A stretch of DNA of 64,000 nucleotides from IMG/VR virus record IMGVR_UViG_3300020378_001929, positions 18,531 to 82,530 of that record; one strand, 5' to 3'. The notes under the pieces are model-generated. The model was not told the origin of the DNA, did no database searches, and worked only from the letters and a program-made list of their open reading frames with translations. This stretch comes from a virus. Below, piece by piece: positions 1 through 64,000 of this stretch (position 1 is its first letter; each line of letters opens with the position of its first letter). The position numbers and the translations under genes are program-made.

Positions 1-649
1 GATACAGTACCCCATCCTTGTTCGTATCTTTTAATTGCCCAACAAGTGTGCCAGTCACATAGTAGTTTAGTTCTATTGATCCTTTGTCTATTCCGGAGCC
101 GTAAAAAATTCCCGGTACGCAGATCATGTTTACTTCTTTTGTTCCCAAGTCGCCGTAAGTAAACTGTGCCCCTATACGGTCTCTACTTTCTATAACATTT
201 CTTAGAGATCGAATATATTTTTTGTTTGACGCAGCAGTCGCTGCTGACCCGATGTTGCTAAACCCGTGATTGCTAAATTCTGTTCCAGATGGAACGAATA
301 TCCTTCTTAAGCCGGCTGTCATCGGATAACTTTGCGTTATTTGCGCGCCGTTTGCGAACTGCGTCTGGTCGTCAAATTGAGAAGTCGATACTGTCCTGTT
401 TGCATATCTGGTCGTATCCTTCGATATAAAAGAATACGCCAAGGAATTTGATGGTCTATTGATGTTTAACTCATGAAGGCTTATCTCGCCCTTCTGAGTA
501 ATATGAGTGACTTTGTTTGAAAAGTCGCCGGTCAACAGCATGTCATTATTTACGTAGACAGAGCCACTATAAACCAAAAAACTATACTCTGGTTTGGTGA
601 CCAGGGTACTGTATATTAAGTCCTGTCCTCCAAACTTTCTGTATGTCAT
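1..649 (-). CDS. Virion structural protein, 3' part cut by window edge
   Basis: The minus strand is open from an ATG at 649 down to position 1 with no stop, giving the first 216 residues of a protein that continues beyond the left edge. It begins MTYRKFGGQDLIYSTLVTKP. The visible part is rich in Ser, Thr, Asn and Tyr and has short beta-type alternation, with no signal peptide or membrane segment. The start lies 3 nt after the stop of the 351-aa structural gene upstream, so it looks translationally linked as the last visible gene of the tail module. I do not recognise a family. The role in the virion (fibre or baseplate periphery) is inferred only from position and composition. Confidence 0.75.
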   Translation of the reverse strand, partial: MTYRKFGGQDLIYSTLVTKPEYSFLVYSGSVYVNNDMLLTGDFSNKVTHITQKGEISLHELNINRPSNSLAYSFISKDTTRYANRTVSTSQFDDQTQFANGAQITQSYPMTAGLRRIFVPSGTEFSNHGFSNIGSAATAASNKKYIRSLRNVIESRDRIGAQFTYGDLGTKEVNMICVPGIFYGSGIDKGSIELNYYVTGTLVGQLKDTNKDGVLY

Positions 650-652
650 TTT

Positions 653-1708
653 TCAATAATCCAGTCTGACCCTTAATGTCAGTTCGTTGGTGGGATCTTT
701 TCTTAATGGCTCAGACAATTTGGCAACCGCCAACAATTCATTGTCTGCCGAATATAATCCAACTGTTGTAACATATGACCGCGGGGGTGTCAACTCATTG
801 TTGCCCTTTACTACAATCTTGCTGCTCTTAAGATAAGTCGGGTTAGAACTATAATTAAATTCATTGTGATTAGCTCTACAAAAATATATTGTTGAATTAA
901 GCTCAGTAGTGTTGTTGAATTGTATGTTTGTTATTCTGTGTAGCAGTGCATCGCTGGCTATATCTATGTTCGACCCTGTTGCTATATTTGCTAGGTTCCT
1001 ACTTGTAAACAGTTTTGTGGTGCCGGTGGCTCCCATGCAAGAACTTGTTAAAACAATAACGCCGGCTTGGTAATAAATCAACCCGAAAGGATCGCCATAG
1101 CTGCCATCGCCGGCGCCAGGAGTGGATGATGTATATAAGAGTCCATATTCACCGGCGGGAGAATTTATTAAATAGCTGCTTTCGGCTCCTGAATCAGTCA
1201 AGGTGACGGTGGCGACATGCGATGCATTGCCGTATGCAGAACTGGTTCCGAGAGTCATGCTGAAGCTTCCTTTCTTTATCTCATCCTTAACCAGAAGACG
1301 AGAAAAGTTCATGAAGAAAGCAGACTTAAGTTTATCTGTTGTTGTGTTTGTAAAATTGCCATCCTTATCAAACATTCGGATGTTTCCATTGGTATCATAC
1401 CCAACCAGCACTTGAGCCATCTGGTTATACATATTTAGCTTTTTAGCATTCTGATTACTGGAAGATCCCGAGTAGGAAGATGACATATGGTAACCAAAGG
1501 AAACATCAAATATGTGATTAGCTGAGGAGCTTTGATGTGGATAATCATATACAGACTTAAACATGCCATGAGAAAAAGTCTTAATATTGTTGTTGCCTGA
1601 ATATGTTCCTGAAACGATTGAACCAGTAATTGGTATCACTTCGTGTAGAAGGGTTCTGGAACTGGTTCTGTCTGTTTCTGCAAATGGTTTGAAAAATGTG
1701 TTTGCCAT
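653..1708 (-). CDS. Probable virion structural protein (351 aa)
   Basis: A 351-residue protein starting MANTFFKPFAETDRTSSRTL. It is Ser/Thr/Asn/Gly-rich and beta-type throughout, with no membrane segment or catalytic motif. The final segment alternates hydrophobic and polar residues and ends LTLRVRLDY, as in many phage fibre or appendage subunits. It sits between two other structural genes, 16 nt after one and 3 nt before the next, inside the run that follows the gp6-like wedge gene. I recall similar N-termini in uncharacterised proteins of large marine phages but cannot check this. It is most likely a small tail or baseplate appendage protein; the exact role is unknown. Confidence 0.7.
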   Translation of the reverse strand: MANTFFKPFAETDRTSSRTLLHEVIPITGSIVSGTYSGNNNIKTFSHGMFKSVYDYPHQSSSANHIFDVSFGYHMSSSYSGSSSNQNAKKLNMYNQMAQVLVGYDTNGNIRMFDKDGNFTNTTTDKLKSAFFMNFSRLLVKDEIKKGSFSMTLGTSSAYGNASHVATVTLTDSGAESSYLINSPAGEYGLLYTSSTPGAGDGSYGDPFGLIYYQAGVIVLTSSCMGATGTTKLFTSRNLANIATGSNIDIASDALLHRITNIQFNNTTELNSTIYFCRANHNEFNYSSNPTYLKSSKIVVKGNNELTPPRSYVTTVGLYSADNELLAVAKLSEPLRKDPTNELTLRVRLDY

Positions 1709-1724
1709 CGTTATCTCCTAACTA

Positions 1725-2780
1725 CTAAATTTTCCTAATTAGTCTTACTGGTATATCTATTGAGTAACCGGTTGTCACTCCAACTATGTTTATAAGGGTA
1801 TCTATGAATTTGTAAGCTGAGCCTGCCATTGTCTTTCCGGCGGCAAGGGTTACAGTTGTTGATCCTACAGATCCTATCTCATCAAAAAGGGCTATACCAT
1901 CACGTACGTGCATTGAAGCGCGGGGATATAATCTCAGAATAGAACCCAGAGGTCCGTCAAACATTTCGTATTGGTCTGCGCGGACGACTGTTTCAGTGTT
2001 TCCAATTAAGTTTGCTCTCTTTTGCCTGTTTCCTGTTGTGAAGGACGTTGCATTAATTGCACTTCCAGGTTTTCCTTCTACACAAGAAGTGCCGTCGCCT
2101 AGAGCCACATAATAGGAAGCAATACCATCGTCGTCAACAAATTGATTCGGAAGTGCAGATGTGCCATTTCCGCTGGAGTTTAATTGATGCAGTGATATAA
2201 GTCTGTGATCAGCCTTTATCAAGTATGCAGTCTCAACTAGCTCATCTGAAAGCTCTTGCTTAAAGGATATGCCATTTTCACTACTGTTAATACCCTGATC
2301 GATAACGACCTTATTTGTCGCATCACTCTTGACGTTGCTGTCTTGCCCTCTAAGAATACCTGTCGCCATCTTGTCAATTCGGCTAGCGCCGCCGGCACGT
2401 TCGGTGTTTTGATCCGCCAACAACATGAATCCCCCAGAGAAGCCCGAAGTACCGTCTTCTAGTTCTGTGTTGTTTCCAGAAAAGCTGTTAATTTTAAGAA
2501 TTGGCATAAACAGCAAGTTGTTGCTGTTCATAGATATAAGCTTGCTTTTCATTAAAGAAGAATTGTTTGTAAAAGCCTCTAGAATTGGTGTTTGCATTAC
2601 TTCTATGTCGTAAAATGCAGATCCGCTTGGGTGGCTTGCATTGAAGACACCATAATTTATCTCTTCGTCGCCAAAAGCGAACTTTGTTATTTTGAAATTA
2701 CCCCTAGCCATTCGTTGACGACCGGCGTCTGTCAAGACAGCATCAAGAATAATATCTCCTGAGTTATCTAAAAAAGCCAT
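1725..2780 (-). CDS. Probable tail/baseplate appendage protein with DxxLTxxG N-terminal module
   Basis: A 351-residue protein. Residues 1-45 form a module beginning MAFLDNSGDIILDAVLTDAG, followed by R-x-x-M-A-R-G-N-F-K and then an acidic FGDEEINYG patch. The same pattern (D-I-x-L-T-x-x-G, basic residues, A-R-G-x-F-K, acidic aromatic patch) opens the 297-aa protein at 9488-10381, so the two share an attachment-like N-terminus. The rest is Ser/Asn/Gly-rich beta-type sequence. There is a 75-nt gap upstream (2781-2855) that is AT-rich and shows no clear promoter. The ribosome-binding site is AAAGGAG a few bases before the ATG. A virion role is inferred from context and composition. Confidence 0.72.
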   Translation of the reverse strand: MAFLDNSGDIILDAVLTDAGRQRMARGNFKITKFAFGDEEINYGVFNASHPSGSAFYDIEVMQTPILEAFTNNSSLMKSKLISMNSNNLLFMPILKINSFSGNNTELEDGTSGFSGGFMLLADQNTERAGGASRIDKMATGILRGQDSNVKSDATNKVVIDQGINSSENGISFKQELSDELVETAYLIKADHRLISLHQLNSSGNGTSALPNQFVDDDGIASYYVALGDGTSCVEGKPGSAINATSFTTGNRQKRANLIGNTETVVRADQYEMFDGPLGSILRLYPRASMHVRDGIALFDEIGSVGSTTVTLAAGKTMAGSAYKFIDTLINIVGVTTGYSIDIPVRLIRKI

Positions 2781-2855
2781 TAATACACTCCTTTTTAATA
2801 TGAAAAATCATTAATAAATAGTATTTTGTAGCAAATAATCCTTTTATTTTAAAAA

Positions 2856-5800
2856 TCATTCTTCCTTAAGTATTTGTACTTTATTCTGACTAAACACAAT
2901 ATTTAAATCTATCTTTTTTCCTGTTTTCTTAGAAGTGCACCTAATCTTGAATTTTTTGTCCCACAAGCTGTCTTCACCAGATGCCTTGCCAAGTGAGAGT
3001 TTGTCTATATCTGGTGCAGTCTTCTGAAAAGATTTTGTATCTACTTTTGTTCTTATTCCAAGATCTTCTCTTAATTTTTGTAGCGCAGTTTTTTTACCAG
3101 ATGACGCGATATCTTCCAGAGCCAGATCAAAATTAACAACTTTTTGTTCTAAGTTTGGTGAAATTTTTATTCGCCGAGAGAAAGATTTTTTAAATTCTGC
3201 AGGCTTTGGATACATTTCATATGGTTCCATATCCATTATGATACCGTTTTCATAACTAATCATCCTGACTCTGAACACCTCTGTTGGGTTGGACACCCCT
3301 CCTTTGTCGATGGTTCTAAAAGTATAGTAATAATTCTTATTTGGCTCGACCTTGTCAATTCTAAACAGTTTAGTTTTACCAACTGCCTCTGCTCTGACTA
3401 TAGTTGCATCTGGTGCGTCAAAATCTGTATATTTTTCGGGCGCGTCGGGGATCCGGATCATTTCAAAATGCGTCGGTAGAGAATCTGATTTGTACATAAC
3501 TCCAGACAACGGATCTGTTATAGCCTGATCGTTATACATTTCTGCAATTGACGAGAAGTCTTCTCCAAAGATTGCGATTGGGCGCTCCATAACTTGCCCA
3601 AAAGAGTGTTGCACTAGTATTGAATATTGATCATCAATGCCTTGGTATGGCAAAAACGTAACTTGCGGTGTCATGGGCGGAAGATCAACTGTCGTAACTA
3701 CTTTTTCAAAAAAGGGCGCCTTGATGATAGCCAATTTCTTATTTGACCACACTCTCATGTTAACTGGTTCGTTGCCCTCTGAGGAATCTGCGAACGCTCC
3801 GTTTGGTCCGGGCATTCTGGCATCCCAGTTAAAACTTTTATTTTGATAATATGCATACTCAGACCCAACAACAAAGTTTATTGTAAAAACTTTATATCGA
3901 TATTTCGTACCAGGTAAAATCTGAGTGTCTAAGAAATCAAATTTTTTGACCGAGTCGTTATCCATGAATATAAACTCTTGCACTTTAACGTCAGCGTCTT
4001 GATTGTCAACATTTTTTACAACCCTGTATTTTTCAACATAGTAACCTAAAACTTCAGAATATGCTTTTCTGCCATTCAATATGTCTGCAAAACTTCTCTG
4101 TATGTCTGCATCTACTATCTGCTTCTCAAGCTGACCTAAGAATATTTGGCTCCTAATCAGCTCCTCTAGTTTTAATAAATTCTCTTTGTCCCACCCACTA
4201 TAGAACAGCGGATATTCTTCTAGCTGTCTGGGCCAGTAAAGATCATGACTTCGACCATGAAGGTCTGCTAAATTTAATAGAAATTCCGGGTCTAATATCA
4301 CATCTTCTGTTATATTGTGGGATTCTTTATCATTTTGGGTTCTATCTTGTGTTCGACCTAAGAAATTACCCCTGTCATCCATAGCATTGGGGTCTCTTCT
4401 TATAAGTTGGTCATCTAGAATTTTTCCAAAAATTTCTTGTGTGAATCTTCCTCTTGCAATCTCTTTTGTGGATTCGGACAACTTTGGGTTACTATCTGTC
4501 CAATATTCAGATGGATTCTCCTTGAATAGTTGCAGAAGCAAAATATCCATTTTGTTTCTCTGAAATGCTGCGTTTATAGGTCCGCCCTGCTTTGTATTTA
4601 TTGAAATTTCTATGTAGTTAGTTAGGGACCCTTTGATGGACTTGTTTATTTCTTCTAGCATCTCAATCTTATCACTTGGAAACTTTAATATTCGACTAGA
4701 ATTATAAACGCTGTCACCCTCTACGAAAATATTGCCTGGGATTGGGGCTGAGACTGCTCCAGTGCCTAAAGGCGTATCACTTCGGGACTGCCCAAGTTCA
4801 GCTCCTGCTTGAGCAAGATTTTGATTAATTATCTGTTCGGACGCCGCGAGAGCTGGGTTGTTAAGGGTTGCAGAATAGATAGACTGCCTTGTTTGAGTAT
4901 CTGCTTCATACCCCACAATAGTTCGTTGATTTAGTTCTACAAGTCCGTCCGGTAGATTCTCTATTAGTGTGTTACCAGAGTCAATACTCTTGTTAATCTG
5001 TTTTGCTTGATAGTATTCATAAACACTTGGAATAGCTAGCTCTGAAGTAAGTCCTAATCTTAATTCGTGATTTCCAATTGTTGGTTTGATCGCAACACTA
5101 TCAAATCTAGAAAAGAGGATCTGATTTAGCTCCTCTTCGTGATATGCTACGGGGGCGTCAAAAACAAAGTCTCTCAGAGCGTTTCTACCTAAATCCTCTC
5201 TAGTCCCATCTGACTCTACAAGTAAACCTGAAAACTTTATTGCGGGTGTTCGATAAAATCTCTTAAGTGGTTGCCCACCATTTTGTGCGCGAAGGAGAGG
5301 GTATGTTTTCGAGTGTCGACCTCTTACAAAAAAGTCCATCACTTTCCCAGTAGAGTTTAGAAAAAACTGCTTCATGCGATTTAATTGTTCAGCATTCCAC
5401 TCGCACCTAATATATTCTACTGTATTGAATCCCTCAAAATTAAGTCTCTCAGGAGCATTATCATTTTCAGGCGCCGCGTGAGTAACTTTCCTGTAGAACT
5501 CCGGGTTAATTCTGAACATTGGCTTATCCGTAAAGGTACCTATTATTTCTGCAAGAGTGTCTCCATAGCTCCATGGACCAACTGTATAATTTTGTATTGA
5601 TCTTTCATCTTCAGGGTCGAGTCTTGGATCGCCGAAGGGCTTACAGAACAATTGTTCCGATGACCTAAATTTGGAGTGAAACCAAAAAGATTGCATTGTC
5701 AGCCTAAAATTATCTATTTGTTCTAAAACTTTCTCATCTTCTTTCCTTGCGAGGTATAAAGACGGGTGGCTAATCATAGCAAAACGCGGTACTGGATCAC

Positions 5801-6200
5801 TTTCATCTGCGGGGGATTCTATGAACAGTGATTCGTTTATTGTTGTTAGGTCTCGGGTTGCGGACAGGTATTGCGCATCTCGATTAGGCACCGGGACAAC
5901 TAAGTCTTCAGATCTGGGTATTTCATCAGATTCCTGCAAAATAAAAGGAGTAATAGGTGGAAGCACAGGAGTTCCCTGTACGGCGTTGAAAACCGTCGCG
6001 AAGGGGTTGGCGCCTTCGGATCTTGGTGGTGGCGCAGGTGCAGGCTCCGGTGGGTTTCTTAAGCTGTCAGCATCAACACATTCATACACTCCATCTACTA
6101 GCGTGCGCACTTGACCGGGTGGGCAAACTGGTCCCACTGAACCAGTCGATGTTGCCGACCCTAAATCTATATCTGGTTCACATGGGTTTTTTACTGCCAT
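2856..6200 (-). CDS. Large virion structural protein with Fn3-like modules (1114 aa)
   Basis: A 1114-residue protein. Residues 1-70 are Pro-rich and contain a short cysteine-bearing stretch (CPPGQVRTLVDGVYECV) followed by a PAPAPPPR linker. The middle is charged and mixed. Two fibronectin type III-like stretches are suggested at about 690-790 (LPGTKYRYKVFTINF) and 850-970 (PNKNYYYTFRTIDKGG...), where the tyrosine-corner pattern is visible. The C-terminal 100 residues are Lys-rich. There is no signal peptide or enzyme motif. It lies in the same operon-like run as the gp6-like and gp25-like genes. It is probably a tail-fibre or baseplate-appendage component; the Fn3 reading is by eye and the family is unrecognised. 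Confidence 0.72.
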   Translation of the reverse strand: MAVKNPCEPDIDLGSATSTGSVGPVCPPGQVRTLVDGVYECVDADSLRNPPEPAPAPPPRSEGANPFATVFNAVQGTPVLPPITPFILQESDEIPRSEDLVVPVPNRDAQYLSATRDLTTINESLFIESPADESDPVPRFAMISHPSLYLARKEDEKVLEQIDNFRLTMQSFWFHSKFRSSEQLFCKPFGDPRLDPEDERSIQNYTVGPWSYGDTLAEIIGTFTDKPMFRINPEFYRKVTHAAPENDNAPERLNFEGFNTVEYIRCEWNAEQLNRMKQFFLNSTGKVMDFFVRGRHSKTYPLLRAQNGGQPLKRFYRTPAIKFSGLLVESDGTREDLGRNALRDFVFDAPVAYHEEELNQILFSRFDSVAIKPTIGNHELRLGLTSELAIPSVYEYYQAKQINKSIDSGNTLIENLPDGLVELNQRTIVGYEADTQTRQSIYSATLNNPALAASEQIINQNLAQAGAELGQSRSDTPLGTGAVSAPIPGNIFVEGDSVYNSSRILKFPSDKIEMLEEINKSIKGSLTNYIEISINTKQGGPINAAFQRNKMDILLLQLFKENPSEYWTDSNPKLSESTKEIARGRFTQEIFGKILDDQLIRRDPNAMDDRGNFLGRTQDRTQNDKESHNITEDVILDPEFLLNLADLHGRSHDLYWPRQLEEYPLFYSGWDKENLLKLEELIRSQIFLGQLEKQIVDADIQRSFADILNGRKAYSEVLGYYVEKYRVVKNVDNQDADVKVQEFIFMDNDSVKKFDFLDTQILPGTKYRYKVFTINFVVGSEYAYYQNKSFNWDARMPGPNGAFADSSEGNEPVNMRVWSNKKLAIIKAPFFEKVVTTVDLPPMTPQVTFLPYQGIDDQYSILVQHSFGQVMERPIAIFGEDFSSIAEMYNDQAITDPLSGVMYKSDSLPTHFEMIRIPDAPEKYTDFDAPDATIVRAEAVGKTKLFRIDKVEPNKNYYYTFRTIDKGGVSNPTEVFRVRMISYENGIIMDMEPYEMYPKPAEFKKSFSRRIKISPNLEQKVVNFDLALEDIASSGKKTALQKLREDLGIRTKVDTKSFQKTAPDIDKLSLGKASGEDSLWDKKFKIRCTSKKTGKKIDLNIVFSQNKVQILKEE

Positions 6201-6224
6201 ATGCTTAGCCTCTCCGTTTTCATT

Positions 6225-9200
6225 TTAGTATCCTGATCCTCCTTTGGGTCCCGAACTTACACCAGTGGATGGCGAAGACTGGATTTGAGGTCTCACACTA
6301 GTTTGCGATTGAACTCTTGGGCGAGATGAACTACTTCTACTGCGTCTGCCCGCGGGCTTATTTTCCTGACTTGGCGATGATCTGACATTATTGACCGGTT
6401 GGGCGCCTTTTAGACTATTGGCTGTTGCTTCTTGGATCACAACGCCGAAGGGACCGGGAGTGTCAGACTTAATTATTACGCCTTGTTCATCGTAAGTAAA
6501 TGTCTCGAACTGTTTACCTTCAAGTTCACCAACTGTATTACGCACGTCCATAGATCTACTTTCTCTGTTACTAGCTAAGCTTGTTCTCGTGGTTGACCTT
6601 TCTTGATATGTGTTCGCCCTATAGCTAGCTGATTGAGTAGAGTTTCTTGCTGAGATTAAGCTCTTTATCGTATCATAAGCTTCTCCTAATGTACTAGAGT
6701 TTAACTCAATATCCCTATATTTGTTTTCCATCTGCTTGATAAATATTTCTTGATTTTCTGATGTTTCTATTGTGTTTATGATTGAGTTTTGCAAATCTTT
6801 TGAGATAGGATCTAATCTTTCTTTGTCTTTATTGTCTGGCTCACCTTCAAAGCCTAGGTTTGTTGAGCTTAAAATTCCTTCTAGCGAGGTGCCGCCGACA
6901 GAGTTAAGTAGCTCGTTTAATTCGTTGATACTATTGAAAACTCCCTCTTTTGGATCTGGTGTTGTTGGCGGAGCAGTCCTAGATCTTTCAATCGCCGCCA
7001 TAATACGGGCATGCGCGCGATTTAAGATTTCAGGATCGTTACTTCGCCCTGGGGATGTTTCCCATAAGTCTTGTGTTCGATATAACTTATCATCATTTAC
7101 AATATAACCCTCTTCAGGATTTGAGGCTTCTTCTTTTGCTAAAATATCAGTGATGACATCTATAGTAAATATTCTAGATATCTGAGAACTCTCTTCGGAT
7201 GCCGGCTCGAAAAGCACAGCATTCTTACTCAGCGCTGACATTTGTGAAGTTGTAACGCCAGAAACCATAATTAAGCTATCTGGAAAGTTTATTCCTGACT
7301 TTATGCTCTTCTTTTTGTTTCCAAAATTCTGACCGTCGTAAGAAGAGGCGGTGTTGGCTGTGGACAATTTTTTCACTTTGTCATATAATTTAAAACACAA
7401 GTTTTCAAAAAACTCTAAACTCTCGACTGTTGTACTTTTTGGAAGCAAAGATTCAACTATGCTATCTATTTTTCTAAAATTACTAAATATTGATTCTGCT
7501 GTTATAAGATAGTATACCACACAGTAGGATCTGACGACCTTATTCACAACATTAAGATATTGACTTTGGGCTCGTTCTTTGAACTCTAAAGTAAAATCCT
7601 GTATAGAATGGTCGTAGTTTCCTCTCATCACTTCTGAAGATGGTGGAACGGTTGTCTTAAACTGATAACCACTGTAAAATAATGAATTTTCCTGACTGAT
7701 AAATGGTCTTTGTGCTTCTTTTACATACCCCGAGTATGCGTCAAGTCTTTTCTTAAAATCTTTTAGGTGCTTTTTAAGTGTCTTTAGTACCCCATCTTCC
7801 ATTGTCAAGTCAACAACATATCTGTATTTTCCTGTATTATAGTTTTCAAATAGGTCATAATCATGCACTTCTATCAGAGATTTTCTTGGCAAAGGTCCCG
7901 AATTTCCACTAGATGGAGGTTGGAAGATTCTTGCCTTTTTGTTGCTAGCCTCTTTTATTATTCTTCCCCCGGAAACCTCTCTATCAGCGGTAGTGCGAAT
8001 AATTTCTCTTTTTAGCTCAGTTTGGTCGTACCTTTCATACGCCGGTGATGACACTGAGTTATTTCCAAGTTGGCTATTAGTAACTCTTTCTCTGTTAACA
8101 ACCAGCGCTCTTACCGTTGATGCGTCAGTAAAATCATTTAGTAGTCGCGCGCTGAATTCAGCTGATCCTCTTGATGTTTTATATTTTTCTCTGTGGGCGT
8201 CTATAAGATATCCAAACCTAGAATTTGTAGACACAATATCTAACACATCAATAAACATATGAGAGCCATGAAAGCTTCGACTATTGTTCACGCCAATCCA
8301 AGATTTTGGAGTGCCTGAAAGTGGGTTAAAATTATCCTTTTTTATTGATAATATTGCTCTTCTCTTAAGATATTCAGAAGCTTGAGATTGGTTGTTATCT
8401 TGTGAAAATTCTATGATTTGACCGAGTTGAGCCTTCAATGATCTTAATATAGTGTCCCCAAAAGCTAACGGACCAGTGTCGGACACCGTTGGCTGAGCTG
8501 ACATAAATGTATATCCCGAAAACGTATTTTTCTGAGTTAGTGGCTTTCCGTCGTGCCCGAGGGCGCGCTGAGTGAATTTTGATACAATCTTTGTATTTTT
8601 AACTTCTCTGACTTGTAATTTAGCTGCTTCAGACATTCTTTCTGCAAAAGCTGGTCCCGACATATACCCAATATATCCATTTGGACCAGGAAAGTCTGAA
8701 GTGTGCTCGTGGACTGGTCCACTGTATCTGGCACCGTCGGGGGTAAAAAACGCCTTTCTTTTTGCAGGAACGATAAAATCTTGATATGAAACATTTTCTT
8801 CATCTTTAATGAGACATTTTTCAAACAAAAGCGGTCCGGACAGTTTAGAAAAAGATGCAATTGCAGACTTGGGTAAGTCGAAGTCCTCATGTAGCCCTTC
8901 TAAATCTATTGATGCAAACGCCATTAGATTCAGTCCATCGATGTCGCTACTAAGGGGATCCCCATTAAACGGAACCCTTATGTTAAAAGAGGTATTGTAT
9001 CCTTCAGGATCGGCTAACGCTGTAGAATCTAAAGGCTCTGTGCCGTATTTTCTCTGTTTAGGATCTTTATTAAAATCTTCTTCTTGAAATATTTCGTCTA
9101 ACGAGACAGCTGCCCATCCAAAAAATTTGTACGGATTATAGCCCGGTCTGGTGGTAAAGCGAGCCCACCACTGTAACTTGCCGCCTTCATCGCCAAGAGC

Positions 9201-9491
9201 ATGATGCCACAATCTGTAAACATTCGCCATGCCGGCAGCTTGGCTTAAACTGGCTATTCGAGTTTCAGGGTAATAAAAATCAGCCATCCCGCTAGGAGAC
9301 AATGGCGGAGAGGCAATGAAATAGTACTTTATGTATTGGCTAAATTCTGAGGATCCAATCCAGTTTGTGTAACTTAGATTTCTAGGTCTTTGCAAAACTG
9401 CTTGAATTTCCATATCTTTTTCCGATATTGCAACTTTTTTTATTGCAAACTTTGGAAGAAGTTCGGAATTCTGAACATAATAGTCTGTCAT
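6225..9491 (-). CDS. Large virion structural protein (1088 aa)
   Basis: A 1088-residue protein of mixed alpha/beta composition with no recognisable catalytic motif. Residues 560-720 look helical and coiled (KTLKKHLKDFKKRLDAYSGY and following). The last 60 residues are low-complexity and rich in Arg, Ser, Pro and Gln (RRSRSSSSRPRV), ending in Gly/Ser, which suggests a disordered tail. Its ATG overlaps the stop of the 297-aa gene upstream by 4 nt, indicating translational coupling. It sits in the structural run between the LamG giant and the 1114-aa protein. I do not recognise the family; a baseplate or tail-fibre role is inferred. Confidence 0.7.
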   Translation of the reverse strand: MTDYYVQNSELLPKFAIKKVAISEKDMEIQAVLQRPRNLSYTNWIGSSEFSQYIKYYFIASPPLSPSGMADFYYPETRIASLSQAAGMANVYRLWHHALGDEGGKLQWWARFTTRPGYNPYKFFGWAAVSLDEIFQEEDFNKDPKQRKYGTEPLDSTALADPEGYNTSFNIRVPFNGDPLSSDIDGLNLMAFASIDLEGLHEDFDLPKSAIASFSKLSGPLLFEKCLIKDEENVSYQDFIVPAKRKAFFTPDGARYSGPVHEHTSDFPGPNGYIGYMSGPAFAERMSEAAKLQVREVKNTKIVSKFTQRALGHDGKPLTQKNTFSGYTFMSAQPTVSDTGPLAFGDTILRSLKAQLGQIIEFSQDNNQSQASEYLKRRAILSIKKDNFNPLSGTPKSWIGVNNSRSFHGSHMFIDVLDIVSTNSRFGYLIDAHREKYKTSRGSAEFSARLLNDFTDASTVRALVVNRERVTNSQLGNNSVSSPAYERYDQTELKREIIRTTADREVSGGRIIKEASNKKARIFQPPSSGNSGPLPRKSLIEVHDYDLFENYNTGKYRYVVDLTMEDGVLKTLKKHLKDFKKRLDAYSGYVKEAQRPFISQENSLFYSGYQFKTTVPPSSEVMRGNYDHSIQDFTLEFKERAQSQYLNVVNKVVRSYCVVYYLITAESIFSNFRKIDSIVESLLPKSTTVESLEFFENLCFKLYDKVKKLSTANTASSYDGQNFGNKKKSIKSGINFPDSLIMVSGVTTSQMSALSKNAVLFEPASEESSQISRIFTIDVITDILAKEEASNPEEGYIVNDDKLYRTQDLWETSPGRSNDPEILNRAHARIMAAIERSRTAPPTTPDPKEGVFNSINELNELLNSVGGTSLEGILSSTNLGFEGEPDNKDKERLDPISKDLQNSIINTIETSENQEIFIKQMENKYRDIELNSSTLGEAYDTIKSLISARNSTQSASYRANTYQERSTTRTSLASNRESRSMDVRNTVGELEGKQFETFTYDEQGVIIKSDTPGPFGVVIQEATANSLKGAQPVNNVRSSPSQENKPAGRRSRSSSSRPRVQSQTSVRPQIQSSPSTGVSSGPKGGSGY

Positions 9492-10381
9492 TTGTTGTCT
9501 CCGTAAGTAGGAGTCGTGGGACCGGGTTCAGATCGGGGTTCTGGTAGACGCTCTGCGGCTGCAGCGTTTTTAGCAAGGGTCATATTAGTATTTTCGTTTA
9601 TAACTTCTTCGTCTATTTCATCATCAACGACTATCTTAATATATTTAGAAACCTCTTCCTCAGTCTCAAGTCGAACCCACTTTCCATCATCCTTCTCTTT
9701 GAAAATTTCTATGTCGAAGTTTTCCAGTAGGTCGTCTACCTCCAGCTCTTCAAGATCTATAAGGACATCCTGCTCGTTGTGCGCTATAGAGGTTTTATCT
9801 AAAAATTCTATTTTTTTAGCCATCAGGTCCATATAGTATTCTCTTTCGAGAATCTCGTCAGGGACTTCTACCTGTTTTCTTCTATCTTCTAGTAATTCGT
9901 GGGATGCAGAAAAATTTAATTGGGGAATTGGTAAAGCAATCCCTTCAACTGTAGTTGTTTGCTTCGGATTCTTAATCTCTGAATCTTCTGCTTTTACTCT
10001 AAAAGTTGGCGATTCTTTTTCATTTACCCTGCTGTGTTGTAGAGGGTACTTCAGGATCCTGCCTTGTAGAAACGGATCTTGTCTTCTTTTGATTTCTGGA
10101 AAAGTCTTTACTGATCCTGAGTTTATTAAATTTTGATTCTCTTCAAACCTTTTTTCGATTGGTATCACAAGATATTGGGTCTTTAGCCTCTGAGCTTCTT
10201 CTATTCTCTCGGTTGAGCGTTTTTGGGTTTCCTTTATCCCGGCGAATTCAGAATTATAAATTATGTCATCGTCAAAAAAACAATAATACACAGGCTTGAA
10301 AAACCCTCTCGCTAAAAGGTTTTTTCCAAATTGAGTTAATTTTATGTCTATTACATCCTGTTTTTTATCAAAAAATGACAC
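9488..10381 (-). CDS. Virion protein with DxxLTxxG N-terminal module and acidic C-terminus (297 aa)
   Basis: A 297-residue protein starting at GTG, with GAGG about 7 nt upstream; no ATG fits better. Residues 1-45 (DVIDIKLTQFGKNLLARGFF, then the acidic FFDDDI) match the pattern of the N-terminal module of the 351-aa protein at 1725-2780. The second half is strongly acidic (for example DLEELEVDDLLENFD) and ends in a Pro/Thr-rich tail. The module looks like a docking or assembly segment reused in two proteins; this is inferred. Its gene overlaps the downstream 1088-aa gene by 4 nt, so they are probably made together. No family is recognised. Confidence 0.7.
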   Translation of the reverse strand: MSFFDKKQDVIDIKLTQFGKNLLARGFFKPVYYCFFDDDIIYNSEFAGIKETQKRSTERIEEAQRLKTQYLVIPIEKRFEENQNLINSGSVKTFPEIKRRQDPFLQGRILKYPLQHSRVNEKESPTFRVKAEDSEIKNPKQTTTVEGIALPIPQLNFSASHELLEDRRKQVEVPDEILEREYYMDLMAKKIEFLDKTSIAHNEQDVLIDLEELEVDDLLENFDIEIFKEKDDGKWVRLETEEEVSKYIKIVVDDEIDEEVINENTNMTLAKNAAAAERLPEPRSEPGPTTPTYGDNK

Positions 10382-10402
10382 TGGGTGACCTCAACTTATA
10401 GA

Positions 10403-13400
10403 TTAATCGTAATTATAGCTATCGATTTTGGCTTCTAGCTTAATTAGTTCCACAAAAGAAAAGTAATCGTATGGCCAGTTGTAATGAACTAAGCGTTTCC
10501 CAGTGCTTGTTTTGCCTGGGAGGGCGTCTGGAAAAGTCCCCTTTGTCACCGCAGGGCGGCTAGCCCTAAGATACTCTAGTCTTTCTAGGTTTTGTGACCG
10601 CGGATCAATAGACCTTCTTCTTATTGTTTCCAAATTGTCGATACCTCTTTGCTTGACTTTAAAAACAATCCATCTAGTCTTGTTTTCTTCATCAGGAGAA
10701 AACAAGTTTCTTGGCTCAGAGACGGGAGATAGATTCTCTCCTGTCAAGTTTGCTGTTTCTAGGTAGTGGCTTACAAATGAAATATCGTTGTGGCTCCTGA
10801 GTCGACCTTCTAGGGCTCTGTTTGAGTTTGATTTTCTTGCAATCGCAGAACTATTCAGAGATTTGGGGTAAAGGTTCTGCCAAATATTGCTTAAATCTTC
10901 TGCATCGAAAGATGCATGGAATTGAAAAAAGTACATCATAAATGGGTCTTGTACCCTTGCGTTTTCTGGTACATTTATAAAATCAAACTGAGGTGGGAGT
11001 ATGAACTCTTCCATCATAAATAGTTGATATTCTATTGCGTCTAGTGGTCCACTGTTGAATGGGGTTTTCATTCTACCGTCAAGTGTTGCGCGGAATTCAT
11101 TATAATCTTCTAAGGTCAGGATCCTATCCGTTAAAACATCAGTCTCCTTTGTGATTTTCATGTTTCTCACATTGTCACTTGCCTTGTTGTACATATCTTC
11201 ATTAAATTTGATAAATTCAACTCTATTATCTAAATCTTCACGCAAAACATATGGTATAGCCACTATTGCTTCTTTGACAACCTTCCTATCTTCAACTGTA
11301 CCAACTTTATCTCTGTACTTTTTTGCTAACTTTAGATTAGCTGCAGATGGTTCTTCTTGGTCATTGAACCCTAATCTTGCGGCGAGACCAGGGGTGTTGG
11401 CGCCAATGGGGACGTCTATTATTGAAAGGTAGTATCCTTTTTTATCCGACTCTTTTAATAATTGTCCTTTTTGATGCCACATTCCAGTAGAACCAGTCAA
11501 AAAGCTGCCGGGAGTAGTTCCTTCTCTGGGTGCGCCAACTCCGTCATAGTACCTATCCCATTGGCGTTCTTTCCATGGGGATCCAGATACTTGGACTGTC
11601 GTACTATTTGCTAAGTCATAAGCTGTTGCTTTTACTGACTTAAAATCTAAAACTGGACTTTCCCATTTTGTTTGTATTACCCATCTCTCTCTTAAGTTGT
11701 TGGGATCCAAAGGCACCACATTCAAGGCACCATCGCCATCGGCGCCGTGTCCCCTGATTTGATCAAAGTTGTCTGTTCTTAGGGCTGCTATCATACCAAG
11801 ATTCAGGGAAGCAGAAAGCGACATTGCGTGGTGATAATTTGTGTTGCTATGAGTGCCAGTTTTGGGATCAGGAACATCGGCATTGCTAGCCTCTTCAACA
11901 AAATTATAATATGCATACGAACTAGAGTTCATGACCTCTCTAACTGTATAATCTTTTGTAACAGTAGGGGAAAAGGTCACTTCAACATACGGTGCGCTGT
12001 TTGCGTCCAAAAACGAAGGCACATAGGGCATATACCCATGAGTGTTGGAAACTTTCGTTGTTGTCTTGGTAAAACCTGCAGATCCCGTTGATTGAAACGG
12101 CGTGAACACATCGGATGTTGCGTTTGAATATATATGCCCTTGATATGATGAAGTTATGTGCGAACTGTTCTTTTCACCATAGGCATTTGACCCAAAGAAA
12201 GCCACCCCATGATCGTTTGATACTGTTGACGTACCAGAACCGCCCTTACAATTCACAAACACCCCAACGTTAGAGGTTGCGCCGATGAGGGTAGTCATTG
12301 CGTTCGACGGCATGACGTTGTCGAGATAAGCCTGAGTTGATGAGATGTTGGTAGATTCTTTATAGTCTAAATTTGTAGAACCAGATATCACCAGAGTGCT
12401 GCCGTCTATATGAACCTTGTTCGTTCCAGATGTTGAAAACCCTAAACCAAGCACAGAGCTTGTTAGGAGTGTTCTGATTGTTGCCATGACCTCTGCCGCA
12501 GATGGCGCTTTAAGTCCGGCGCCGGCATCTTCTTGCACCCTAATGGCTGCAAAATTGTTTGCCACTGTTGGGTATGGGAAATTTTGGTTGCCAGAGATGT
12601 TCCGGAAAGCAACTGCTGTTCCGAGGTTGGCTGTACCTTGCGCGCTCGTGACGCCGAATCGGTTTGCTCGCGAAGTTGCTGGGACTGTTACCAGACCTTG
12701 CAGGGCTCTTTCGATATAATTTTCAATACTGTTATCTGCATCATCAACCCAAGAATAAAAACCAGAAGCACTATGATAAAGCATTATTTCAATATTGTCA
12801 TCTGGACCTTGGATAAAGATTCTAGGATTTCTTGTGTAGTGTCCAGCAGTCGACCCGGTCAAAGTGTAACCGGCATTTGAATTACTTGATCCAGATGGAT
12901 GCCGCATTGTTAACTTGATGTGCGCTGGAATTCCAACGGGGTTACCTTGATACTTGGTTATGGCAACACCGGTGCCATCGCTACCTGCTTCCGCTACGGG
13001 TGGACCGAAGGCTGAGTGCCTGTCATACATCATGGTATCAACGTTTTCCAAGTAAATTCTCATCTTGTAATCGTTTCCAGAAGTAAACGTTTGTTTTCCT
13101 GGTTTTGAGACCTTTGTTGTCAAATCCCCATCCTTAAGGAAAAAGTTTACAGTCTCTGCGGCAAAGTTTTGCATTGCCAAAGTATAGGGAGCCAGCTGGG
13201 ATGTCAAGCTTCCTTCATTGTTTACAAAGAGCGAACCTATGTCTTTCTTTGCAAGAGTATTAAAAGATCCGAATAGTGCTGGTCTCTCAATAATTTTATT
13301 AAACTGTTGATTTCCATAAATAAGACTAGCACTTGGGTGAGGTTCGTTGTCATAAATTCTAACGTTAAACAAGGAGCTTGGACTCAACATTTCCTCAAAC

Positions 13401-16400
13401 TCTATTCTCTTGGACACATGCCCTCGAAGTCGGGGGATACCGTAAACGGTGCTGGATCCACCAAGCCCGCCACGATTGGTCAAGTTAATTACAGATGCAG
13501 TAAAAGGCAAAGGCGCTTTAAGGGAACCTGTGTTATCTCTAAGAATTAGTTTCTTGTCCATACCATCTTGCGCGAGAGGATGTGTTCCGCCAACTTGATG
13601 GGTGCTTGTGCCGGCACTGCTGTCGCCAGTTTGACCAATCTCTGCTTCGGCATTCAACATTAACCATGGCACACTTGAGCCGAAGTCTGTATTGAAGACT
13701 ATTTGCGAGTTCCCTTTGTAGTTCGCCATTATATCATTGTTTGACGCGTGATACTGTCCGACATCGGAGAAAGCAGCGTGGATATTTTGGATTGATCCAT
13801 AGTCAGTACCATCGTTTCTAGGGAGTCCCCTGTAAACCCCACCAAACGCACCGGAAAAAATAGGATAATCTGTGGCAAGACCTGCCTTAATTGAGTTAAA
13901 TAATATACCAGGTCCAAATAAAGGTTTCGTAACCTGGTATCTGGATGCGTTGGCTCGAAGTTTTATAAACCTTTTCTGCTCTGTGGAGCTTAATCCGCCT
14001 TCATCTAGCTGAGATATATCTATCACATTATCATTTGTAACAACAACATCATCGGGTAGATAATTCTCATAAAACAATTCTGCTATTTGCACGGTTCTTT
14101 CTGCAGGATAAAAGCCTTTATAAGGCAAGAACTTAGTAACTGCTTGACATCTAAAGTTTATCCTAGCATGTTCAAGGTTGTTTTCTTTGTCTTGGCGATC
14201 TCCGCTGACCTCTTCATCGTATATCTGGAAATACTTAAGAAAATCTGAATTAGAGTATGTCTTAAAAAAGTTACCGCCGTCGGTAACATTATTGGAAGAA
14301 CTCAAGTATACGGCTCCAGTCAATATCAAGAAATCATCTCCAATGTTTGGGTACTCTCTTTTAGACTGTACAATATCGTCAACAAATTCACTGATTCTAA
14401 ACTCTGGCACGAGGGAGTGATCTTGTCCTAATATCCTGGTTTCTGCTGCATAGTCAGAATAAGAATCATAGAAAGGTCCCAGCGTTCCACTTGCTGCTTC
14501 CCACTTTGCTTCGCCGGCGAGATAAATAAAATTTCCGTAGGACTGCGGGACTCTTCTGTTATAAATAACAGAATGTGGAGGTGTACCATATAAGTTATTC
14601 ATTCCTAGAGGAAATGTACTGTAATCGTTTTGGAGAATGCCCTCCCCTCTTGTTCCCTGCTTTCCTGTACTAGAAGTTAAATAAATTGTGTCGCGCGTCA
14701 TAAAAGATACTCTTATGTCTACTGGTGTTGACCCAAAATCTCTTCTAGAGTCTAGCGGCCATGTCGAAGACGTTATGTGCAGGATGCCGCGGTGGGGGTT
14801 AAAGCTCCCAGTATGCTGCATAAGAACCAGGAGAGCATCTTTGCCAGCGAATGAGTTTTGCGGACTTTTTAGCTTTTTATCTTCAAATTCTGGGAATAAC
14901 CTTAAAGTAGTACCGGCGTTGGATCCGCCGATGATTGACCCTGCTGCAGTTCTCGTTGTTGCCCTTTCAGGTCGAGTGATAGAAATAAGTTTAGCGCCGA
15001 AAATATCGTGAGTTACATTTCCTGATAGAATTAAGTGTCGGGTGTCTCTATCTGAGTTCCATGGAAAATACTTAAACTTTGTTCTTTCTCTTGCAAATTG
15101 ACTATAAGTGTTTACCTCTCGGGGGTAAATTGTTTCCTTATAGTTTATTTCTAGCATTTTTTGCTGAACTTGATAAGAATCAAGTAAGTTATAAGCGTAA
15201 TCAAAAGTTCCATGCGTACGCTTTTCTTTGAACTGTATGTCCTTAATAAAATCTGAATTTGCAAAACTTGTAATATCGTTCGGCGCGGTGTTGGTGCTGA
15301 TAGTGCCGGCTGATTTCAATATCTCTGGAATTGGCATTGACAGATCTTTGAAGTATTGTAATTTTCCAAACCAACTTAACTCGCGCTGGCGTTGAGATAA
15401 GCGCGGGTAGAACTCTTTGTCTCTGGAGGAGTTTACAAATTCTCTTGGATCTCTAGGGTCGCGACCAAGCGTAAACTTTTCATCCTTATTTAGGGTGCGG
15501 TTTGGTATTCGTTTTGACCCCAAGATTATACGAATTGGATTGAACTTTCCAGTTGCAACAGGGTCAACATAATTTTTGACCACTCTGCTTGCATTATAAG
15601 CTGGCTTTGAGTCCAAAAACCTAGCCCTCTCGTACGGATCAATAATATTGGCATGCGAGCTGGCTGCAATATTCATCGATGGTGCAACTTCTGACCTTAC
15701 CAGGTAAGACGGAGAGGTTATTGCCCTTTTCGGGAAAGCCAAGAACGTTCTAGATATCGTATTGGTTTTCCGGTGAGCGCGGGCTATTGGATGGTTGCCT
15801 GTTCTAATTTGTTTCCAGGATGGCCATCCATACGGACCTTGTCGATGAACTATGATGCTGTTTAATAAAGACTTCTCTCCAGCATACTTATCTTCACCTC
15901 CAGAGTGAAATGGAGGGTTTATTAATTCCTCACCAGCTAGACCGTTCATGAAAAATTGATTTAAATAATTAGCACTTAGGCGAGACATGTCTCCTGTGAC
16001 ATTTGTTATCTCAAGGGATCCATACCCCACTGTATTAGTGGAAGAGGAGATTGGTTCATAAATAGCAGCGTTTAATCCAACAAAATCAATAGCTCTTGTT
16101 TGCGAGGGATTTGCTGACTGTTCACGCGCTAACCCATAAAACATATTATTCTGATATGCGTAATATACCACTTCACTAGCGCTTAAAAATTGTATCGATT
16201 TTGCACTGGCGCTAGTATAAGTGTGCTGATGTCCTAAACCTGCGTTCCTGCTTACAAAATCAGACTTTGTATTGACTGCGCTTGCCGTGATCCAAGAATA
16301 GTGAAAATCATTTTGTGGTATCGGATGCTGCACGAAAAAGTTATCTGCTTTTTCCACTAACGACGCTTTGCCCCCAGATGATCCCAAAGAATAGTTTCGA

Positions 16401-19400
16401 TTAGTTACGTGAACAGACTGTTGCGCTTTGCCGAACTGCGTTACAATAAAGTTGCCCGGGTTTTTGACGCTTAAAACAATGCTCCAGGTGTCTCTCGAAG
16501 CGAGCCCTGATGTCGTACCCTGATTAAAGCGATGATGAAATGAAAGCGTTGTAAAATTGCTGGCTTTGGAGTCGCCGTGGTGGTCAACAGATGCTGAAAG
16601 ATGGTTCCGGAAACCCTCCGCAGACAGTGCAGTATTCGGGTGGTCGAAAAGTGTCTTTATCACTTCGGCTTGCATTCCGGTGAGCGAGTACCCGTCCGGT
16701 GTGGTATCGAAATTGCTTCCGCCACTTGTGAAGTTTGACGCCGCGGCGCCAACGGCCAATTCCTTTGGTGAGCCAGTGCCGAAATCTATAGCTATTGTAT
16801 CCCCTATTTCAAGCGGTTGAAACATAATTATGCTTGCTGGAGTATAGTAAGTTCCTCCTGATCTTTGTCCGCCGCGGAGAGATTTTTCTTTGTGAAGTCT
16901 ATTGAGGACTGCTCTTGTTGATAGATTTCTATAGTTTAGACCGTTATAGACCGAATATTCTTCTGACTCTTTATCTCGACCATAGACCCCTTGTGTTTCT
17001 GGACCACCAGGAGACGAAAACCTGTTAACAAATACATGCTTTGCTGTGCCCCTGGATGGCACTGTATAATCAATTATACCGGCTCTAAGTTGTGTTCCTG
17101 TTGTGACAACGCTTCCACTATCCTTTACATAGGCATTGTTCAGGCTTCTACCAGACGTTTGAACAATGTCGTAGTCTTCCCTGTAGTTGCCCATTGCGAT
17201 AGGTGAGATGCCAGTATTTTCTTTTATGTTTCGTATATTTACTGGACCTTTGACTCCCATACCGCGTGGAGTATATGACCGCGGACCGGTGGATTGCTTC
17301 ATTGTAAAAACAGTACTTGACGCCGACAATATGTAGGCTTCTGGTCTGTCTTTGTCCGCTGTTCCAAATTTCACTCTTCTGTGTGGCATGCCACCGACAA
17401 ATTCTCTAGTAAAAACCCCTTGCATAACACCATAATCATCATCATGATTATTTGTTAGGGTTAATTTGTCCTTAAAATTAGAAAAGTCTGTACCAACAGA
17501 GGAGCTGTACAAAGTAAATGGGAAAATCATATCGGCATCTGCGTCTAAATACCCATCTGTACCTGCCGTGTTAGCAATAGCTGTATATATATCTTCATGC
17601 TGAGGGTCTATAACATCATTGCAATTCTTGAACTCATAAATGTCTGATTTGTTTACAGTTATTTCTCCACCAGAAGCGATTATTGGTTTGTGCAAAAATT
17701 TATTTTTTGACGCGTTTCGATTTGATCCCATATCTAAAGTTCTAAGATGATCACCAACAAAGTTATATGGCCTAGATAATCTTCTAAGTACGTATGTAGA
17801 TCCGGCGGCAGAACTTACTACTGTGTTTATCCTTTGTCTTATCTGCTCTCTGTCAGGGTTTACATTATCCGACACTGATAAAACCTTGTCTCTTTCTGCT
17901 CTTTCCTGCCACCATAGACAATTTTTCGGATGATCTTGGAAAGTTGTTACTACCGTGTTTGTTCCTCCGGCGAATGCTGCCGAGATTGAGGCACTCGAAA
18001 AAGTATGTTGATGAGTTGTATCTTGTAACTGCGCTGACAAATGATTAGTCAACGAGTTGCTGCCTCCTCCGGAATCATAATCTACACTAATACTTGCAGC
18101 CGAGTGGAGACCTGTGAAAAATACCGTTCGAACGGTGCCGCCGGCGCTTGCAGTCAAGCTTTGGAGGTTGGTCCCATCAGTTCCGTTTACTGCGGCGATT
18201 ATACGATCTCTCATAGTGGTGACTTCATTTGGAGGCACTGTACCAATTGGAATCTCTCTATCATCCGAAGGCGGATAAGTTGAGTTACCAGTAAATGTTA
18301 ATGTTCGACTGAGTCCTCCGTCGGAAACAAGTATTGAGCTGCTAATAAACTGTGATCTATTTGAGAAAGCAGATGTATTCAAAGTAAAAAACTTTTTCTG
18401 CCTTCTTGTTGCAGCGGTTATTGTAGTATTACCTGCGGTGCCAGCCGTTGCTTGAGTCAACGTTACAGTATTTGTTCCAGCAGAATGATCAAGAACGATT
18501 TTACTGTTGGAAGAACCAGCGTTATGTCCCGTGGCACCGTTGATGGCAGTGACCAAATTAGCATAGGTGGTATCAACGTTTCCTCCATTAATTGATACTG
18601 CTATGTTCCCACCTGCAACCGTGCCGCCGCCGGCGGCAGAATTAAATTCATAAGTCTTGCTGGTCCCGTCTGTGGAAATTATAGTTAATGTATCCCCGTC
18701 TTCAGGATTTCCAGTGTATACTATTGATCCGGATGCAGCAGTCTGAGTTGATGTTGATGATGTAAGGAGCGGGGCATGACCATGCTCCCAATCATATAGA
18801 AGCTCGTTTACACCTAATATTTGCCCAACAAGCTTTGGATCCTTGTACTCAAATTGAGGTGCTTGATGCTTGTACTTATTTCTTTCAAATACGTGGCTCT
18901 CTACTACATCCTCTAAGTTTAAATTCATATTCGAAGTCGCTGGTTGCAACTGTCGAAGAAGATTTGCGAGAGAAGAGTCTATCCATTTATAGTATTCGAT
19001 AAAACTTTCAAGATCTATCTTGTTTTCTACTCTAGCGAAGAATCTATCTCTCAGTTTCTCCAGTGTCTTATATTCTTGGCGATATTTGTATACTGGCTCA
19101 CCTATCAGATTGTTAAAGGCGGTGGCGCCAGCTAACATGTTAAGCATCTCTTTAGATATGACTTGGTACATGCTTTTTTCATATGTATGCAAGTATGACA
19201 TTGGCTTACTGTCTAGAGTAAAAGAGTCAACCTCTCTATCTTTAATTTCTATTTTGGACTCTGCCTCAAGGTTATCCACATTTAGATATCGAACATTTGG
19301 TATATATTCCTGTCTAATGGACCCTTCTTGGTGCTGCAAGTTGTGAGTCACTGCTGGGTATTTGTACCCTGTGATTGGTCCATATTTTGTTATATTTTCT

Positions 19401-22252
19401 GCAGAACCTGAAGAAAAGTCATAAAAATAACTTGTACTTGCATTTAACTTATTTACGTTGTCAAACTGCCAGTTTAAAACTAGAGCGTCAGACCTGAGCC
19501 TTGAGGCGCCGTCGTTGTCTTTCTTTCTGAAAAGAGGATTTGTTCTTCCTAAGTTTTCTATGCTCTGGGCGTGCTGCTCCATTTCTGACTTCTCTAATAA
19601 GTCGTCCCACACACTAAAAGAAAGAAACTTGCAATCACTGGTATTTCTAACAGTACCAGTGATGTTTTGTCGCGATGCGCCAAGGAAAGCGCTCTTGTTC
19701 CTTGACATTATTTTTTCATAATTAGCCTGACTAATGGAGGACGTAATGTGAAATTCCGACGTCTTGACATCTATGTCGTATCTATAGCCAATAAAATCAA
19801 CTTTATACTCGCGGGTAGTCTTGCCATCAGAAGATGTCAATTGCGATAAATTGTCTTCTGTGAACCTAACTGCTAAATACCACGGAGTATTTTCATAAAC
19901 GTGATTAAAGTACTCTGTCTTTATTATGGGAAAAGTTCCCTTTGAAGAACTAAGTTGAAAATAACAACCTGAATTTAAAATATCTGACTTTATTGTCCTT
20001 ACAACAAATCCAGAATAATTGTCAGATGTAATTACCAGATTGGCGCCGCTGACTTCGTTCATTCCAAAGACCGAACTTGTTATTGCTGTTTTTGAGTGAT
20101 CTAATATTGTGGGAAATAACACCTTTCCCTCGATCGTGAATGAAGGCTGACTTGATTTGCCTTGTATATAGTTTCTCTCGTCTGATGCGCTGTTAGATGC
20201 TGTCTGAAGCAACGTGACTGAGTTGTTGGATCCCGTGAAGGCAAAAGATTTTACTGTCGCGGCTTCATAAATTGGTCTATTTGATATTACCTTTTCAACG
20301 TTTTGTCCATAAATATTTGGCGAAATAAGGTTTTCGTCAACGCCAAAGCACCTTATGAGATTTCTAAAAGATTCTTTTGTACCCTTTTGTTTGAAAATAT
20401 AAGCTATGTTTGCATGCACAGAGTTCAAGATTTTATTCTTTATGTTCTCTGCCTTTGAGTGTATTAAGTTCTGCGAAATGTTTGTATTTGGATCTGCAAT
20501 GTCAAATTTTAGATTGTAAAAATACTCATTTAAATCTGTCTTATTTACAATGGGGCTTTCAGTTACACCAAAGCCCTTACCAAGAAGATTTTGTACTGAA
20601 AAATTCTCTTCTCCAAACATTCTTGCATACGAAACATCGAAATCCTTACTGCAGCCCAAGAGGTTATAAAATGAACTATTACCTGAATAATCTGACGATC
20701 CCCTGGCGTACACAAAGTCTTTGTATTGCGTAAACCCTATCTTTGGTATGCCATCTATCATCATCTTGATTGAGTCAAATTGTTGACCTATACTCTGTAA
20801 TAAAATAGAAAAATCACTTTCTATGTTGCTTGATCCAGCATTAGTTTCAAAAGCCCATTGAGGAACACTTCTGAACAGGGATGAGTGATTATTGTGGTCG
20901 TATGCTTTACCAATTTTTAAAAGGTCCTCTTCTGCTGCGACGACGCGGGGTGAGGCGAAATCTATTATTGGGTCACCTAGTTCTCTTTGACTAGTCACCG
21001 TTGCGTTTGTTATTGCTGATTCTGACGTCCGGCTGTTGGTGGACGAAAATCCAATTATCTCTCCATTATTTATTCTACCAGAGCTGTCTAGAACTATTTT
21101 ATCTCTGATTTCATCGTTTCTCAGTCCTTCATTGAATTTGTAATAAACCCCCAAAAGACTATTGATGTTTTCTTGATCAGTTGCCCCGTTGACAGGAAAA
21201 TCGTAATAGTTGCCAATCTCTTCTGCCGTTCTTTTTGTTTTCCAAAATCTAAACTCATCGATAGATCCACTTAATTTTCCGTAACCTAATCCACCATTTG
21301 AGTCTTTTTGGGTCCTCATAGCTCCGATGCTGGCGTTATAGTAACCTTCAACTGCTCCAAAGGTGGCTGTGGAGACTGACACCCTATTATTGAAGTTGCC
21401 GTCTATATACAACTCTATTTCTAAGTTTGATCCAGTGTGAAAAGCTGTAACCGCATAGTGGTGGAAGGCGCCATCGGCGATTGTTTCTTTTGTAATGTCG
21501 GCGCCGATGTTTGTTCTGTTGGCGCCTGCCGTTCCGGACATGTAAGTTACATAAAATGGTGACCCGGCTGAGCTTCCTGAAAGCTCTATTAGAAACCTAC
21601 CATATGATGAGGCACCCTCAGAAGCATGAGTGGTGTGCGAGTCAAAAATTATTTCGCTCTCTGTGAGAGAGTGACTAATAAAGCTGTTCTTTTTGAGCCA
21701 AAACTCCACAGTATTTCCAGCAGAAGGGTCTAATTTTAAACTGCTCTCTCTTCCCGAATCAGAATCGATAACTGTACCCACATAGGGTCCACCTGAAAAC
21801 TTTATGTATTCTGGATTACTTGATAGTCCGTACTTTCCAGAAGTGGCAGCTGCGGTGCCCCAACCGCCTTTTGAAAAATTTACATGCCCTACCTCTAAAG
21901 GAAACTCATGTTGCAGTATAGCCAAATCTATAGCAGATGCGCTAAGTGCCCAGTGGATCTTTTCTAGAGCAGACCCATCGTATGGATAAAAATTTGTTAT
22001 GTAATTAAAGGCGTTTTTAAAATATTTCTCTGCGCTTCCATAGAAACACCAAGTAGAGGGATCCCTAACATCAATCGCGGGTATCACCCTGTCTGCTAAT
22101 TTTTGATAAGCTATGGCATAATCCGGGGACTCTACCACATCATTGTATCTTTCAGCTGACGGTGATGCTACTCCCACTTTTCGGGGGTCATAAAATGCTT
22201 TACTTTTTTCCTCTTCGGACATTTGAGGAAGAAATATTTTGTCTTTTTTCAT
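10403..22252 (-). CDS. Giant virion protein with LamG-like domains (3949 aa)
   Basis: A 3949-residue protein. Residues about 145-375 form a LamG/concanavalin A-like jelly roll: VEFWLKK, then AFHHYAVTAFHTGSNLEIEL, LYIDGNF and SGSIDEFRFWKTKRTAEEI are hallmark strands. A second, more divergent LamG-like stretch lies near 690-900 (WYLAVRF, FLGASR, FLSFSVWDD). Around 1175-1290 there is a GDTLTIISTDGTSKTYEF...TQATAGTAGNTTI module that recurs in the neighbouring 611-aa protein. The rest is Ser/Gly/Thr-rich beta-type sequence, with a well-folded charged C-terminal 400 residues. It directly follows the gp6-like gene and the 611-aa gene, where T4 has gp7 and later wedge and fibre genes. It is probably a giant baseplate or fibre component with glycan-binding ability; that role is inferred. 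Confidence 0.8.
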   Translation of the reverse strand: MKKDKIFLPQMSEEEKSKAFYDPRKVGVASPSAERYNDVVESPDYAIAYQKLADRVIPAIDVRDPSTWCFYGSAEKYFKNAFNYITNFYPYDGSALEKIHWALSASAIDLAILQHEFPLEVGHVNFSKGGWGTAAATSGKYGLSSNPEYIKFSGGPYVGTVIDSDSGRESSLKLDPSAGNTVEFWLKKNSFISHSLTESEIIFDSHTTHASEGASSYGRFLIELSGSSAGSPFYVTYMSGTAGANRTNIGADITKETIADGAFHHYAVTAFHTGSNLEIELYIDGNFNNRVSVSTATFGAVEGYYNASIGAMRTQKDSNGGLGYGKLSGSIDEFRFWKTKRTAEEIGNYYDFPVNGATDQENINSLLGVYYKFNEGLRNDEIRDKIVLDSSGRINNGEIIGFSSTNSRTSESAITNATVTSQRELGDPIIDFASPRVVAAEEDLLKIGKAYDHNNHSSLFRSVPQWAFETNAGSSNIESDFSILLQSIGQQFDSIKMMIDGIPKIGFTQYKDFVYARGSSDYSGNSSFYNLLGCSKDFDVSYARMFGEENFSVQNLLGKGFGVTESPIVNKTDLNEYFYNLKFDIADPNTNISQNLIHSKAENIKNKILNSVHANIAYIFKQKGTKESFRNLIRCFGVDENLISPNIYGQNVEKVISNRPIYEAATVKSFAFTGSNNSVTLLQTASNSASDERNYIQGKSSQPSFTIEGKVLFPTILDHSKTAITSSVFGMNEVSGANLVITSDNYSGFVVRTIKSDILNSGCYFQLSSSKGTFPIIKTEYFNHVYENTPWYLAVRFTEDNLSQLTSSDGKTTREYKVDFIGYRYDIDVKTSEFHITSSISQANYEKIMSRNKSAFLGASRQNITGTVRNTSDCKFLSFSVWDDLLEKSEMEQHAQSIENLGRTNPLFRKKDNDGASRLRSDALVLNWQFDNVNKLNASTSYFYDFSSGSAENITKYGPITGYKYPAVTHNLQHQEGSIRQEYIPNVRYLNVDNLEAESKIEIKDREVDSFTLDSKPMSYLHTYEKSMYQVISKEMLNMLAGATAFNNLIGEPVYKYRQEYKTLEKLRDRFFARVENKIDLESFIEYYKWIDSSLANLLRQLQPATSNMNLNLEDVVESHVFERNKYKHQAPQFEYKDPKLVGQILGVNELLYDWEHGHAPLLTSSTSTQTAASGSIVYTGNPEDGDTLTIISTDGTSKTYEFNSAAGGGTVAGGNIAVSINGGNVDTTYANLVTAINGATGHNAGSSNSKIVLDHSAGTNTVTLTQATAGTAGNTTITAATRRQKKFFTLNTSAFSNRSQFISSSILVSDGGLSRTLTFTGNSTYPPSDDREIPIGTVPPNEVTTMRDRIIAAVNGTDGTNLQSLTASAGGTVRTVFFTGLHSAASISVDYDSGGGSNSLTNHLSAQLQDTTHQHTFSSASISAAFAGGTNTVVTTFQDHPKNCLWWQERAERDKVLSVSDNVNPDREQIRQRINTVVSSAAGSTYVLRRLSRPYNFVGDHLRTLDMGSNRNASKNKFLHKPIIASGGEITVNKSDIYEFKNCNDVIDPQHEDIYTAIANTAGTDGYLDADADMIFPFTLYSSSVGTDFSNFKDKLTLTNNHDDDYGVMQGVFTREFVGGMPHRRVKFGTADKDRPEAYILSASSTVFTMKQSTGPRSYTPRGMGVKGPVNIRNIKENTGISPIAMGNYREDYDIVQTSGRSLNNAYVKDSGSVVTTGTQLRAGIIDYTVPSRGTAKHVFVNRFSSPGGPETQGVYGRDKESEEYSVYNGLNYRNLSTRAVLNRLHKEKSLRGGQRSGGTYYTPASIIMFQPLEIGDTIAIDFGTGSPKELAVGAAASNFTSGGSNFDTTPDGYSLTGMQAEVIKTLFDHPNTALSAEGFRNHLSASVDHHGDSKASNFTTLSFHHRFNQGTTSGLASRDTWSIVLSVKNPGNFIVTQFGKAQQSVHVTNRNYSLGSSGGKASLVEKADNFFVQHPIPQNDFHYSWITASAVNTKSDFVSRNAGLGHQHTYTSASAKSIQFLSASEVVYYAYQNNMFYGLAREQSANPSQTRAIDFVGLNAAIYEPISSSTNTVGYGSLEITNVTGDMSRLSANYLNQFFMNGLAGEELINPPFHSGGEDKYAGEKSLLNSIIVHRQGPYGWPSWKQIRTGNHPIARAHRKTNTISRTFLAFPKRAITSPSYLVRSEVAPSMNIAASSHANIIDPYERARFLDSKPAYNASRVVKNYVDPVATGKFNPIRIILGSKRIPNRTLNKDEKFTLGRDPRDPREFVNSSRDKEFYPRLSQRQRELSWFGKLQYFKDLSMPIPEILKSAGTISTNTAPNDITSFANSDFIKDIQFKEKRTHGTFDYAYNLLDSYQVQQKMLEINYKETIYPREVNTYSQFARERTKFKYFPWNSDRDTRHLILSGNVTHDIFGAKLISITRPERATTRTAAGSIIGGSNAGTTLRLFPEFEDKKLKSPQNSFAGKDALLVLMQHTGSFNPHRGILHITSSTWPLDSRRDFGSTPVDIRVSFMTRDTIYLTSSTGKQGTRGEGILQNDYSTFPLGMNNLYGTPPHSVIYNRRVPQSYGNFIYLAGEAKWEAASGTLGPFYDSYSDYAAETRILGQDHSLVPEFRISEFVDDIVQSKREYPNIGDDFLILTGAVYLSSSNNVTDGGNFFKTYSNSDFLKYFQIYDEEVSGDRQDKENNLEHARINFRCQAVTKFLPYKGFYPAERTVQIAELFYENYLPDDVVVTNDNVIDISQLDEGGLSSTEQKRFIKLRANASRYQVTKPLFGPGILFNSIKAGLATDYPIFSGAFGGVYRGLPRNDGTDYGSIQNIHAAFSDVGQYHASNNDIMANYKGNSQIVFNTDFGSSVPWLMLNAEAEIGQTGDSSAGTSTHQVGGTHPLAQDGMDKKLILRDNTGSLKAPLPFTASVINLTNRGGLGGSSTVYGIPRLRGHVSKRIEFEEMLSPSSLFNVRIYDNEPHPSASLIYGNQQFNKIIERPALFGSFNTLAKKDIGSLFVNNEGSLTSQLAPYTLAMQNFAAETVNFFLKDGDLTTKVSKPGKQTFTSGNDYKMRIYLENVDTMMYDRHSAFGPPVAEAGSDGTGVAITKYQGNPVGIPAHIKLTMRHPSGSSNSNAGYTLTGSTAGHYTRNPRIFIQGPDDNIEIMLYHSASGFYSWVDDADNSIENYIERALQGLVTVPATSRANRFGVTSAQGTANLGTAVAFRNISGNQNFPYPTVANNFAAIRVQEDAGAGLKAPSAAEVMATIRTLLTSSVLGLGFSTSGTNKVHIDGSTLVISGSTNLDYKESTNISSTQAYLDNVMPSNAMTTLIGATSNVGVFVNCKGGSGTSTVSNDHGVAFFGSNAYGEKNSSHITSSYQGHIYSNATSDVFTPFQSTGSAGFTKTTTKVSNTHGYMPYVPSFLDANSAPYVEVTFSPTVTKDYTVREVMNSSSYAYYNFVEEASNADVPDPKTGTHSNTNYHHAMSLSASLNLGMIAALRTDNFDQIRGHGADGDGALNVVPLDPNNLRERWVIQTKWESPVLDFKSVKATAYDLANSTTVQVSGSPWKERQWDRYYDGVGAPREGTTPGSFLTGSTGMWHQKGQLLKESDKKGYYLSIIDVPIGANTPGLAARLGFNDQEEPSAANLKLAKKYRDKVGTVEDRKVVKEAIVAIPYVLREDLDNRVEFIKFNEDMYNKASDNVRNMKITKETDVLTDRILTLEDYNEFRATLDGRMKTPFNSGPLDAIEYQLFMMEEFILPPQFDFINVPENARVQDPFMMYFFQFHASFDAEDLSNIWQNLYPKSLNSSAIARKSNSNRALEGRLRSHNDISFVSHYLETANLTGENLSPVSEPRNLFSPDEENKTRWIVFKVKQRGIDNLETIRRRSIDPRSQNLERLEYLRASRPAVTKGTFPDALPGKTSTGKRLVHYNWPYDYFSFVELIKLEAKIDSYNYD

Positions 22253-24084
22253 GGATCAACTCTAAATCTAAATTTTTCAGGCTGCTCTATATAATTAGAA
22301 CCATCTTTAAAAACAAGTGATATTTCATATGCGTTATTTGGTTCTAATAAAGCCATATCTAAGTCAAAAAAGGACCCGCTTGAATCATAAGAAAGTAAAG
22401 AGAAGTTTGGAGTACTTCCTGTAGAATAAGGGATTACCTCATAGTTGTTTGATACTTTTATAATTCTATAATACATATCTCTTATAAGATTAACTGGTGC
22501 CGTTCTTGAAGCGACTGTGTATATATTTGGCTGCCAATTTTTATCCCTAGTGTACACCCTTAAGGTTGTTTTTTCTGTCTTAAGGTACGAGTCTTTTAAG
22601 TTTGTAATAGAAACTTTATAATTTGGAACCTTAAAATAATTGTTCGCGCTTTCGGTACTCACCGTAAAACCTGGACCTGAGTACAGGGTTGTCAATCCGT
22701 CGGCGCCGCTTGAGCGAGACCAAGTGTCATACAAAAAGGTTTCTGACCCATTGTACGCAAACGGCGCCTTGTAGACTCCGGTACTTTGTTTGCTGGCGGT
22801 AATAAAGGTTGCTGCTGTAGTAACAACTCCTCCGGCGACAGGAAGAGTTTCCGCTGTACCGCCGGTCGATGCTGTAAACAATTGCACAACTAGACCAGAT
22901 CCTGTGTTTGGGATGTCGACAAGAGTGCCGCGGCGGTAATTATATAGATAGATGTTGTTTATGTTATCGGCAGCAGGGGCTAGGCTACTGGATTTTATTA
23001 CATAACTTCTATCATCTTTGATTGAGGTATCCCATTGTGCTTCGATTTTGGGCTTTAGAAAAAACTCATGAGAACTTCTAGAATAAAACTTCTTTGTGTA
23101 GTATGACCTTTCTTTCGATCCGTTCTCATAATCCTCTCGAAGTTTAAGGACCAGTCCATAATTTTTCAAACCTGTGCCTGAAATGAACTGACCTATTGAA
23201 GCCGTTGTTGCTGGCATACTTGAACTAATAATGGTATTACCTTGTATTCCCCCTAGAGATTGTGTCAATGTTAGTAGGGCGCTGGCATTTTTAGTTGTTA
23301 TTTTGCTGCCGAAGTCGGAAGATAGGCGATTATGCAAGGCGCCTGCAGTACCTGCTGCGGTACCGCTTAGTTCTAAGAAGACTGAATTTCCCACGGAATA
23401 AGTTGAAGATGTTATAAACGTATAGGTCATTTTTTTGCCTTCATGCGAGTGGAGACTAAGAACTTGATTTTCTGATGGGTTGAATAAAAAGTTTATACTT
23501 GCTGTTGCTGCAGTGGCGGCAGAATTTTCGCTTATAAGCCATTCTTCCACCCATGGGGTTATATCAATGTCAACATCTTCTGTGCCGGATTCAAAAGACT
23601 GAGTATACTCATAGGGGACTGTTCCAGCACTAATATAACTTGAACTTGCAAAATTGGATCCTGTTGTATTCCATAACACTCCAGTACTAGCAGAAACCCA
23701 ATTACTAGCTTCAAGATCCATATAGTTTTCCATATCAAGACCGTCTCCCTCTGACCAGTTCATGACTAGTGGGTTTATGGATACTACAAAATTTTCTGGT
23801 GTGGTTTGTCCATGGGGAGTGTTTGAAAGTTTGAGTTTAAACTTTACAGAACCAGAAGATGGTATAATCCCGCTGACTCTGTCAGAGTTTATATCTGATA
23901 TTGGAAACTGCATAAGCACGCGGGTTTGCTCCAAGGAGCTTGAACTTGCTTGTCCAAAAACAGAAAACAATTCTAATACGTCTGAGGCTCCCATGTTAGC
24001 CTTTGTTGATCTTGCAGTTAAGTTTTCTCTTAGTGCGTTTGCAATTGTGTTGTCTTTATTCGATGTATATCTTTTAATGCTCAT
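22249..24084 (-). CDS. Virion protein with DNRLRE-like N-terminal domain (611 aa)
   Basis: A 611-residue protein. Residues 5-190 have the layout of a DNRLRE/CBM96-like beta-sandwich: an N-terminal DNTIANAL...ANMGASDVLEL strand, a middle TRVLMQFPISDI strand, and a V-x-x-x-V-x-x-W-x-E-G-D repeat (PLVMNWSEGDG, DITPWVEEW). Residues about 205-300 repeat the tyrosine/GTAGN module found in the 3949-aa giant (KKMTYTF...SLGGIQGNTII). The C-terminus is beta-type and ends PEKFRFRVDP. The stop overlaps the start of the giant by 4 nt and the start overlaps the gp6-like stop by 1 nt, so these three genes are tightly coupled. A baseplate or fibre role is inferred from this coupling. Confidence 0.75.
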   Translation of the reverse strand: MSIKRYTSNKDNTIANALRENLTARSTKANMGASDVLELFSVFGQASSSSLEQTRVLMQFPISDINSDRVSGIIPSSGSVKFKLKLSNTPHGQTTPENFVVSINPLVMNWSEGDGLDMENYMDLEASNWVSASTGVLWNTTGSNFASSSYISAGTVPYEYTQSFESGTEDVDIDITPWVEEWLISENSAATAATASINFLFNPSENQVLSLHSHEGKKMTYTFITSSTYSVGNSVFLELSGTAAGTAGALHNRLSSDFGSKITTKNASALLTLTQSLGGIQGNTIISSSMPATTASIGQFISGTGLKNYGLVLKLREDYENGSKERSYYTKKFYSRSSHEFFLKPKIEAQWDTSIKDDRSYVIKSSSLAPAADNINNIYLYNYRRGTLVDIPNTGSGLVVQLFTASTGGTAETLPVAGGVVTTAATFITASKQSTGVYKAPFAYNGSETFLYDTWSRSSGADGLTTLYSGPGFTVSTESANNYFKVPNYKVSITNLKDSYLKTEKTTLRVYTRDKNWQPNIYTVASRTAPVNLIRDMYYRIIKVSNNYEVIPYSTGSTPNFSLLSYDSSGSFFDLDMALLEPNNAYEISLVFKDGSNYIEQPEKFRFRVDP

Positions 24085-25904
24085 TATGTTATAACAGTCC
24101 CCTTTATATCATCTATGTATTTTATTTCCCAAATTGCGTTCTGGGGGATGTAGACGAAGGTGTTGTCCGGTGAGGTGTTTGATTTGACATCATATTTAAG
24201 GTCTGTATACTTTCCTCCGGACAATGATTGGATTTTTATCCCGTCTTTAAGTGGTATATTTGCCACTTCAGGAATAGATTGAATTATTCTCATAATTTCT
24301 GTCATGTATAAAGGCTCCCCAATCTCTGGTGGAATAGTTGTAAGTTCCTCGAAAAGGGTTTGCTTTATTTTTGACATAACTGTCTGTGCGTTTGAATTTT
24401 GTTTCAATGCAACTTTAAAATCTATGTTAAAATTGATTATATTTGCATCAAATATATCTATACTATCTGATATCATCCTAACTGAATCTATCCACGTTTT
24501 TACATTTTGTTTTAGAATATTTGTTGGTTTCTGGAGTTTTCCGTCAGCTCCCTCTGCAATTAAAAACAAATTTAAGTTTCTTCGAAAGTCGTTGGTATCT
24601 CTCATAATACCGGCGCGCTTTATACCTCCATATATTGGAGGCATGTCGTAGACAGCAGAAATATAATCCTCTTTTGTCACTGCTCTACCTTGGGCTCCAA
24701 AGGATCCCATATATCTTCTCTTCAACTCCTCTGTTGTGGGTATAGATATACTACCATTTATTGGCTCGTCATTAAGCACCTGTACATTGTTTCTGATAAA
24801 ATTAACTTTTTGTGATTCTAGGTTTTGCTCATTGTCAAAGGAGATTAATGGTTCCAGTACTTGGTTGATTGTTCCAACAGCCGCATTTGTGTTGATGGCA
24901 GTGTTTCGGCGATAGACTATTGTCAGTGTCGTGTTTTGAGGAGCCACGCCAAGCTTGTTGTTGGAGTACATCCTAGACGGATCAGACTTTGCTACGGAAG
25001 AGTCATAACGCTTGCCAGTGAATTTCATGACTCTTTTGGTGGGTTCTGCAAAAGAATTCGTTGTGTTCTCCTCGTCTGATCCGTGTCCAAATTGTATATA
25101 AGTTCTGTTTATTGATTTTTCGACTATAAACCTTCTTGGAACTGGAGTTTGTTTCATTATTGCGGGAACCATTGGGTCCCTCTTTTGTGGATCTAAAATG
25201 GGTTTATAGATTTTGTCAGTTGGTAATGAATCTACCTGAAAATACTCGTTACCGTTCGAATCAGTAACACTTAAAATTTCTGTTAAATTTTCATCAGGTA
25301 TTTCTATTTTCAAAAACCTAACAAAATTGCCAACATCAACGGTGAAAGTTCTTTCTTCTCCTGAAACAACTGGTACTATTGCCTCCATGGCGTAATATGC
25401 GACCTTGGATCCATCGTCTGTCATATTGTACCCTATTATTCGGGATGTATCTGCAGTAAACACAACTGGTTTCATAGATGTGAAAACGGCGCCTCCGGAG
25501 GATTTAAATTTGGTTCCAGCATTTAAAACTGATTTATATGCATTGTCTATTGTTACCCCGAGAGAGTTGGCGGGGCTCAATATCTGCACTTTAACATTCC
25601 CAACAGAGTCGAAGTTTAAAGAGGGCTTGGCGCCCATGGCTTGAATCAGCTGGAGTGCAATTTCTGGGTCTTTGGTGTAAGGTAAGATTGATTCATTTGC
25701 GTTATGGTCTATATAGTAGTGCAGCTGATCACCCACATAAGACACCAAGTCAAACATTAACGACCCAAAAGAAGAATCCTTGAAATCTTTATATGAATTT
25801 GGATAATGTCTTTTAGCATATTGAACTAGTTGTTCTTTTATCTCATTGAATGAAGCTTTTGTGTAGTCAACTTCTCTGATTCTTTTGTTTCTATTGGTTT
25901 GCAT
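24084..25904 (-). CDS. Baseplate wedge protein, T4 gp6-like
   Basis: A 606-residue protein matching the gp6/baseplate_J-type layout. Near the N-terminus it has FNEIKEQLVQYAKRHYPN, then DFKDSSFGSLMFDLVSYVGD and YIDHNANESILP, the stretch typical of T4-like gp6 proteins. Later come TKEDYISAVYDMP and a ferredoxin-like repeat region (IINFNIDFKVALKQNSNAQT). T4 gp6 forms the inner ring of the baseplate wedge around the hub. The length is close to T4 gp6 (660 aa). It follows the gp25-like gene by 36 nt, the same order (25 then 6) as the T4 wedge genes, which supports both calls. Confidence 0.88.
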   Translation of the reverse strand: MQTNRNKRIREVDYTKASFNEIKEQLVQYAKRHYPNSYKDFKDSSFGSLMFDLVSYVGDQLHYYIDHNANESILPYTKDPEIALQLIQAMGAKPSLNFDSVGNVKVQILSPANSLGVTIDNAYKSVLNAGTKFKSSGGAVFTSMKPVVFTADTSRIIGYNMTDDGSKVAYYAMEAIVPVVSGEERTFTVDVGNFVRFLKIEIPDENLTEILSVTDSNGNEYFQVDSLPTDKIYKPILDPQKRDPMVPAIMKQTPVPRRFIVEKSINRTYIQFGHGSDEENTTNSFAEPTKRVMKFTGKRYDSSVAKSDPSRMYSNNKLGVAPQNTTLTIVYRRNTAINTNAAVGTINQVLEPLISFDNEQNLESQKVNFIRNNVQVLNDEPINGSISIPTTEELKRRYMGSFGAQGRAVTKEDYISAVYDMPPIYGGIKRAGIMRDTNDFRRNLNLFLIAEGADGKLQKPTNILKQNVKTWIDSVRMISDSIDIFDANIINFNIDFKVALKQNSNAQTVMSKIKQTLFEELTTIPPEIGEPLYMTEIMRIIQSIPEVANIPLKDGIKIQSLSGGKYTDLKYDVKSNTSPDNTFVYIPQNAIWEIKYIDDIKGTVIT

Positions 25905-25940
25905 ATAAAATTTCTCTCTATTAATTTAAATATTTTTAAT

Positions 25941-26414
25941 TTAAGAAAGTCCCCCAAGTTTGGAAGATGTGCCGACAAAATCAGACAACCCTCTCACAAA
26001 AAATTTAGACAGGATAGTATCAAACGCAAACTCCAACTGATCATTTAGTCCTAGATCTGTGATGACGTACTTTATCTTCAATATGGAAACGTGGCTATCT
26101 TTTTGGTCATCTGTACTTTCGAATGTGGCATCCACCAAGGAAATGTTTGGCAAATATTTTCTTAGTTGATTCTGTATGTTTGTTTTTATTTCTGATAGTT
26201 TAGCAGATCCAGGAGTCTCAAAAAGGTATGTAGCTAATCCAACTCCGAGATCTGGATTCATAGGCCATTCCCCGGGGATTGTCTGGAGAAGAAAAATGAA
26301 ATCCTGCCTTAACGATGCTGATGCATCGAGAATAGGGTCGTATGGTCCAAACGTGTCGTCCAGCCTCAAAGGCCACTTCGGTTGTAATGGTGATTTATAT
26401 CTTAATATGGACAT
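25941..26414 (-). CDS. Baseplate wedge protein, T4 gp25/gpW-like
   Basis: A 157-residue protein of the gp25-like family. After an extended N-terminus it has ASLRQDFIFLLQTIPGEWPM and then NPDLGVGLATYLFE at about residues 33-66, which correspond to the family's helix, PGER/EW turn and pDfG segment; an I-x-x-x-I-Q-N-Q-L helix follows. The family was once called lysozyme-like, but its T4 member is a structural wedge component that initiates sheath assembly on the baseplate. The usual length is about 130-150 aa. It lies just upstream of the gp6-like gene. Confidence is high because both family and neighbourhood agree. Confidence 0.9.
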   Translation of the reverse strand: MSILRYKSPLQPKWPLRLDDTFGPYDPILDASASLRQDFIFLLQTIPGEWPMNPDLGVGLATYLFETPGSAKLSEIKTNIQNQLRKYLPNISLVDATFESTDDQKDSHVSILKIKYVITDLGLNDQLEFAFDTILSKFFVRGLSDFVGTSSKLGGLS

Positions 26415-26456
26415 TTTTTGAACCTCAGAATAAATAGTGAGTTCAACAATAATTTA

Positions 26457-29400
26457 TTAATCATCTTGCTCACCAGGATCTGGAAACGTCCCAAATGGCG
26501 AAGCTGAATTTTCGTCATCACAATTTGAGATATTTGCATTGGATGGAGCATCTTGTTGTTCATCAAGAGTGCAGGATCTGAATCTTTTATCTCCAGCAAG
26601 CTCTGGAGTTGATAGTGCCAAAACAGTAAATGGAGTCAAGCTATGTCCATATCTTTGTAGGTTCCATGGTGAGTTTTCTGACGGCCATGATTCTTCGACG
26701 TCGCGACAAGGGATTGATAAACTGAAGTTTCCATCTACAATCGATACAGGTCCCTTTATAATATATCCCGTAAGACGTTCAATGGCGCGACCGAGAGGCT
26801 TATAATCAAAACTGGAGAATAATTTTGCTACCCCATATGGCACATCTACTATTGGTCCTACCAATATTGAAGAGTATTTGCCGTCTTTCGTTCCGGATCT
26901 GGGCGCTGTTCCGTGGAGACCGGCTGTCATGTTTCGCCGGCGAACGGTTGGTCCATATTGCAAACCTTCCATCGTTAACTTATTTATATCGCAATTGTTG
27001 TAGTGACCTTTCATTTCTTTGTAAGCAGGATCAACAACGTTTGCAATTCCCCTAAAAAACAGAGACGGGAACTGCAGGAATAACTGCTTAAGCAGTTCTT
27101 TAAACTGTTTTGTAAAATCTGCAGGAAAAGGAAAATCAAAACAATCTATCGCGTTTAGGTCCGATGAGTTGCTATTCATTATCTGTTTTAAGAACTCGGC
27201 TTTGCTTAGATTGTTAACTGCCTCTATCCCTTGTTTTTGGTTTATTCCAGCGATGCTCAATAAAGCCGCGAGACTTGCTTTTGGAGTATCAATAAAATTC
27301 GACAAATCACCGTAACTGGAAAACGCGGAAGTTATAAACGCTGTGGAGACGGCTTGGTATCTCTTTACCGGATATATGTATTGAAACAATTGTTTCGCTT
27401 CCGGTGATTCGATTAGTTGCTCTGTCATCCAGGGCTGAAGGCGTTTATAACTTTCCCTGAAGGCGTTTAAATCTATGCAGTCATTCACTCCCTCGCCAAA
27501 ATCACTGATTACTTTTTTATATTCTGCAATTGGTACTGAAAAATACTTGTTTTGTTCCCCTTCCATCAGAAAACTTCTATATTCTTCTGACACTTCTTGG
27601 ATTGGACTTTCTTTATCTAGTAAAAATCTATTGTATCTACCTTCTTCACTGTCGTCATCTGCTGACAAATGTAAAACACTATTAGAGACTAGTCTTGCTA
27701 TTTGCGTGAGCTTAGAAGATCCCATAATATCTTTTACAACTTGACTATTTATAATCCCAATTGATACAAAATTATCTCCAAATAGTCGGTTATTGATACC
27801 TGTGTAACCTTCAAATGCTGTTGTCCAGTCTTCTTTTAATTTTCTTACAGTCGCAGCATGATTTCGAAGAACGTTGTCTTTGGTCCGGACCAGATTTGAT
27901 ATGTCATTACAATATATCCTAGGCATTAGATAGTTGTAATAATCTTTTATCGTTTCGAAGCTTCGTACTCGGAGAGTCTCATTTCGTCGGATTCTGTCGT
28001 TTAGAAACTTCAACTTTGCAGCGTCATTGATTCCAACATTAAAAATATTTTCGAACATGCGCTCGTCAAAGAAGATCAAATAATCTTCTACTTTCCCGTT
28101 CCAAATTCTGTAGTTTCTTGGAGATACAAAAGAGAAAGGTCCAGTACTTTTAGCTATCTTAGATATGGTGGTAGAATTTCCGAGAGGTCCTATTCCCAGG
28201 TCTGATTCTTCTAATTCCCTTCTGGAATCTATCATCAACCCTTCTATGTGATATGAACTAAGAGCATCTCTGAATAATGCACTGTATATTTCCGGGATGT
28301 CTTCTCTTCCCCAAAAGTCGGGATTTAATAACTTATCCAATATAAGATTGTTGTATTGTCCTTGCCGTGGGGCATTTGCATTTCCTAACTCATAATTTGG
28401 ATCATAAAATTCATGATAAAATTCATTTGCTTGTTCAATGATAAAGTCTAGTGAAGTAGGGACCCTATCCAGCGTGTTTCGATCTAGTAAATTCTCGTTA
28501 TTCAGGTACTCACTTTTTAACCTGTTCCAATATTCAAGCGGTGAACGTCCGTCTTCCCTGACTCCGGTGACCATATTCCGGCGGTTTTCTCCTAAAGTAA
28601 CAATGGAGTCCAAATTCGATGCCGCGCGTACGCCGTGACGTCGAGAGAAATATCCACCGGACGGAGCGACCCATTTAGCGGGGCGCCCGCCTGAATTGTT
28701 GTACCTAAACAGAAAATCTGTAGAGGGGAATTCTTGGACGGCGCGCGCAAAGGATATTTCTGGCTTTCTGCAAACTAAGGCGGCGATGAACCAAAGGCAT
28801 GCTGCTGCCCAGTCTGCCTGGTAACTGTCGCCTGACCGATTATAATCATTTCTTGTAAAAGATCTGTCACGGTTTGGTATAAACAGTGTCCCACCCTCAC
28901 GGTAAGGCTCGTCCGCGGTGATTCGTCGATTGAAGCTTCCGCCGGAGAAACCTGCTACTTGACTCGAAAAATTATAAGACGACACCATCCAAAGCAGTCC
29001 CAGTAGCTGCTGAGGAGAATAAGGATCTGCAGGCCCTGCATACTCTTTAAGATACCTAATAAATCGCTTAACTACAGAAAGGCGATAGGGCGCCTCGATG
29101 CGGTGTGAATTATCTCTTGTTGCCTCGGATTTTAAAGTAAAAGATGACTGGTATATTGCTAAATCACAAAGTCTCGTGACAAAATGGTCTACGAAATCTA
29201 TAGCTTCCAAAAGCAATTCGACGTTGATGTTGAGTCCTTGATAATTATTTTTAAATACCTGTACACCTTCAAAATTAAAGCTTGGCCAATAATTTTCATT
29301 CTCGTATGTATCTGGGTTAATATTTTCATAAAATAGCGCATTATTCTCTGGGTCTTTTTTCAATATACTTAATATAGTGTTTGTGTTTTGAGTGTTGTAA

Positions 29401-32400
29401 AAGCCATCCATATCAAATAAAATATCTGGGGCTCCTTGAATTAATGGTCCGCCGCGGTTTGTTATACCAAGAGGCTCTCCATCTGGAAAGTGCGAGTCGA
29501 TTAACACTCTTTGTACACATGATTTTATAAAGTTTGAAAGATCTACAAGACTAAAGGTATTATCTGCATAAAACAGTGAAGCTCCGGCGTTCTTAAAATT
29601 GAAAGTCTCTAGGGTATTATAATTAACCAAAGACTCTCCTAGCCCGTCTGATATTAGCCCTTCTTGTTGCGATGGAGTAAAATGATCTGTTCCGAAGTAG
29701 TTCCAATTTCTTAAGTCAGTCACTTGTAATGGTTGATAGGTTTCTGCTCCATTTGAAAGATACGGATTTCCTTCTGTCGCAATTGAGCTAATATCGTTTT
29801 CTACCCCAGGACGAAGAGTCACAAAGCCTGGTTGCCTGTGTATCTCATCAAAATTATTTCCGCTCTTAAACCCGTCGACACCTTGGGTGCCACTATCGTA
29901 CGAGCCTCTATTTTTCCGAGGGAGAGTCGCAGATGCCCATCTGGTGAATGCGTATCCATATCGAGTTGCGACGGTGTCATAAGTTGGGTCATTGCGATTG
30001 GCACTGCCGCCGATTCGGTGAACATTTTCATGAAAATAATAACTTGTTGACAGCGGGTATTTTTGAGTACTACCGCCTGCCATTGGGCGAGGAGAGGTGC
30101 GAGAGAGGTGTCCCCAAAGTGTGTTTCTTTGTCTGCCTTTCAAGTACCAATTAAAAATATTAGACAAGTTGTGAATCACTCTTAGCGTTCCAACCTTAGA
30201 CCTGGATTGTCCTCTAAAGATCCCTTCTTCGCGGGTCGCATAAAACAGGTTTACAGACTGCATATGATGTCTATAGTCTCTTCTTGTGTCTTCAAAGTAT
30301 TTCTCTTTTGACGAAAATGATGACTGCGGAGTAAAAACTGGTCCTAGCTGAAAGTCTGCTTCGCGAGTTAAAAGCTGCCCTCTATCAAGAAATAAATCAT
30401 CTAGTTCTTGTACTGAGTTATAAGATGCTTTTTTTGTCTCGTTTTCAAAAACTCTAGAATAAATCCTTTCTATCGATGAGTAGTAAGAGCTTCCACCTAA
30501 TTCATAATTTGATTCGTTTCGTACTCCAGAACCGTGAGATCGCGTGAAATCTGTTGAGAATTCTGGGACGTCCCCGTAAAGTTCTTTAAGCCTTTCCATA
30601 TTTTCTGTCTCGCCAACAACCAGTCTTCTAGATCTTGCCCTTTGTATAAAATACACGTACTCATTGACGATCTCTCTCAATGCTTCGTGAAGTTTTTCCA
30701 TATTTTCAGTGAAGCCATCACCGGGCAACTTGTTTATGTTCCTTATGTACTCCGGTGGTACCACCTTGCAATAGACTCTTTCTGGAAGGTTGTCTCCTGT
30801 GAATATCTTAGTTATGAGGACGCGTATCGGGATCTTGTACATGTTTGGGGGTAACAAGTCTTCTCCAGAAGGAGGGATCCCGCTTTCTATATCAGACACT
30901 GAATGGTTAATCACCAATCTCTTAGACTGCTGCCTTGCCTCCTCTATTTCTTCTCCATCGAGTCTATCTAAATTTAGAAAACTAGCGTTGAGAGACGACT
31001 GTTTTTCATCAATTAACCAAAACTTTGTCATCTCCCTATTTGTATGAGGGTCAATCCCCATGGGGCGGGCAAGATAAACATCAGCCGGACCTTCTTGATC
31101 TGACTCTCTAAGGTAAAAAACTCTTCCATATTGAGTTAGTTTAGGATCAGCTGTTCCCTTATTTTGGTCCAAGAAAGCGTTTCGGAACGCTCCAGGCTGA
31201 TACAAACTATCAATGACTGTCTCCAGGTTATCAAAAGAGTTTTTTAATCTAGGAGACAAATTTGGATCAAAGTTTAAAACTGCAGGGTCGAAAGTTTCGC
31301 CTATCGTAAACGATCCGTGCAAGCCAGCTATTATTGAAGCCGAGTCACTAAACTCAAATACTGTCTCTACCCAGGTCTCTTCTTGTCCGTTTTCAAACCT
31401 ATCTTTTATCCTTTCGAACTCAGTTTCGTTTTCAACAATGCCGATTGGATTTTCAAATATAACAGTTGGGACTGAATCCGACCTGTATTTATGAGTCAAA
31501 ATATCATTACTTTGTCTCTCAGGGGTTTCTTCGATATCCTCGATGGACATCCCTCTGCCATAGTCATAGCGGCTTTGCATGTTTGTTGCGGCGATAGCTC
31601 TAGGTTGCAATGGCTTCTCTTGGGGGTCATCGTCAAGATAAGTAGTTGTAGTTGGCAAACTAAAATTGGGTTGTTCACCTGATGTGTTTGAGACTCCTAT
31701 CCTTGAAAAATCTAAAACTTTGTCCATAAATCGACCATCATTTGGAGCTTGATATACATTATATCCCTGGCTTTCTAGCCATAAAAAGTCCTCTCCATTA
31801 GATGGAAGCACATAATACTTGTTTTCGTCTTCTCTTGTTTTCGCGATGTAGTTGGTAAAATTGTTGTAATATGAATTAACAAGCGACCCGTTTGGTTCAA
31901 AAAACTCATCAGCATAGCCCAAGTCATTTGCAAAATCTTGAAAATTAATTACTGAGTCTGCGTACACCTTTCCATTTAGCAAGGTGGAATTGTTGTGAGA
32001 AACTATATCTTGTGTAAATTTTATTATTCTTCTCTTTTTCGTTATAAAGCGTGTTGGTGTTCGGCGTATTGTTTCAGGAAAACCTTCTGCTTCCTCAAGC
32101 TGAGTGTTTTTTAATTCACCTCCTGGAGCGTCGGGATCTTCGTCATAGTGCATTAATCCTCGATAGTGTAATGCGATCTTTTTAAGATCATCTGAGTTTA
32201 GAGAACCGTTGAGACCATCTATAAAGTCGTCGATATGGTATATCTCATGCTCAGTGTTTAAATCTGAAGACGATTCAGCACTGGCTCCAAGAGCGAATGG
32301 GTTATCTTCATCTCGGGGTGGGATTTCAGGTCGCACTGTAAAGGTGTAATCAAGAGGATTCACTGGGTCTAGGTTTGTTCTGTTAAACGCATCTCCGATG

Positions 32401-35400
32401 TTTAGCAAATCTTCAAATCGAGTTGAATTATTCGCGGTGCGAGCAAGTACGGATCGGTTTATTGCAAGGTCAGCCGAAGCATTAACTATTCCCGACACCA
32501 GGGCGCCGCCCGGAAGAATTAGGTTCTCTATTCTAGCTAGTGGTCCTTCAGCTTCAATGCAGTGTTCGATGTGGAAGAATGGGTGATTTCCATTCAGGAG
32601 ATTCTGTGCGTAAGTTGCTGGGTCTCTGACCGTACTATAATCATCTTCCTCTGTTATAATTTGTGAAGTTTCCAACAAGGGGTGGCGCCAGTATATTTTA
32701 TCCGTCGCGATTCTTGCGTCTTCGGCAACGTTCGCCTCTTCTATTCGAGTAGTGCCATCAGGATCAAGGATAACCCGGGTACCAACAGTTCTTATATTAT
32801 AGGGATTGCTATCGCCGGCGACGGATGCAATAAACCTAGAAACCTCGACTTGAGGGATGAAATATTTTATAAACCAATTATAATAGTCTGCGCGAGTCTC
32901 GTTTTGATATATCTTTTTTGATATTCCCTGAACCTTTAACATCTGCTTTTGCACGATGTCTTTTAGTGCAAACAGAGGTTGATTTATCCCTGTTATTCTT
33001 GAGGCTGTAGATTTCCAATCTTTGCTTAGAGAAGGGTGTCTATTTATTTCTTTTTCTACGAACCGAAAAAAGAAGTCCTTAGTAAAAGGTTCGTCAGCGA
33101 TGCTCTCCATGTCCCACACTGAGTATGCCACTGCTCCCTTGAGCACTAACTCAACTATACATATCCTTATGAATCCTATCAAGCAAACGTTTTGCACCGC
33201 TTTTTGTATAGGTCCTATATCATCGAAGTCTATGTTATATGGATCATTTTCTGGTTTTGCTAATTCTCTATTTATTTGATTATCTAGCTCGTCTGTTACT
33301 ATTTTTTCAAAAGCCAAAATTCCAAATTGAGAGATGTTGTATCTATTTCTATAACACTGGGATCCATCGGCTAGTATGTCCACATGAGCGTCGCCTGAGA
33401 CTCGCGCGTTTAAACCAGGGTAGTATCCCTCTTCATCAAAGAGTCTAGAATTACTCAAAGAAAAGAATATTTGTTCAAAAATTCCTTCGGAAAATCTCTT
33501 GCTTTCCGTCTCATAAACATGGTTTGATAGAAAATTATCCAAATATCCATTTAATATCTCTCTTTTTTCTAAGTGCCGCTGCTCACCTCGATTGACACCC
33601 TGGTAAGGTCCATATATTTTTTCTACCTTTCTTTTTACATTTTTCCACAGTGTGCGAGCATACAATTCTTTCCTAGTATAAATGCCAGGTGGTATATCTG
33701 ATAAGCCAGATTCGTAAATTTCTTGATTTTGTCTCTGTTCTTCTGTTAAGGTTTCGACATCTAAACCCGGTCCAGGGATCTTGTCACAATACTCAAACGT
33801 CTGTTCTCTTTCAAATAACCCACCGGGAGTAATAACTATAGTATATGGATCAAATTTATTTGTAGCAGAAGTACTCTTAAACTCGTTGAGGCTTACAGAA
33901 GTGGAAATTCCTCTTTGTGGCATCCTCAAGGTCAGCACTTCTCTACTTGTATCAGCATTGTTAGAGACTCTATTTACCGTAACAACTTCTTGACCCAAAG
34001 AAGATGGGGAGTTTGCTGTTGACCTCTCTCTCTGATTTTCGAATGAGGCATTCAAGACATCCTTTATTTGTTTTAAATAAGTTCTTCCGCTTATTGGTCT
34101 TGAGATGCTTTCTACCTTAGATTGTAGGCTAGCTTGCAAAAAAGCAATTCTAGATTGTATTCTGTCATTTATAAATGCAAGTCTGGCTCCGGCGGCATCG
34201 ATACCGTTGCCTTCAGAGTACTCTGATAGCTTATATGCCGGCACAAAAGAAAAATCTTTTAAATGCGAGTTTTCGGATCCGAGACTTCTTTTCATGGTAT
34301 TAAGAGATATTACGCCTGTTTCGCGCAGATCTTCTGGGAAATTTTCAACTCCTGAGTCTTCAGACTCATAGTAAAACAGATTCTCGCTAAAACCTACTGG
34401 CTTTAAAAAAATCATAGATGGATCAATGCTAGACAGTTGTCGAGAGTTCTCTATTGCGACAAAGTTAGACGCTATTCCAGATCCGGGGGGCTTGGTTACG
34501 CTTCCAAAGAAGGGTGGGACGTAATAGGCCGGATATGTTGCTCCTTGTATTTTTCTCACTTCATACACTTGATATAACGCATTAAGTTGCGCCGTCAGCT
34601 TTTCTAAAACAGTGCCATCGGCAAACTCGCCTATCATTGCATATATTTTTAAATTTTGCAGTATTGTCTGAGCTTCAATAACTGAACGTTCATCATATTC
34701 TGGATCTCCGGGGACTGGCATACGAGTGTCCTGAATGTATAAAGAAGGTCCAAAATTCATCAACGAACTCACGTAGCTGACATGAGCAGGGGTAAATATC
34801 GATTTTGCTGTTTCCACAACCTGTGATGACAGCGCTGGAGGAAGATTGTTCATTAGCGCATCAGGGTTTCCAAAGTCTAAAATTTTAGGAAGAACCCCGT
34901 TTAGCCCCTCTCTCCCCAGGACCTCAAGAGCCTTAGCGTGGTCAATTAGATTCTTGTTGGCTAAGTCTACGGCTCTCTCTATCTCTTCGTCGGAAGCTTC
35001 GTTTGCCAGCATTTGTCTTCTGATTTGTGAAAGCAAGTCCGATGTTTCTTCGCAAGAAGAAGATCTAATAGTCGTAGTAGACCTATTTAGGTTTTCACAA
35101 AACTCTTCAGGAAGGAACAAGGAAATTGTTTGAAAAAATTGCCTTAAAGCATCCTCAGTGTCAACTTCTTGGATCCCCAACCTTGCAGCCAAAGATAATA
35201 TCATGTTCATTGTCGGCGCGTCAATTGGTCCGCCTTGTAGAATGCGACAGAATTCTTCACCAGTCAAGAAGAGTCCCATCTCGTCTATAAGTTGCTTTGA
35301 TTTTTCAACATTATCTGAACTTAGAGATAAATCCATCATCCCTTCAACTAATGCCTTCTTTATATCTCCAGTCGCCTCAGATGCCGATCCATAGAGTTGG

Positions 35401-38400
35401 TCTCTAAGTTGTTCTTCACAAAAAGGAAAATTAAGTATGTCGATCAGGGCTTTAGCGAAAGCGCACAAAAATTGCGTGAGTATTTTCATGAAAATTTCTT
35501 TTAAATTCTCGATCATATCCATCCACCAACCAAAGATCCGGATATCAATTGGGATATCAAAATTAAGATCTGGGATAGTAAAATTAAAGTTTGGCAACTT
35601 TAAGCATTTAACTAGATCACATAAAAGATTAAAAGGATTGATTCTATTGCCAAACGTTTCAAAAAATTGTTTTATCGTTATACATTGTTTACCGTATACC
35701 GCCAGATACTCGTCAACACCGAATTTAACATCAAGTTGAGAATCTAAATTGTTCAGTTTTTTGAACTCTTTCCATCTTTCGATTGGGTTTTCTATATTAT
35801 TGGTGACCCATCTATTAATTGGATTAAATTCTCCATCTGATGTTCCGGAGACACCTACCGTATGTTTAACAATGTAAGCCAACCCAGGCTTACCAAATCC
35901 GATGTCTTCACATGCTGGAAGGTTTGAAAAAATATTTCCAGCTGCCATTGAATCAACCTGTGCCAGATATCCGACTGTTCTTGAGTTTTTCAACGAAGGA
36001 ACGCTTTGAACCAACTTTTTTGTTGAGACTTTCTTTCCGCCGAAAGATGCAGATATAATCTTTAGACCCTTATTATCTTTTGACGTACCGAACCGAAAAT
36101 GTATACTAGAAGTCGTACCCAAAAATCCAGACATCGACATGTTGCCGGAGGTGTCGGAGCCGAAATCAAATGATGATGAGGCTGCACCGGTGTTCGTCTG
36201 CTTTGTTATAAAAGATCTTAGTTCAGGTATGATTGCCCTGAGTCTGGATGCTTCTGTGTTCCCGTTGAAATTTATTGGTGTTATGGACACTCCATCATCT
36301 TGAGCATTTTTAAAGGCTTTTTGTAATTTTTCCGCCGCTTGTTCAATGTCACTTGTTAGGTCATCCCAAGTTATTTTTAACTCTGATAGGTCTGATAGTT
36401 TAGGGTTTGAGACTCCGGCGATCTCATTCCTAGCAAAGACTCCGTCTTGACCGGAGTCCATCAACTCAGTAAGGGTATTTATTGCTTGTGTTGTTGATGC
36501 GTAAGATCCGTCGCCTCCAAAGTTTATCTCAGCGTTTCCAAAAACCCCTAGGTCAACTGTTGTTCTTTCTAATTTATTCTTGTTATTGTATTCTTCTATT
36601 ACACTCTCTCTTATGGATCGAGCGATTTCTCGTTTTCTTCTCGCTGCGAGGGCTCGATATTCTTGGTATCTCCTCTCTTGCTGCTCTTTGCTAAGTTGCT
36701 CACCCTCACAAGAAATTTTTGAATTTATTGAGTCCCTTAGAGATGAGTCTTGTTCATTTAAGTTGTTCGATGTTTCAGCTTCAGATAACAATTCTGCTGT
36801 GGCTTCATTGGTAGGAACAAAGGTGCCTGTTGTTATCAGATCTAGTTTCTGCCTATTTATAATAAACTTTGCTCTATAGAAATCACCCGGGCGCAACGAG
36901 GGAGTACGAAACTCTACAAACTTTATTAGTGGCGGACCAAACTCTTCTCTTTCTATGATTTTATAATTTTGTGCGCGCAGGAATAAGTTAACAGAAAGAT
37001 TTTCATCTTGAATTTTGGTGTCTGTAGTTAAAGCAAAGTGTGTTTGTGGACCATATGAGCCGTCATGATTCGGTGGTTCTGGAAATGTATTCGGACCGTA
37101 GATTTGCGAGAAATTTGCAGACTCAGGATTAAGAATCCAAACGTCGGGTTTATTGTAAAACTGCAGAACTTGAGTTAGTGCTAGGTCTTCTAATTCTGAT
37201 ACTATCGAAGTGTAATTTTCTAGCTCTTCCTCAGTTGGGTCGGCACCAAGTACAGGTGGCAATTCTTGAAGGGTGTAGTTGGTCTTATAAAAGTATCCTA
37301 TTCTTCTTAAGTCCACCTCAAATGGATCTGGGTCTATTAGGGGATCTGGTTCGAAAGCTCTGTGAAGAGCATCAGTATAATCGGAATCAGTCATCAGAGT
37401 AGACTCTTGGGGACGAGGATCAACTCGGCTTACCTCTACAAAAGCATCATAAAGCGGACTCTGAGTATCCTCTGGTATTATTCTATATTTTAAGGCTCCG
37501 AAATAAGACGACCTTATAACATACTCTTCATTGGCTTCGGTTTCTGAAAAATTTACTTCTTCTCTTGAGGAGACCTGCTCCTTGTATCTCTCTAGAAATT
37601 GACTCCCTTTGAAACTATCCCCCCTATAATCTGGTCGTTCTCTATGGATATATATTCTCGGCTCAAGCAAATCTGGTGTGTGTGGATCAACCTTTTGGGC
37701 TAAGAGACCTCTCATAAAAGAGTCCCACAATCCCCACAACACAATATCGTAGGCACCTTCTTGGTCTGAAAAAACTCTAGGATCGTGATGGTATGCCCTG
37801 TTTCCAACTCTTGTTCTAGGTCTCCAGCCGTGGAGAACCGCTAAAGTTGCCTCTCCTAAAGTACCAAACTCCAAGTCGAACATCCGGACTATTAAATTTA
37901 TTTGAGTTGATATATATTCACTGTTCAAATACTCGTCAACGCGATGAGCACCTTCGGCAGGGAGTCTTGGGATTTGACCAAATGCTGTCAAGCCTATAGC
38001 AAAACTATTCTCATCTTGTGAACCAGCTCGGAAATCACGAAGCTCTGATGCGAACGAGCGCTCTTTAACTTTGTTTAATTCTTCAAAAGTTTGGTTTACG
38101 GAAAATTTTGTAAACAAATAGCAAAGTATGTAAAACTGATTATCTAATTGAAACTTGGTTAGATGGGTTCTCATATTTTCATCGAAAGTTGCCGCTTCGA
38201 TTTGTGAGAGCTTTGTTCCCTCTATACAATCAAACCACCCATCTGTTGAATCTAGATCTGAACTTCTGTCATTTTCATCTATGAGCGACTCATAAGGCAC
38301 TATGGAGCCAAGTGCCTTTTTAACAATTAAAATATCCCTACCAATGTCACCAACTTTTCGTGGACCAAAGTCCACTTTATCAGAGTTGTTTTCACTTTCA

Positions 38401-38435
38401 TTTCGAATCTCTAATTTGTATGTACGTATAGCCAT
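26457..38435 (-). CDS. Giant virion structural protein (3992 aa)
   Basis: A 3992-residue protein, encoded by the longest gene in the window. The first 100 residues resemble a peptidoglycan-binding-1 fold (VGDIGRDILIVKKALG, then ATFDENMRTHLTKFQ), and near residue 460 DGSYGPQTHFAL is also typical of that family; both calls are tentative. Around 960-1010 there is a hydrophobic stretch (IFGWWMDMIENL, then KILTQFLCAFAKALIDIL) that could be an amphipathic or membrane-active segment. The rest is charged and mixed, with no repeats by eye. It precedes the gp25-like gene by 42 nt in the wedge operon. It could be a hub or baseplate scaffold, or even a tape-measure-type protein, though it lacks the long coiled or repetitive body expected of a tape measure. 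The function is unknown. Confidence 0.78.
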   Translation of the reverse strand: MAIRTYKLEIRNESENNSDKVDFGPRKVGDIGRDILIVKKALGSIVPYESLIDENDRSSDLDSTDGWFDCIEGTKLSQIEAATFDENMRTHLTKFQLDNQFYILCYLFTKFSVNQTFEELNKVKERSFASELRDFRAGSQDENSFAIGLTAFGQIPRLPAEGAHRVDEYLNSEYISTQINLIVRMFDLEFGTLGEATLAVLHGWRPRTRVGNRAYHHDPRVFSDQEGAYDIVLWGLWDSFMRGLLAQKVDPHTPDLLEPRIYIHRERPDYRGDSFKGSQFLERYKEQVSSREEVNFSETEANEEYVIRSSYFGALKYRIIPEDTQSPLYDAFVEVSRVDPRPQESTLMTDSDYTDALHRAFEPDPLIDPDPFEVDLRRIGYFYKTNYTLQELPPVLGADPTEEELENYTSIVSELEDLALTQVLQFYNKPDVWILNPESANFSQIYGPNTFPEPPNHDGSYGPQTHFALTTDTKIQDENLSVNLFLRAQNYKIIEREEFGPPLIKFVEFRTPSLRPGDFYRAKFIINRQKLDLITTGTFVPTNEATAELLSEAETSNNLNEQDSSLRDSINSKISCEGEQLSKEQQERRYQEYRALAARRKREIARSIRESVIEEYNNKNKLERTTVDLGVFGNAEINFGGDGSYASTTQAINTLTELMDSGQDGVFARNEIAGVSNPKLSDLSELKITWDDLTSDIEQAAEKLQKAFKNAQDDGVSITPINFNGNTEASRLRAIIPELRSFITKQTNTGAASSSFDFGSDTSGNMSMSGFLGTTSSIHFRFGTSKDNKGLKIISASFGGKKVSTKKLVQSVPSLKNSRTVGYLAQVDSMAAGNIFSNLPACEDIGFGKPGLAYIVKHTVGVSGTSDGEFNPINRWVTNNIENPIERWKEFKKLNNLDSQLDVKFGVDEYLAVYGKQCITIKQFFETFGNRINPFNLLCDLVKCLKLPNFNFTIPDLNFDIPIDIRIFGWWMDMIENLKEIFMKILTQFLCAFAKALIDILNFPFCEEQLRDQLYGSASEATGDIKKALVEGMMDLSLSSDNVEKSKQLIDEMGLFLTGEEFCRILQGGPIDAPTMNMILSLAARLGIQEVDTEDALRQFFQTISLFLPEEFCENLNRSTTTIRSSSCEETSDLLSQIRRQMLANEASDEEIERAVDLANKNLIDHAKALEVLGREGLNGVLPKILDFGNPDALMNNLPPALSSQVVETAKSIFTPAHVSYVSSLMNFGPSLYIQDTRMPVPGDPEYDERSVIEAQTILQNLKIYAMIGEFADGTVLEKLTAQLNALYQVYEVRKIQGATYPAYYVPPFFGSVTKPPGSGIASNFVAIENSRQLSSIDPSMIFLKPVGFSENLFYYESEDSGVENFPEDLRETGVISLNTMKRSLGSENSHLKDFSFVPAYKLSEYSEGNGIDAAGARLAFINDRIQSRIAFLQASLQSKVESISRPISGRTYLKQIKDVLNASFENQRERSTANSPSSLGQEVVTVNRVSNNADTSREVLTLRMPQRGISTSVSLNEFKSTSATNKFDPYTIVITPGGLFEREQTFEYCDKIPGPGLDVETLTEEQRQNQEIYESGLSDIPPGIYTRKELYARTLWKNVKRKVEKIYGPYQGVNRGEQRHLEKREILNGYLDNFLSNHVYETESKRFSEGIFEQIFFSLSNSRLFDEEGYYPGLNARVSGDAHVDILADGSQCYRNRYNISQFGILAFEKIVTDELDNQINRELAKPENDPYNIDFDDIGPIQKAVQNVCLIGFIRICIVELVLKGAVAYSVWDMESIADEPFTKDFFFRFVEKEINRHPSLSKDWKSTASRITGINQPLFALKDIVQKQMLKVQGISKKIYQNETRADYYNWFIKYFIPQVEVSRFIASVAGDSNPYNIRTVGTRVILDPDGTTRIEEANVAEDARIATDKIYWRHPLLETSQIITEEDDYSTVRDPATYAQNLLNGNHPFFHIEHCIEAEGPLARIENLILPGGALVSGIVNASADLAINRSVLARTANNSTRFEDLLNIGDAFNRTNLDPVNPLDYTFTVRPEIPPRDEDNPFALGASAESSSDLNTEHEIYHIDDFIDGLNGSLNSDDLKKIALHYRGLMHYDEDPDAPGGELKNTQLEEAEGFPETIRRTPTRFITKKRRIIKFTQDIVSHNNSTLLNGKVYADSVINFQDFANDLGYADEFFEPNGSLVNSYYNNFTNYIAKTREDENKYYVLPSNGEDFLWLESQGYNVYQAPNDGRFMDKVLDFSRIGVSNTSGEQPNFSLPTTTTYLDDDPQEKPLQPRAIAATNMQSRYDYGRGMSIEDIEETPERQSNDILTHKYRSDSVPTVIFENPIGIVENETEFERIKDRFENGQEETWVETVFEFSDSASIIAGLHGSFTIGETFDPAVLNFDPNLSPRLKNSFDNLETVIDSLYQPGAFRNAFLDQNKGTADPKLTQYGRVFYLRESDQEGPADVYLARPMGIDPHTNREMTKFWLIDEKQSSLNASFLNLDRLDGEEIEEARQQSKRLVINHSVSDIESGIPPSGEDLLPPNMYKIPIRVLITKIFTGDNLPERVYCKVVPPEYIRNINKLPGDGFTENMEKLHEALREIVNEYVYFIQRARSRRLVVGETENMERLKELYGDVPEFSTDFTRSHGSGVRNESNYELGGSSYYSSIERIYSRVFENETKKASYNSVQELDDLFLDRGQLLTREADFQLGPVFTPQSSFSSKEKYFEDTRRDYRHHMQSVNLFYATREEGIFRGQSRSKVGTLRVIHNLSNIFNWYLKGRQRNTLWGHLSRTSPRPMAGGSTQKYPLSTSYYFHENVHRIGGSANRNDPTYDTVATRYGYAFTRWASATLPRKNRGSYDSGTQGVDGFKSGNNFDEIHRQPGFVTLRPGVENDISSIATEGNPYLSNGAETYQPLQVTDLRNWNYFGTDHFTPSQQEGLISDGLGESLVNYNTLETFNFKNAGASLFYADNTFSLVDLSNFIKSCVQRVLIDSHFPDGEPLGITNRGGPLIQGAPDILFDMDGFYNTQNTNTILSILKKDPENNALFYENINPDTYENENYWPSFNFEGVQVFKNNYQGLNINVELLLEAIDFVDHFVTRLCDLAIYQSSFTLKSEATRDNSHRIEAPYRLSVVKRFIRYLKEYAGPADPYSPQQLLGLLWMVSSYNFSSQVAGFSGGSFNRRITADEPYREGGTLFIPNRDRSFTRNDYNRSGDSYQADWAAACLWFIAALVCRKPEISFARAVQEFPSTDFLFRYNNSGGRPAKWVAPSGGYFSRRHGVRAASNLDSIVTLGENRRNMVTGVREDGRSPLEYWNRLKSEYLNNENLLDRNTLDRVPTSLDFIIEQANEFYHEFYDPNYELGNANAPRQGQYNNLILDKLLNPDFWGREDIPEIYSALFRDALSSYHIEGLMIDSRRELEESDLGIGPLGNSTTISKIAKSTGPFSFVSPRNYRIWNGKVEDYLIFFDERMFENIFNVGINDAAKLKFLNDRIRRNETLRVRSFETIKDYYNYLMPRIYCNDISNLVRTKDNVLRNHAATVRKLKEDWTTAFEGYTGINNRLFGDNFVSIGIINSQVVKDIMGSSKLTQIARLVSNSVLHLSADDDSEEGRYNRFLLDKESPIQEVSEEYRSFLMEGEQNKYFSVPIAEYKKVISDFGEGVNDCIDLNAFRESYKRLQPWMTEQLIESPEAKQLFQYIYPVKRYQAVSTAFITSAFSSYGDLSNFIDTPKASLAALLSIAGINQKQGIEAVNNLSKAEFLKQIMNSNSSDLNAIDCFDFPFPADFTKQFKELLKQLFLQFPSLFFRGIANVVDPAYKEMKGHYNNCDINKLTMEGLQYGPTVRRRNMTAGLHGTAPRSGTKDGKYSSILVGPIVDVPYGVAKLFSSFDYKPLGRAIERLTGYIIKGPVSIVDGNFSLSIPCRDVEESWPSENSPWNLQRYGHSLTPFTVLALSTPELAGDKRFRSCTLDEQQDAPSNANISNCDDENSASPFGTFPDPGEQDD

Positions 38436-38444
38436 TTTTTATTT

Positions 38445-39911
38445 TTAATTAACAGTGTTATGTTTGCTGTTAATATATTTTCTACTCCCATCTGTAAGAT
38501 ACTTAGTAATTCTTTGAAAATTATTTATATCGACATAGAGTCCATCAAATCGATTGTTTACAGAGCCTAAAGTTGTTAAAATAGTTTGCCATGTGGTACC
38601 AGGATCTCTAATGCTGATTGCGTTTGGTACTGGTAACATATCGAATCCAAAACCTATCGCAGTATTAAAGTCAGTCTGAGTTTTGACGAAAGTATCCAGG
38701 CGCCGGTTTAATTGTTCAACCAATTTCAAAATCATAGATAAGCACTCTACAAGATTATTGCCCAACACCATTGGGTGCTGCGGCAGTTGTTTTGCGTTTC
38801 TGTCTTGTCCATTTTCGGCTATCAAATGTATGCCGGCTGAGGTTCCAATATTATTTCCTTGAGAGTTCACCTTTTCGTGTGGACCTCCTGTTACTATTTT
38901 TATATCGTGACGTGAATGAAGGCGAACTTTATCGGCTTTCAACATTATACCACTGGTGGGCACAACAGCATTTGAGGGCTCCTGTCCTGTGTAAATTCTC
39001 TCTGTAATGTTAAAGTTTTTATCAATCAAGGTCATCTGGCTAATGTATATTCTGGCTGCATCCATAACATGTCCCGGGTGCATGCCTCCGTTAAGTCTAA
39101 CAGATTTCAACTCGGGCGGATTGCTCGTGTTAAAGCTTTGAAAAACTTTTATTGGTTCTGCTCCTATTTTATCCAAAGGGAATGGTGCCATGCGTCCGAC
39201 TACTATGTCGATTGCGCCGGCGCCTTGGTGATCTGCAAAACGTGAAACAACATTTGAATTCGTAATATCTTTAGAAAATTTCAGGGCTCGTTGTGGGGTA
39301 AAGTCTCTGCCAAAAATGATAGCCGTGTTGTTTCTTCCTCCGGGATGATTTCTATTTGGTATAGTTAGAGTGCCTGGAATTGGTACAAAATCTGGTACTG
39401 GTTCCCCTAGGGCGTGCTCGCCTGTTCCGTCTAGCAAGACTCTTCTGTAAGATGGACCCACTTCAGGAAAAGGCATGTGATTGCGTGGGATACCTTTTTT
39501 CATTATCTTTTGAGTGGGCTCATCAGGCTTAGTTAAGTCAGGATTTCTGCTCGATAAAGTATCTTCTCCGGTGGCAGGAAAGCTCAGCATTGGTGAGTCC
39601 GGCAAACCTCTCCTTTGCAGCATTTGGTCTGGTCTTATCTTCTCGGGGTTACCTACCATACTATCTATTTCTGATATATTTGCAGCTGTTAGTCCGACGT
39701 TTGACCTATTGTTAAATGAGTCTTTTAAAGATTTTGACATCTTTTTTGTCAGTGCTGCTACTAGTCTAGCTTCGCTATTAAACCCCTCTGTGGGTATGGT
39801 TGTAGAGTATTCAATATTATCAATCTCAATAGAAAATTTAGCATATTTGTTATCTTTATCTATTGCGTATGCCGGAGATCTTGTTACTTTCATGTTTTTG
39901 CTATTTGACAT
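38445..39911 (-). CDS. Possible baseplate hub/spike-type protein (488 aa)
   Basis: A 488-residue protein. Its middle (about 320-385) has alternating strand-like repeats (GIMLKADKVRLHSRHDIKIV, then GIHLIAEN) like the beta-prism or beta-helix parts of gp5/VgrG-type spikes. It is followed by HPMVLGNNLVECLSMILKLV and a helix, a C-terminal layout I associate with VgrG/gpV-like proteins. I see no lysozyme domain, unlike T4 gp5. The ATG is preceded by GGAGG about 11 nt upstream. It is the first large gene of the wedge operon, 9 nt ahead of the 3992-aa giant. A hub or spike role is inferred; another virion role is possible. Confidence 0.55.
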   Translation of the reverse strand: MSNSKNMKVTRSPAYAIDKDNKYAKFSIEIDNIEYSTTIPTEGFNSEARLVAALTKKMSKSLKDSFNNRSNVGLTAANISEIDSMVGNPEKIRPDQMLQRRGLPDSPMLSFPATGEDTLSSRNPDLTKPDEPTQKIMKKGIPRNHMPFPEVGPSYRRVLLDGTGEHALGEPVPDFVPIPGTLTIPNRNHPGGRNNTAIIFGRDFTPQRALKFSKDITNSNVVSRFADHQGAGAIDIVVGRMAPFPLDKIGAEPIKVFQSFNTSNPPELKSVRLNGGMHPGHVMDAARIYISQMTLIDKNFNITERIYTGQEPSNAVVPTSGIMLKADKVRLHSRHDIKIVTGGPHEKVNSQGNNIGTSAGIHLIAENGQDRNAKQLPQHPMVLGNNLVECLSMILKLVEQLNRRLDTFVKTQTDFNTAIGFGFDMLPVPNAISIRDPGTTWQTILTTLGSVNNRFDGLYVDINNFQRITKYLTDGSRKYINSKHNTVN

Positions 39912-39914
39912 CTT

Positions 39915-40559
39915 TTATAAAACCTCCTTAATTATGCAATGTGAAAAATCAAAATTATATGGAAATTGCACTTCTACTATACTCTGCAGAGATAGGGAAC
40001 TTTTAGTTTTATCTTCGACGATGGCGTACGCCTTTGGGTATCTTCTAATCTGTTCTATGTCTTTTTTGGATAGAATTAACGTTCTATTCTCCTCTCTCAG
40101 AACAGATTCTTCTTGGTTTCCAACAAGTTGATTGGCGGCGGCGGCTGCACCGTGATTGGGCTTGAATTTCTTGGTTCTCTGTTTCATGCCTTCAAAGTAT
40201 TTTTGTGTATCCAATGGCTGAGGGAGGGTTGCGCAGAGTTCTTGTATATAAACTATAGCTTCTACAATCGAAAGGCTAGCTAGCTTGTCTTTATCCAGCC
40301 CTTGAGCGTCTGGAGAGACTCTAGTGCAGTATTCTACAAAGACTGGGTCGTGAAGATCTGAAAACTCCTTATATGTTCTTATTGTTTTATATAAAACTAT
40401 CCCTTTGAATATCACATTAGTGTGAGGCTTGTGGTTCTCTCCTTTAACGTGTTTATAGAGCATTGTGTCCATCGCATCCTCTTTTTTGCCGGAGCCGGGA
40501 TGCTGTCCAACTGGTTTTTGTTCTGCAATTTTTGGTGCGACAAGCTCATCAAATGACAT
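39915..40559 (-). CDS. Unknown protein (214 aa), tail-module neighbour
   Basis: A 214-residue soluble protein, charged, with no signal peptide, membrane segment or motif I recognise. It begins MSFDELVAPKIAEQKPVGQH. A Gly/His/Lys-rich N-terminus is followed by a folded-looking core with aromatic residues (NVIFKGIVLYKTIRTYKEF) and a C-terminal strand pair (AYAIVEDKTKSSLSLQSIVE). The stop is 3 nt before the 488-aa gene and the start is 8 nt after the 98-aa gene, so it belongs to the same transcript as the wedge genes. It could be a small tail component or assembly factor; neither is shown by the sequence. Confidence 0.65.
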   Translation of the reverse strand: MSFDELVAPKIAEQKPVGQHPGSGKKEDAMDTMLYKHVKGENHKPHTNVIFKGIVLYKTIRTYKEFSDLHDPVFVEYCTRVSPDAQGLDKDKLASLSIVEAIVYIQELCATLPQPLDTQKYFEGMKQRTKKFKPNHGAAAAANQLVGNQEESVLREENRTLILSKKDIEQIRRYPKAYAIVEDKTKSSLSLQSIVEVQFPYNFDFSHCIIKEVL

Positions 40560-40567
40560 TTTAAAAA

Positions 40568-40864
40568 CTATTCCTCTTTAACATCTTCGCTTATTAAATC
40601 AAAAAGCTCTTGTTTGTCTTCTTCGGTAATCTTTTGATTTACGTTGGTTTTTTTTTGCACAAGGGCAGCCAGCTTTACTAGTTGTTCGTTTGAGCGTTGC
40701 AGAGTCTCAAGATATTTCGCAGCGACAAGACCCACTTCTCGATGCCTATCATCTGAGGTTTGCATGTATTTCATCAGATTCATTAAAAGGGTTTTTGTGG
40801 CGGCGCGGTCTTCAGATATGTTGTTTTTCGCCTGCTCTATGAAATTTTCTACTTCTTTTGGCAT
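40568..40864 (-). CDS. Small helical protein of unknown function (98 aa)
   Basis: A 98-residue protein that appears entirely helical, with heptad-like spacing (FIEQAKNNISEDRAATKTLL, then VAAKYLETLQRSNEQLVKLA), ending in an acidic EEDKQELFDLISEDVKEE tail. It has no cysteine cluster, membrane segment or catalytic motif. It lies 29 nt downstream of the sigma factor gene and 8 nt upstream of the 214-aa gene, bridging the regulatory and virion modules. It might be a chaperone or a sliding partner of transcription; that is a guess from size and position. Confidence 0.65.
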   Translation of the reverse strand: MPKEVENFIEQAKNNISEDRAATKTLLMNLMKYMQTSDDRHREVGLVAAKYLETLQRSNEQLVKLAALVQKKTNVNQKITEEDKQELFDLISEDVKEE

Positions 40865-40893
40865 GTAGTAAATACTTTTTTTATCAAAATTTG

Positions 40894-41613
40894 CTAGTCT
40901 TTATCCCACTTGGTTTTAAAATTTCTATATTTTTCTCTTAATTTATTTAGATTATTGACTACCTGCTTCGTATTTAATCCTGTTAGCTCTCTCAAATACA
41001 GATAAACAGCTTTTTTATTGAAGATTTCTATATCATCAATGTTGTGCAAAAGGATTCTTACGGCATCGAGTACGGCTTTCTCATTTGCCTTCAAGTTTCC
41101 GTTATCCCAGCGCTCTAAATTTTCTAAAAGATTATTCCAATATTCCAACTCAATTCTTTGTTCTAGATAGTTTTCTGTGGGGTCTGTTGTCCCCAGGACG
41201 TCAGCACCACCTTTCTCTACCAGATTCTCAAAGGAAACTTCTTTTTTTACTTTTTTTGAATTCTGCTTTACCTTGTGTATAAACCAGTTCTTAGTGACAA
41301 CAGAGAAATATGAAAACGCCTTTGACCCTTTGTTAGGATCATATTTGTTAAGTATTGTTGTGAGCCAAACTTTACAGTCTTCTCGTAGAGAGTCTATATT
41401 TGGCAAGATGTTGAACTTATAAGTAAAAATTATCTTGTTTACCATTTCACTGAATGCCGGTTGGATCAATTCTTCATATAGCTGGGACTTTTCTTTGTAG
41501 GACGTCGTTTTGCAATAATCAATGATTGCTTGCTCGTGGACTTTCGTAAAATATAAATTTTTTGTACGCTTGCGTCGGCGTCGCGGTGGAGACGCTTTTT
41601 TTTCTTGGAGCAC
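40894..41613 (-). CDS. Late-transcription sigma factor, T4 gp55-like
   Basis: A 239-residue divergent sigma factor. After a basic N-terminus (PPRRRRKRTKN) the core has DSLREDCKVWLTTILNKYDP and FSYFSVVTKNWFIHKVKQNS at about residues 75-125, matching the region-2 pattern of gp55 proteins. The C-terminal third is helical (LNTKQVVNNLNKLREKYRNF). In T4, gp55 directs host RNA polymerase to late promoters with sliding-clamp help and controls virion genes. The gene starts at GTG, with a GAGGA stretch about 10 nt upstream that overlaps the preceding stop. Its position just ahead of the virion module fits its job. No late-promoter consensus could be recognised upstream of those genes. Confidence 0.85.
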   Translation of the reverse strand: MLQEKKASPPRRRRKRTKNLYFTKVHEQAIIDYCKTTSYKEKSQLYEELIQPAFSEMVNKIIFTYKFNILPNIDSLREDCKVWLTTILNKYDPNKGSKAFSYFSVVTKNWFIHKVKQNSKKVKKEVSFENLVEKGGADVLGTTDPTENYLEQRIELEYWNNLLENLERWDNGNLKANEKAVLDAVRILLHNIDDIEIFNKKAVYLYLRELTGLNTKQVVNNLNKLREKYRNFKTKWDKD

Positions 41614-41619
41614 TGTTCT

Positions 41620-41916
41620 TTATTCCTCTCTCTGTTCGATCTCAGGATCCTCGTCTGTCAGGAGAAAATCCATATTTTCGATATCACCCAATAAAGCTGT
41701 GCCATGATCTATCAAAGACTTTAGTGTCTGATCTCCATAAAACATTTCCATATCATGAACAGATTTGACATGAGCGGTGTAGTTTAGTATTGTCTCATAA
41801 ATTTCTGTCGCTTCTTCTTCTTTTGTCCTAATAATCCTGATTAACCATCTAGAATAAAACAGAAAGAGCAAATTAATCAAAACGCTAACAAAAAGCAGTA
41901 GTGTTTCTAATATCAT
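41620..41916 (-). CDS. Small membrane-anchored protein (98 aa)
   Basis: A 98-residue protein. Residues 2-25 (ILETLLLFVSVLINLLFLFY) form one hydrophobic membrane segment followed by basic residues (SRWLIRIIRTK), giving an N-out/C-in anchor by the positive-inside rule. The soluble remainder is helical and acidic (HDMEMFYGDQTLKSLIDHGT) and ends in a glutamate-rich tail. I recall similar short proteins near gp55-type sigma genes in large phages but cannot verify this. The start overlaps the zinc-ribbon gene's stop by 1 nt (TAATG) and the sigma gene follows after 6 nt. The function is unknown; it may act at the inner membrane during infection. Confidence 0.7.
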   Translation of the reverse strand: MILETLLLFVSVLINLLFLFYSRWLIRIIRTKEEEATEIYETILNYTAHVKSVHDMEMFYGDQTLKSLIDHGTALLGDIENMDFLLTDEDPEIEQREE

Positions 41917-42170
41917 TATTTGATTTCCTCAGATGCCAAGTCTTTTTTTTGCTTTTTCAGATCCTTTTTTGCATCTTCGATAAAATTATCAACGACTTTA
42001 CCGACGCGTTGCTTAGCCTCTGTTGTCGACTTAAGTATGTTGAAGCTTGGGACCTTGGTAATTGTTTCTATTCGCCTACACAAAATACACTCCCGTTGTT
42101 CAAAAAACATACCGTGAGTGATTTCAAATGTGTCATTGCAGGCAGAACATTTATATATGTACCTAGGCAT
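41916..42170 (-). CDS. FmdB-like zinc-ribbon protein
   Basis: An 84-residue protein that opens with MPRYIYKCSACNDTFEITHG, the signature of FmdB/CxxC-type zinc ribbons. The metal ligands are C8, C11, C28 and C31 (second pair in RECILCRR). Residues 55-84 are a Lys/Glu-rich helix (EDAKKDLKKQKKDLASEEIK). Such proteins are often small regulators or assembly factors; the target here is unknown. The gene runs directly into its neighbours with no gap on one side and a 1-nt overlap on the other, inside the sigma factor cluster, so a role with transcription or virion assembly is possible. The fold call is firm; the function is not. Confidence 0.8.
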   Translation of the reverse strand: MPRYIYKCSACNDTFEITHGMFFEQRECILCRRIETITKVPSFNILKSTTEAKQRVGKVVDNFIEDAKKDLKKQKKDLASEEIK

Positions 42171-42398
42171 CTAGTCTGACCCAGTTGTTGCTTTTACCTC
42201 GGGTGGTGCATCGCTGTCATGTTTAGGTGTTACATCTGGAATCTTAAAATTTGGAGGATTATTAACAATAAGCTCCTCATTTTCTCCCGATACTTGGAAA
42301 TTAAAGTCCTGCAGTACCGGGACTATATCGGTTTGCTCTAGTAAAGATTTCTGTAGTGCCATCATAATTGCACCTAAAGCTTGGTTAGATAATTTCAT
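42171..42398 (-). CDS. Small protein of unknown function (75 aa)
   Basis: A 75-residue protein starting MKLSNQALGAIMMALQKSLL at the ATG at 42396-42398, which has GGAGA about 6 nt upstream. A longer reading from further upstream would run far into the preceding HAD gene and lacks a site, so the short start is chosen. The N-terminal helix is followed by a short strand-like region (VLQDFNFQV) and an acidic, Pro/Thr-rich tail. No motif is recognised. It follows the HAD gene after 1 nt and abuts the zinc-ribbon gene directly, so it is made from the same message. Confidence 0.65.
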   Translation of the reverse strand: MKLSNQALGAIMMALQKSLLEQTDIVPVLQDFNFQVSGENEELIVNNPPNFKIPDVTPKHDSDAPPEVKATTGSD

Positions 42399-42399
42399 A

Positions 42400-42720
42400 T
42401 CATTCTCCTTCATTTTTTGTTGGGTTGTTTTCAAAATAAGCCTCAGAGTTATAAGACTTGTCACAAATATAGATGTCAAAATGTGGTTTCCACATTTTTA
42501 TTTCATGATACTTCACACCCCAATCATCGAGTTGATTCTTGGTAAGCTCTGTCCAGTCGATACCTGTGTTTGATCCACGAGCGGTCCAATAGATCACAGT
42601 GTTACCTTCATCATACAGCTTGTTAATATCCTCTATTCGGCTGGGGTATGGTTTTGCTATTTCATATTTGCCTTGCGTATTGCAGCAAATTGTCCCGTCA
42701 ATGTCGACGTAATATATCAT
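42400..42720 (-). CDS. HAD-family phosphatase-like protein
   Basis: A 106-residue mini-HAD protein. The catalytic motif I is YYVDIDGTICC at residues 3-13, with the nucleophile Asp at 6 and the acid/base Asp at 8. Motif II is seen as VIYWTARG near 42-49 (Thr in place). The short length and IKMWKPHFDIYICDKS near the end fit the capless HAD proteins found in surface-sugar clusters. It would remove phosphate from a small sugar phosphate; the substrate is unknown. The gene is the last of the sugar island, 4 nt overlapped with the HpcH-type aldolase, which suggests it acts in that pathway. Confidence 0.8.
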   Translation of the reverse strand: MIYYVDIDGTICCNTQGKYEIAKPYPSRIEDINKLYDEGNTVIYWTARGSNTGIDWTELTKNQLDDWGVKYHEIKMWKPHFDIYICDKSYNSEAYFENNPTKNEGE

Positions 42721-43496
42721 TTTCTCACCTCTATACTTTGTACTCTACTATCAAAAAAACTAGACTTTACACTATGAAAATGGTGCCTTCTCTTTAAGAG
42801 CATCTGTTCGTAAGATAAGGCTTCGCCAATAGATTTTTTAATATTTTCAACATTCTCTAACTTAAAGATAACTGCCCTAGTTTCAAAAAAGTCTAAAAGT
42901 CCATTACTCCATAGTTCATAAATTAGCTTAGAACTATCTCTAGAGACGGTTCCTCCCATCTTGGTCTGCAAATTGTAGTCTTTAGCTACATTCAAAGTGT
43001 CTCTTACTACATTCATTACGCGGGTGTCGTTTACATTTGCCTTACTCAGTCCCAATGATTTTGATAAGTCTGACCTTCCAACAACAATCCCGCTTAAATT
43101 TTTGTGATGTTTTTTAATTATTTTCTTTGCATTCTTGCATGCTGTTTCTGTTTCCAGATTTACAAATAACTTAGGCGAATAAGGTATTGCAAATAGAGAG
43201 CATCTCTCAGCGACAGAGTCTATAAACTTGGATACAGCGAAGTCAGATTCGACCATTGGGGCAACGATGCCGCGGATCCCCATTCTCAGGCAGGTTTCAA
43301 TATCTCTGTTTGCCTCGCATCCACCTATTTTGACATAAACTTTTAGTTTTGTGTCCCCAGAAAGCAAAATTAAATCATTAAGGTCGGCATCTGTCACCCC
43401 TTCGTCTTCAAATGATGCCTTAAGGGCATGGGCGCCATAATTTGAATTTAAATTTTTTAGTTTATTTGTAATATTATTATTAAACATTCTGTTCAT
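42717..43496 (-). CDS. HpcH/HpaI (citrate lyase beta-type) aldolase
   Basis: A 259-residue TIM-barrel aldolase of the HpcH/HpaI/citrate lyase beta family. Visible signatures are KLKVYVKIGGCEANRD, GIRGIVAPMVES, LFVNLETETAC, LSGIVVGRSDLSKSLGL and a late ETRAVIF strand, which match the family's metal- and pyruvate-binding barrel positions. Members split or join pyruvate or oxaloacetate with an aldehyde using a divalent metal. The gene overlaps the CMP-sugar synthetase-like gene by 17 nt and the HAD gene by 4 nt, so it is part of the sugar island. It might make or degrade a keto-acid sugar or recycle pyruvate; neither is proven. Confidence 0.75.
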   Translation of the reverse strand: MNRMFNNNITNKLKNLNSNYGAHALKASFEDEGVTDADLNDLILLSGDTKLKVYVKIGGCEANRDIETCLRMGIRGIVAPMVESDFAVSKFIDSVAERCSLFAIPYSPKLFVNLETETACKNAKKIIKKHHKNLSGIVVGRSDLSKSLGLSKANVNDTRVMNVVRDTLNVAKDYNLQTKMGGTVSRDSSKLIYELWSNGLLDFFETRAVIFKLENVENIKKSIGEALSYEQMLLKRRHHFHSVKSSFFDSRVQSIEVRK

Positions 43497-44139
43497 CTTT
43501 TAGAAAAAGGAATTCAGCAAAATTAAAGTCTATCATATTATCTATATCTATGGATTCTTTTTCGCTAGTTTTTACAAAGAAAGGATTAATTCCTACAAAA
43601 TTCCTGTTTTTTATCACATTTTCTCTAGAATTAACACAAACACCATAGGTAATTCTTAAAATTTCAGGTAAATCTTGACTATTTGGAGAATTTTGCAGGT
43701 CATAATTTAATGGCTTCTCGTTTAGCCACATATGGTGCTTCACTGGGTGCACTGTTGCAACAGAATCGCAGTTCTCTTTAAAATAAGAAGAAATAGATTC
43801 TTCTATAGTTTCTGGCGTGATGAAAGGACTAGTAGGTGGGGTGTAAACTAAAATTTCAGAATCTATCGATTCTGCCAAATTTTTGAAGAATTCACTCCCA
43901 GTACACTTAGAACTAGCATAATAGTCTTCTCTCTTGTGAGTCTCCACGCTAAGGTTGGAAGCAATTTGTAGCGCTACGGGACAGTCAGAGGAAACAACTA
44001 TTCTAGATAAATTTTTAATCTTTTTTAGAAAACTTATCTTCAACTCCAATAAAGAAGTGCCTCCAAATGGTCGCAGACCCTTGTTGGCAATTCTTACAGA
44101 TCCGGCGCGTACCGGAATGATTGCCGCTATATCAGTCAT
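43480..44139 (-). CDS. CMP-nonulosonate synthetase-like (NeuA/PseF family)
   Basis: A 219-residue cytidylyltransferase of the acylneuraminate family. The nucleotide-binding loop is AAIIPVRAGSVRIANKGLRP at residues 5-24 (canonical form IIPARGGSKRIPRKN). The catalytic metal Asp region appears as SIDIDNMIDFNFAEFLF near the C-terminus (IDIDxxxDxxxAE). The family activates sialic-type acids with CTP to give the CMP-sugar. The usual length is about 220-230 aa, so it is complete. The ATG overlaps the upstream SpsF-like gene by 8 nt. Two further cytidylyltransferase-like enzymes lie nearby, so this one may serve a distinct sugar acid. Confidence 0.85.
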   Translation of the reverse strand: MTDIAAIIPVRAGSVRIANKGLRPFGGTSLLELKISFLKKIKNLSRIVVSSDCPVALQIASNLSVETHKREDYYASSKCTGSEFFKNLAESIDSEILVYTPPTSPFITPETIEESISSYFKENCDSVATVHPVKHHMWLNEKPLNYDLQNSPNSQDLPEILRITYGVCVNSRENVIKNRNFVGINPFFVKTSEKESIDIDNMIDFNFAEFLFLKDEQNV

Positions 44140-44836
44140 CAGCCTCTAGAGCCCTATACATCGCATCGTAAGCTTTGAACTGCCATTCATAATCAACATC
44201 GAAACACTCAACTTCTTCCACGGGAAAAAGTTCAATGTCCCCTTGCTTGTTAAAGTCTCCCATCCATATACCATCATCGACGGTCTTCATCTCTGAAGCA
44301 TACAAACAGTGGGCTGCCTCGTAAGTCAAGTCTACAACTTTAGTGTTTAAAGTTGGCTCACCTTCTGGCCATGGAGTGATAAAGGTTCCTTCGGAGTTCC
44401 AAAAATAATTCTTTTTCTCCATAACAGCGAACAAGCCTCTTGAGTCTGTTTTGAGGTAATGATTTACAAACTTGTCAATTGTGTCTACTTTCAAAAAAGG
44501 AACACAGGCATTAACTAATACAACATACTTGAAAGGCAGTTTATCCCACCACTCATACATATCGCGAATGTGAGACCCTTCTCCGCCGTCCCAGATTGCT
44601 GACTTTTCACTCCTGCGGAAGACATTAACTCCCAAAGACTCTCCAATGTCGACAAGCTCTTGCTCATGTACAGATAAGAAGAAATTTTCTCTTGGAATAA
44701 CCTTTGACTGCAATACTTTTTCACAAGTAATCTGCGTTAGGGTTTTGCCTGCGAAGGGGCGAATCATTTTCTTCGGGCAACGCTCAGAAGAAAGCCTAGC
44801 TTGTACGACGACTGCAACTTCATTTATCTTTTTCAA
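44132..44836 (-). CDS. SpsF-like cytidylyltransferase, copy A
   Basis: A 234-residue protein of the SpsF/CMP-NeuAc synthetase-like group. It opens with EVAVVVQARLSSERCPKKMI, the SpsF form of the CTP-binding loop, and has the late acidic metal site in VECFDVDYEWQFKAY. It is clearly paralogous to the 228-aa protein at 49567-50253: the QARLSS-x-RCP, NYFW and EAAH segments and the final DYEWQF/DHEWQF stretch are shared. It starts at TTG with an excellent site (AGGGAGA, 6 nt spacing). Bacillus SpsF belongs to spore-coat polysaccharide clusters that also contain a NeuB-like enzyme. It likely activates a sugar acid; the substrate is unknown. Confidence 0.8.
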   Translation of the reverse strand: MKKINEVAVVVQARLSSERCPKKMIRPFAGKTLTQITCEKVLQSKVIPRENFFLSVHEQELVDIGESLGVNVFRRSEKSAIWDGGEGSHIRDMYEWWDKLPFKYVVLVNACVPFLKVDTIDKFVNHYLKTDSRGLFAVMEKKNYFWNSEGTFITPWPEGEPTLNTKVVDLTYEAAHCLYASEMKTVDDGIWMGDFNKQGDIELFPVEEVECFDVDYEWQFKAYDAMYRALEADD

Positions 44837-44838
44837 AA

Positions 44839-45204
44839 TTAATCTCCCTTTTCTACCCTGTAACTATCTTCATCAAAATGCTCAGTTGAAAACTCAAAAA
44901 GCTCAGTGTCTTCTAGTGCAATCATTCTATGAATCTGACCAACTGGGACGTGCCATACGTCACCTTTTGTTAATATCACTGATTTAGCATTGTTAATATC
45001 TTTGTCTTTCTCTGACCAGAGAAGCTTAATCTTTCCAGATTGGATGTAAAAAGTTTCATCCTTTACCTTGTGAAAGTGCCAGGAACATTTCTTGCCTTTA
45101 AAGAAAAACAAAAGTTTTCCACAATATTGTTCCTTATTTACAACCCACTTTTCATAGCCCCAGCCTTTAGAGACGTATACGATATTGTCAGTTTGAAGAG
45201 ACAC
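44839..45204 (-). CDS. Cupin-fold protein, sugar-isomerase-like
   Basis: A 121-residue single-domain cupin. The metal-binding motif 1 is CSWHFHKVKDETFYIQSGK, with ligands H43, H45 and E50; motif 2 is GDVWHVPVGQIHRM, with H85 and H92. The N-terminal stretch KGWGYEKWVVN resembles the start of mannose-6-phosphate isomerase-type cupins found in sugar clusters. It may be an epimerase or isomerase or a small-molecule binder; the substrate is not evident. It starts at GTG, overlapping the NeuB gene's stop by 17 nt, and ends 2 nt before the SpsF-like gene, which places it in the nonulosonate island. Confidence 0.82.
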   Translation of the reverse strand: MSLQTDNIVYVSKGWGYEKWVVNKEQYCGKLLFFFKGKKCSWHFHKVKDETFYIQSGKIKLLWSEKDKDINNAKSVILTKGDVWHVPVGQIHRMIALEDTELFEFSTEHFDEDSYRVEKGD

Positions 45205-46078
45205 TCTTTCCGCCTTCGAAGTACCTCAGTTTGTTTGCAACAGGTATTTCGTGTTGAAGGAATTCTTTTTGTCCAGTTCCCATCGTGTTTGTGACACTTC
45301 TCGACTCTCGAACTAGTCTTGTGAGTTCAGGAGATTCAATAGAGGCAGACTGATCTGACCCATACATATTTCTATCGAGAGTAATGTGTCTCTCCAGCGC
45401 GACTGCGCCGAGAGACACCGCCAACAGTGAAGGTAAGATTCCCTCTTCGTGACCACTGTACCCCACAGGGCAACCATACCTTTCTCTCAAGGTTCCAATT
45501 AAATTGATATTACAATCTTCATCTTTGCATGGATACGTCGAAACGCAATGAAATAGAGTAAATGGACAATTTGAGTCTCTAAAAATCTTAACTGCTTCAT
45601 CAATATCCTTAAAAGTGCTCATACCAGTTGAAATAAAGGTGTGCTTACCCTCTGAAGCGATCTCCTGGAGGAGGTCAGAATGTGTCAACATAGCCGATGC
45701 TACTTTGTTAAACGGTAAATCATACTGTCTCAAGAATTTTTGACTATTGATATCCCAAGCCGAGGCGGACCACAGGATGCCCTTCTCTTTGCAGTAATCT
45801 GCAATTTGGTCGTACTCTTCTTTTCCAAACTCTAGACCCTCCTTTTGATCGCGCTGGGTGGTTCCCCAGGGAGATTGCCTGGCTGATGCTAAGTATTCTT
45901 GGGTGTAAACGACGTCAATGTCTCTTTTTTGAAATTTAACTGCTTGGCACCCAGAATCAACTGCTAGATCAATCAATCTCTTTGTTAATTCTATATCTCC
46001 GTTGTGATTAATGCCGATTTCGGCAATAAAAAATGGCATATTCAAAGTGTCATTATATGGATTGAATCCTTGGCTCAT
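45188..46078 (-). CDS. NeuB-type nonulosonate synthase without SAF domain
   Basis: A 296-residue TIM-barrel synthase of the NeuB family. Family segments seen are FFIAEIGINHNGDIELTKRL (start of the barrel), AVKFQKRD, LFHCVSTYPCKDEDCN, GYSGHEEG and ALERHITLDRNMYGSDQ. The enzyme condenses phosphoenolpyruvate with an N-acyl amino sugar to make a nine-carbon acid. It ends near FLQHEIPVANKLRYF, lacking the C-terminal SAF (antifreeze-like) domain present in the second synthase of this window and in most family members. The ATG has a strong AGGAGA site. It overlaps the cupin by 17 nt. Confidence 0.87.
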   Translation of the reverse strand: MSQGFNPYNDTLNMPFFIAEIGINHNGDIELTKRLIDLAVDSGCQAVKFQKRDIDVVYTQEYLASARQSPWGTTQRDQKEGLEFGKEEYDQIADYCKEKGILWSASAWDINSQKFLRQYDLPFNKVASAMLTHSDLLQEIASEGKHTFISTGMSTFKDIDEAVKIFRDSNCPFTLFHCVSTYPCKDEDCNINLIGTLRERYGCPVGYSGHEEGILPSLLAVSLGAVALERHITLDRNMYGSDQSASIESPELTRLVRESRSVTNTMGTGQKEFLQHEIPVANKLRYFEGGKSVSSN

Positions 46079-46105
46079 TGTGTCTCCTGTTTTATTATTA
46101 TATTA

Positions 46106-47080
46106 TTAGTCGGAAAGTTTTTTTGTTATTTCCGAGGACATGTTATGTGGGTATGTTTCCCCTATGTTTTTAAATATAACATTATTTTCTTGAAAATTCA
46201 AGTAATAATCCCAAAAAACTACAGTTTCCCTTCTTTGAAAATCAAAAGTGTAATTTGCAGATATTTTTAGTTTCTTGTCTTTTTCAAAAGCGTGTGGACC
46301 TGCGTGCAGATTCTCAATTTGTTCTGCCGTCCATCCATCCATTCCCACTACTTTAACTTGTTTTGCGCCTAATAAAGACGCTAATGCGACCATTTTAGGG
46401 GCGGCACCGGATGTTAGGAATAATCTCAAATTGAAAAACATTGTTTTGCAATTTTCATCCATAAAACTTTGAACTAAAAATTCGGGTCGCGAAATTGAAG
46501 TATCGATTGCGCAAATGGTGTCATGTTTTTTTATATAAGCACTTAACTCAGCTATTCCCATATGCGTTTCGGCGTTTACATAGAACATGTCCACTTTACA
46601 CTCTAAGAGTTTATCATTTTTATAGAAATGATTGCAAGACCAGGTAAAATCCCTCTCCTCGTTTTCCCAGTCGCAGTACGAAGTTGATGGTCCCCCACCA
46701 ACTACAAGTATTGTGCTGTCCTTGTATTTTTCTAATCCTGGCAACGCCTGATAAAACCCGTCTGGGTCAACGTTTATTTGTTGCTTGGTACTCAAGTGTC
46801 TCGAAAATTTGCTTAGTGACTGTAAACCATATTTTTCATTCGACAAAAAATTATTCCTTGAATCTAAAAAAGAAGCTTCATTTGGGATCTGAGAGTTAAT
46901 ATATGTATCATCAGCGCTGAATATTTTTGGGTTCTTTGTGTCATACCAAACATTATATTTTGGTGTGTGCCCTATCCTTTTAACAAAGTCTTCATACATC
47001 TTCTCTGTTGATATATCTATTGGCTCGCATATCACTTTTCTTTTAGCGTCATATATTTTTAAACATCCTAACCAATTCAT
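46106..47080 (-). CDS. MptE/DUF115 (Maf-like) protein, possible nonulosonate transferase
   Basis: A 324-residue protein. Residues about 115-260 contain TILVVGGGPSTSYCDW, the nucleotide-binding start of the MptE/DUF115 fold, followed by SCNHFYK, VDMFYVNAETH and, later, KVVGMDGWTAEQ. The fold includes the Maf proteins that transfer pseudaminic or legionaminic acid to flagellins in Campylobacter and relatives. The first 100 residues are variable. The ATG overlaps the carbamoyltransferase stop by 4 nt. Because two NeuB-type synthases are close by, a role in transferring the finished sugar is plausible; it is inferred from fold and context. Confidence 0.7.
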   Translation of the reverse strand: MNWLGCLKIYDAKRKVICEPIDISTEKMYEDFVKRIGHTPKYNVWYDTKNPKIFSADDTYINSQIPNEASFLDSRNNFLSNEKYGLQSLSKFSRHLSTKQQINVDPDGFYQALPGLEKYKDSTILVVGGGPSTSYCDWENEERDFTWSCNHFYKNDKLLECKVDMFYVNAETHMGIAELSAYIKKHDTICAIDTSISRPEFLVQSFMDENCKTMFFNLRLFLTSGAAPKMVALASLLGAKQVKVVGMDGWTAEQIENLHAGPHAFEKDKKLKISANYTFDFQRRETVVFWDYYLNFQENNVIFKNIGETYPHNMSSEITKKLSD

Positions 47081-48756
47081 TTCTTTTCCACCATATAATC
47101 ACCAACAACTAAAACGTCTATGTTTGTATTTTGAAAGCAGGCGTATGCGTCCTCAGCGCTATTCACTATTGGCTGACCTTTAACATTGAAGGACGTATTC
47201 AACAATATTGGATAACCAGTAAGTTTTTTAAACTCTTTTATTAGGTCTCGAAATTTAGGATTAAGGTCACCGACTGTTTGAACTCTTGCCGAGTTGTCCA
47301 CGTGGACTACTGCTGCTATATCTTCTGCTTTATCTGCTACAGCCTGCACAGCCATGAGCATGTGCGGAGATTCTTGCTCAATATCAAACCAGGTGGATGC
47401 ATCTTCTTCTAGTACCGCAGGTGCAAAGGGTCTAAACGGCTCTCTGAACTTAACTCTTGCGTTAACGTGATCCTTTATACTAGCTGGTGCTGGACGGGAG
47501 AGTATGCTTCTGTTTCCCAAGGCGCGTGGACCGAACTCGGCTGGACCTTGGTGCCAGCCTATAATTTTTCCCTGCTCTAAGTGTTTTGCAACTTTTGAGA
47601 GATCTTGGTTTAATTTTATAAACTTTATACCATTTTTTAGAAAGTACTTTTCCACATCTTCATCGGTTTGTCTGTGTCCTAGGTAAAAATTGTGCTCTTT
47701 TACTGGTTTTAAATCTTTGTTTATTTTCTTTGCAGATAGATAACAGGCACCTATTGATAAGCCGTTGTCCCCGGATCCGGGTTGTACAAATATTTCTTCA
47801 AAAATTTTACTCTTCAGTATTTTCCCGTTTAAAGAACAATTTAGACCCACTCCGCCTGCGATACACAATTTTTTATAGCCATATCTATTGTAGGCTTTTT
47901 TTAGCATCCCTATAACAACCTCTTCTAGTCTATCCTGCAAGCCGGCTGCGATGTCTTTGTGATTTTGAGTTATTTCGTCTTTCCATTCTCTTTTTGGTCC
48001 AAAAGCGGAAATAAATTTATCACTTACAAATTTGCTCCTAACTTCATGAAATGCAATCCAATCTGTATTTATTTTTATATCGAAGTCGTTTTCAACCTTT
48101 ATGATATTTCTAAATACATCCAAATAAGTAACTGGTTTATTTTCAACTTTCACAGTATTAGAAGAATCTCCTAATGGAGCCAAACCCATAACGATCCCCT
48201 CATCATACATAGGTTTCCAACCTAGATAATAAGTTATTGAGGAGTATACCAAACCTAGAGAGTTTGGCCATGGGTTTCCGGGGTGCAGAACTTCTATATC
48301 TCCGTCTTTACCTGACGCGAACATAGAGCACATCTTCTCTCCTACTCCGTCGTTACTCATAAGCAAACTCTCACTAAAACCACTGGGGTAGTAAGCACTT
48401 GCAATATGAGCCATGTGATGAGGGTGGAATTCAACTTTTCCAGAATAACCCACTTCATCTAAAAGCTTCTTGCAAAAAACCGCCTCTGTTGGCAAGTCTC
48501 GTCTCATTTTTCGAATTGGTCCATGGTGATTCAAGAGAAGTTCTGGCTTGTATGCAAAACTGGCAACCGTTACATCCTCTATTTTTAAGCCCGCTATAGA
48601 TAAACAATCCTTTATTGCGTTCGTTGGAAATGCTCTTGTGTGCTTTTCTCCTATATATCTCTCTTCTTCGCATGCTGCAATGAGTTTGCCTTCTATCATA
48701 ATGGCTGCTGACGTGTCATGACCGCCCCAATTAATACCTAAAATAATGCTTTTCAT
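47077..48756 (-). CDS. Carbamoyltransferase, NodU/CmcH/TobZ family
   Basis: A 559-residue O-carbamoyltransferase. The N-terminal Kae1-like domain begins IILGINWGGHDTSAAIMIEG, with EEERYIGEKHTRAFP and the His-rich FHPHHMAHIASAYYPSGF metal site. The middle has CIAGGVGLNCSLNGKI, and the C-terminal domain ends in the family's REPFRPFAPAVLEED and LLNTSFNVKGQPIV stretches. The length equals the family norm (about 550-600). It transfers a carbamoyl group from carbamoyl phosphate to a sugar hydroxyl. In this island it probably decorates a glycan. It is flanked by two MptE-like genes with 1-4 nt spacing. Confidence 0.9.
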   Translation of the reverse strand: MKSIILGINWGGHDTSAAIMIEGKLIAACEEERYIGEKHTRAFPTNAIKDCLSIAGLKIEDVTVASFAYKPELLLNHHGPIRKMRRDLPTEAVFCKKLLDEVGYSGKVEFHPHHMAHIASAYYPSGFSESLLMSNDGVGEKMCSMFASGKDGDIEVLHPGNPWPNSLGLVYSSITYYLGWKPMYDEGIVMGLAPLGDSSNTVKVENKPVTYLDVFRNIIKVENDFDIKINTDWIAFHEVRSKFVSDKFISAFGPKREWKDEITQNHKDIAAGLQDRLEEVVIGMLKKAYNRYGYKKLCIAGGVGLNCSLNGKILKSKIFEEIFVQPGSGDNGLSIGACYLSAKKINKDLKPVKEHNFYLGHRQTDEDVEKYFLKNGIKFIKLNQDLSKVAKHLEQGKIIGWHQGPAEFGPRALGNRSILSRPAPASIKDHVNARVKFREPFRPFAPAVLEEDASTWFDIEQESPHMLMAVQAVADKAEDIAAVVHVDNSARVQTVGDLNPKFRDLIKEFKKLTGYPILLNTSFNVKGQPIVNSAEDAYACFQNTNIDVLVVGDYMVEKK

Positions 48757-48757
48757 A

Positions 48758-49570
48758 TTATAACTCTCTAGTTTCTAGTACCTTACTTAAAAGTGTCTCT
48801 TTTGGATTTGAGGCGCTGAAGATCTTCATTTGATGTAAGTTTTCCCAGTTTTTCCACATCTTTATTATACCCAATGGTATTTGAATTACTTCTCCTTTTT
48901 GTGTTTGATCATTCCAAGGATGGCGAGCGTCGTCGCTGTAGAACCTGGGTCCGAACATATCAAATCCAACAACATATAATTCAGACGCCCTCAAATAAGA
49001 ACACACTGGAAAAACAGCAGAACTTAATTTGTTCTCTAGGCCCCATTTGAATTGTGTTCCAACAACTTGTTCAGAATCGAAAGGGATAGATCCTATTATT
49101 ACTTTTTCGTGCATAAATCTATAAAATGGATTTTCTCCAAATATAGAACCGGGAAGTGGTTTTTTTTGTTTTGATAAAAACTTTGTTGTTGTTATTGGAA
49201 GTATTTCTAAACTGCAGTAGTTCTTAACTTGCTCCAATAAGTCCTGCAAAACTTGCCAACCGTCTTTTTCTCTCAAAAGAGGAGAAGTTCCAAAATAAGC
49301 TCTAAATGTAGCAGTGTTTGTCGTAAAAATATCAGGAACCAGTATTTTTGTCTTAAGCTGTTTTTTTTGTTCTATGATATACTTCATACCCTCTAGAAAA
49401 GCGTACGGATCCGCTGCTGTCCAGTAATCTGGTTCGATATCGAACATTTGCATGCAATGAGGAAAAGTGCGCTGAAATGCTAAAACGCTATAGTTTTCTT
49501 GTCTCTCTTTTATGTCTGATGACATTGTTTTCAGAGAATGTCCAGGTCCTAAAACCAATAACTTTTTCAT
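48758..49570 (-). CDS. MptE/DUF115-like protein (270 aa)
   Basis: A 270-residue protein from the ATG at 49568-49570 (MKKLLVLGPGHSLKTM). This start overlaps the upstream stop by 4 nt (ATGA) and has an AGGGGG site about 10 nt upstream; a longer reading would run 33 nt further into that gene. The G-P-G-H-S loop, the later DIEPDYWTAADPYAFLEGM and the SELYVVGFDMFGPRF segment follow the MptE/DUF115 pattern, although it is divergent. It may bind a nucleotide sugar as a transferase. Its neighbours are the carbamoyltransferase and an SpsF-like enzyme. The family call is moderate. Confidence 0.62.
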   Translation of the reverse strand: MKKLLVLGPGHSLKTMSSDIKERQENYSVLAFQRTFPHCMQMFDIEPDYWTAADPYAFLEGMKYIIEQKKQLKTKILVPDIFTTNTATFRAYFGTSPLLREKDGWQVLQDLLEQVKNYCSLEILPITTTKFLSKQKKPLPGSIFGENPFYRFMHEKVIIGSIPFDSEQVVGTQFKWGLENKLSSAVFPVCSYLRASELYVVGFDMFGPRFYSDDARHPWNDQTQKGEVIQIPLGIIKMWKNWENLHQMKIFSASNPKETLLSKVLETREL

Positions 49571-50253
49571 TGGTGAAAACCCCCTTGATATAAGGTATTG
49601 CACATCTCAAACTGCCATTCATGATCAATGTCTAAGCATTCCCGCTCATCAATTTCCCAAAAAATTACGTCACCTTGTTTAGTCAAATCTCCCATCCATC
49701 GATTGTTTCCTATATCCTGAAGTAAACCTGCATACAAAACATGTGCAGCCTCATAAACAAATGAAGCTTCCTTTGTGTTCATAGATGATCCGACCTCTGT
49801 AAGAATCTTTCCATCCGGAGACCAAAAGTAATTGTTTTTCTTAATAACGGCAAACAAGCCATTTCTCTCTTCTTTTAGATGTAAATAATCACTAAAGAAT
49901 CGTTCTATTGTTTCTACTTTCAAAAAAGGACAACATGCATTTATCATTACAACATTCTTAAACGGTATTTTATCCCACCATTCGAAAACCTCACTTATTG
50001 GATGACCTTCCGACATGGCAGACTTTTTACTTCTTTTAAAAATATTAAACGGATATTTTTTGCCGATAGACAAAAGTTCTGGCTCATGTACTGCTAGATA
50101 AATATTTTTGTTTGGTATATTACTCTTTTCCAATTTCTTCAGTAATACATCCATTAGTGTGCTGTTAGCAAAGGGTCGGACCATCTTTCCAGGACATCGA
50201 GTAGAACTTAATCTTGCTTGAACAATAACACAAACTTCTTCACTTAATTTCAT
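49567..50253 (-). CDS. SpsF-like cytidylyltransferase, copy B
   Basis: A 228-residue paralog of the 234-aa protein at 44132-44836. It opens EEVCVIVQARLSSTRCPGKM and ends with the acidic metal site RECLDIDHEWQFEM. Shared segments include MINACCPFLKVETIERF versus VNACVPFLKVDTIDKF and FVYEAAHVLYA. Both copies are full length and keep the loop and the acidic site, so neither looks decayed. The two copies lie about 5 kb apart in the same island, each near a NeuB-type synthase, which suggests two parallel routes or two products. It follows the formyltransferase gene by 12 nt. Confidence 0.8.
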   Translation of the reverse strand: MKLSEEVCVIVQARLSSTRCPGKMVRPFANSTLMDVLLKKLEKSNIPNKNIYLAVHEPELLSIGKKYPFNIFKRSKKSAMSEGHPISEVFEWWDKIPFKNVVMINACCPFLKVETIERFFSDYLHLKEERNGLFAVIKKNNYFWSPDGKILTEVGSSMNTKEASFVYEAAHVLYAGLLQDIGNNRWMGDLTKQGDVIFWEIDERECLDIDHEWQFEMCNTLYQGGFHQ

Positions 50254-50265
50254 AATTTTATTTTA

Positions 50266-51018
50266 CTACTCGCGAGACAGGATTTCAAACAATTCTGATA
50301 TCTTTTGATCGTGAGAATTTATATTTTTCAAAATTTTCTTTGTTTGTTGTGGGTTTTCTTTTATTGCAATACGAAGTAGATCCATCCAATTTACGTTGTT
50401 CTTTGTTCGAACACTCTCTATTTCATCTATAATTTTCAGATCTGCCGCTGTTCTTAGGTTTTCTATTTTTTTCACTTTTGTACTCCATTTGTCTTTCATA
50501 TTTTTGAATAATGATTCAAATTCTTTATGTCGGTGGGTTGTCGCTTTACTTTCATTTTGCTTTACTGGGGTGTAGTTTCCTCTTTTTATTGATTCCCACT
50601 TACTGATGAAAAGACTTGTCGCTTCTTGCTTTAATCTATCATAAGTTTTTTTAAGGTCATCTTCTTCCTTCGAAAAAACAATTTTTTTCTGATATATAAT
50701 ATCTCCTGTATCTAAACCTTCATCTACCTCGTGTATGGTTACTCCTTTTGGGGTATTGTCGTAGAAACTCCAAAAGTTAGGATCACTGCCCCGGTTCCAT
50801 GGTAAGTAAGATATATGGATGTTTATTGTTCTAAACCTAGAGAATATTTCTTTTTTTATGAGGTGACGATAGCCATAGCTAACAATTAAGTCTGGTTCTG
50901 AATTTTTTAAATTTATTGGACCGACTTCGTAGGTTACGTCACAACCTTCTTTGATAAACAGAGTGTCGAGGTTTGGATCCCGGGGTCCCAAGTATAGCAC
51001 TTTAAATTGTTTATTCAA
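50266..51018 (-). CDS. Sugar N-formyltransferase-like protein
   Basis: A 250-residue protein with a formyltransferase core. The family triad is in place: N66 and H68 in RTINIHISYLPWNRGSDP, and D103 in DEGLDTGDIIY. The reaction uses N10-formyltetrahydrofolate to formylate an amino group. A charged C-terminal extension (about 150-250) lacks the usual second domain of methionyl-tRNA formyltransferase, which favours a sugar substrate. The start is TTG, with GGAAAAAGATA upstream, and overlaps the NeuB-type gene's stop by 8 nt. It could replace the acetyltransferase step of the pseudaminic or legionaminic route. Confidence 0.8.
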   Translation of the reverse strand: MNKQFKVLYLGPRDPNLDTLFIKEGCDVTYEVGPINLKNSEPDLIVSYGYRHLIKKEIFSRFRTINIHISYLPWNRGSDPNFWSFYDNTPKGVTIHEVDEGLDTGDIIYQKKIVFSKEEDDLKKTYDRLKQEATSLFISKWESIKRGNYTPVKQNESKATTHRHKEFESLFKNMKDKWSTKVKKIENLRTAADLKIIDEIESVRTKNNVNWMDLLRIAIKENPQQTKKILKNINSHDQKISELFEILSRE

Positions 51019-52009
51019 TATCTTTTTCCGTTACAAAATCATCGAAAGCAATTTTTTTGTTAGCAATGGCGCCTAAAGTGCTATAGTATTTTGAAGCATG
51101 AATGTTACCATCTAAGAATGGTCTTTTTGTAGTGGTGTTACTTTGTGTTAATATCTCGCCCTTCTCAACATTTCGAGTTGTGACGACTGACCTCATAGCT
51201 TTAGAAAATCGACTTTCACTGTCAGTTAACATGCTTTCGGTATCTTTACACATCTTTTCTGATAATCTTATATTTTTTATCATAACGTTAAGCTCTTCTG
51301 GTTCAAGCGCGAAGGGATGATCCGGACCATAAAGTCTTTTGGAGATTGTATAGTGTTTCTCTATACAGGTGGCACCTTTAGCAACCGCCAATGAGGGCGC
51401 TAATATGCCCTCTGTGTGATCTGAAAGTCCAACTTTAATGTCTTCATACATTTCCTTGATGGACTCTATTCTATTTAGGTTTATGTCCTTATCAGGAGTT
51501 GGGTAGGCATTGTTGCAGTGCAATATTGTTATGTCTGGATTTTTTTGTTCTTCTGATACCCACTGTATGATATCTCCTATTGACAAAAGGTTGTTTCCTA
51601 TTCCTGCGGAGGCAATAATCGGCAGACCTGCGGAGGCTACCATCTTCACAAATCTAGGGTCAGTAGACTCAAAGCCTGCGATCTTTAGCCTCTTAACTCC
51701 CAGTGACACCAACTCTTCAACTGCTGCTTCATCAAATGGTGTAGACATAAACTCGATCCCATTATCATCGCAATACATCTTCAAGTCTTTTTGCCAGGTT
51801 CTGGGTAATTCAATTTCTTTTATTAGTTTGTTTATGTTTTTATATCCAGCGAAGTCCGGAGTATTTTTCGAATAAAGGGTTTCTGATGAATATGTTTGGA
51901 ATTTAACTGCGTTTGCGCCGGCGCCCACTGCAATGTCTATTAAGATTTTTGCCTGTTTAAAATCTCTATTGTGATTGGCGCCTGCTTCTGCTATGACGAA
52001 TACACTCAT
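51011..52009 (-). CDS. NeuB/PseI-type nonulosonate synthase with SAF domain
   Basis: A 332-residue synthase. Residues 1-260 are the TIM barrel: FVIAEAGANHNRDFKQAK, AVKFQTYSSETLYSKN, GIEFMSTPFDE, ILHCNNAYPTPDKDINLN, GLSDHTEG, CIEKHYTISKRLYGPDHPFA. Residues about 262-332 form the SAF (antifreeze-like) domain (FSKAMRSVVTTRNVEKGEIL). The layout is that of full PseI/NeuB enzymes, so it likely condenses phosphoenolpyruvate with an amino sugar. It overlaps the aminotransferase gene by 44 nt, yet the conserved MSVFVIAEAG start and a GGAG about 10 nt upstream support it. Confidence 0.9.
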   Translation of the reverse strand: MSVFVIAEAGANHNRDFKQAKILIDIAVGAGANAVKFQTYSSETLYSKNTPDFAGYKNINKLIKEIELPRTWQKDLKMYCDDNGIEFMSTPFDEAAVEELVSLGVKRLKIAGFESTDPRFVKMVASAGLPIIASAGIGNNLLSIGDIIQWVSEEQKNPDITILHCNNAYPTPDKDINLNRIESIKEMYEDIKVGLSDHTEGILAPSLAVAKGATCIEKHYTISKRLYGPDHPFALEPEELNVMIKNIRLSEKMCKDTESMLTDSESRFSKAMRSVVTTRNVEKGEILTQSNTTTKRPFLDGNIHASKYYSTLGAIANKKIAFDDFVTEKDIE

Positions 52010-53042
52010 GTGATATCTTCTCCATATCTTCTAAAGAAAGGTTTTGGTGTATTGGAAGGTTTATGATCCTATCTTTCAAAGAATCTAAAACAGGCAGGTT
52101 GATACTCTGCCTGTAATACGTAGTTTCATGCAAGAAAGGATAATGAAAACTAGTTTGAATGCCTCTTTTGAGTAACTCTTCTCTCATTATAACAGAAGAA
52201 AATCCCTTATTTAAGATTAATGACGATAAATAATATGAAGATGATGCGTCGTGTACAGCGAGATACCCCACTTCTTTTGGTATATTGTTTTGTAAAAAAG
52301 TAAAATTATTTTTTCTTTTTTGTGCATTTGATTGGCATCGATCGAGCTGTGATAGCCCCAATGATGCATTTAAGTTGTTCATGTAAAAATTAAATCCTGA
52401 TTGACTTAAGTCATAAGAATCTCCTATTACTTTTCTTCCAAAATTTCTTCCTGAAAACATATATTTTGCTGCGGCGGGGCAATCTGTGGATAAAAGTCCT
52501 CCGTTACTCATACAAACTGGCTTTACAGGGTGAAAAGAATAAAAAGCATAGTCGTGTTTCATCAAGGGACTTATACAGTGTGCCGAATCAAGTATAATAA
52601 TGCAGCTGTTTTCTTGACAAAAGGACTCTAGACCCGGGATGTCACTAACTCCGCCATACAACACAGGCATGACAATGTTGGGCTTGTCATCCTTAATAAT
52701 ACTATTCTTCAAAGATTCGACCGACATCAATAGGTTTTCATCAACATCTGTGAAAACTACTTCATGATTGTTTTTCATGGCGGCAAAAACAGGAGACACA
52801 AAGCCGAGAGATGGAGTGTAAACGCGGCAAGGTCCTAGCGACTCGTAAAGGTATTGATATAACAAGTAAGCCGCGGAGGAGGCGGAATTGAAACCTACAT
52901 TGTATTCTTTATTAGAAAAGGAAGAATACCTATCCTCAAATTTACTAACATTTGGTCCAAAAGCAAGAATTTTAGAGCTTAACGTTTCTAATACCCTCTC
53001 TTTATCATCAGTGGAAATATCAGAATCGAAGCAACTAATCAT
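51966..53042 (-). CDS. DegT/PseC-type sugar aminotransferase
   Basis: A 358-residue PLP enzyme of the DegT/DnrJ/EryC1/StrS family. The cofactor-binding Asp is at 152 in IIILDSAHCI and the Schiff-base Lys is at 174 in FYSFHPVKPVCMSNGG. Further family segments are YTPSLGFVSPVFAAM, GFNFYMNNLNASLGLSQL and SSYYLSSLI. In the pseudaminic pathway the PseC enzyme adds the 4-amino group to the PseB product with glutamate as donor. The neighbouring PseB-like gene overlaps it by 4 nt, which supports this reading, though the substrate could be another keto-sugar. Confidence 0.87.
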   Translation of the reverse strand: MISCFDSDISTDDKERVLETLSSKILAFGPNVSKFEDRYSSFSNKEYNVGFNSASSAAYLLYQYLYESLGPCRVYTPSLGFVSPVFAAMKNNHEVVFTDVDENLLMSVESLKNSIIKDDKPNIVMPVLYGGVSDIPGLESFCQENSCIIILDSAHCISPLMKHDYAFYSFHPVKPVCMSNGGLLSTDCPAAAKYMFSGRNFGRKVIGDSYDLSQSGFNFYMNNLNASLGLSQLDRCQSNAQKRKNNFTFLQNNIPKEVGYLAVHDASSSYYLSSLILNKGFSSVIMREELLKRGIQTSFHYPFLHETTYYRQSINLPVLDSLKDRIINLPIHQNLSLEDMEKISHECIRHSRSRRQSQ

Positions 53043-54007
53043 TCCGTCTCTTTTGATCCTCGCAAAATAAGCGATGTTAAAGACCCAATATCATTACTTA
53101 CGTGCAATGAAGAGTTAAAATGGGGTCCATTATATCTTTGCCAAATCGTATTATGCTCTCTTTCTGTGTACTGTGGTCTGACACAAAGAAGGTTTATATC
53201 TGGCACCTTGTAGGTAAATGGCAACTCAGTCTCTGCTAACATATCTTCATGTAGTTTTTCACCAGGTCTGAGACCTATTATCTGATGGGAAAAAGGTTCT
53301 CCGTGTATTACTTCAATTGCTTTTAAAATAGTTTTCATATCATATGAATTAATTTGAGGGATGAAAACTTCTCCACCTTCACAATGATTCACGGCGCCGA
53401 GAACAGTGTCTACCGCATCCTCTAAAGTAAACAGAAATCTTGTCATATCCAAGGAAGTAACCTTTATGTCCTCTCTATTTTTTAATAACCCTAACCAAAG
53501 AGGAATAAAGGACCCTCGTGAGGCGATGACGTTCCCATACCTAACTGATGAGAAGATTGTTGATGTTGAGTCATAGTCATGATTCGTAAACAATCTTTCT
53601 GCAATAAACTTGGATGAGCCATACACATTTACTGGTTGGCATGCTTTGTCTGTGGATATGAGTACACACTTCTTAACACCTGCTAGCAGGCATGCTTTGG
53701 CTACATTATCAGATCCGTGAATGTTTGTTTTTATACATTCGTCAGGGTGTATCTCCATATCGTCTATTCTTTTTAATGCAGCGGTATGGATCACAATATC
53801 TGGTTTTTCCTTCTTTATTGAAACATAAACCTTATCGTAATCCCTGACATCGCCTATAATGCATTTAACTAAATTATCTGATCCGAAAGCTAATGCTTGC
53901 TTACCCTCGTCTCTAGAGTATACAACCACTTTGTGACCTTGTTTTTTAAGTCTTTTTACCAAGGCTTTACCAAGAGATCCAGTTCCACCAGTAATAAAAT
54001 ATTTCAT
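53039..54007 (-). CDS. PseB/CapD-type UDP-GlcNAc 4,6-dehydratase
   Basis: A 322-residue extended SDR enzyme. The NAD(P)-binding loop is FITGGTGSLGKALVKRLKKQ at residues 4-23. The catalytic region is STDKACQPVNVYGSSK, with D120, K121, Y129 and K133 (family form STDKAVNPINVYGATK). RYGNV, and later IGLRPGEKLHEDML, are typical of PseB/FlaA1/CapD proteins. It would convert UDP-GlcNAc to a 4-keto-6-deoxy sugar, the first step toward pseudaminic acid or other 6-deoxy amino sugars. It is complete and overlaps the PseC-type gene by 4 nt and the GT4-MptE gene by 1 nt. Confidence 0.9.
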   Translation of the reverse strand: MKYFITGGTGSLGKALVKRLKKQGHKVVVYSRDEGKQALAFGSDNLVKCIIGDVRDYDKVYVSIKKEKPDIVIHTAALKRIDDMEIHPDECIKTNIHGSDNVAKACLLAGVKKCVLISTDKACQPVNVYGSSKFIAERLFTNHDYDSTSTIFSSVRYGNVIASRGSFIPLWLGLLKNREDIKVTSLDMTRFLFTLEDAVDTVLGAVNHCEGGEVFIPQINSYDMKTILKAIEVIHGEPFSHQIIGLRPGEKLHEDMLAETELPFTYKVPDINLLCVRPQYTEREHNTIWQRYNGPHFNSSLHVSNDIGSLTSLILRGSKETE

Positions 54008-56037
54008 TAGATTGTTATTCTTTCTATCTCATCTGGGGCAGGATTTATGTCTGACACTATTTTTAGAGTTGTGCCATTTTCTTTTAGCCATTTGTACCAT
54101 GGTAAAATAGCTTCTGACGAAACTACCCTTTCGTGGTCTAGGTTATTAACGGATTCTGGGTTCTCAGCTACCTCGTTCTGGTCGATAAAATCTGATTTAT
54201 CGTATTCAGACCCAACCTTGTCATAAAAATGCTGCTGGGCGGCTGAACCTTCTACAAAGCTGTTGTCCCAGCCGACCGTTATCGCCTCTGAGACTCCCAG
54301 GTGCTGTAGTGTATAGAATACAACTTCATACATGATCCCTGGACCATATGGTCTTAACAACGACTGCTTGTCAAATCTCCAAGAATCAAAATCGTGCGAC
54401 TTTGCAATTGACTTTTCATAATCTCTTTCTTGTATGAAAAATTTTAGATCACTTTCACCCAGCTTATAAGGAGAAGTAGATGCTTCTATGACAACTGGTG
54501 CTTTGTTTGAATAATCATAATGTTTAAAATTACCGCAGTTATAAATATGAAAATCCGTTAACTCTTGAAAAAGCTCATAGGACTGCTTTATGGAGATACA
54601 TAAATTTTCAGATAACTCTTCTCTTAGTTTATCTAAATTGTTTTCTGTCAAGGTTGGACCACAGGATAAAACATAAGCTGTTTCTCCGAGAAACAGGTCT
54701 TTTAAAAATGCTATTTTCTCATTTTGTGTTATATTTTTGCCAGAAACCACATTTTTAGCGAACTGTGCCCTTTCCTTAACATTCTGGATTGCAAGTGCTT
54801 GTTCCCTGAGTTTTTCTATATCTTTTTCTTCTGTTATATCCGCTGTCCCAAAAATTGAAATTAAATATTGATCTGTGATCTTTTCACGTGAAAAATTGTT
54901 TAGTATGCTTTCTTTCAGTACTTCGGCGTTACGGCGGAACATATTGTAACTCTTATGTACTTTTCTAAGTTGTGATTTTATGCTCGTTTCTTTTGGGTAT
55001 GCCCACTGACTTTCTTCATGTATGATGTTTTTCCACGAGGCGCCTTTTTGTATCTTCTTTAAGTCAAAATCTATCTTTGCAAAAAGTTTCTTATTTTTGT
55101 TTTTCACCTTTGCAGATAAAAAATCTAAATGCCCGCTCCAGTTGGTGGCGATAACCGGTAAAGCTGAATAGGCTGCCTCAAAAACTGGAAGACCGAAGCC
55201 CTCTCCATGAGTTGTAGTGAAATAAGCTTTAATTTTTGGATGAGTATACAAACTATGAATTTCTGCTTCTGTCATATTTCCATGAACCAGATAAATTTTA
55301 CACTTCTTTTCACCTAGATTACCAATCATAGACTCTAGAACTTTCTTCGTATGCATACGATCCATAATACTGGATCGTCCATGTCCTGTTTTTATGACTA
55401 GACCAACGTTTGCATTGTTTCTAAACTCTTCTACGAAACACTTGATAGTGGCTCCGAGGTTCTTTCTTGGACCAAACATAGCAATAGTAAGAAAATTAAA
55501 ATCTGTCTCTAGTTCCAACTCTAGAGGCACTTCGTCGAACTGCTTGAATGGATAAGGAATCACCTCAACTGGACACCCGCAAGAAAGTTGCGTCTTTGTA
55601 TCATTTTCTTGATTTATAAATTCATATGTGGTGCTGTCAAACACGTCTTTTGCGTGCTTTGATGGTACAATAATTTTATCTATTCCTTGATTGGATTTAA
55701 TAACCCAAGACGGATCTACTCGATCAGTTTCTATCCCTGCTGTAACACATATAGAGTATTGTGCCTTCTTCTCAAATTCATTTGGGATCCCGACATGAAT
55801 TTGCATATCAAATTCTGTATTTTGCTGTTTTTCTTGACATTGGGCAACATAATGTGACAGTTTCTGTATGTCAAATAGCATTTCATCATCTGGGTTTGAC
55901 CAAGTTGTGTTTCCCCACTTTAGTGGGTTCACCATAATCTCCAGATCACTTCTCTTTTTTAATGCACTATAAACTAAACGAGAATGTTCTCCGTAGCCCG
56001 AATTAGTCAATATTGGTGCTTCTAGTAGTATCCTCAT
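54007..56037 (-). CDS. GT4 glycosyltransferase fused to MptE/DUF115-like domain
   Basis: A 676-residue two-domain protein. Residues 1-400 are a GT-B/GT4 glycosyltransferase: RILLEAPILTNSGYGEHSR at the start, FGPRKNLGATIKCFVE, and the donor-binding HGEGFGLPVFEAAYSALPV with the E-x7-E pattern. Residues about 445-676 are MptE/DUF115-like: ETAYVLSCGPTLTENN, LCISIKQSYEL, then SEAITVGWDNSFVEG. The fusion joins a sugar transferase with a possible nonulosonate transferase. It lies between the PseB-like and GT4 genes with 1-nt spacings. The join could be natural or, less likely, an artefact, since the frame is open throughout. Confidence 0.78.
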   Translation of the reverse strand: MRILLEAPILTNSGYGEHSRLVYSALKKRSDLEIMVNPLKWGNTTWSNPDDEMLFDIQKLSHYVAQCQEKQQNTEFDMQIHVGIPNEFEKKAQYSICVTAGIETDRVDPSWVIKSNQGIDKIIVPSKHAKDVFDSTTYEFINQENDTKTQLSCGCPVEVIPYPFKQFDEVPLELELETDFNFLTIAMFGPRKNLGATIKCFVEEFRNNANVGLVIKTGHGRSSIMDRMHTKKVLESMIGNLGEKKCKIYLVHGNMTEAEIHSLYTHPKIKAYFTTTHGEGFGLPVFEAAYSALPVIATNWSGHLDFLSAKVKNKNKKLFAKIDFDLKKIQKGASWKNIIHEESQWAYPKETSIKSQLRKVHKSYNMFRRNAEVLKESILNNFSREKITDQYLISIFGTADITEEKDIEKLREQALAIQNVKERAQFAKNVVSGKNITQNEKIAFLKDLFLGETAYVLSCGPTLTENNLDKLREELSENLCISIKQSYELFQELTDFHIYNCGNFKHYDYSNKAPVVIEASTSPYKLGESDLKFFIQERDYEKSIAKSHDFDSWRFDKQSLLRPYGPGIMYEVVFYTLQHLGVSEAITVGWDNSFVEGSAAQQHFYDKVGSEYDKSDFIDQNEVAENPESVNNLDHERVVSSEAILPWYKWLKENGTTLKIVSDINPAPDEIERITI

Positions 56038-56038
56038 A

Positions 56039-57295
56039 TTAAAGCTCTATAGCCTCCCACGTACTGTAACCTTTTCTGTCTTCCCATGATCCAAAGTTAT
56101 CGAAAACATAACTAAATGCCTGATACCAGTTGCCGGCATAGGTTGCCATGCCATAGTTCTTTACAACATGCTCGCGACCGGCTTTGCCCATAGCTTCTCT
56201 TTCGGAAGAATTCATACCGTAAAATTCTACCATAGCTTTAACAAAATCTTCTTTTGAAATTCTGTCTTCATAAATGTAAGGGACATCCTGCGAACCTATT
56301 ATTGCTTTAGAGCAAGGTTCTATTCCAATACCAAACCAATTATCATTGTCATCGGTGACTTGCTCTTGCAAACCTCCAGTCATGTTTACAATAACTGGTG
56401 TCTCACTAGCTAAAGATTCTAAAGTCGATAGCCCGAAACCCTCCGCGTCAGAAATATTGATTGTACAGTCTGCCAAATTATAAAATCTGGCTAATTGTAG
56501 TGGAGGCAATTTTACTGTCGACAGCATTACTTCACCGTTGGTTAGCCCAAGCTCATCAATAATTGCTTCTAGATCTTGTCCATTTTGGTCTTTGGGTTCG
56601 GTATGCATAATCAACATTGCTTTGTCATGCCCTACTTTATCTAAAAATTCTTTAAACCAAAAAATTAGAGTTCCAGATTGTTTTCTTCTGGCATTTCTAT
56701 TGTTCCAAAAGAAGACCATTTTACCATCAGCTTTTGATTGTTTTCTGAACTCCTGCAGGATCTCATCGTCTGGTTCTCTGTTTTTGAAAACCTGAGTATC
56801 AACAGTGTGAGGAATTCGAATACATTTTACGCTCGGGGAAACTGTCCGGACTATATCGTCGGTTACCTTGCTTATTGTACAAACAAGATCATTCGAATCA
56901 TAATACTGCTTATTAAAATTTGGATAAGGATAATTGTCCCAAACATGATAATAGATCATCGGAATATTAGGTCTTATTTCATCCTCCATGTTCCAAAGCC
57001 AAGAGTAAAATCTCGGATCTGTCATAAACCACAAAGCTGATGGTTTGTAAGAGCTGATCATGTTTCTTATGATATCAGGGTTTCCGTAACCATCAACAGG
57101 ATGAATAATAAAATCATCTCCATATGGATCAACTTTCATTGGTCGATAATCATGATGTTTCAAAGCTCCTGCTAAGCATACAAAAGAGAATTCTCCTGTC
57201 CTAAGCATGGCTTCAATCATATATTTTGTCTGGGTTCCTACTCCGGATGGCGCTAGTGGGCTGTCCGCAATAACTAAAATTCTTTTTTTACTCAC
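56039..57295 (-). CDS. GT4 glycosyltransferase
   Basis: A 418-residue GT-B glycosyltransferase. The N-terminal domain begins KRILVIADSPLAPSGVGTQT; the donor-site motif is DAEGFGLSTLESLASETPVI (E-x7-E) near residues 285-305, and a GTLIFWFKEF segment precedes it. The chosen start is the GTG at 57293-57295, which overlaps the nuclease stop as GTGA and has GAGAA about 6 nt upstream; a TTG 6 nt earlier sits too close to that site. It would transfer a sugar from a nucleotide donor to a glycan or protein. It is the first gene of the sugar island by direction of transcription. Confidence 0.85.
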   Translation of the reverse strand: MSKKRILVIADSPLAPSGVGTQTKYMIEAMLRTGEFSFVCLAGALKHHDYRPMKVDPYGDDFIIHPVDGYGNPDIIRNMISSYKPSALWFMTDPRFYSWLWNMEDEIRPNIPMIYYHVWDNYPYPNFNKQYYDSNDLVCTISKVTDDIVRTVSPSVKCIRIPHTVDTQVFKNREPDDEILQEFRKQSKADGKMVFFWNNRNARRKQSGTLIFWFKEFLDKVGHDKAMLIMHTEPKDQNGQDLEAIIDELGLTNGEVMLSTVKLPPLQLARFYNLADCTINISDAEGFGLSTLESLASETPVIVNMTGGLQEQVTDDNDNWFGIGIEPCSKAIIGSQDVPYIYEDRISKEDFVKAMVEFYGMNSSEREAMGKAGREHVVKNYGMATYAGNWYQAFSYVFDNFGSWEDRKGYSTWEAIEL

Positions 57296-58089
57296 GTGCA
57301 ATTCTCTGTTTTGTAAAATTTACAATATCGACAAGAAAGTCGATTCTTAATGGTTAACTTGTTCTCAATATTTATAACAGTTTTTTGCAGTAAGTTTAAA
57401 CAATTATTTATTTTCTTATCTCCAGATGTTACCCTGAAAATCTCTACCCTATTTTTCTTTGTCGTTCTTTTCAATAAGGCAAAATAAGTTTCAATGTTTT
57501 TTAGATCCAAATTGTGCTTCTTAGCAAAAAAATGTTTATACATCGTTAGTTGGTAGTTAATAATTTTATCGCTTTTCTTTTTTGAATCCCAGCCCCAGCT
57601 ACAAGTTTTCCAATCAATTATATGATATTTTCCATCTGGTGTTTTTATTACTAGATCGATGAACCCTTTAAATTTTTTACCAAAAGATTCGAATGCTTCA
57701 ATATCCTCCATCAGTTCCTCTTCTATAGAGAAAACTTCAAAATCTCCAAAGTATTCCTGCACTGAAGGCATTACTTCTGAACAAATCTCTTTTCCTTGAT
57801 GCTTCATTTCATTTATAAGTTTTTCATTCGGGTTAAAATTGGACGAAATGAGGGAGGCTATTTGGTTATCGAAAGACTCTTCAAAAATATTTACAATATC
57901 TGCTTCGGGGTTTGGCATTTTCTTTTCGCAAGCTTCGTGAACCGCAGTACCAAACGCAGTGTATTCATTACTCGAATAGTATGGTAACTTATCTATATAA
58001 ACAAGCTTATGCCTATAGGGACACTCATTCCAGGTCTTAAACTCTGAATAACTTATTCTTTTAATTTGGGTGTTGGAATTTTGGGACAA
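57292..58089 (-). CDS. Cas4/AddB-like PD-(D/E)XK nuclease with Fe-S cysteines
   Basis: A 265-residue RecB/Cas4-like nuclease. The core is YSEFKTWNECPYRHKLVYID at the N-terminus, H51 in AVHEACE, D145 in FKGFIDLVIK and D159/K161 in YHIIDWKT. Four cysteines at C23, C253, C256 and C264 (SCRYCKFYKTENC at the end) form the arrangement of a 4Fe-4S site seen in Cas4 and AddB. The enzyme probably trims DNA ends or resects during replication or recombination. It starts at TTG after GAGAAG. I see no CRISPR array in the window, so a CRISPR role is not supported. Confidence 0.85.
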   Translation of the reverse strand: MSQNSNTQIKRISYSEFKTWNECPYRHKLVYIDKLPYYSSNEYTAFGTAVHEACEKKMPNPEADIVNIFEESFDNQIASLISSNFNPNEKLINEMKHQGKEICSEVMPSVQEYFGDFEVFSIEEELMEDIEAFESFGKKFKGFIDLVIKTPDGKYHIIDWKTCSWGWDSKKKSDKIINYQLTMYKHFFAKKHNLDLKNIETYFALLKRTTKKNRVEIFRVTSGDKKINNCLNLLQKTVINIENKLTIKNRLSCRYCKFYKTENCT

Positions 58090-58107
58090 TTTCTTCTCTT
58101 GTTCTTT

Positions 58108-58431
58108 CTAATCTTGCTTAGCGAGCGCCGACATTCTGCTTCTTATCGATTTCTTTTTTGTACTAGAAGAGCTTCTAGGTTTTCTTGGTTCCTCTTTTTC
58201 TATTTGGAAAAGCCATTCTCCGGAGAGTTGGATTTTATGTCTCTGCGTGTTTCCCACTTTGTGTTTTGGCTCTTTTAATACATTTAAAATTTTATACTTC
58301 TTACTTAATATATCACGTAGATTACTTGTTGTCAATAAAATAATTGAATGTGTTGCAAATTTTCTAATCTTACACTCTACCTCAACGGATAGTTTGTCGC
58401 CATCTAGAGATTCAGTAATACTCTTTATCAT
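58108..58431 (-). CDS. Unknown basic protein (107 aa)
   Basis: A 107-residue protein starting MIKSITESLDGDKLSVEVEC at the ATG at 58429-58431, which has TTGGAG about 7 nt upstream; a longer reading starts inside the neighbouring gene without a site. The N-terminal 70 residues have strands and a helix (RKFATHSIILLTTSNLRDIL). The last 40 are basic and Ser-rich (EEPRKPRSSSSTKKKSIRSR), as in nucleic-acid-binding tails. The function is unknown. It overlaps the metalloprotease gene by 20 nt and precedes the nuclease by 18 nt, so it may belong to DNA metabolism; that is a guess. Confidence 0.6.
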   Translation of the reverse strand: MIKSITESLDGDKLSVEVECKIRKFATHSIILLTTSNLRDILSKKYKILNVLKEPKHKVGNTQRHKIQLSGEWLFQIEKEEPRKPRSSSSTKKKSIRSRMSALAKQD

Positions 58432-59101
58432 CGTCGAACTCCAATAGGTCATTTAATTTCTTGAATAGTTCTGGACATGTCTTTTTTATGAAATCGTACT
58501 CTCCAAAATAATAAAACGCCTCGAAACCATTTGCAAAGTATTCTCTCAAGGAAGTAATACCGTATGGTGAATAAAACATTGCAGATGACACCATGTTTAA
58601 TAGGGGGTACCCCACCTCTTTATAAAGATATTCATCAAACTCTCGGCTATAGGAGGGATCTAAAAACTCAGATAAGTCAGCTGGTATGTTTTCTGATTTT
58701 AGTATGAGATACAATTTTTTTCTTTTTTCTAAGAACTCTTTTTCAATTTTGTTATCAATATATATTTCTTCGCGATAGTCTTCCTCTACAGCATGAGCAA
58801 TTTCATGAACCAAATCATCGCCCATATCCTCTTCACTGCTTTGATCATTTGTAATAAAAATTGAAGAGTTTTCATACATTGCTTGGATTTCTCTATCATT
58901 TAAGAAATCAAATTCTCCAATATAAATTGAGTCGACATTATTAAAAAAATGATCAGGCAGCTTCTTTTCTACACTTGCTAGCACGCTTAAAAGAGATATA
59001 TCCTTATTTTTTAGAGGGTCTTTCACAAACACCTCTACGCCATTCCAAGTAAAATGGGTCTTGTTTTCTTCTTTGTTTTTTATAATATTTTTTAAACTCA
59101 T
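58412..59101 (-). CDS. Gluzincin-like HExxH metalloprotease
   Basis: A 229-residue protein with a zinc site DDLVHEIAHAVEEDYREE (H99, E100, H103) and a downstream E187 in SLREYFANGFEAFYYFG, the spacing and context of anthrax-lethal-factor-like and Pro-Pro endopeptidase gluzincins. The N-terminal 90 residues are mixed alpha/beta. There is no signal peptide, so it acts in the host cytoplasm or, if packaged, is injected. A host or phage protein could be the target; nothing in the sequence says which. It follows PIN-PhoH by 10 nt. The family call is good, the substrate unknown. Confidence 0.78.
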   Translation of the reverse strand: MSLKNIIKNKEENKTHFTWNGVEVFVKDPLKNKDISLLSVLASVEKKLPDHFFNNVDSIYIGEFDFLNDREIQAMYENSSIFITNDQSSEEDMGDDLVHEIAHAVEEDYREEIYIDNKIEKEFLEKRKKLYLILKSENIPADLSEFLDPSYSREFDEYLYKEVGYPLLNMVSSAMFYSPYGITSLREYFANGFEAFYYFGEYDFIKKTCPELFKKLNDLLEFDDDKEYY

Positions 59102-59111
59102 TATATTTTAA

Positions 59112-60422
59112 TTACAACTTTAAGGCGGCAATTGTTGCAACTTTCGATCTTTCTCCTCTCATAAGGGTGACATGACCTGTTATATCTTCCTCTTTTAGGC
59201 GTTCTACGACGTATGAGAGTCCATTGTTAGTTGCATCTATATACATGTTGTCAATTTGCTCAATATCGCCTGTAAGGACGATTTTAGTGCCCTCTCCAAC
59301 TCTTGTTAAAACTGTCTTGATTTCATGCTGCGTCATATTTTGTACCTCGTCAATTACAATGAACGCATTAGAGATGGATCTGCCTCGGATAAAAGTCATT
59401 GCTTCAATTTCAATTTGACCTTTTTCTTGGTAAAGTTCCAAGGTTATTTTGTCGTCACCCATCAAAAATTGCAAGTTGTCCTGAATCGGTGCTAACCAAG
59501 GCAACATCTTTTCTTCCAGAGAGCCTGGTAAAAATCCAATGTCTTTACCCACGGGCTCGACAGGTTTAGTGACAACTATTTTTTTATAAGGAGAGTTGGT
59601 ACCAAGCGTCTGCTCAAGTCCGGATGCTAAAGCTAGGAGAGTTTTTCCTGATCCGGCTTTACCTATCAGACTAACCACTGGAATTTTTGGATCCATTAAG
59701 AGGGCTAGGGCAAACTGCTGTTCCTTATTTCTTGGTTTTGTGTTCCATGCCACCATATTCGGGACCTTTTTCAAAGGCACAAAAGAATTTGTAAATTTGC
59801 CTAGAGCTGTTTTCTTGGTGTTAGAATTTGATATTAACATTACAAACTGATTTGCATATAAAGATGAAGAAATTTCTTTATCTAAAAATACCTCCTCTTT
59901 CTCATAGAATTCTTCGATTAATTGGTCATCTACTAAAAGTTCGCACATCCCAGAGTATAATTCTTCTGAGTTTGCCACTACTTGTTCTACTTGATAGTCT
60001 TCTGACAATATACCCAAAGCATCACACTTGACTCTCATGTTGATGTCTCTAGATACCACTATCACTTTTCTTGATTTGTTTTCTTCTATTTCTGATAGTG
60101 CTGTGGCAATGATTTGGTTATCAGCATCTTCAAGATCTAGGTCATCGGGAAGACACAAGGGATTATAACCTTTAACTTTGATAATCCCCTTCCCTTTTTC
60201 GATTCTGACTCCTTTTGCCAAGTTTCCCCTAGATCGGAACTCGTCTAGTTTTCTTATCGTGCTTCTCGCTTGGGTACCAACCGTATCTTGTCTTTTTTTG
60301 TGTTTATCTATCTCATCTAATATTTTAAGAGGTATTAAAATATCATTATTATCAAATGATCTCAGGGACTCTGCATCTGTGAGGTAGACGTTTGTGTCTA
60401 GAACATATGTTTTTTTAGCCAA
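59112..60422 (-). CDS. phoH: PIN-PhoH protein (PhoH2-type)
   Basis: A 436-residue fusion. Residues 1-150 are a PIN ribonuclease domain with acidic residues at D9 (YVLDTNVYL), D101 (EDADNQII) and D126 (VVSRDINM). Residues 220-436 are the PhoH ATPase: Walker A GKAGSGKT at 254-261, Walker B FIVIDEVQN at 354-362, and LTGDIEQID at 383-391. PhoH2 proteins couple RNA unwinding and cleavage. Phages often carry PhoH-type genes, but their benefit is unsettled. It starts at TTG with AAAGGA upstream; the next in-frame start would remove the conserved KTYVLDTN strand. Confidence 0.92.
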   Translation of the reverse strand: MAKKTYVLDTNVYLTDAESLRSFDNNDILIPLKILDEIDKHKKRQDTVGTQARSTIRKLDEFRSRGNLAKGVRIEKGKGIIKVKGYNPLCLPDDLDLEDADNQIIATALSEIEENKSRKVIVVSRDINMRVKCDALGILSEDYQVEQVVANSEELYSGMCELLVDDQLIEEFYEKEEVFLDKEISSSLYANQFVMLISNSNTKKTALGKFTNSFVPLKKVPNMVAWNTKPRNKEQQFALALLMDPKIPVVSLIGKAGSGKTLLALASGLEQTLGTNSPYKKIVVTKPVEPVGKDIGFLPGSLEEKMLPWLAPIQDNLQFLMGDDKITLELYQEKGQIEIEAMTFIRGRSISNAFIVIDEVQNMTQHEIKTVLTRVGEGTKIVLTGDIEQIDNMYIDATNNGLSYVVERLKEEDITGHVTLMRGERSKVATIAALKL

Positions 60423-60463
60423 CTTTTTTTCCTTTTATTAATACCTAACATATTAAATATTAC

Positions 60464-60628
60464 TCATTCATAGTTTATCAAAGGTGTCGGCGCTTTTTCA
60501 TAAGTTATTTGTTGATATTGTTCATAATTTACACTATTGTGAACCTTAAAGGTTATTTCACCACTCTTTTCGGGGGTATTTGTTAGAGGGAACATCGATA
60601 TCAACGCGCAAAAAAAACAATAAAACAT
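60464..60628 (-). CDS. Small secreted or membrane peptide (54 aa)
   Basis: A short reading frame starting at the ATG at 60626-60628, with GGAG about 6 nt upstream; an ATG four codons earlier has no site. It encodes MFYCFFCALISMFPLTNTPE and a polar tail. Residues 1-15 are hydrophobic with two cysteines, like a short signal or anchor. The tail is neutral, with tyrosines and glutamines. All four isoleucines use AUA. It lies between a likely divergent promoter and phoH. Real translation is plausible but unproven; if real, it could act at the envelope. Confidence 0.5.
   Translation of the reverse strand: MFYCFFCALISMFPLTNTPEKSGEITFKVHNSVNYEQYQQITYEKAPTPLINYE
60542..60554. repeat. Short inverted repeat (6-bp arms)
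   Basis: AACCTT, one spacer base, AAGGTT: a perfect 6-bp inverted repeat, with outer GTG and CAC bases a few positions away giving a partly longer symmetry. It lies inside the small peptide gene near the divergent promoters. It could be an operator or a small hairpin, or chance. No second copy was seen in the promoter gaps examined. Confidence 0.3.
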
Positions 60629-60656
60629 TACAATCTCCATTTTTATTCACTTTTGA

Positions 60657-60685
60657 ATTATAAAAAAAATAATTCTTTTTGTATA
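60657..60685 (-). promoter_or_regulatory. Sigma70-type promoter for the leftward phoH run
   Basis: On the minus strand, TATACA (60680-60685, four of six matches to TTGACA), a 17-nt spacer and a perfect TATAAT (60657-60662). The start of transcription would fall near 60650, upstream of the small peptide, phoH, the metalloprotease and perhaps the sugar island. An A/T-rich spacer is visible. The -35 shares bases with the plus-strand -10 at 60682-60687, so the two divergent promoters could interfere. Confidence 0.5.
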
Positions 60686-60687
60686 CT
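60682..60687 (+). promoter_or_regulatory. Possible -10 element for the plus-strand protease gene
   Basis: TATACT lies 8 nt before the ATG of the lipoprotein protease, inside a TATACTTATT string that recurs in the tilS promoter. No TTGACA-like -35 is visible at 16-18 nt; the expected position reads TATAAA. If used, transcription would begin very near the start codon, leaving almost no leader. The call rests on one hexamer and the repeated string. Confidence 0.3.
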
Positions 60688-60695
60688 TATTTAGT

Positions 60696-61463
60696 ATGAA
60701 CAGAAAAATCCTTTTTTTATTCTCCATTCTTTCCCTAATTTGCGCTTCTTGCTCAATTTCTCAAAAAATAACTAATTTACAAAATCCACCAGTGGATTAT
60801 TTTGTTAAAATTTTTAAAGACTTAGAAGTGACCAGATGTTCAAAAAAAGACAACTCTTGTGAAACTAAAAAGTTTATTTCTACAGGAAGTGGGCTCGTAA
60901 TTAGAATTTCCAGCTTGTTTCAAAATGTAGTTTTGAGTGCTGGACATGTTTGTACAGAAGACGGATTAATCCCAGAAAATGAAAAATATAAGTTTTCTTG
61001 GGTTGAGACAATAAGGGTTTTAGACAGAAATAAAAATTTTCACGATGGGCACGTAATACTTTCCCAACAAGCAAGTGGCAAAGCATCTGATCTATGTTCT
61101 ATATATGTACCCACGCTAGATTATTTTAAATACAAGTCCAACATAAGTATATCCGATTCCAAACCAAAAATTGGGGAAAAAATATATTACATTGGTGCAC
61201 CATTAGGGATTCACCACCCACCAACCGCTTTAATAATTGATGGAATATTTAGTGGAGAAATAGATGAATTTTCCTCATTAACATCACTGAGGGCTGCGCC
61301 GGGGGCAAGTGGCTCGGTGGTATTGTCTAATAGAAATAAAATATATGGAGTTCTTTTTGCTGTGCATCCAAACTTTCAGAGTGCCACAATAATCACAAAT
61401 CACAGTAAAACCAAAGATTTCATACTGAAAACAAAACAAGCACTAATTGCACAGCCTAACTGA
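60696..61463 (+). CDS. Trypsin-like serine protease lipoprotein
   Basis: A 255-residue protein on the plus strand, the only gene in the window so oriented. Residues 1-19 (KILFLFSILSLICASC) form a lipoprotein signal with C19 as the likely lipidated cysteine, though the -3 residue is an unusual Cys. The trypsin-fold triad is visible: H84 in VVLSAGHVC, D132 in ASDLCSIY and S205 in APGASGSVV. It would act at the membrane or in the periplasm. No clear ribosome-binding site precedes the ATG. Its 3' end overlaps the opposing gene's 3' end by 8 nt. The orientation suggests a separately controlled accessory gene. Confidence 0.82.
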   Translation: MNRKILFLFSILSLICASCSISQKITNLQNPPVDYFVKIFKDLEVTRCSKKDNSCETKKFISTGSGLVIRISSLFQNVVLSAGHVCTEDGLIPENEKYKFSWVETIRVLDRNKNFHDGHVILSQQASGKASDLCSIYVPTLDYFKYKSNISISDSKPKIGEKIYYIGAPLGIHHPPTALIIDGIFSGEIDEFSSLTSLRAAPGASGSVVLSNRNKIYGVLFAVHPNFQSATIITNHSKTKDFILKTKQALIAQPN

Positions 61464-61767
61464 TTGGGCTATACTTTACATAAACCTTGTACAAGAAACT
61501 GATACCGTCAATGGCGGCGCCGGGTGGGGCAGCTGTTGCTGTAAAATACACATTTTCGACTTGATCATGTTCCATGATGTTTATTAATAGATCTAGTGAC
61601 ATTATATTCACTGTAAACCTGTAAACTCCGGGTCCAAATTTAGCATGTGGAAAGGGCATGTGATTTGTGCATTTTATAAATTTCTCTTTATTGAAAAAAG
61701 GTTCCAATATTTCTAGAGATTGTTCCTCTGTTACATGCTTTACTGTTTTCTTTCTTCTTGTCGCCAT
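61456..61767 (-). CDS. Small protein of unknown function (103 aa)
   Basis: A 103-residue protein with a basic N-terminus (MATRRKKTVKHVTEEQSLEI) and a beta-type core (FGPGVYRFTVNIMSLDLLIN, then VYFTATAAPP). It has no membrane segment or catalytic motif. A GAGG site precedes the ATG. The stop codon lies inside the end of the opposing plus-strand protease gene. It follows clpP by 7 nt and is the last gene of the tilS-tRNA-clpP run. I do not recognise the family. Confidence 0.65.
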   Translation of the reverse strand: MATRRKKTVKHVTEEQSLEILEPFFNKEKFIKCTNHMPFPHAKFGPGVYRFTVNIMSLDLLINIMEHDQVENVYFTATAAPPGAAIDGISFLYKVYVKYSPIS

Positions 61768-61774
61768 AATAACC

Positions 61775-62428
61775 TCAAATCAACTCATCTACTAGACCAT
61801 ATTCCAAACACTTTTCAGCTTCCCACCAAAGGTCATGCTTTAAAATGTTGTCAAGTTCTTCTTGTGGAATTTTTGTATGTTGTCTATAAATATTCTTTAT
61901 TTTATTCATAAGCATCTCTGAATTTTGCATATCGTCTTGCATTTCTTGAAACTTTCCCCACATTAACCCAGAAAGCTGATGTATCAGCATACAAGAATTT
62001 TTGTGCATATAGCGCCTGGATCCTACAATCGACATCAAAGTGGCAGCTGATGCTGCGCATCCGTCAATAATAGTGTGAACTGGGATTTTAGAGTTCTTTA
62101 TATAATCTACTGCTGACAAACCTGCAAAGACTGATCCACCGTAACTATTGATATGTAATTTAATCGGGGGTGGATCATATTCTAGGGGGGTAGATTTCGA
62201 AATCATATTAAAATTAAGATTAAAAATTCCCTTATTTAATCTCAGTATTTTTGGTCGGGTCACACCCGAATAGAAGTATATTCTATTATGACTAAAGTCA
62301 ACTGCGTTATTATCAGTAGAAGAATGCCCTCTTGATTCCCTAGTAAATTCATGGGGAGTAATCGCGGCGCGTTCCGACTCTGGTGCATCCGAGTCTTCTT
62401 CCTTTGATCCCCAAAATAAATCTCTCAT
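61775..62428 (-). CDS. clpP: ClpP-type serine protease
   Basis: A 217-residue ClpP-like protease. The triad appears as S127 in DGCAASAATLM, H150 in CMLIHQLSG and D199 in LKHDLWWEA. LHINSYGGSVFAGLSAVDYI is the family's oxyanion and substrate segment. The N-terminus (about 50 residues) is charged and longer than in host ClpP. The ATG at 62426-62428 has AGAGGA upstream; an earlier GTG start would lie within the tRNA and is rejected. It may mature capsid or other phage proteins or redirect host proteolysis. It lies 19 nt downstream of the tRNA. Confidence 0.9.
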   Translation of the reverse strand: MRDLFWGSKEEDSDAPESERAAITPHEFTRESRGHSSTDNNAVDFSHNRIYFYSGVTRPKILRLNKGIFNLNFNMISKSTPLEYDPPPIKLHINSYGGSVFAGLSAVDYIKNSKIPVHTIIDGCAASAATLMSIVGSRRYMHKNSCMLIHQLSGLMWGKFQEMQDDMQNSEMLMNKIKNIYRQHTKIPQEELDNILKHDLWWEAEKCLEYGLVDELI

Positions 62429-62447
62429 ATTTTTCCTCTTTAATATT

Positions 62448-62524
62448 TGGTGGACCCCCACGGACTTGAACCGTGAACCTGCCGGTTATGAGCCGGATGC
62501 TCTAACCTATTGAGCTAGAGGTCC
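62448..62524 (-). tRNA. tRNA with anticodon CAU, probably tRNA-Ile2 (lysidine-type)
   Basis: A 77-nt cloverleaf with encoded CCA. Acceptor stem GGACCTC pairs with GGGGTCC (one U-G); the D stem is GCTC/GAGC; the anticodon loop is CTCATAA with anticodon CAU; the T stem is CACGG/CCGTG with TTCAAGT. C4-G69 and C5-G68, which E. coli TilS uses to tell tRNA-Ile2 from tRNA-Met, are both present, and position 27-43 is a T-C mismatch where E. coli tRNA-Ile2 also has a non-pair. The tilS gene is immediately upstream. It would read AUA after lysidine is added. tRNA-Met is the alternative. Confidence 0.8.
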
Positions 62525-62544
62525 ATAATGGTTCTATTTTACAA

Positions 62545-63150
62545 CTATTTTACATAAAGTTCAAGTACTTTTTTTCTAATTGTTTTCCTAATTCCGGGAT
62601 TCACCTTCAAGACTTGAGGAACAATGTTTAACCTTACGTGATTTCTCATAAAATTTGTATGCTGGTTGGAGGGGTCCTCTATCCATGATATGTTTTTATT
62701 GGCAGCATACTTTTTGATACTTGATTTTTCTGTCAAAAGAAAAGGTCTATAAACGTCAGTGCATCTTCGAAATGGTATAATTTTTGCGGTCCCATGGAAA
62801 CTAGACATTAACCAAGTCTCAACGCAATCATCTAAATGGTGGCAAGTAATCGTATAATTGCTATCTAAACTATTAAGAAACGAGTACCTTTCATCTCTCC
62901 AAAACTCCTCTAAAGATCTCTTTCCTTTAAAATTTTTCACTTTTCCAATATGAAGATTTAACTTATGCTCTTCCGCGTACTGTTCTACAAAAAGTTGTGA
63001 CTTTCTTGCGTGTGCTGTATCGTGGTTAAAATAAGCTAATTCTATTTTTCTTTTACCTTGCATTAAAAAATGGGTAAAAACCATAGAATCGATTCCGCCA
63101 GAACAAGCAATGGTTACTTTGCGGGGAATTTTACCAATTATCCTAATCAT
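62545..63150 (-). CDS. tilS: tRNA-Ile-lysidine synthase, short form (TilS)
   Basis: A 201-residue PP-loop ATPase. The adenylation loop is TIACSGGIDSMV (S17-S22). TilS-type segments are TCHHLDDCVETWLM at about 102-115, IPFRRCTDVYRPFL, ISWIEDPSNQ and MRNHVRLNIVPQV. It changes C34 of tRNA-Ile(CAU) to lysidine so it reads AUA and takes isoleucine. Most bacterial TilS are 300-430 aa with C-terminal domains; this one keeps only the N-terminal catalytic part, which might suffice for a fixed partner tRNA. It directly precedes that tRNA, separated by 20 nt. Confidence 0.87.
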   Translation of the reverse strand: MIRIIGKIPRKVTIACSGGIDSMVFTHFLMQGKRKIELAYFNHDTAHARKSQLFVEQYAEEHKLNLHIGKVKNFKGKRSLEEFWRDERYSFLNSLDSNYTITCHHLDDCVETWLMSSFHGTAKIIPFRRCTDVYRPFLLTEKSSIKKYAANKNISWIEDPSNQHTNFMRNHVRLNIVPQVLKVNPGIRKTIRKKVLELYVK

Positions 63151-63156
63151 GCAATA

Positions 63157-63185
63157 AGTATAAACTAGTGCAATTTATTTGTCAA
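63157..63185 (-). promoter_or_regulatory. Near-consensus sigma70 promoter for tilS-tRNA-clpP
   Basis: On the minus strand, a perfect TTGACA (63180-63185), a 17-nt spacer and TATACT (63157-63162, one mismatch to TATAAT). The predicted transcription start falls at or within a base or two of the tilS ATG at 63150, so the mRNA would be leaderless or nearly so. It needs no phage factor, consistent with early expression. This is the best promoter match in the window. Confidence 0.75.
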
Positions 63186-63192
63186 GGAAAAA

Positions 63193-63747
63193 CTACCATT
63201 TTCTACAAGACCAATATCTTGCTTTCCATTTTGGTCCAGGGGATTTACAGTTGTGCCTTGCTCTGAATGATTTTCTTCTTTTGGGATTAGATTTTTTAAT
63301 TCTCATATTTTTATCGCCAAAGTTAACTTTGACAACATTTCCCTTCGCATTTTTTACATACACTTTAAATTTTTTAACGTCGCCCTGCATAGGCTTATTT
63401 AGCGTTACTTTACGACCGCGGTATTCGGCTTCGGGAATCAAATCTGGACACCCACATGACGCGTCTGATAATATCTCATACAAACATTGAGGACACGGAG
63501 TTTCAGAATTTTCATCAATTGCGTCCTGCAAAGCTTCATAGAGATTTTGAAACTCGTCTACAATTGCGTAGTCTTCCGTGTCAATCAATTCTTTTAAGTT
63601 TTCGTTAATACTTTCTTCTGGTAGATTATCTTTTATAAACTGATCCAGCAAATCTTTTGGTATTCTTGAAACTAGGGCTCCGAGTTGCGTGTCTGACAAC
63701 TCAACTTCAGTGTCTGCTTCTTCTATGAAAATTCTGTATTTTTCCAT
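63193..63747 (-). CDS. Unknown cysteine-containing basic-tail protein (184 aa)
   Basis: A 184-residue protein. The acidic N-terminal half is helical (LKELIDTEDYAIVDEFQNLY). A possible metal knuckle follows, with C85 and C88 (PCPQC) and C98 and C100 (CGC). The C-terminal 70 residues are basic and end KRRKSFRARHNCKSPGPKWK and RYWSCRKW, with H165, C167 and C181 possibly forming a second site. I recall this tail in several uncharacterised phage proteins but cannot check. Nucleic acid or capsid contact would fit. The tilS promoter lies in the 42-nt gap after it. Confidence 0.65.
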   Translation of the reverse strand: MEKYRIFIEEADTEVELSDTQLGALVSRIPKDLLDQFIKDNLPEESINENLKELIDTEDYAIVDEFQNLYEALQDAIDENSETPCPQCLYEILSDASCGCPDLIPEAEYRGRKVTLNKPMQGDVKKFKVYVKNAKGNVVKVNFGDKNMRIKKSNPKRRKSFRARHNCKSPGPKWKARYWSCRKW

Positions 63748-63792
63748 TATTTTTATCTCTCTTTTTTACTTATTGTTATTGTTATAATAATC

Positions 63793-63993
63793 TTACGCTA
63801 CTTCTCCACGCTTGGATGGGTCTTTTTCAGACATTCCAACCATAGATTTCAACTTTTCGTCATTACCATCGGTGGTCAATGGAATGCCTGCTTTAATTGC
63901 TTTACTTACTGCGTCTCTTAATTGATCGCCAGTTAAGACGTACTTAATCCCGCGATTTAGGCTACCTTTCATATCCCTATCGATTTGAGCCAT
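63793..63993 (-). CDS. Small protein of unknown function (66 aa)
   Basis: A 66-residue protein that starts MAQIDRDMKGSLNRGIKYVL, mostly helical and charged, ending SEKDPSKRGEVA. It carries no motif I recognise. The ATG is preceded by AGAGATT. It lies 45 nt upstream of the 184-aa gene. The right edge of the window begins 7 nt beyond its start, so its upstream neighbour is not visible. Confidence 0.6.
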   Translation of the reverse strand: MAQIDRDMKGSLNRGIKYVLTGDQLRDAVSKAIKAGIPLTTDGNDEKLKSMVGMSEKDPSKRGEVA

Positions 63994-64000
63994 AATCTCT

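Follow-up and report, generated by a model that had tools for sequence, protein, structure and literature searches.

A linked tilS and tRNA-Ile2 gene pair as a probable AUA-decoding cassette in a T4-like phage and its relatives

Results and Discussion

A short phage tilS gene lies beside a CAU tRNA gene

The virus record IMGVR_UViG_3300020378_001929, which we class as a distant T4-like tailed phage, encodes a short tRNA(Ile)-lysidine synthase (TilS) directly upstream of a CAU tRNA, and the two genes very probably form a compact AUA-decoding cassette. In the mechanism that we propose, transcription from a promoter directly before the tilS start codon would yield a probably leaderless tilS mRNA that continues into the tRNA gene, and host RNases would free the tRNA from this transcript. 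Before modification, the CAU tRNA would be charged with methionine and read AUG; the catalytic-domain-only PP-loop enzyme would activate C34 with ATP and join lysine to it, and the resulting lysidine-bearing tRNA would take isoleucine and read AUA, the commonest isoleucine codon of the phage. The advantage during infection would be that an enzyme carried with the tRNA keeps a surge of newly made tRNA-Ile2 from exceeding the capacity of the host TilS and acting as a methionine tRNA. We regard the cassette as real, conserved and probably functional.

The window, that is, the whole 64,000-nucleotide stretch that was analysed, covers bases 18531–82530 of the 82,530-base record. The phage terminase resembles phrog_2 and the portal protein phrog_213, and TerL shares 44% identity with that of Flavobacterium phage immuto. 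The features of the locus, in window coordinates, are:

63193..63747, gene upstream of tilS: 184-aa protein of unknown function (phrog_7595)
63157..63185, minus strand: promoter TTGACA-17-TATACT (11/12 match; position kept in relatives)
62545..63150, minus strand: tilS, 201-aa tRNA(Ile)-lysidine synthase, catalytic N-terminal domain only (TIGR02432, PF01171, AlphaFold2/Foldseek, motifs)
62525..62544, minus strand: 20-nt spacer from the tilS stop codon to the tRNA (sequence)
62448..62524, minus strand: tRNA-Ile2 (CAU) with encoded CCA; a Met label comes from the anticodon alone (ARAGORN, Rfam, identity pairs, covariation)
61775..62428, minus strand: ClpP-like head maturation protease, next gene downstream of the tRNA (PF00574; phrog_94)

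The 184-aa gene is likewise on the minus strand, on which the order is tilS, 20 nt, the CAU tRNA, 19 nt and the head protease (start at 62428); ARAGORN detects this tRNA (62448–62524) as the only one in the record. The initial annotation, made from the sequence alone, had placed a short TilS gene 20 nt upstream of a CAU tRNA, and TIGR02432, PF01171, ARAGORN and Rfam bear out both genes at the correct coordinates. Its central proposal, that TilS and a linked tRNA-Ile2(CAU) of the phage's own form a unit for decoding AUA, is upheld by the class to which the tRNA belongs, by the consistency with which the two genes are conserved and occur together, by the high AUA use and by the tRNA-Ile(UAU) that several TilS-less relatives carry.

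Elsewhere, the window holds two ORFs of 3949 and 3992 aa (10403–22252 and 26457–38435, minus strand), a gene block that by eye resembles sialic-acid-type sugar synthesis, with NeuB-like and CMP-sugar-synthetase-like genes (43480–52009, minus strand), and a trypsin-like peptidase (PF13365) with a lipoprotein-like start (60696–61463, plus strand), the plus strand bearing very few genes.

The gene pair is conserved among related phages

About 20 related phages have kept the pair. A tRNA follows tilS in all 17 of the closest TilS-bearing contigs, at 13–25 nt in 16 and at 633 nt in one, and each of these 17 records has one CAU tRNA, with no other tRNA within the loci. This recurrence despite near-saturated synonymous divergence argues that the pair is not a chance association, and so do the compensatory changes seen in the stems of the tRNA.

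To obtain loci that were not chosen by tilS, we used the head-protease gene as a synteny anchor. The first 16 protease-anchored loci comprise 13 with both genes, two with neither (L253 and L259) and one whose contig starts at the tRNA (L249). In a wider protease-anchored set of 50 contigs, tilS is present in 23, all of which also carry a CAU tRNA. Across 63 protease-anchored loci, a CAU tRNA occurs in 19/19 with tilS versus 8/44 without (Fisher, 4e-10, computed on related, non-independent rows). Four loci of distant TilS phages have the tRNA downstream of tilS, at 5 (L097), 11 (L036), 43 (L041) and 262 nt; in most other distant TilS-bearing phages, no CAU tRNA is found within 8 kb of tilS.

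A conserved promoter abuts the tilS start codon

The TTGACA-17-TATACT element matches the consensus at 11 of 12 positions, its −10 box stops 6 nt short of the tilS ATG, and it is the only 11/12 site that near an ORF start in the record. In 10 of 18 relatives, a promoter scoring 10/12 or better occupies this position, versus 0.14 expected in shuffled sequences even at 9/12. The promoters of the phage are sigma-70-like, and with the usual sigma-70 spacing, a −10 box ending 6 nt before the ATG predicts that the transcript starts at the tilS AUG, i.e., a leaderless mRNA. Leaderless-type promoters at tilS recur in two groups of diverged phages, among them in L018, L019, L020, L021, L024, L032, L033 and L034, as well as in L038, L042, L046 and others. 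For distant TilS phages, 47 distinct upstream regions were compared, and in 17 of them the distance from the −10 box to tilS is again exactly 6 nt; these 17 belong mostly to one related group and have a different upstream element. A −10 box at this distance is rare at other ORFs of these loci.

No terminator-like site is seen between tilS and the tRNA, and from this and the conserved tilS promoter we infer that the two genes are co-transcribed. The single transcript assumed by the initial annotation is thus favoured by both features, as a prediction. The same leaderless promoter layout was also observed in L029, L031 and L032 before genes that by eye resemble IscU/IscA-type iron–sulphur proteins.

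AUA codon use in phages with and without the pair

Most bacteria use AUA sparingly. In the whole record, AUA accounts for 44.6% of isoleucine codons, an observed/expected ratio of 1.05 with the expectation taken from third-position A content; heavy AUA use was the condition under which the initial annotation held an AUA-decoding unit to make sense. The all-AUA isoleucines of a nearby 54-aa peptide, cited there, are correctly counted (4/4) but anecdotal, tilS having 5/17 and the protease 5/18. The median observed/expected ratio is 1.13 in paired phages; it drops to 0.61 in distant TilS phages and to 0.48 around the tilS genes of bacteria, and TilS-less relatives range from 0.71 to 0.88. The paired phages, unlike bacteria, show no AUA avoidance. 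The pair-less siblings L253 and L259 are equally AUA-rich (38–41% of isoleucine codons over their contigs), indicating that the pair accompanies the AUA-rich state and is not required for it. For the same reason, the idea that AUA richness results from the pair is unsupported within the clade.

Some TilS-less relatives carry other predicted AUA-reading tRNAs

A tRNA-Ile(UAU) needs no lysidine. Such a tRNA is located near the protease in 10/44 TilS-less loci versus 0/19 TilS-bearing ones (Fisher, 0.025, again on related rows), and in the five loci checked, the UAU tRNAs score 59–67 bits in Rfam. Mutual exclusion of tilS and the UAU tRNA is weak statistically, with no power on independent pairs. 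The CAU tRNAs near the protease in 8 of the 44 TilS-less loci include some of the Ile2 kind and are presumably modified by the host TilS. Neither a CAU nor a UAU tRNA was found in 28 of the 63 protease-anchored loci, within the locus stretch covered. This distribution suggests three alternative routes to AUA reading: tRNA-Ile(UAU), tRNA-Ile2 by itself, or tRNA-Ile2 accompanied by TilS. In one subclade, tilS may have joined the tRNA only later and then been lost a few times, a direction that we infer.

The tRNA-Ile(UAU) of one of the two pair-less siblings (G147), considered as a clean replacement, was downgraded, as it is called by ARAGORN only and has no Rfam match; the case for a UAU alternative is therefore based on other relatives, whose UAU tRNAs are better. 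Irregular tRNA-Ile(UAU) candidates were noted at L271:1339–1415 (minus strand; called by ARAGORN with encoded CCA, no Rfam match, odd D-arm) and in the TilS-bearing G108 (contig positions 46101–46142), the latter a pattern match only.

The head-protease gene is itself a tRNA hot spot (L305, L306, L308, L311, L313, L321, L335, L340 and L347), with tRNAs for Arg(UCU), Ile(UAU) or CAU, Thr(UGU), Asn(GUU) and Leu(UAA) on either side of it. Near the protease, TilS-less relatives often carry tRNA-Arg(UCU), Thr(UGU), Asn(GUU), Leu(UAA) and tmRNA. Relatives have a complete tmRNA gene, mostly a few kb upstream of tilS (RF00023, 119–130 bits where scanned), at L007:1943–2250, L019:224–534, L021:3494–3804, L023:6384–6693, L030:4867–5173, L032:1273–1577, L253:4023–4331 and L271:8098–8385; the encoded tags begin with AND or ANN (e.g., ANDDVENFEDFALAA).

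These tRNA and tmRNA genes would fit a general rescue of translation and thereby a different reason for the same chemistry: it is possible, although we think it rather unlikely, that the pair restores tRNA-Ile2 after degradation of host tRNAs or an anticodon-cleaving defence, instead of matching AUA use. According to published work, phage tRNAs can escape defences that target tRNAs and can stand in for host tRNAs that have been degraded (PMC10264068, PMC11555353), and a further study on this theme is outlined in summary form in PMC13191261. However, the CUCAUAA anticodon loop is identical to that of bacterial tRNA-Ile2, so that no evasive loop change is visible; the tRNA of the pair is the sole CAU tRNA in the 17 closest records and the sole tRNA in their loci; and AUA use is raised in exactly the paired phages. 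We therefore retain the AUA-decoding cassette as the preferred reading.

The phage TilS comprises the catalytic domain only

Bacterial TilS must separate tRNA-Ile2 from tRNA-Met, both with a CAU anticodon, and its C-terminal domains are thought to be responsible. The phage TilS scores 123.4 bits against TIGR02432 (lysidine_TilS_N; curated cut-off 93.6) and 118 bits against Pfam PF01171. It features the motifs SGGIDS, HHLDDCVET and DPSN...RNHVR, and S17, G18, G19, D21, S22 and other motif residues are invariant across 40 viral TilS sequences. Its AlphaFold2 model (pLDDT 95.6, pTM 0.90) finds Aquifex TilS (2e21/1wy5) and E. coli TilS (1ni5) as top Foldseek matches; the five best PDB matches are all TilS (E 5e-15 to 2e-13, TMq 0.80–0.86), with TtuA next at 3e-9. 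Accordingly, the model points to a TilS fold and not to that of TtcA, TtuA or MnmA, and the profile matches place the protein in the TilS catalytic-domain family.

The protein stops after the catalytic domain (residue 201) and contains neither CTD1 nor CTD2. Type I TilS has both CTD1 and CTD2, type II has CTD1, CTD2 contacts the acceptor stem, and the known active TilS enzymes have at least CTD1 (PMC12514573). By its domain content, the phage protein is neither type I nor type II, and we file it under the TilS catalytic-domain family alone; since the known active enzymes have at least CTD1, it could have changed its substrate or need a partner.

A length of 189–233 aa is found in all 80 nearest viral relatives, and the bacterial relatives are mostly 404–511 aa long, at no more than 36% identity. 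Profile searches recovered TilS relatives in 530 viral contigs. In a quick tree with bacterial rows picked by similarity, the sampled viral proteins cluster together, apart from the nearest bacterial TilS (SH-aLRT 99) and separated from it by a long stem, which places the phage TilS in what appears to be a phage-only lineage. PHROGs v4 holds no family matching it at E 0.001. The gene is under purifying selection (pN 0.14–0.26 versus pS 0.72–0.97).

The long stem and the missing C-terminal tRNA-binding domain would also suit a PP-loop enzyme with a new role, e.g., another modification of C34, and aminovaleramide provides a precedent for a different C34 modification in other AUA-reading tRNAs (PMC11938285). 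We consider such a change of function improbable, because every top match by family or by fold is a TilS, clearly apart from TtcA, TtuA and MnmA, and the linkage to tRNA-Ile2 points to C34 of the linked tRNA. Lysidine synthesis thus remains the favoured activity of the enzyme.

The linked tRNA has the features of tRNA-Ile2

The CAU tRNA is called by ARAGORN, scores 65.7 bits against the Rfam tRNA model and has an encoded CCA. It features the anticodon loop CUCAUAA, A73, G1-C72, C4-G69, C5-G68, C11-G24, U12-A23, C29-G41, A37 and A38, of which we take C4-G69, U12-A23, C29-G41, A37, A38 and A73 to be identity elements of E. coli IleRS as well. As a reference, bacterial CAU tRNAs from 81 genomes were divided into an Ile2-like class (G68-G69) and initiator and elongator Met classes; the Ile2 label itself uses the acceptor pairs and is anchored on one annotated E. 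coli gene. The E. coli Ile2-class sequence is annotated as tRNA-Ile in 4/4 genomes among the matches listed (5390 matching genomes). On these features, the phage tRNA is assigned to the tRNA-Ile2 class and appears distinct from initiator tRNA-Met and, against a small reference set, from elongator tRNA-Met: the elongator marks C3-G70 and U4-A69/A5-U68 and the initiator marks (unpaired 1-72, A11-U24) are absent from it. Within the close phage clade, every paired tRNA is Ile2-class, one with U5.G68, and each has an Ile2-class sequence as its nearest bacterial match, the tRNA of the window at just 77% versus 71%. The stems covary among 19 relatives, with 97% of cells paired and 59 double-sided changes versus 19 in shuffles.

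The initial annotation had taken C4-G69 and C5-G68 as a match between tRNA and enzyme. Both pairs are present and mark the Ile2 class, but they are no proof of a match to the phage enzyme, because it is CTD2 that reads them and the phage TilS has no C-terminal domain; the phage tRNA could also be served by the host TilS. The tRNAs adjoining tilS in L097 and L041 are devoid of C4-G69, in keeping with recognition that does not involve the acceptor stem. The proposed 27–43 mismatch exists in the window tRNA as U.C, but it is not as in E. coli tRNA-Ile2, which has a G27.U43 wobble, and position 27–43 varies, being unpaired in 11 of 19 phage tRNAs; we thus rejected it as an Ile2 mark.

That the gene is instead an elongator or initiator tRNA-Met lying beside tilS by chance, with TilS acting on host tRNA-Ile2 only, is very improbable: anticodon-based tools do label it Met, and the many TilS phages devoid of a nearby CAU tRNA suggest that the enzyme may act on tRNAs encoded elsewhere, but its acceptor, D-stem (C11-G24/U12-A23), anticodon-loop and A73 pattern is that of Ile2 and not Met, the nearest bacterial sequences are Ile2-class throughout the paired clade, and the tilS–tRNA linkage is too consistent.

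Comparison with known TilS systems

The type II TilS of Aquifex aeolicus and Mycobacterium smegmatis (NTD and CTD1) shares the PP-loop catalytic domain of the phage protein (A. aeolicus TilS: phmmer 1e-25, Foldseek TMq 0.85) but is about 315 aa long owing to CTD1. The TilS of PA5oct/MIJ3 was reported in 2019 as the first from a phage (PMC6892783). The proteins of these Pseudomonas jumbo phages (Wroclawvirus), which are also AUA-rich, belong to the same short lineage (46% identity); their tilS, however, is unpaired, lying ~7–10 kb from the CAU tRNAs of a tRNA cluster, and those tRNAs do not have C4-G69. In 2020, TilS was described in 39/41 chloroviruses and explained by an AUA use 12–13 times that of the host (PMC7589089); these viruses infect eukaryotic algae, and that report, in the passages considered here, describes TilS as acting on Met tRNA and mentions no dedicated tRNA-Ile2 gene linked to it. 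The 349-aa TilS (ORF84) of Ralstonia phage RsoM2USA, reported in 2021 from a tRNA-rich jumbo-phage genome, is longer than the 201-aa protein and best matches bacterial TilS (PMC8504454); a search with the 201-aa protein did not return it. According to a summary in PMC13191261, a vibriophage CAU tRNA carries lysidine at C34, and host enzymes are thought there to modify the phage tRNAs, whereas here the phage supplies the enzyme.

In the open-access literature, we found no phage tilS described as paired with a tRNA-Ile2 gene of the same phage, and no report of a CTD-less TilS lineage or of a leaderless tilS. The view that a linked, matched enzyme is unusual thus holds for the linked cassette, which, like the CTD-less lineage, looks new; it does not extend to phage TilS (MIJ3, RsoM2USA) or to viral TilS explained by AUA use (chloroviruses), both already published.

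Implications for AUA decoding by phages

Phages may have evolved a third class of lysidine synthase, a bare catalytic domain that would read tRNA-Ile2 without a C-terminal domain and that, in some lineages, would be encoded next to the tRNA it modifies, the two forming a leaderless cassette for AUA decoding that could be exchanged for tRNA-Ile(UAU); we put the chances of this broader proposal at about even. With 530 contigs, the catalytic-domain-only lineage makes the minimal requirement for the choice between tRNA-Ile2 and tRNA-Met directly testable and offers small natural enzyme–tRNA pairs for this purpose. Here, a phage would bring along both a modifying enzyme and the tRNA that needs it, and related phages would use a tRNA that avoids the modification.
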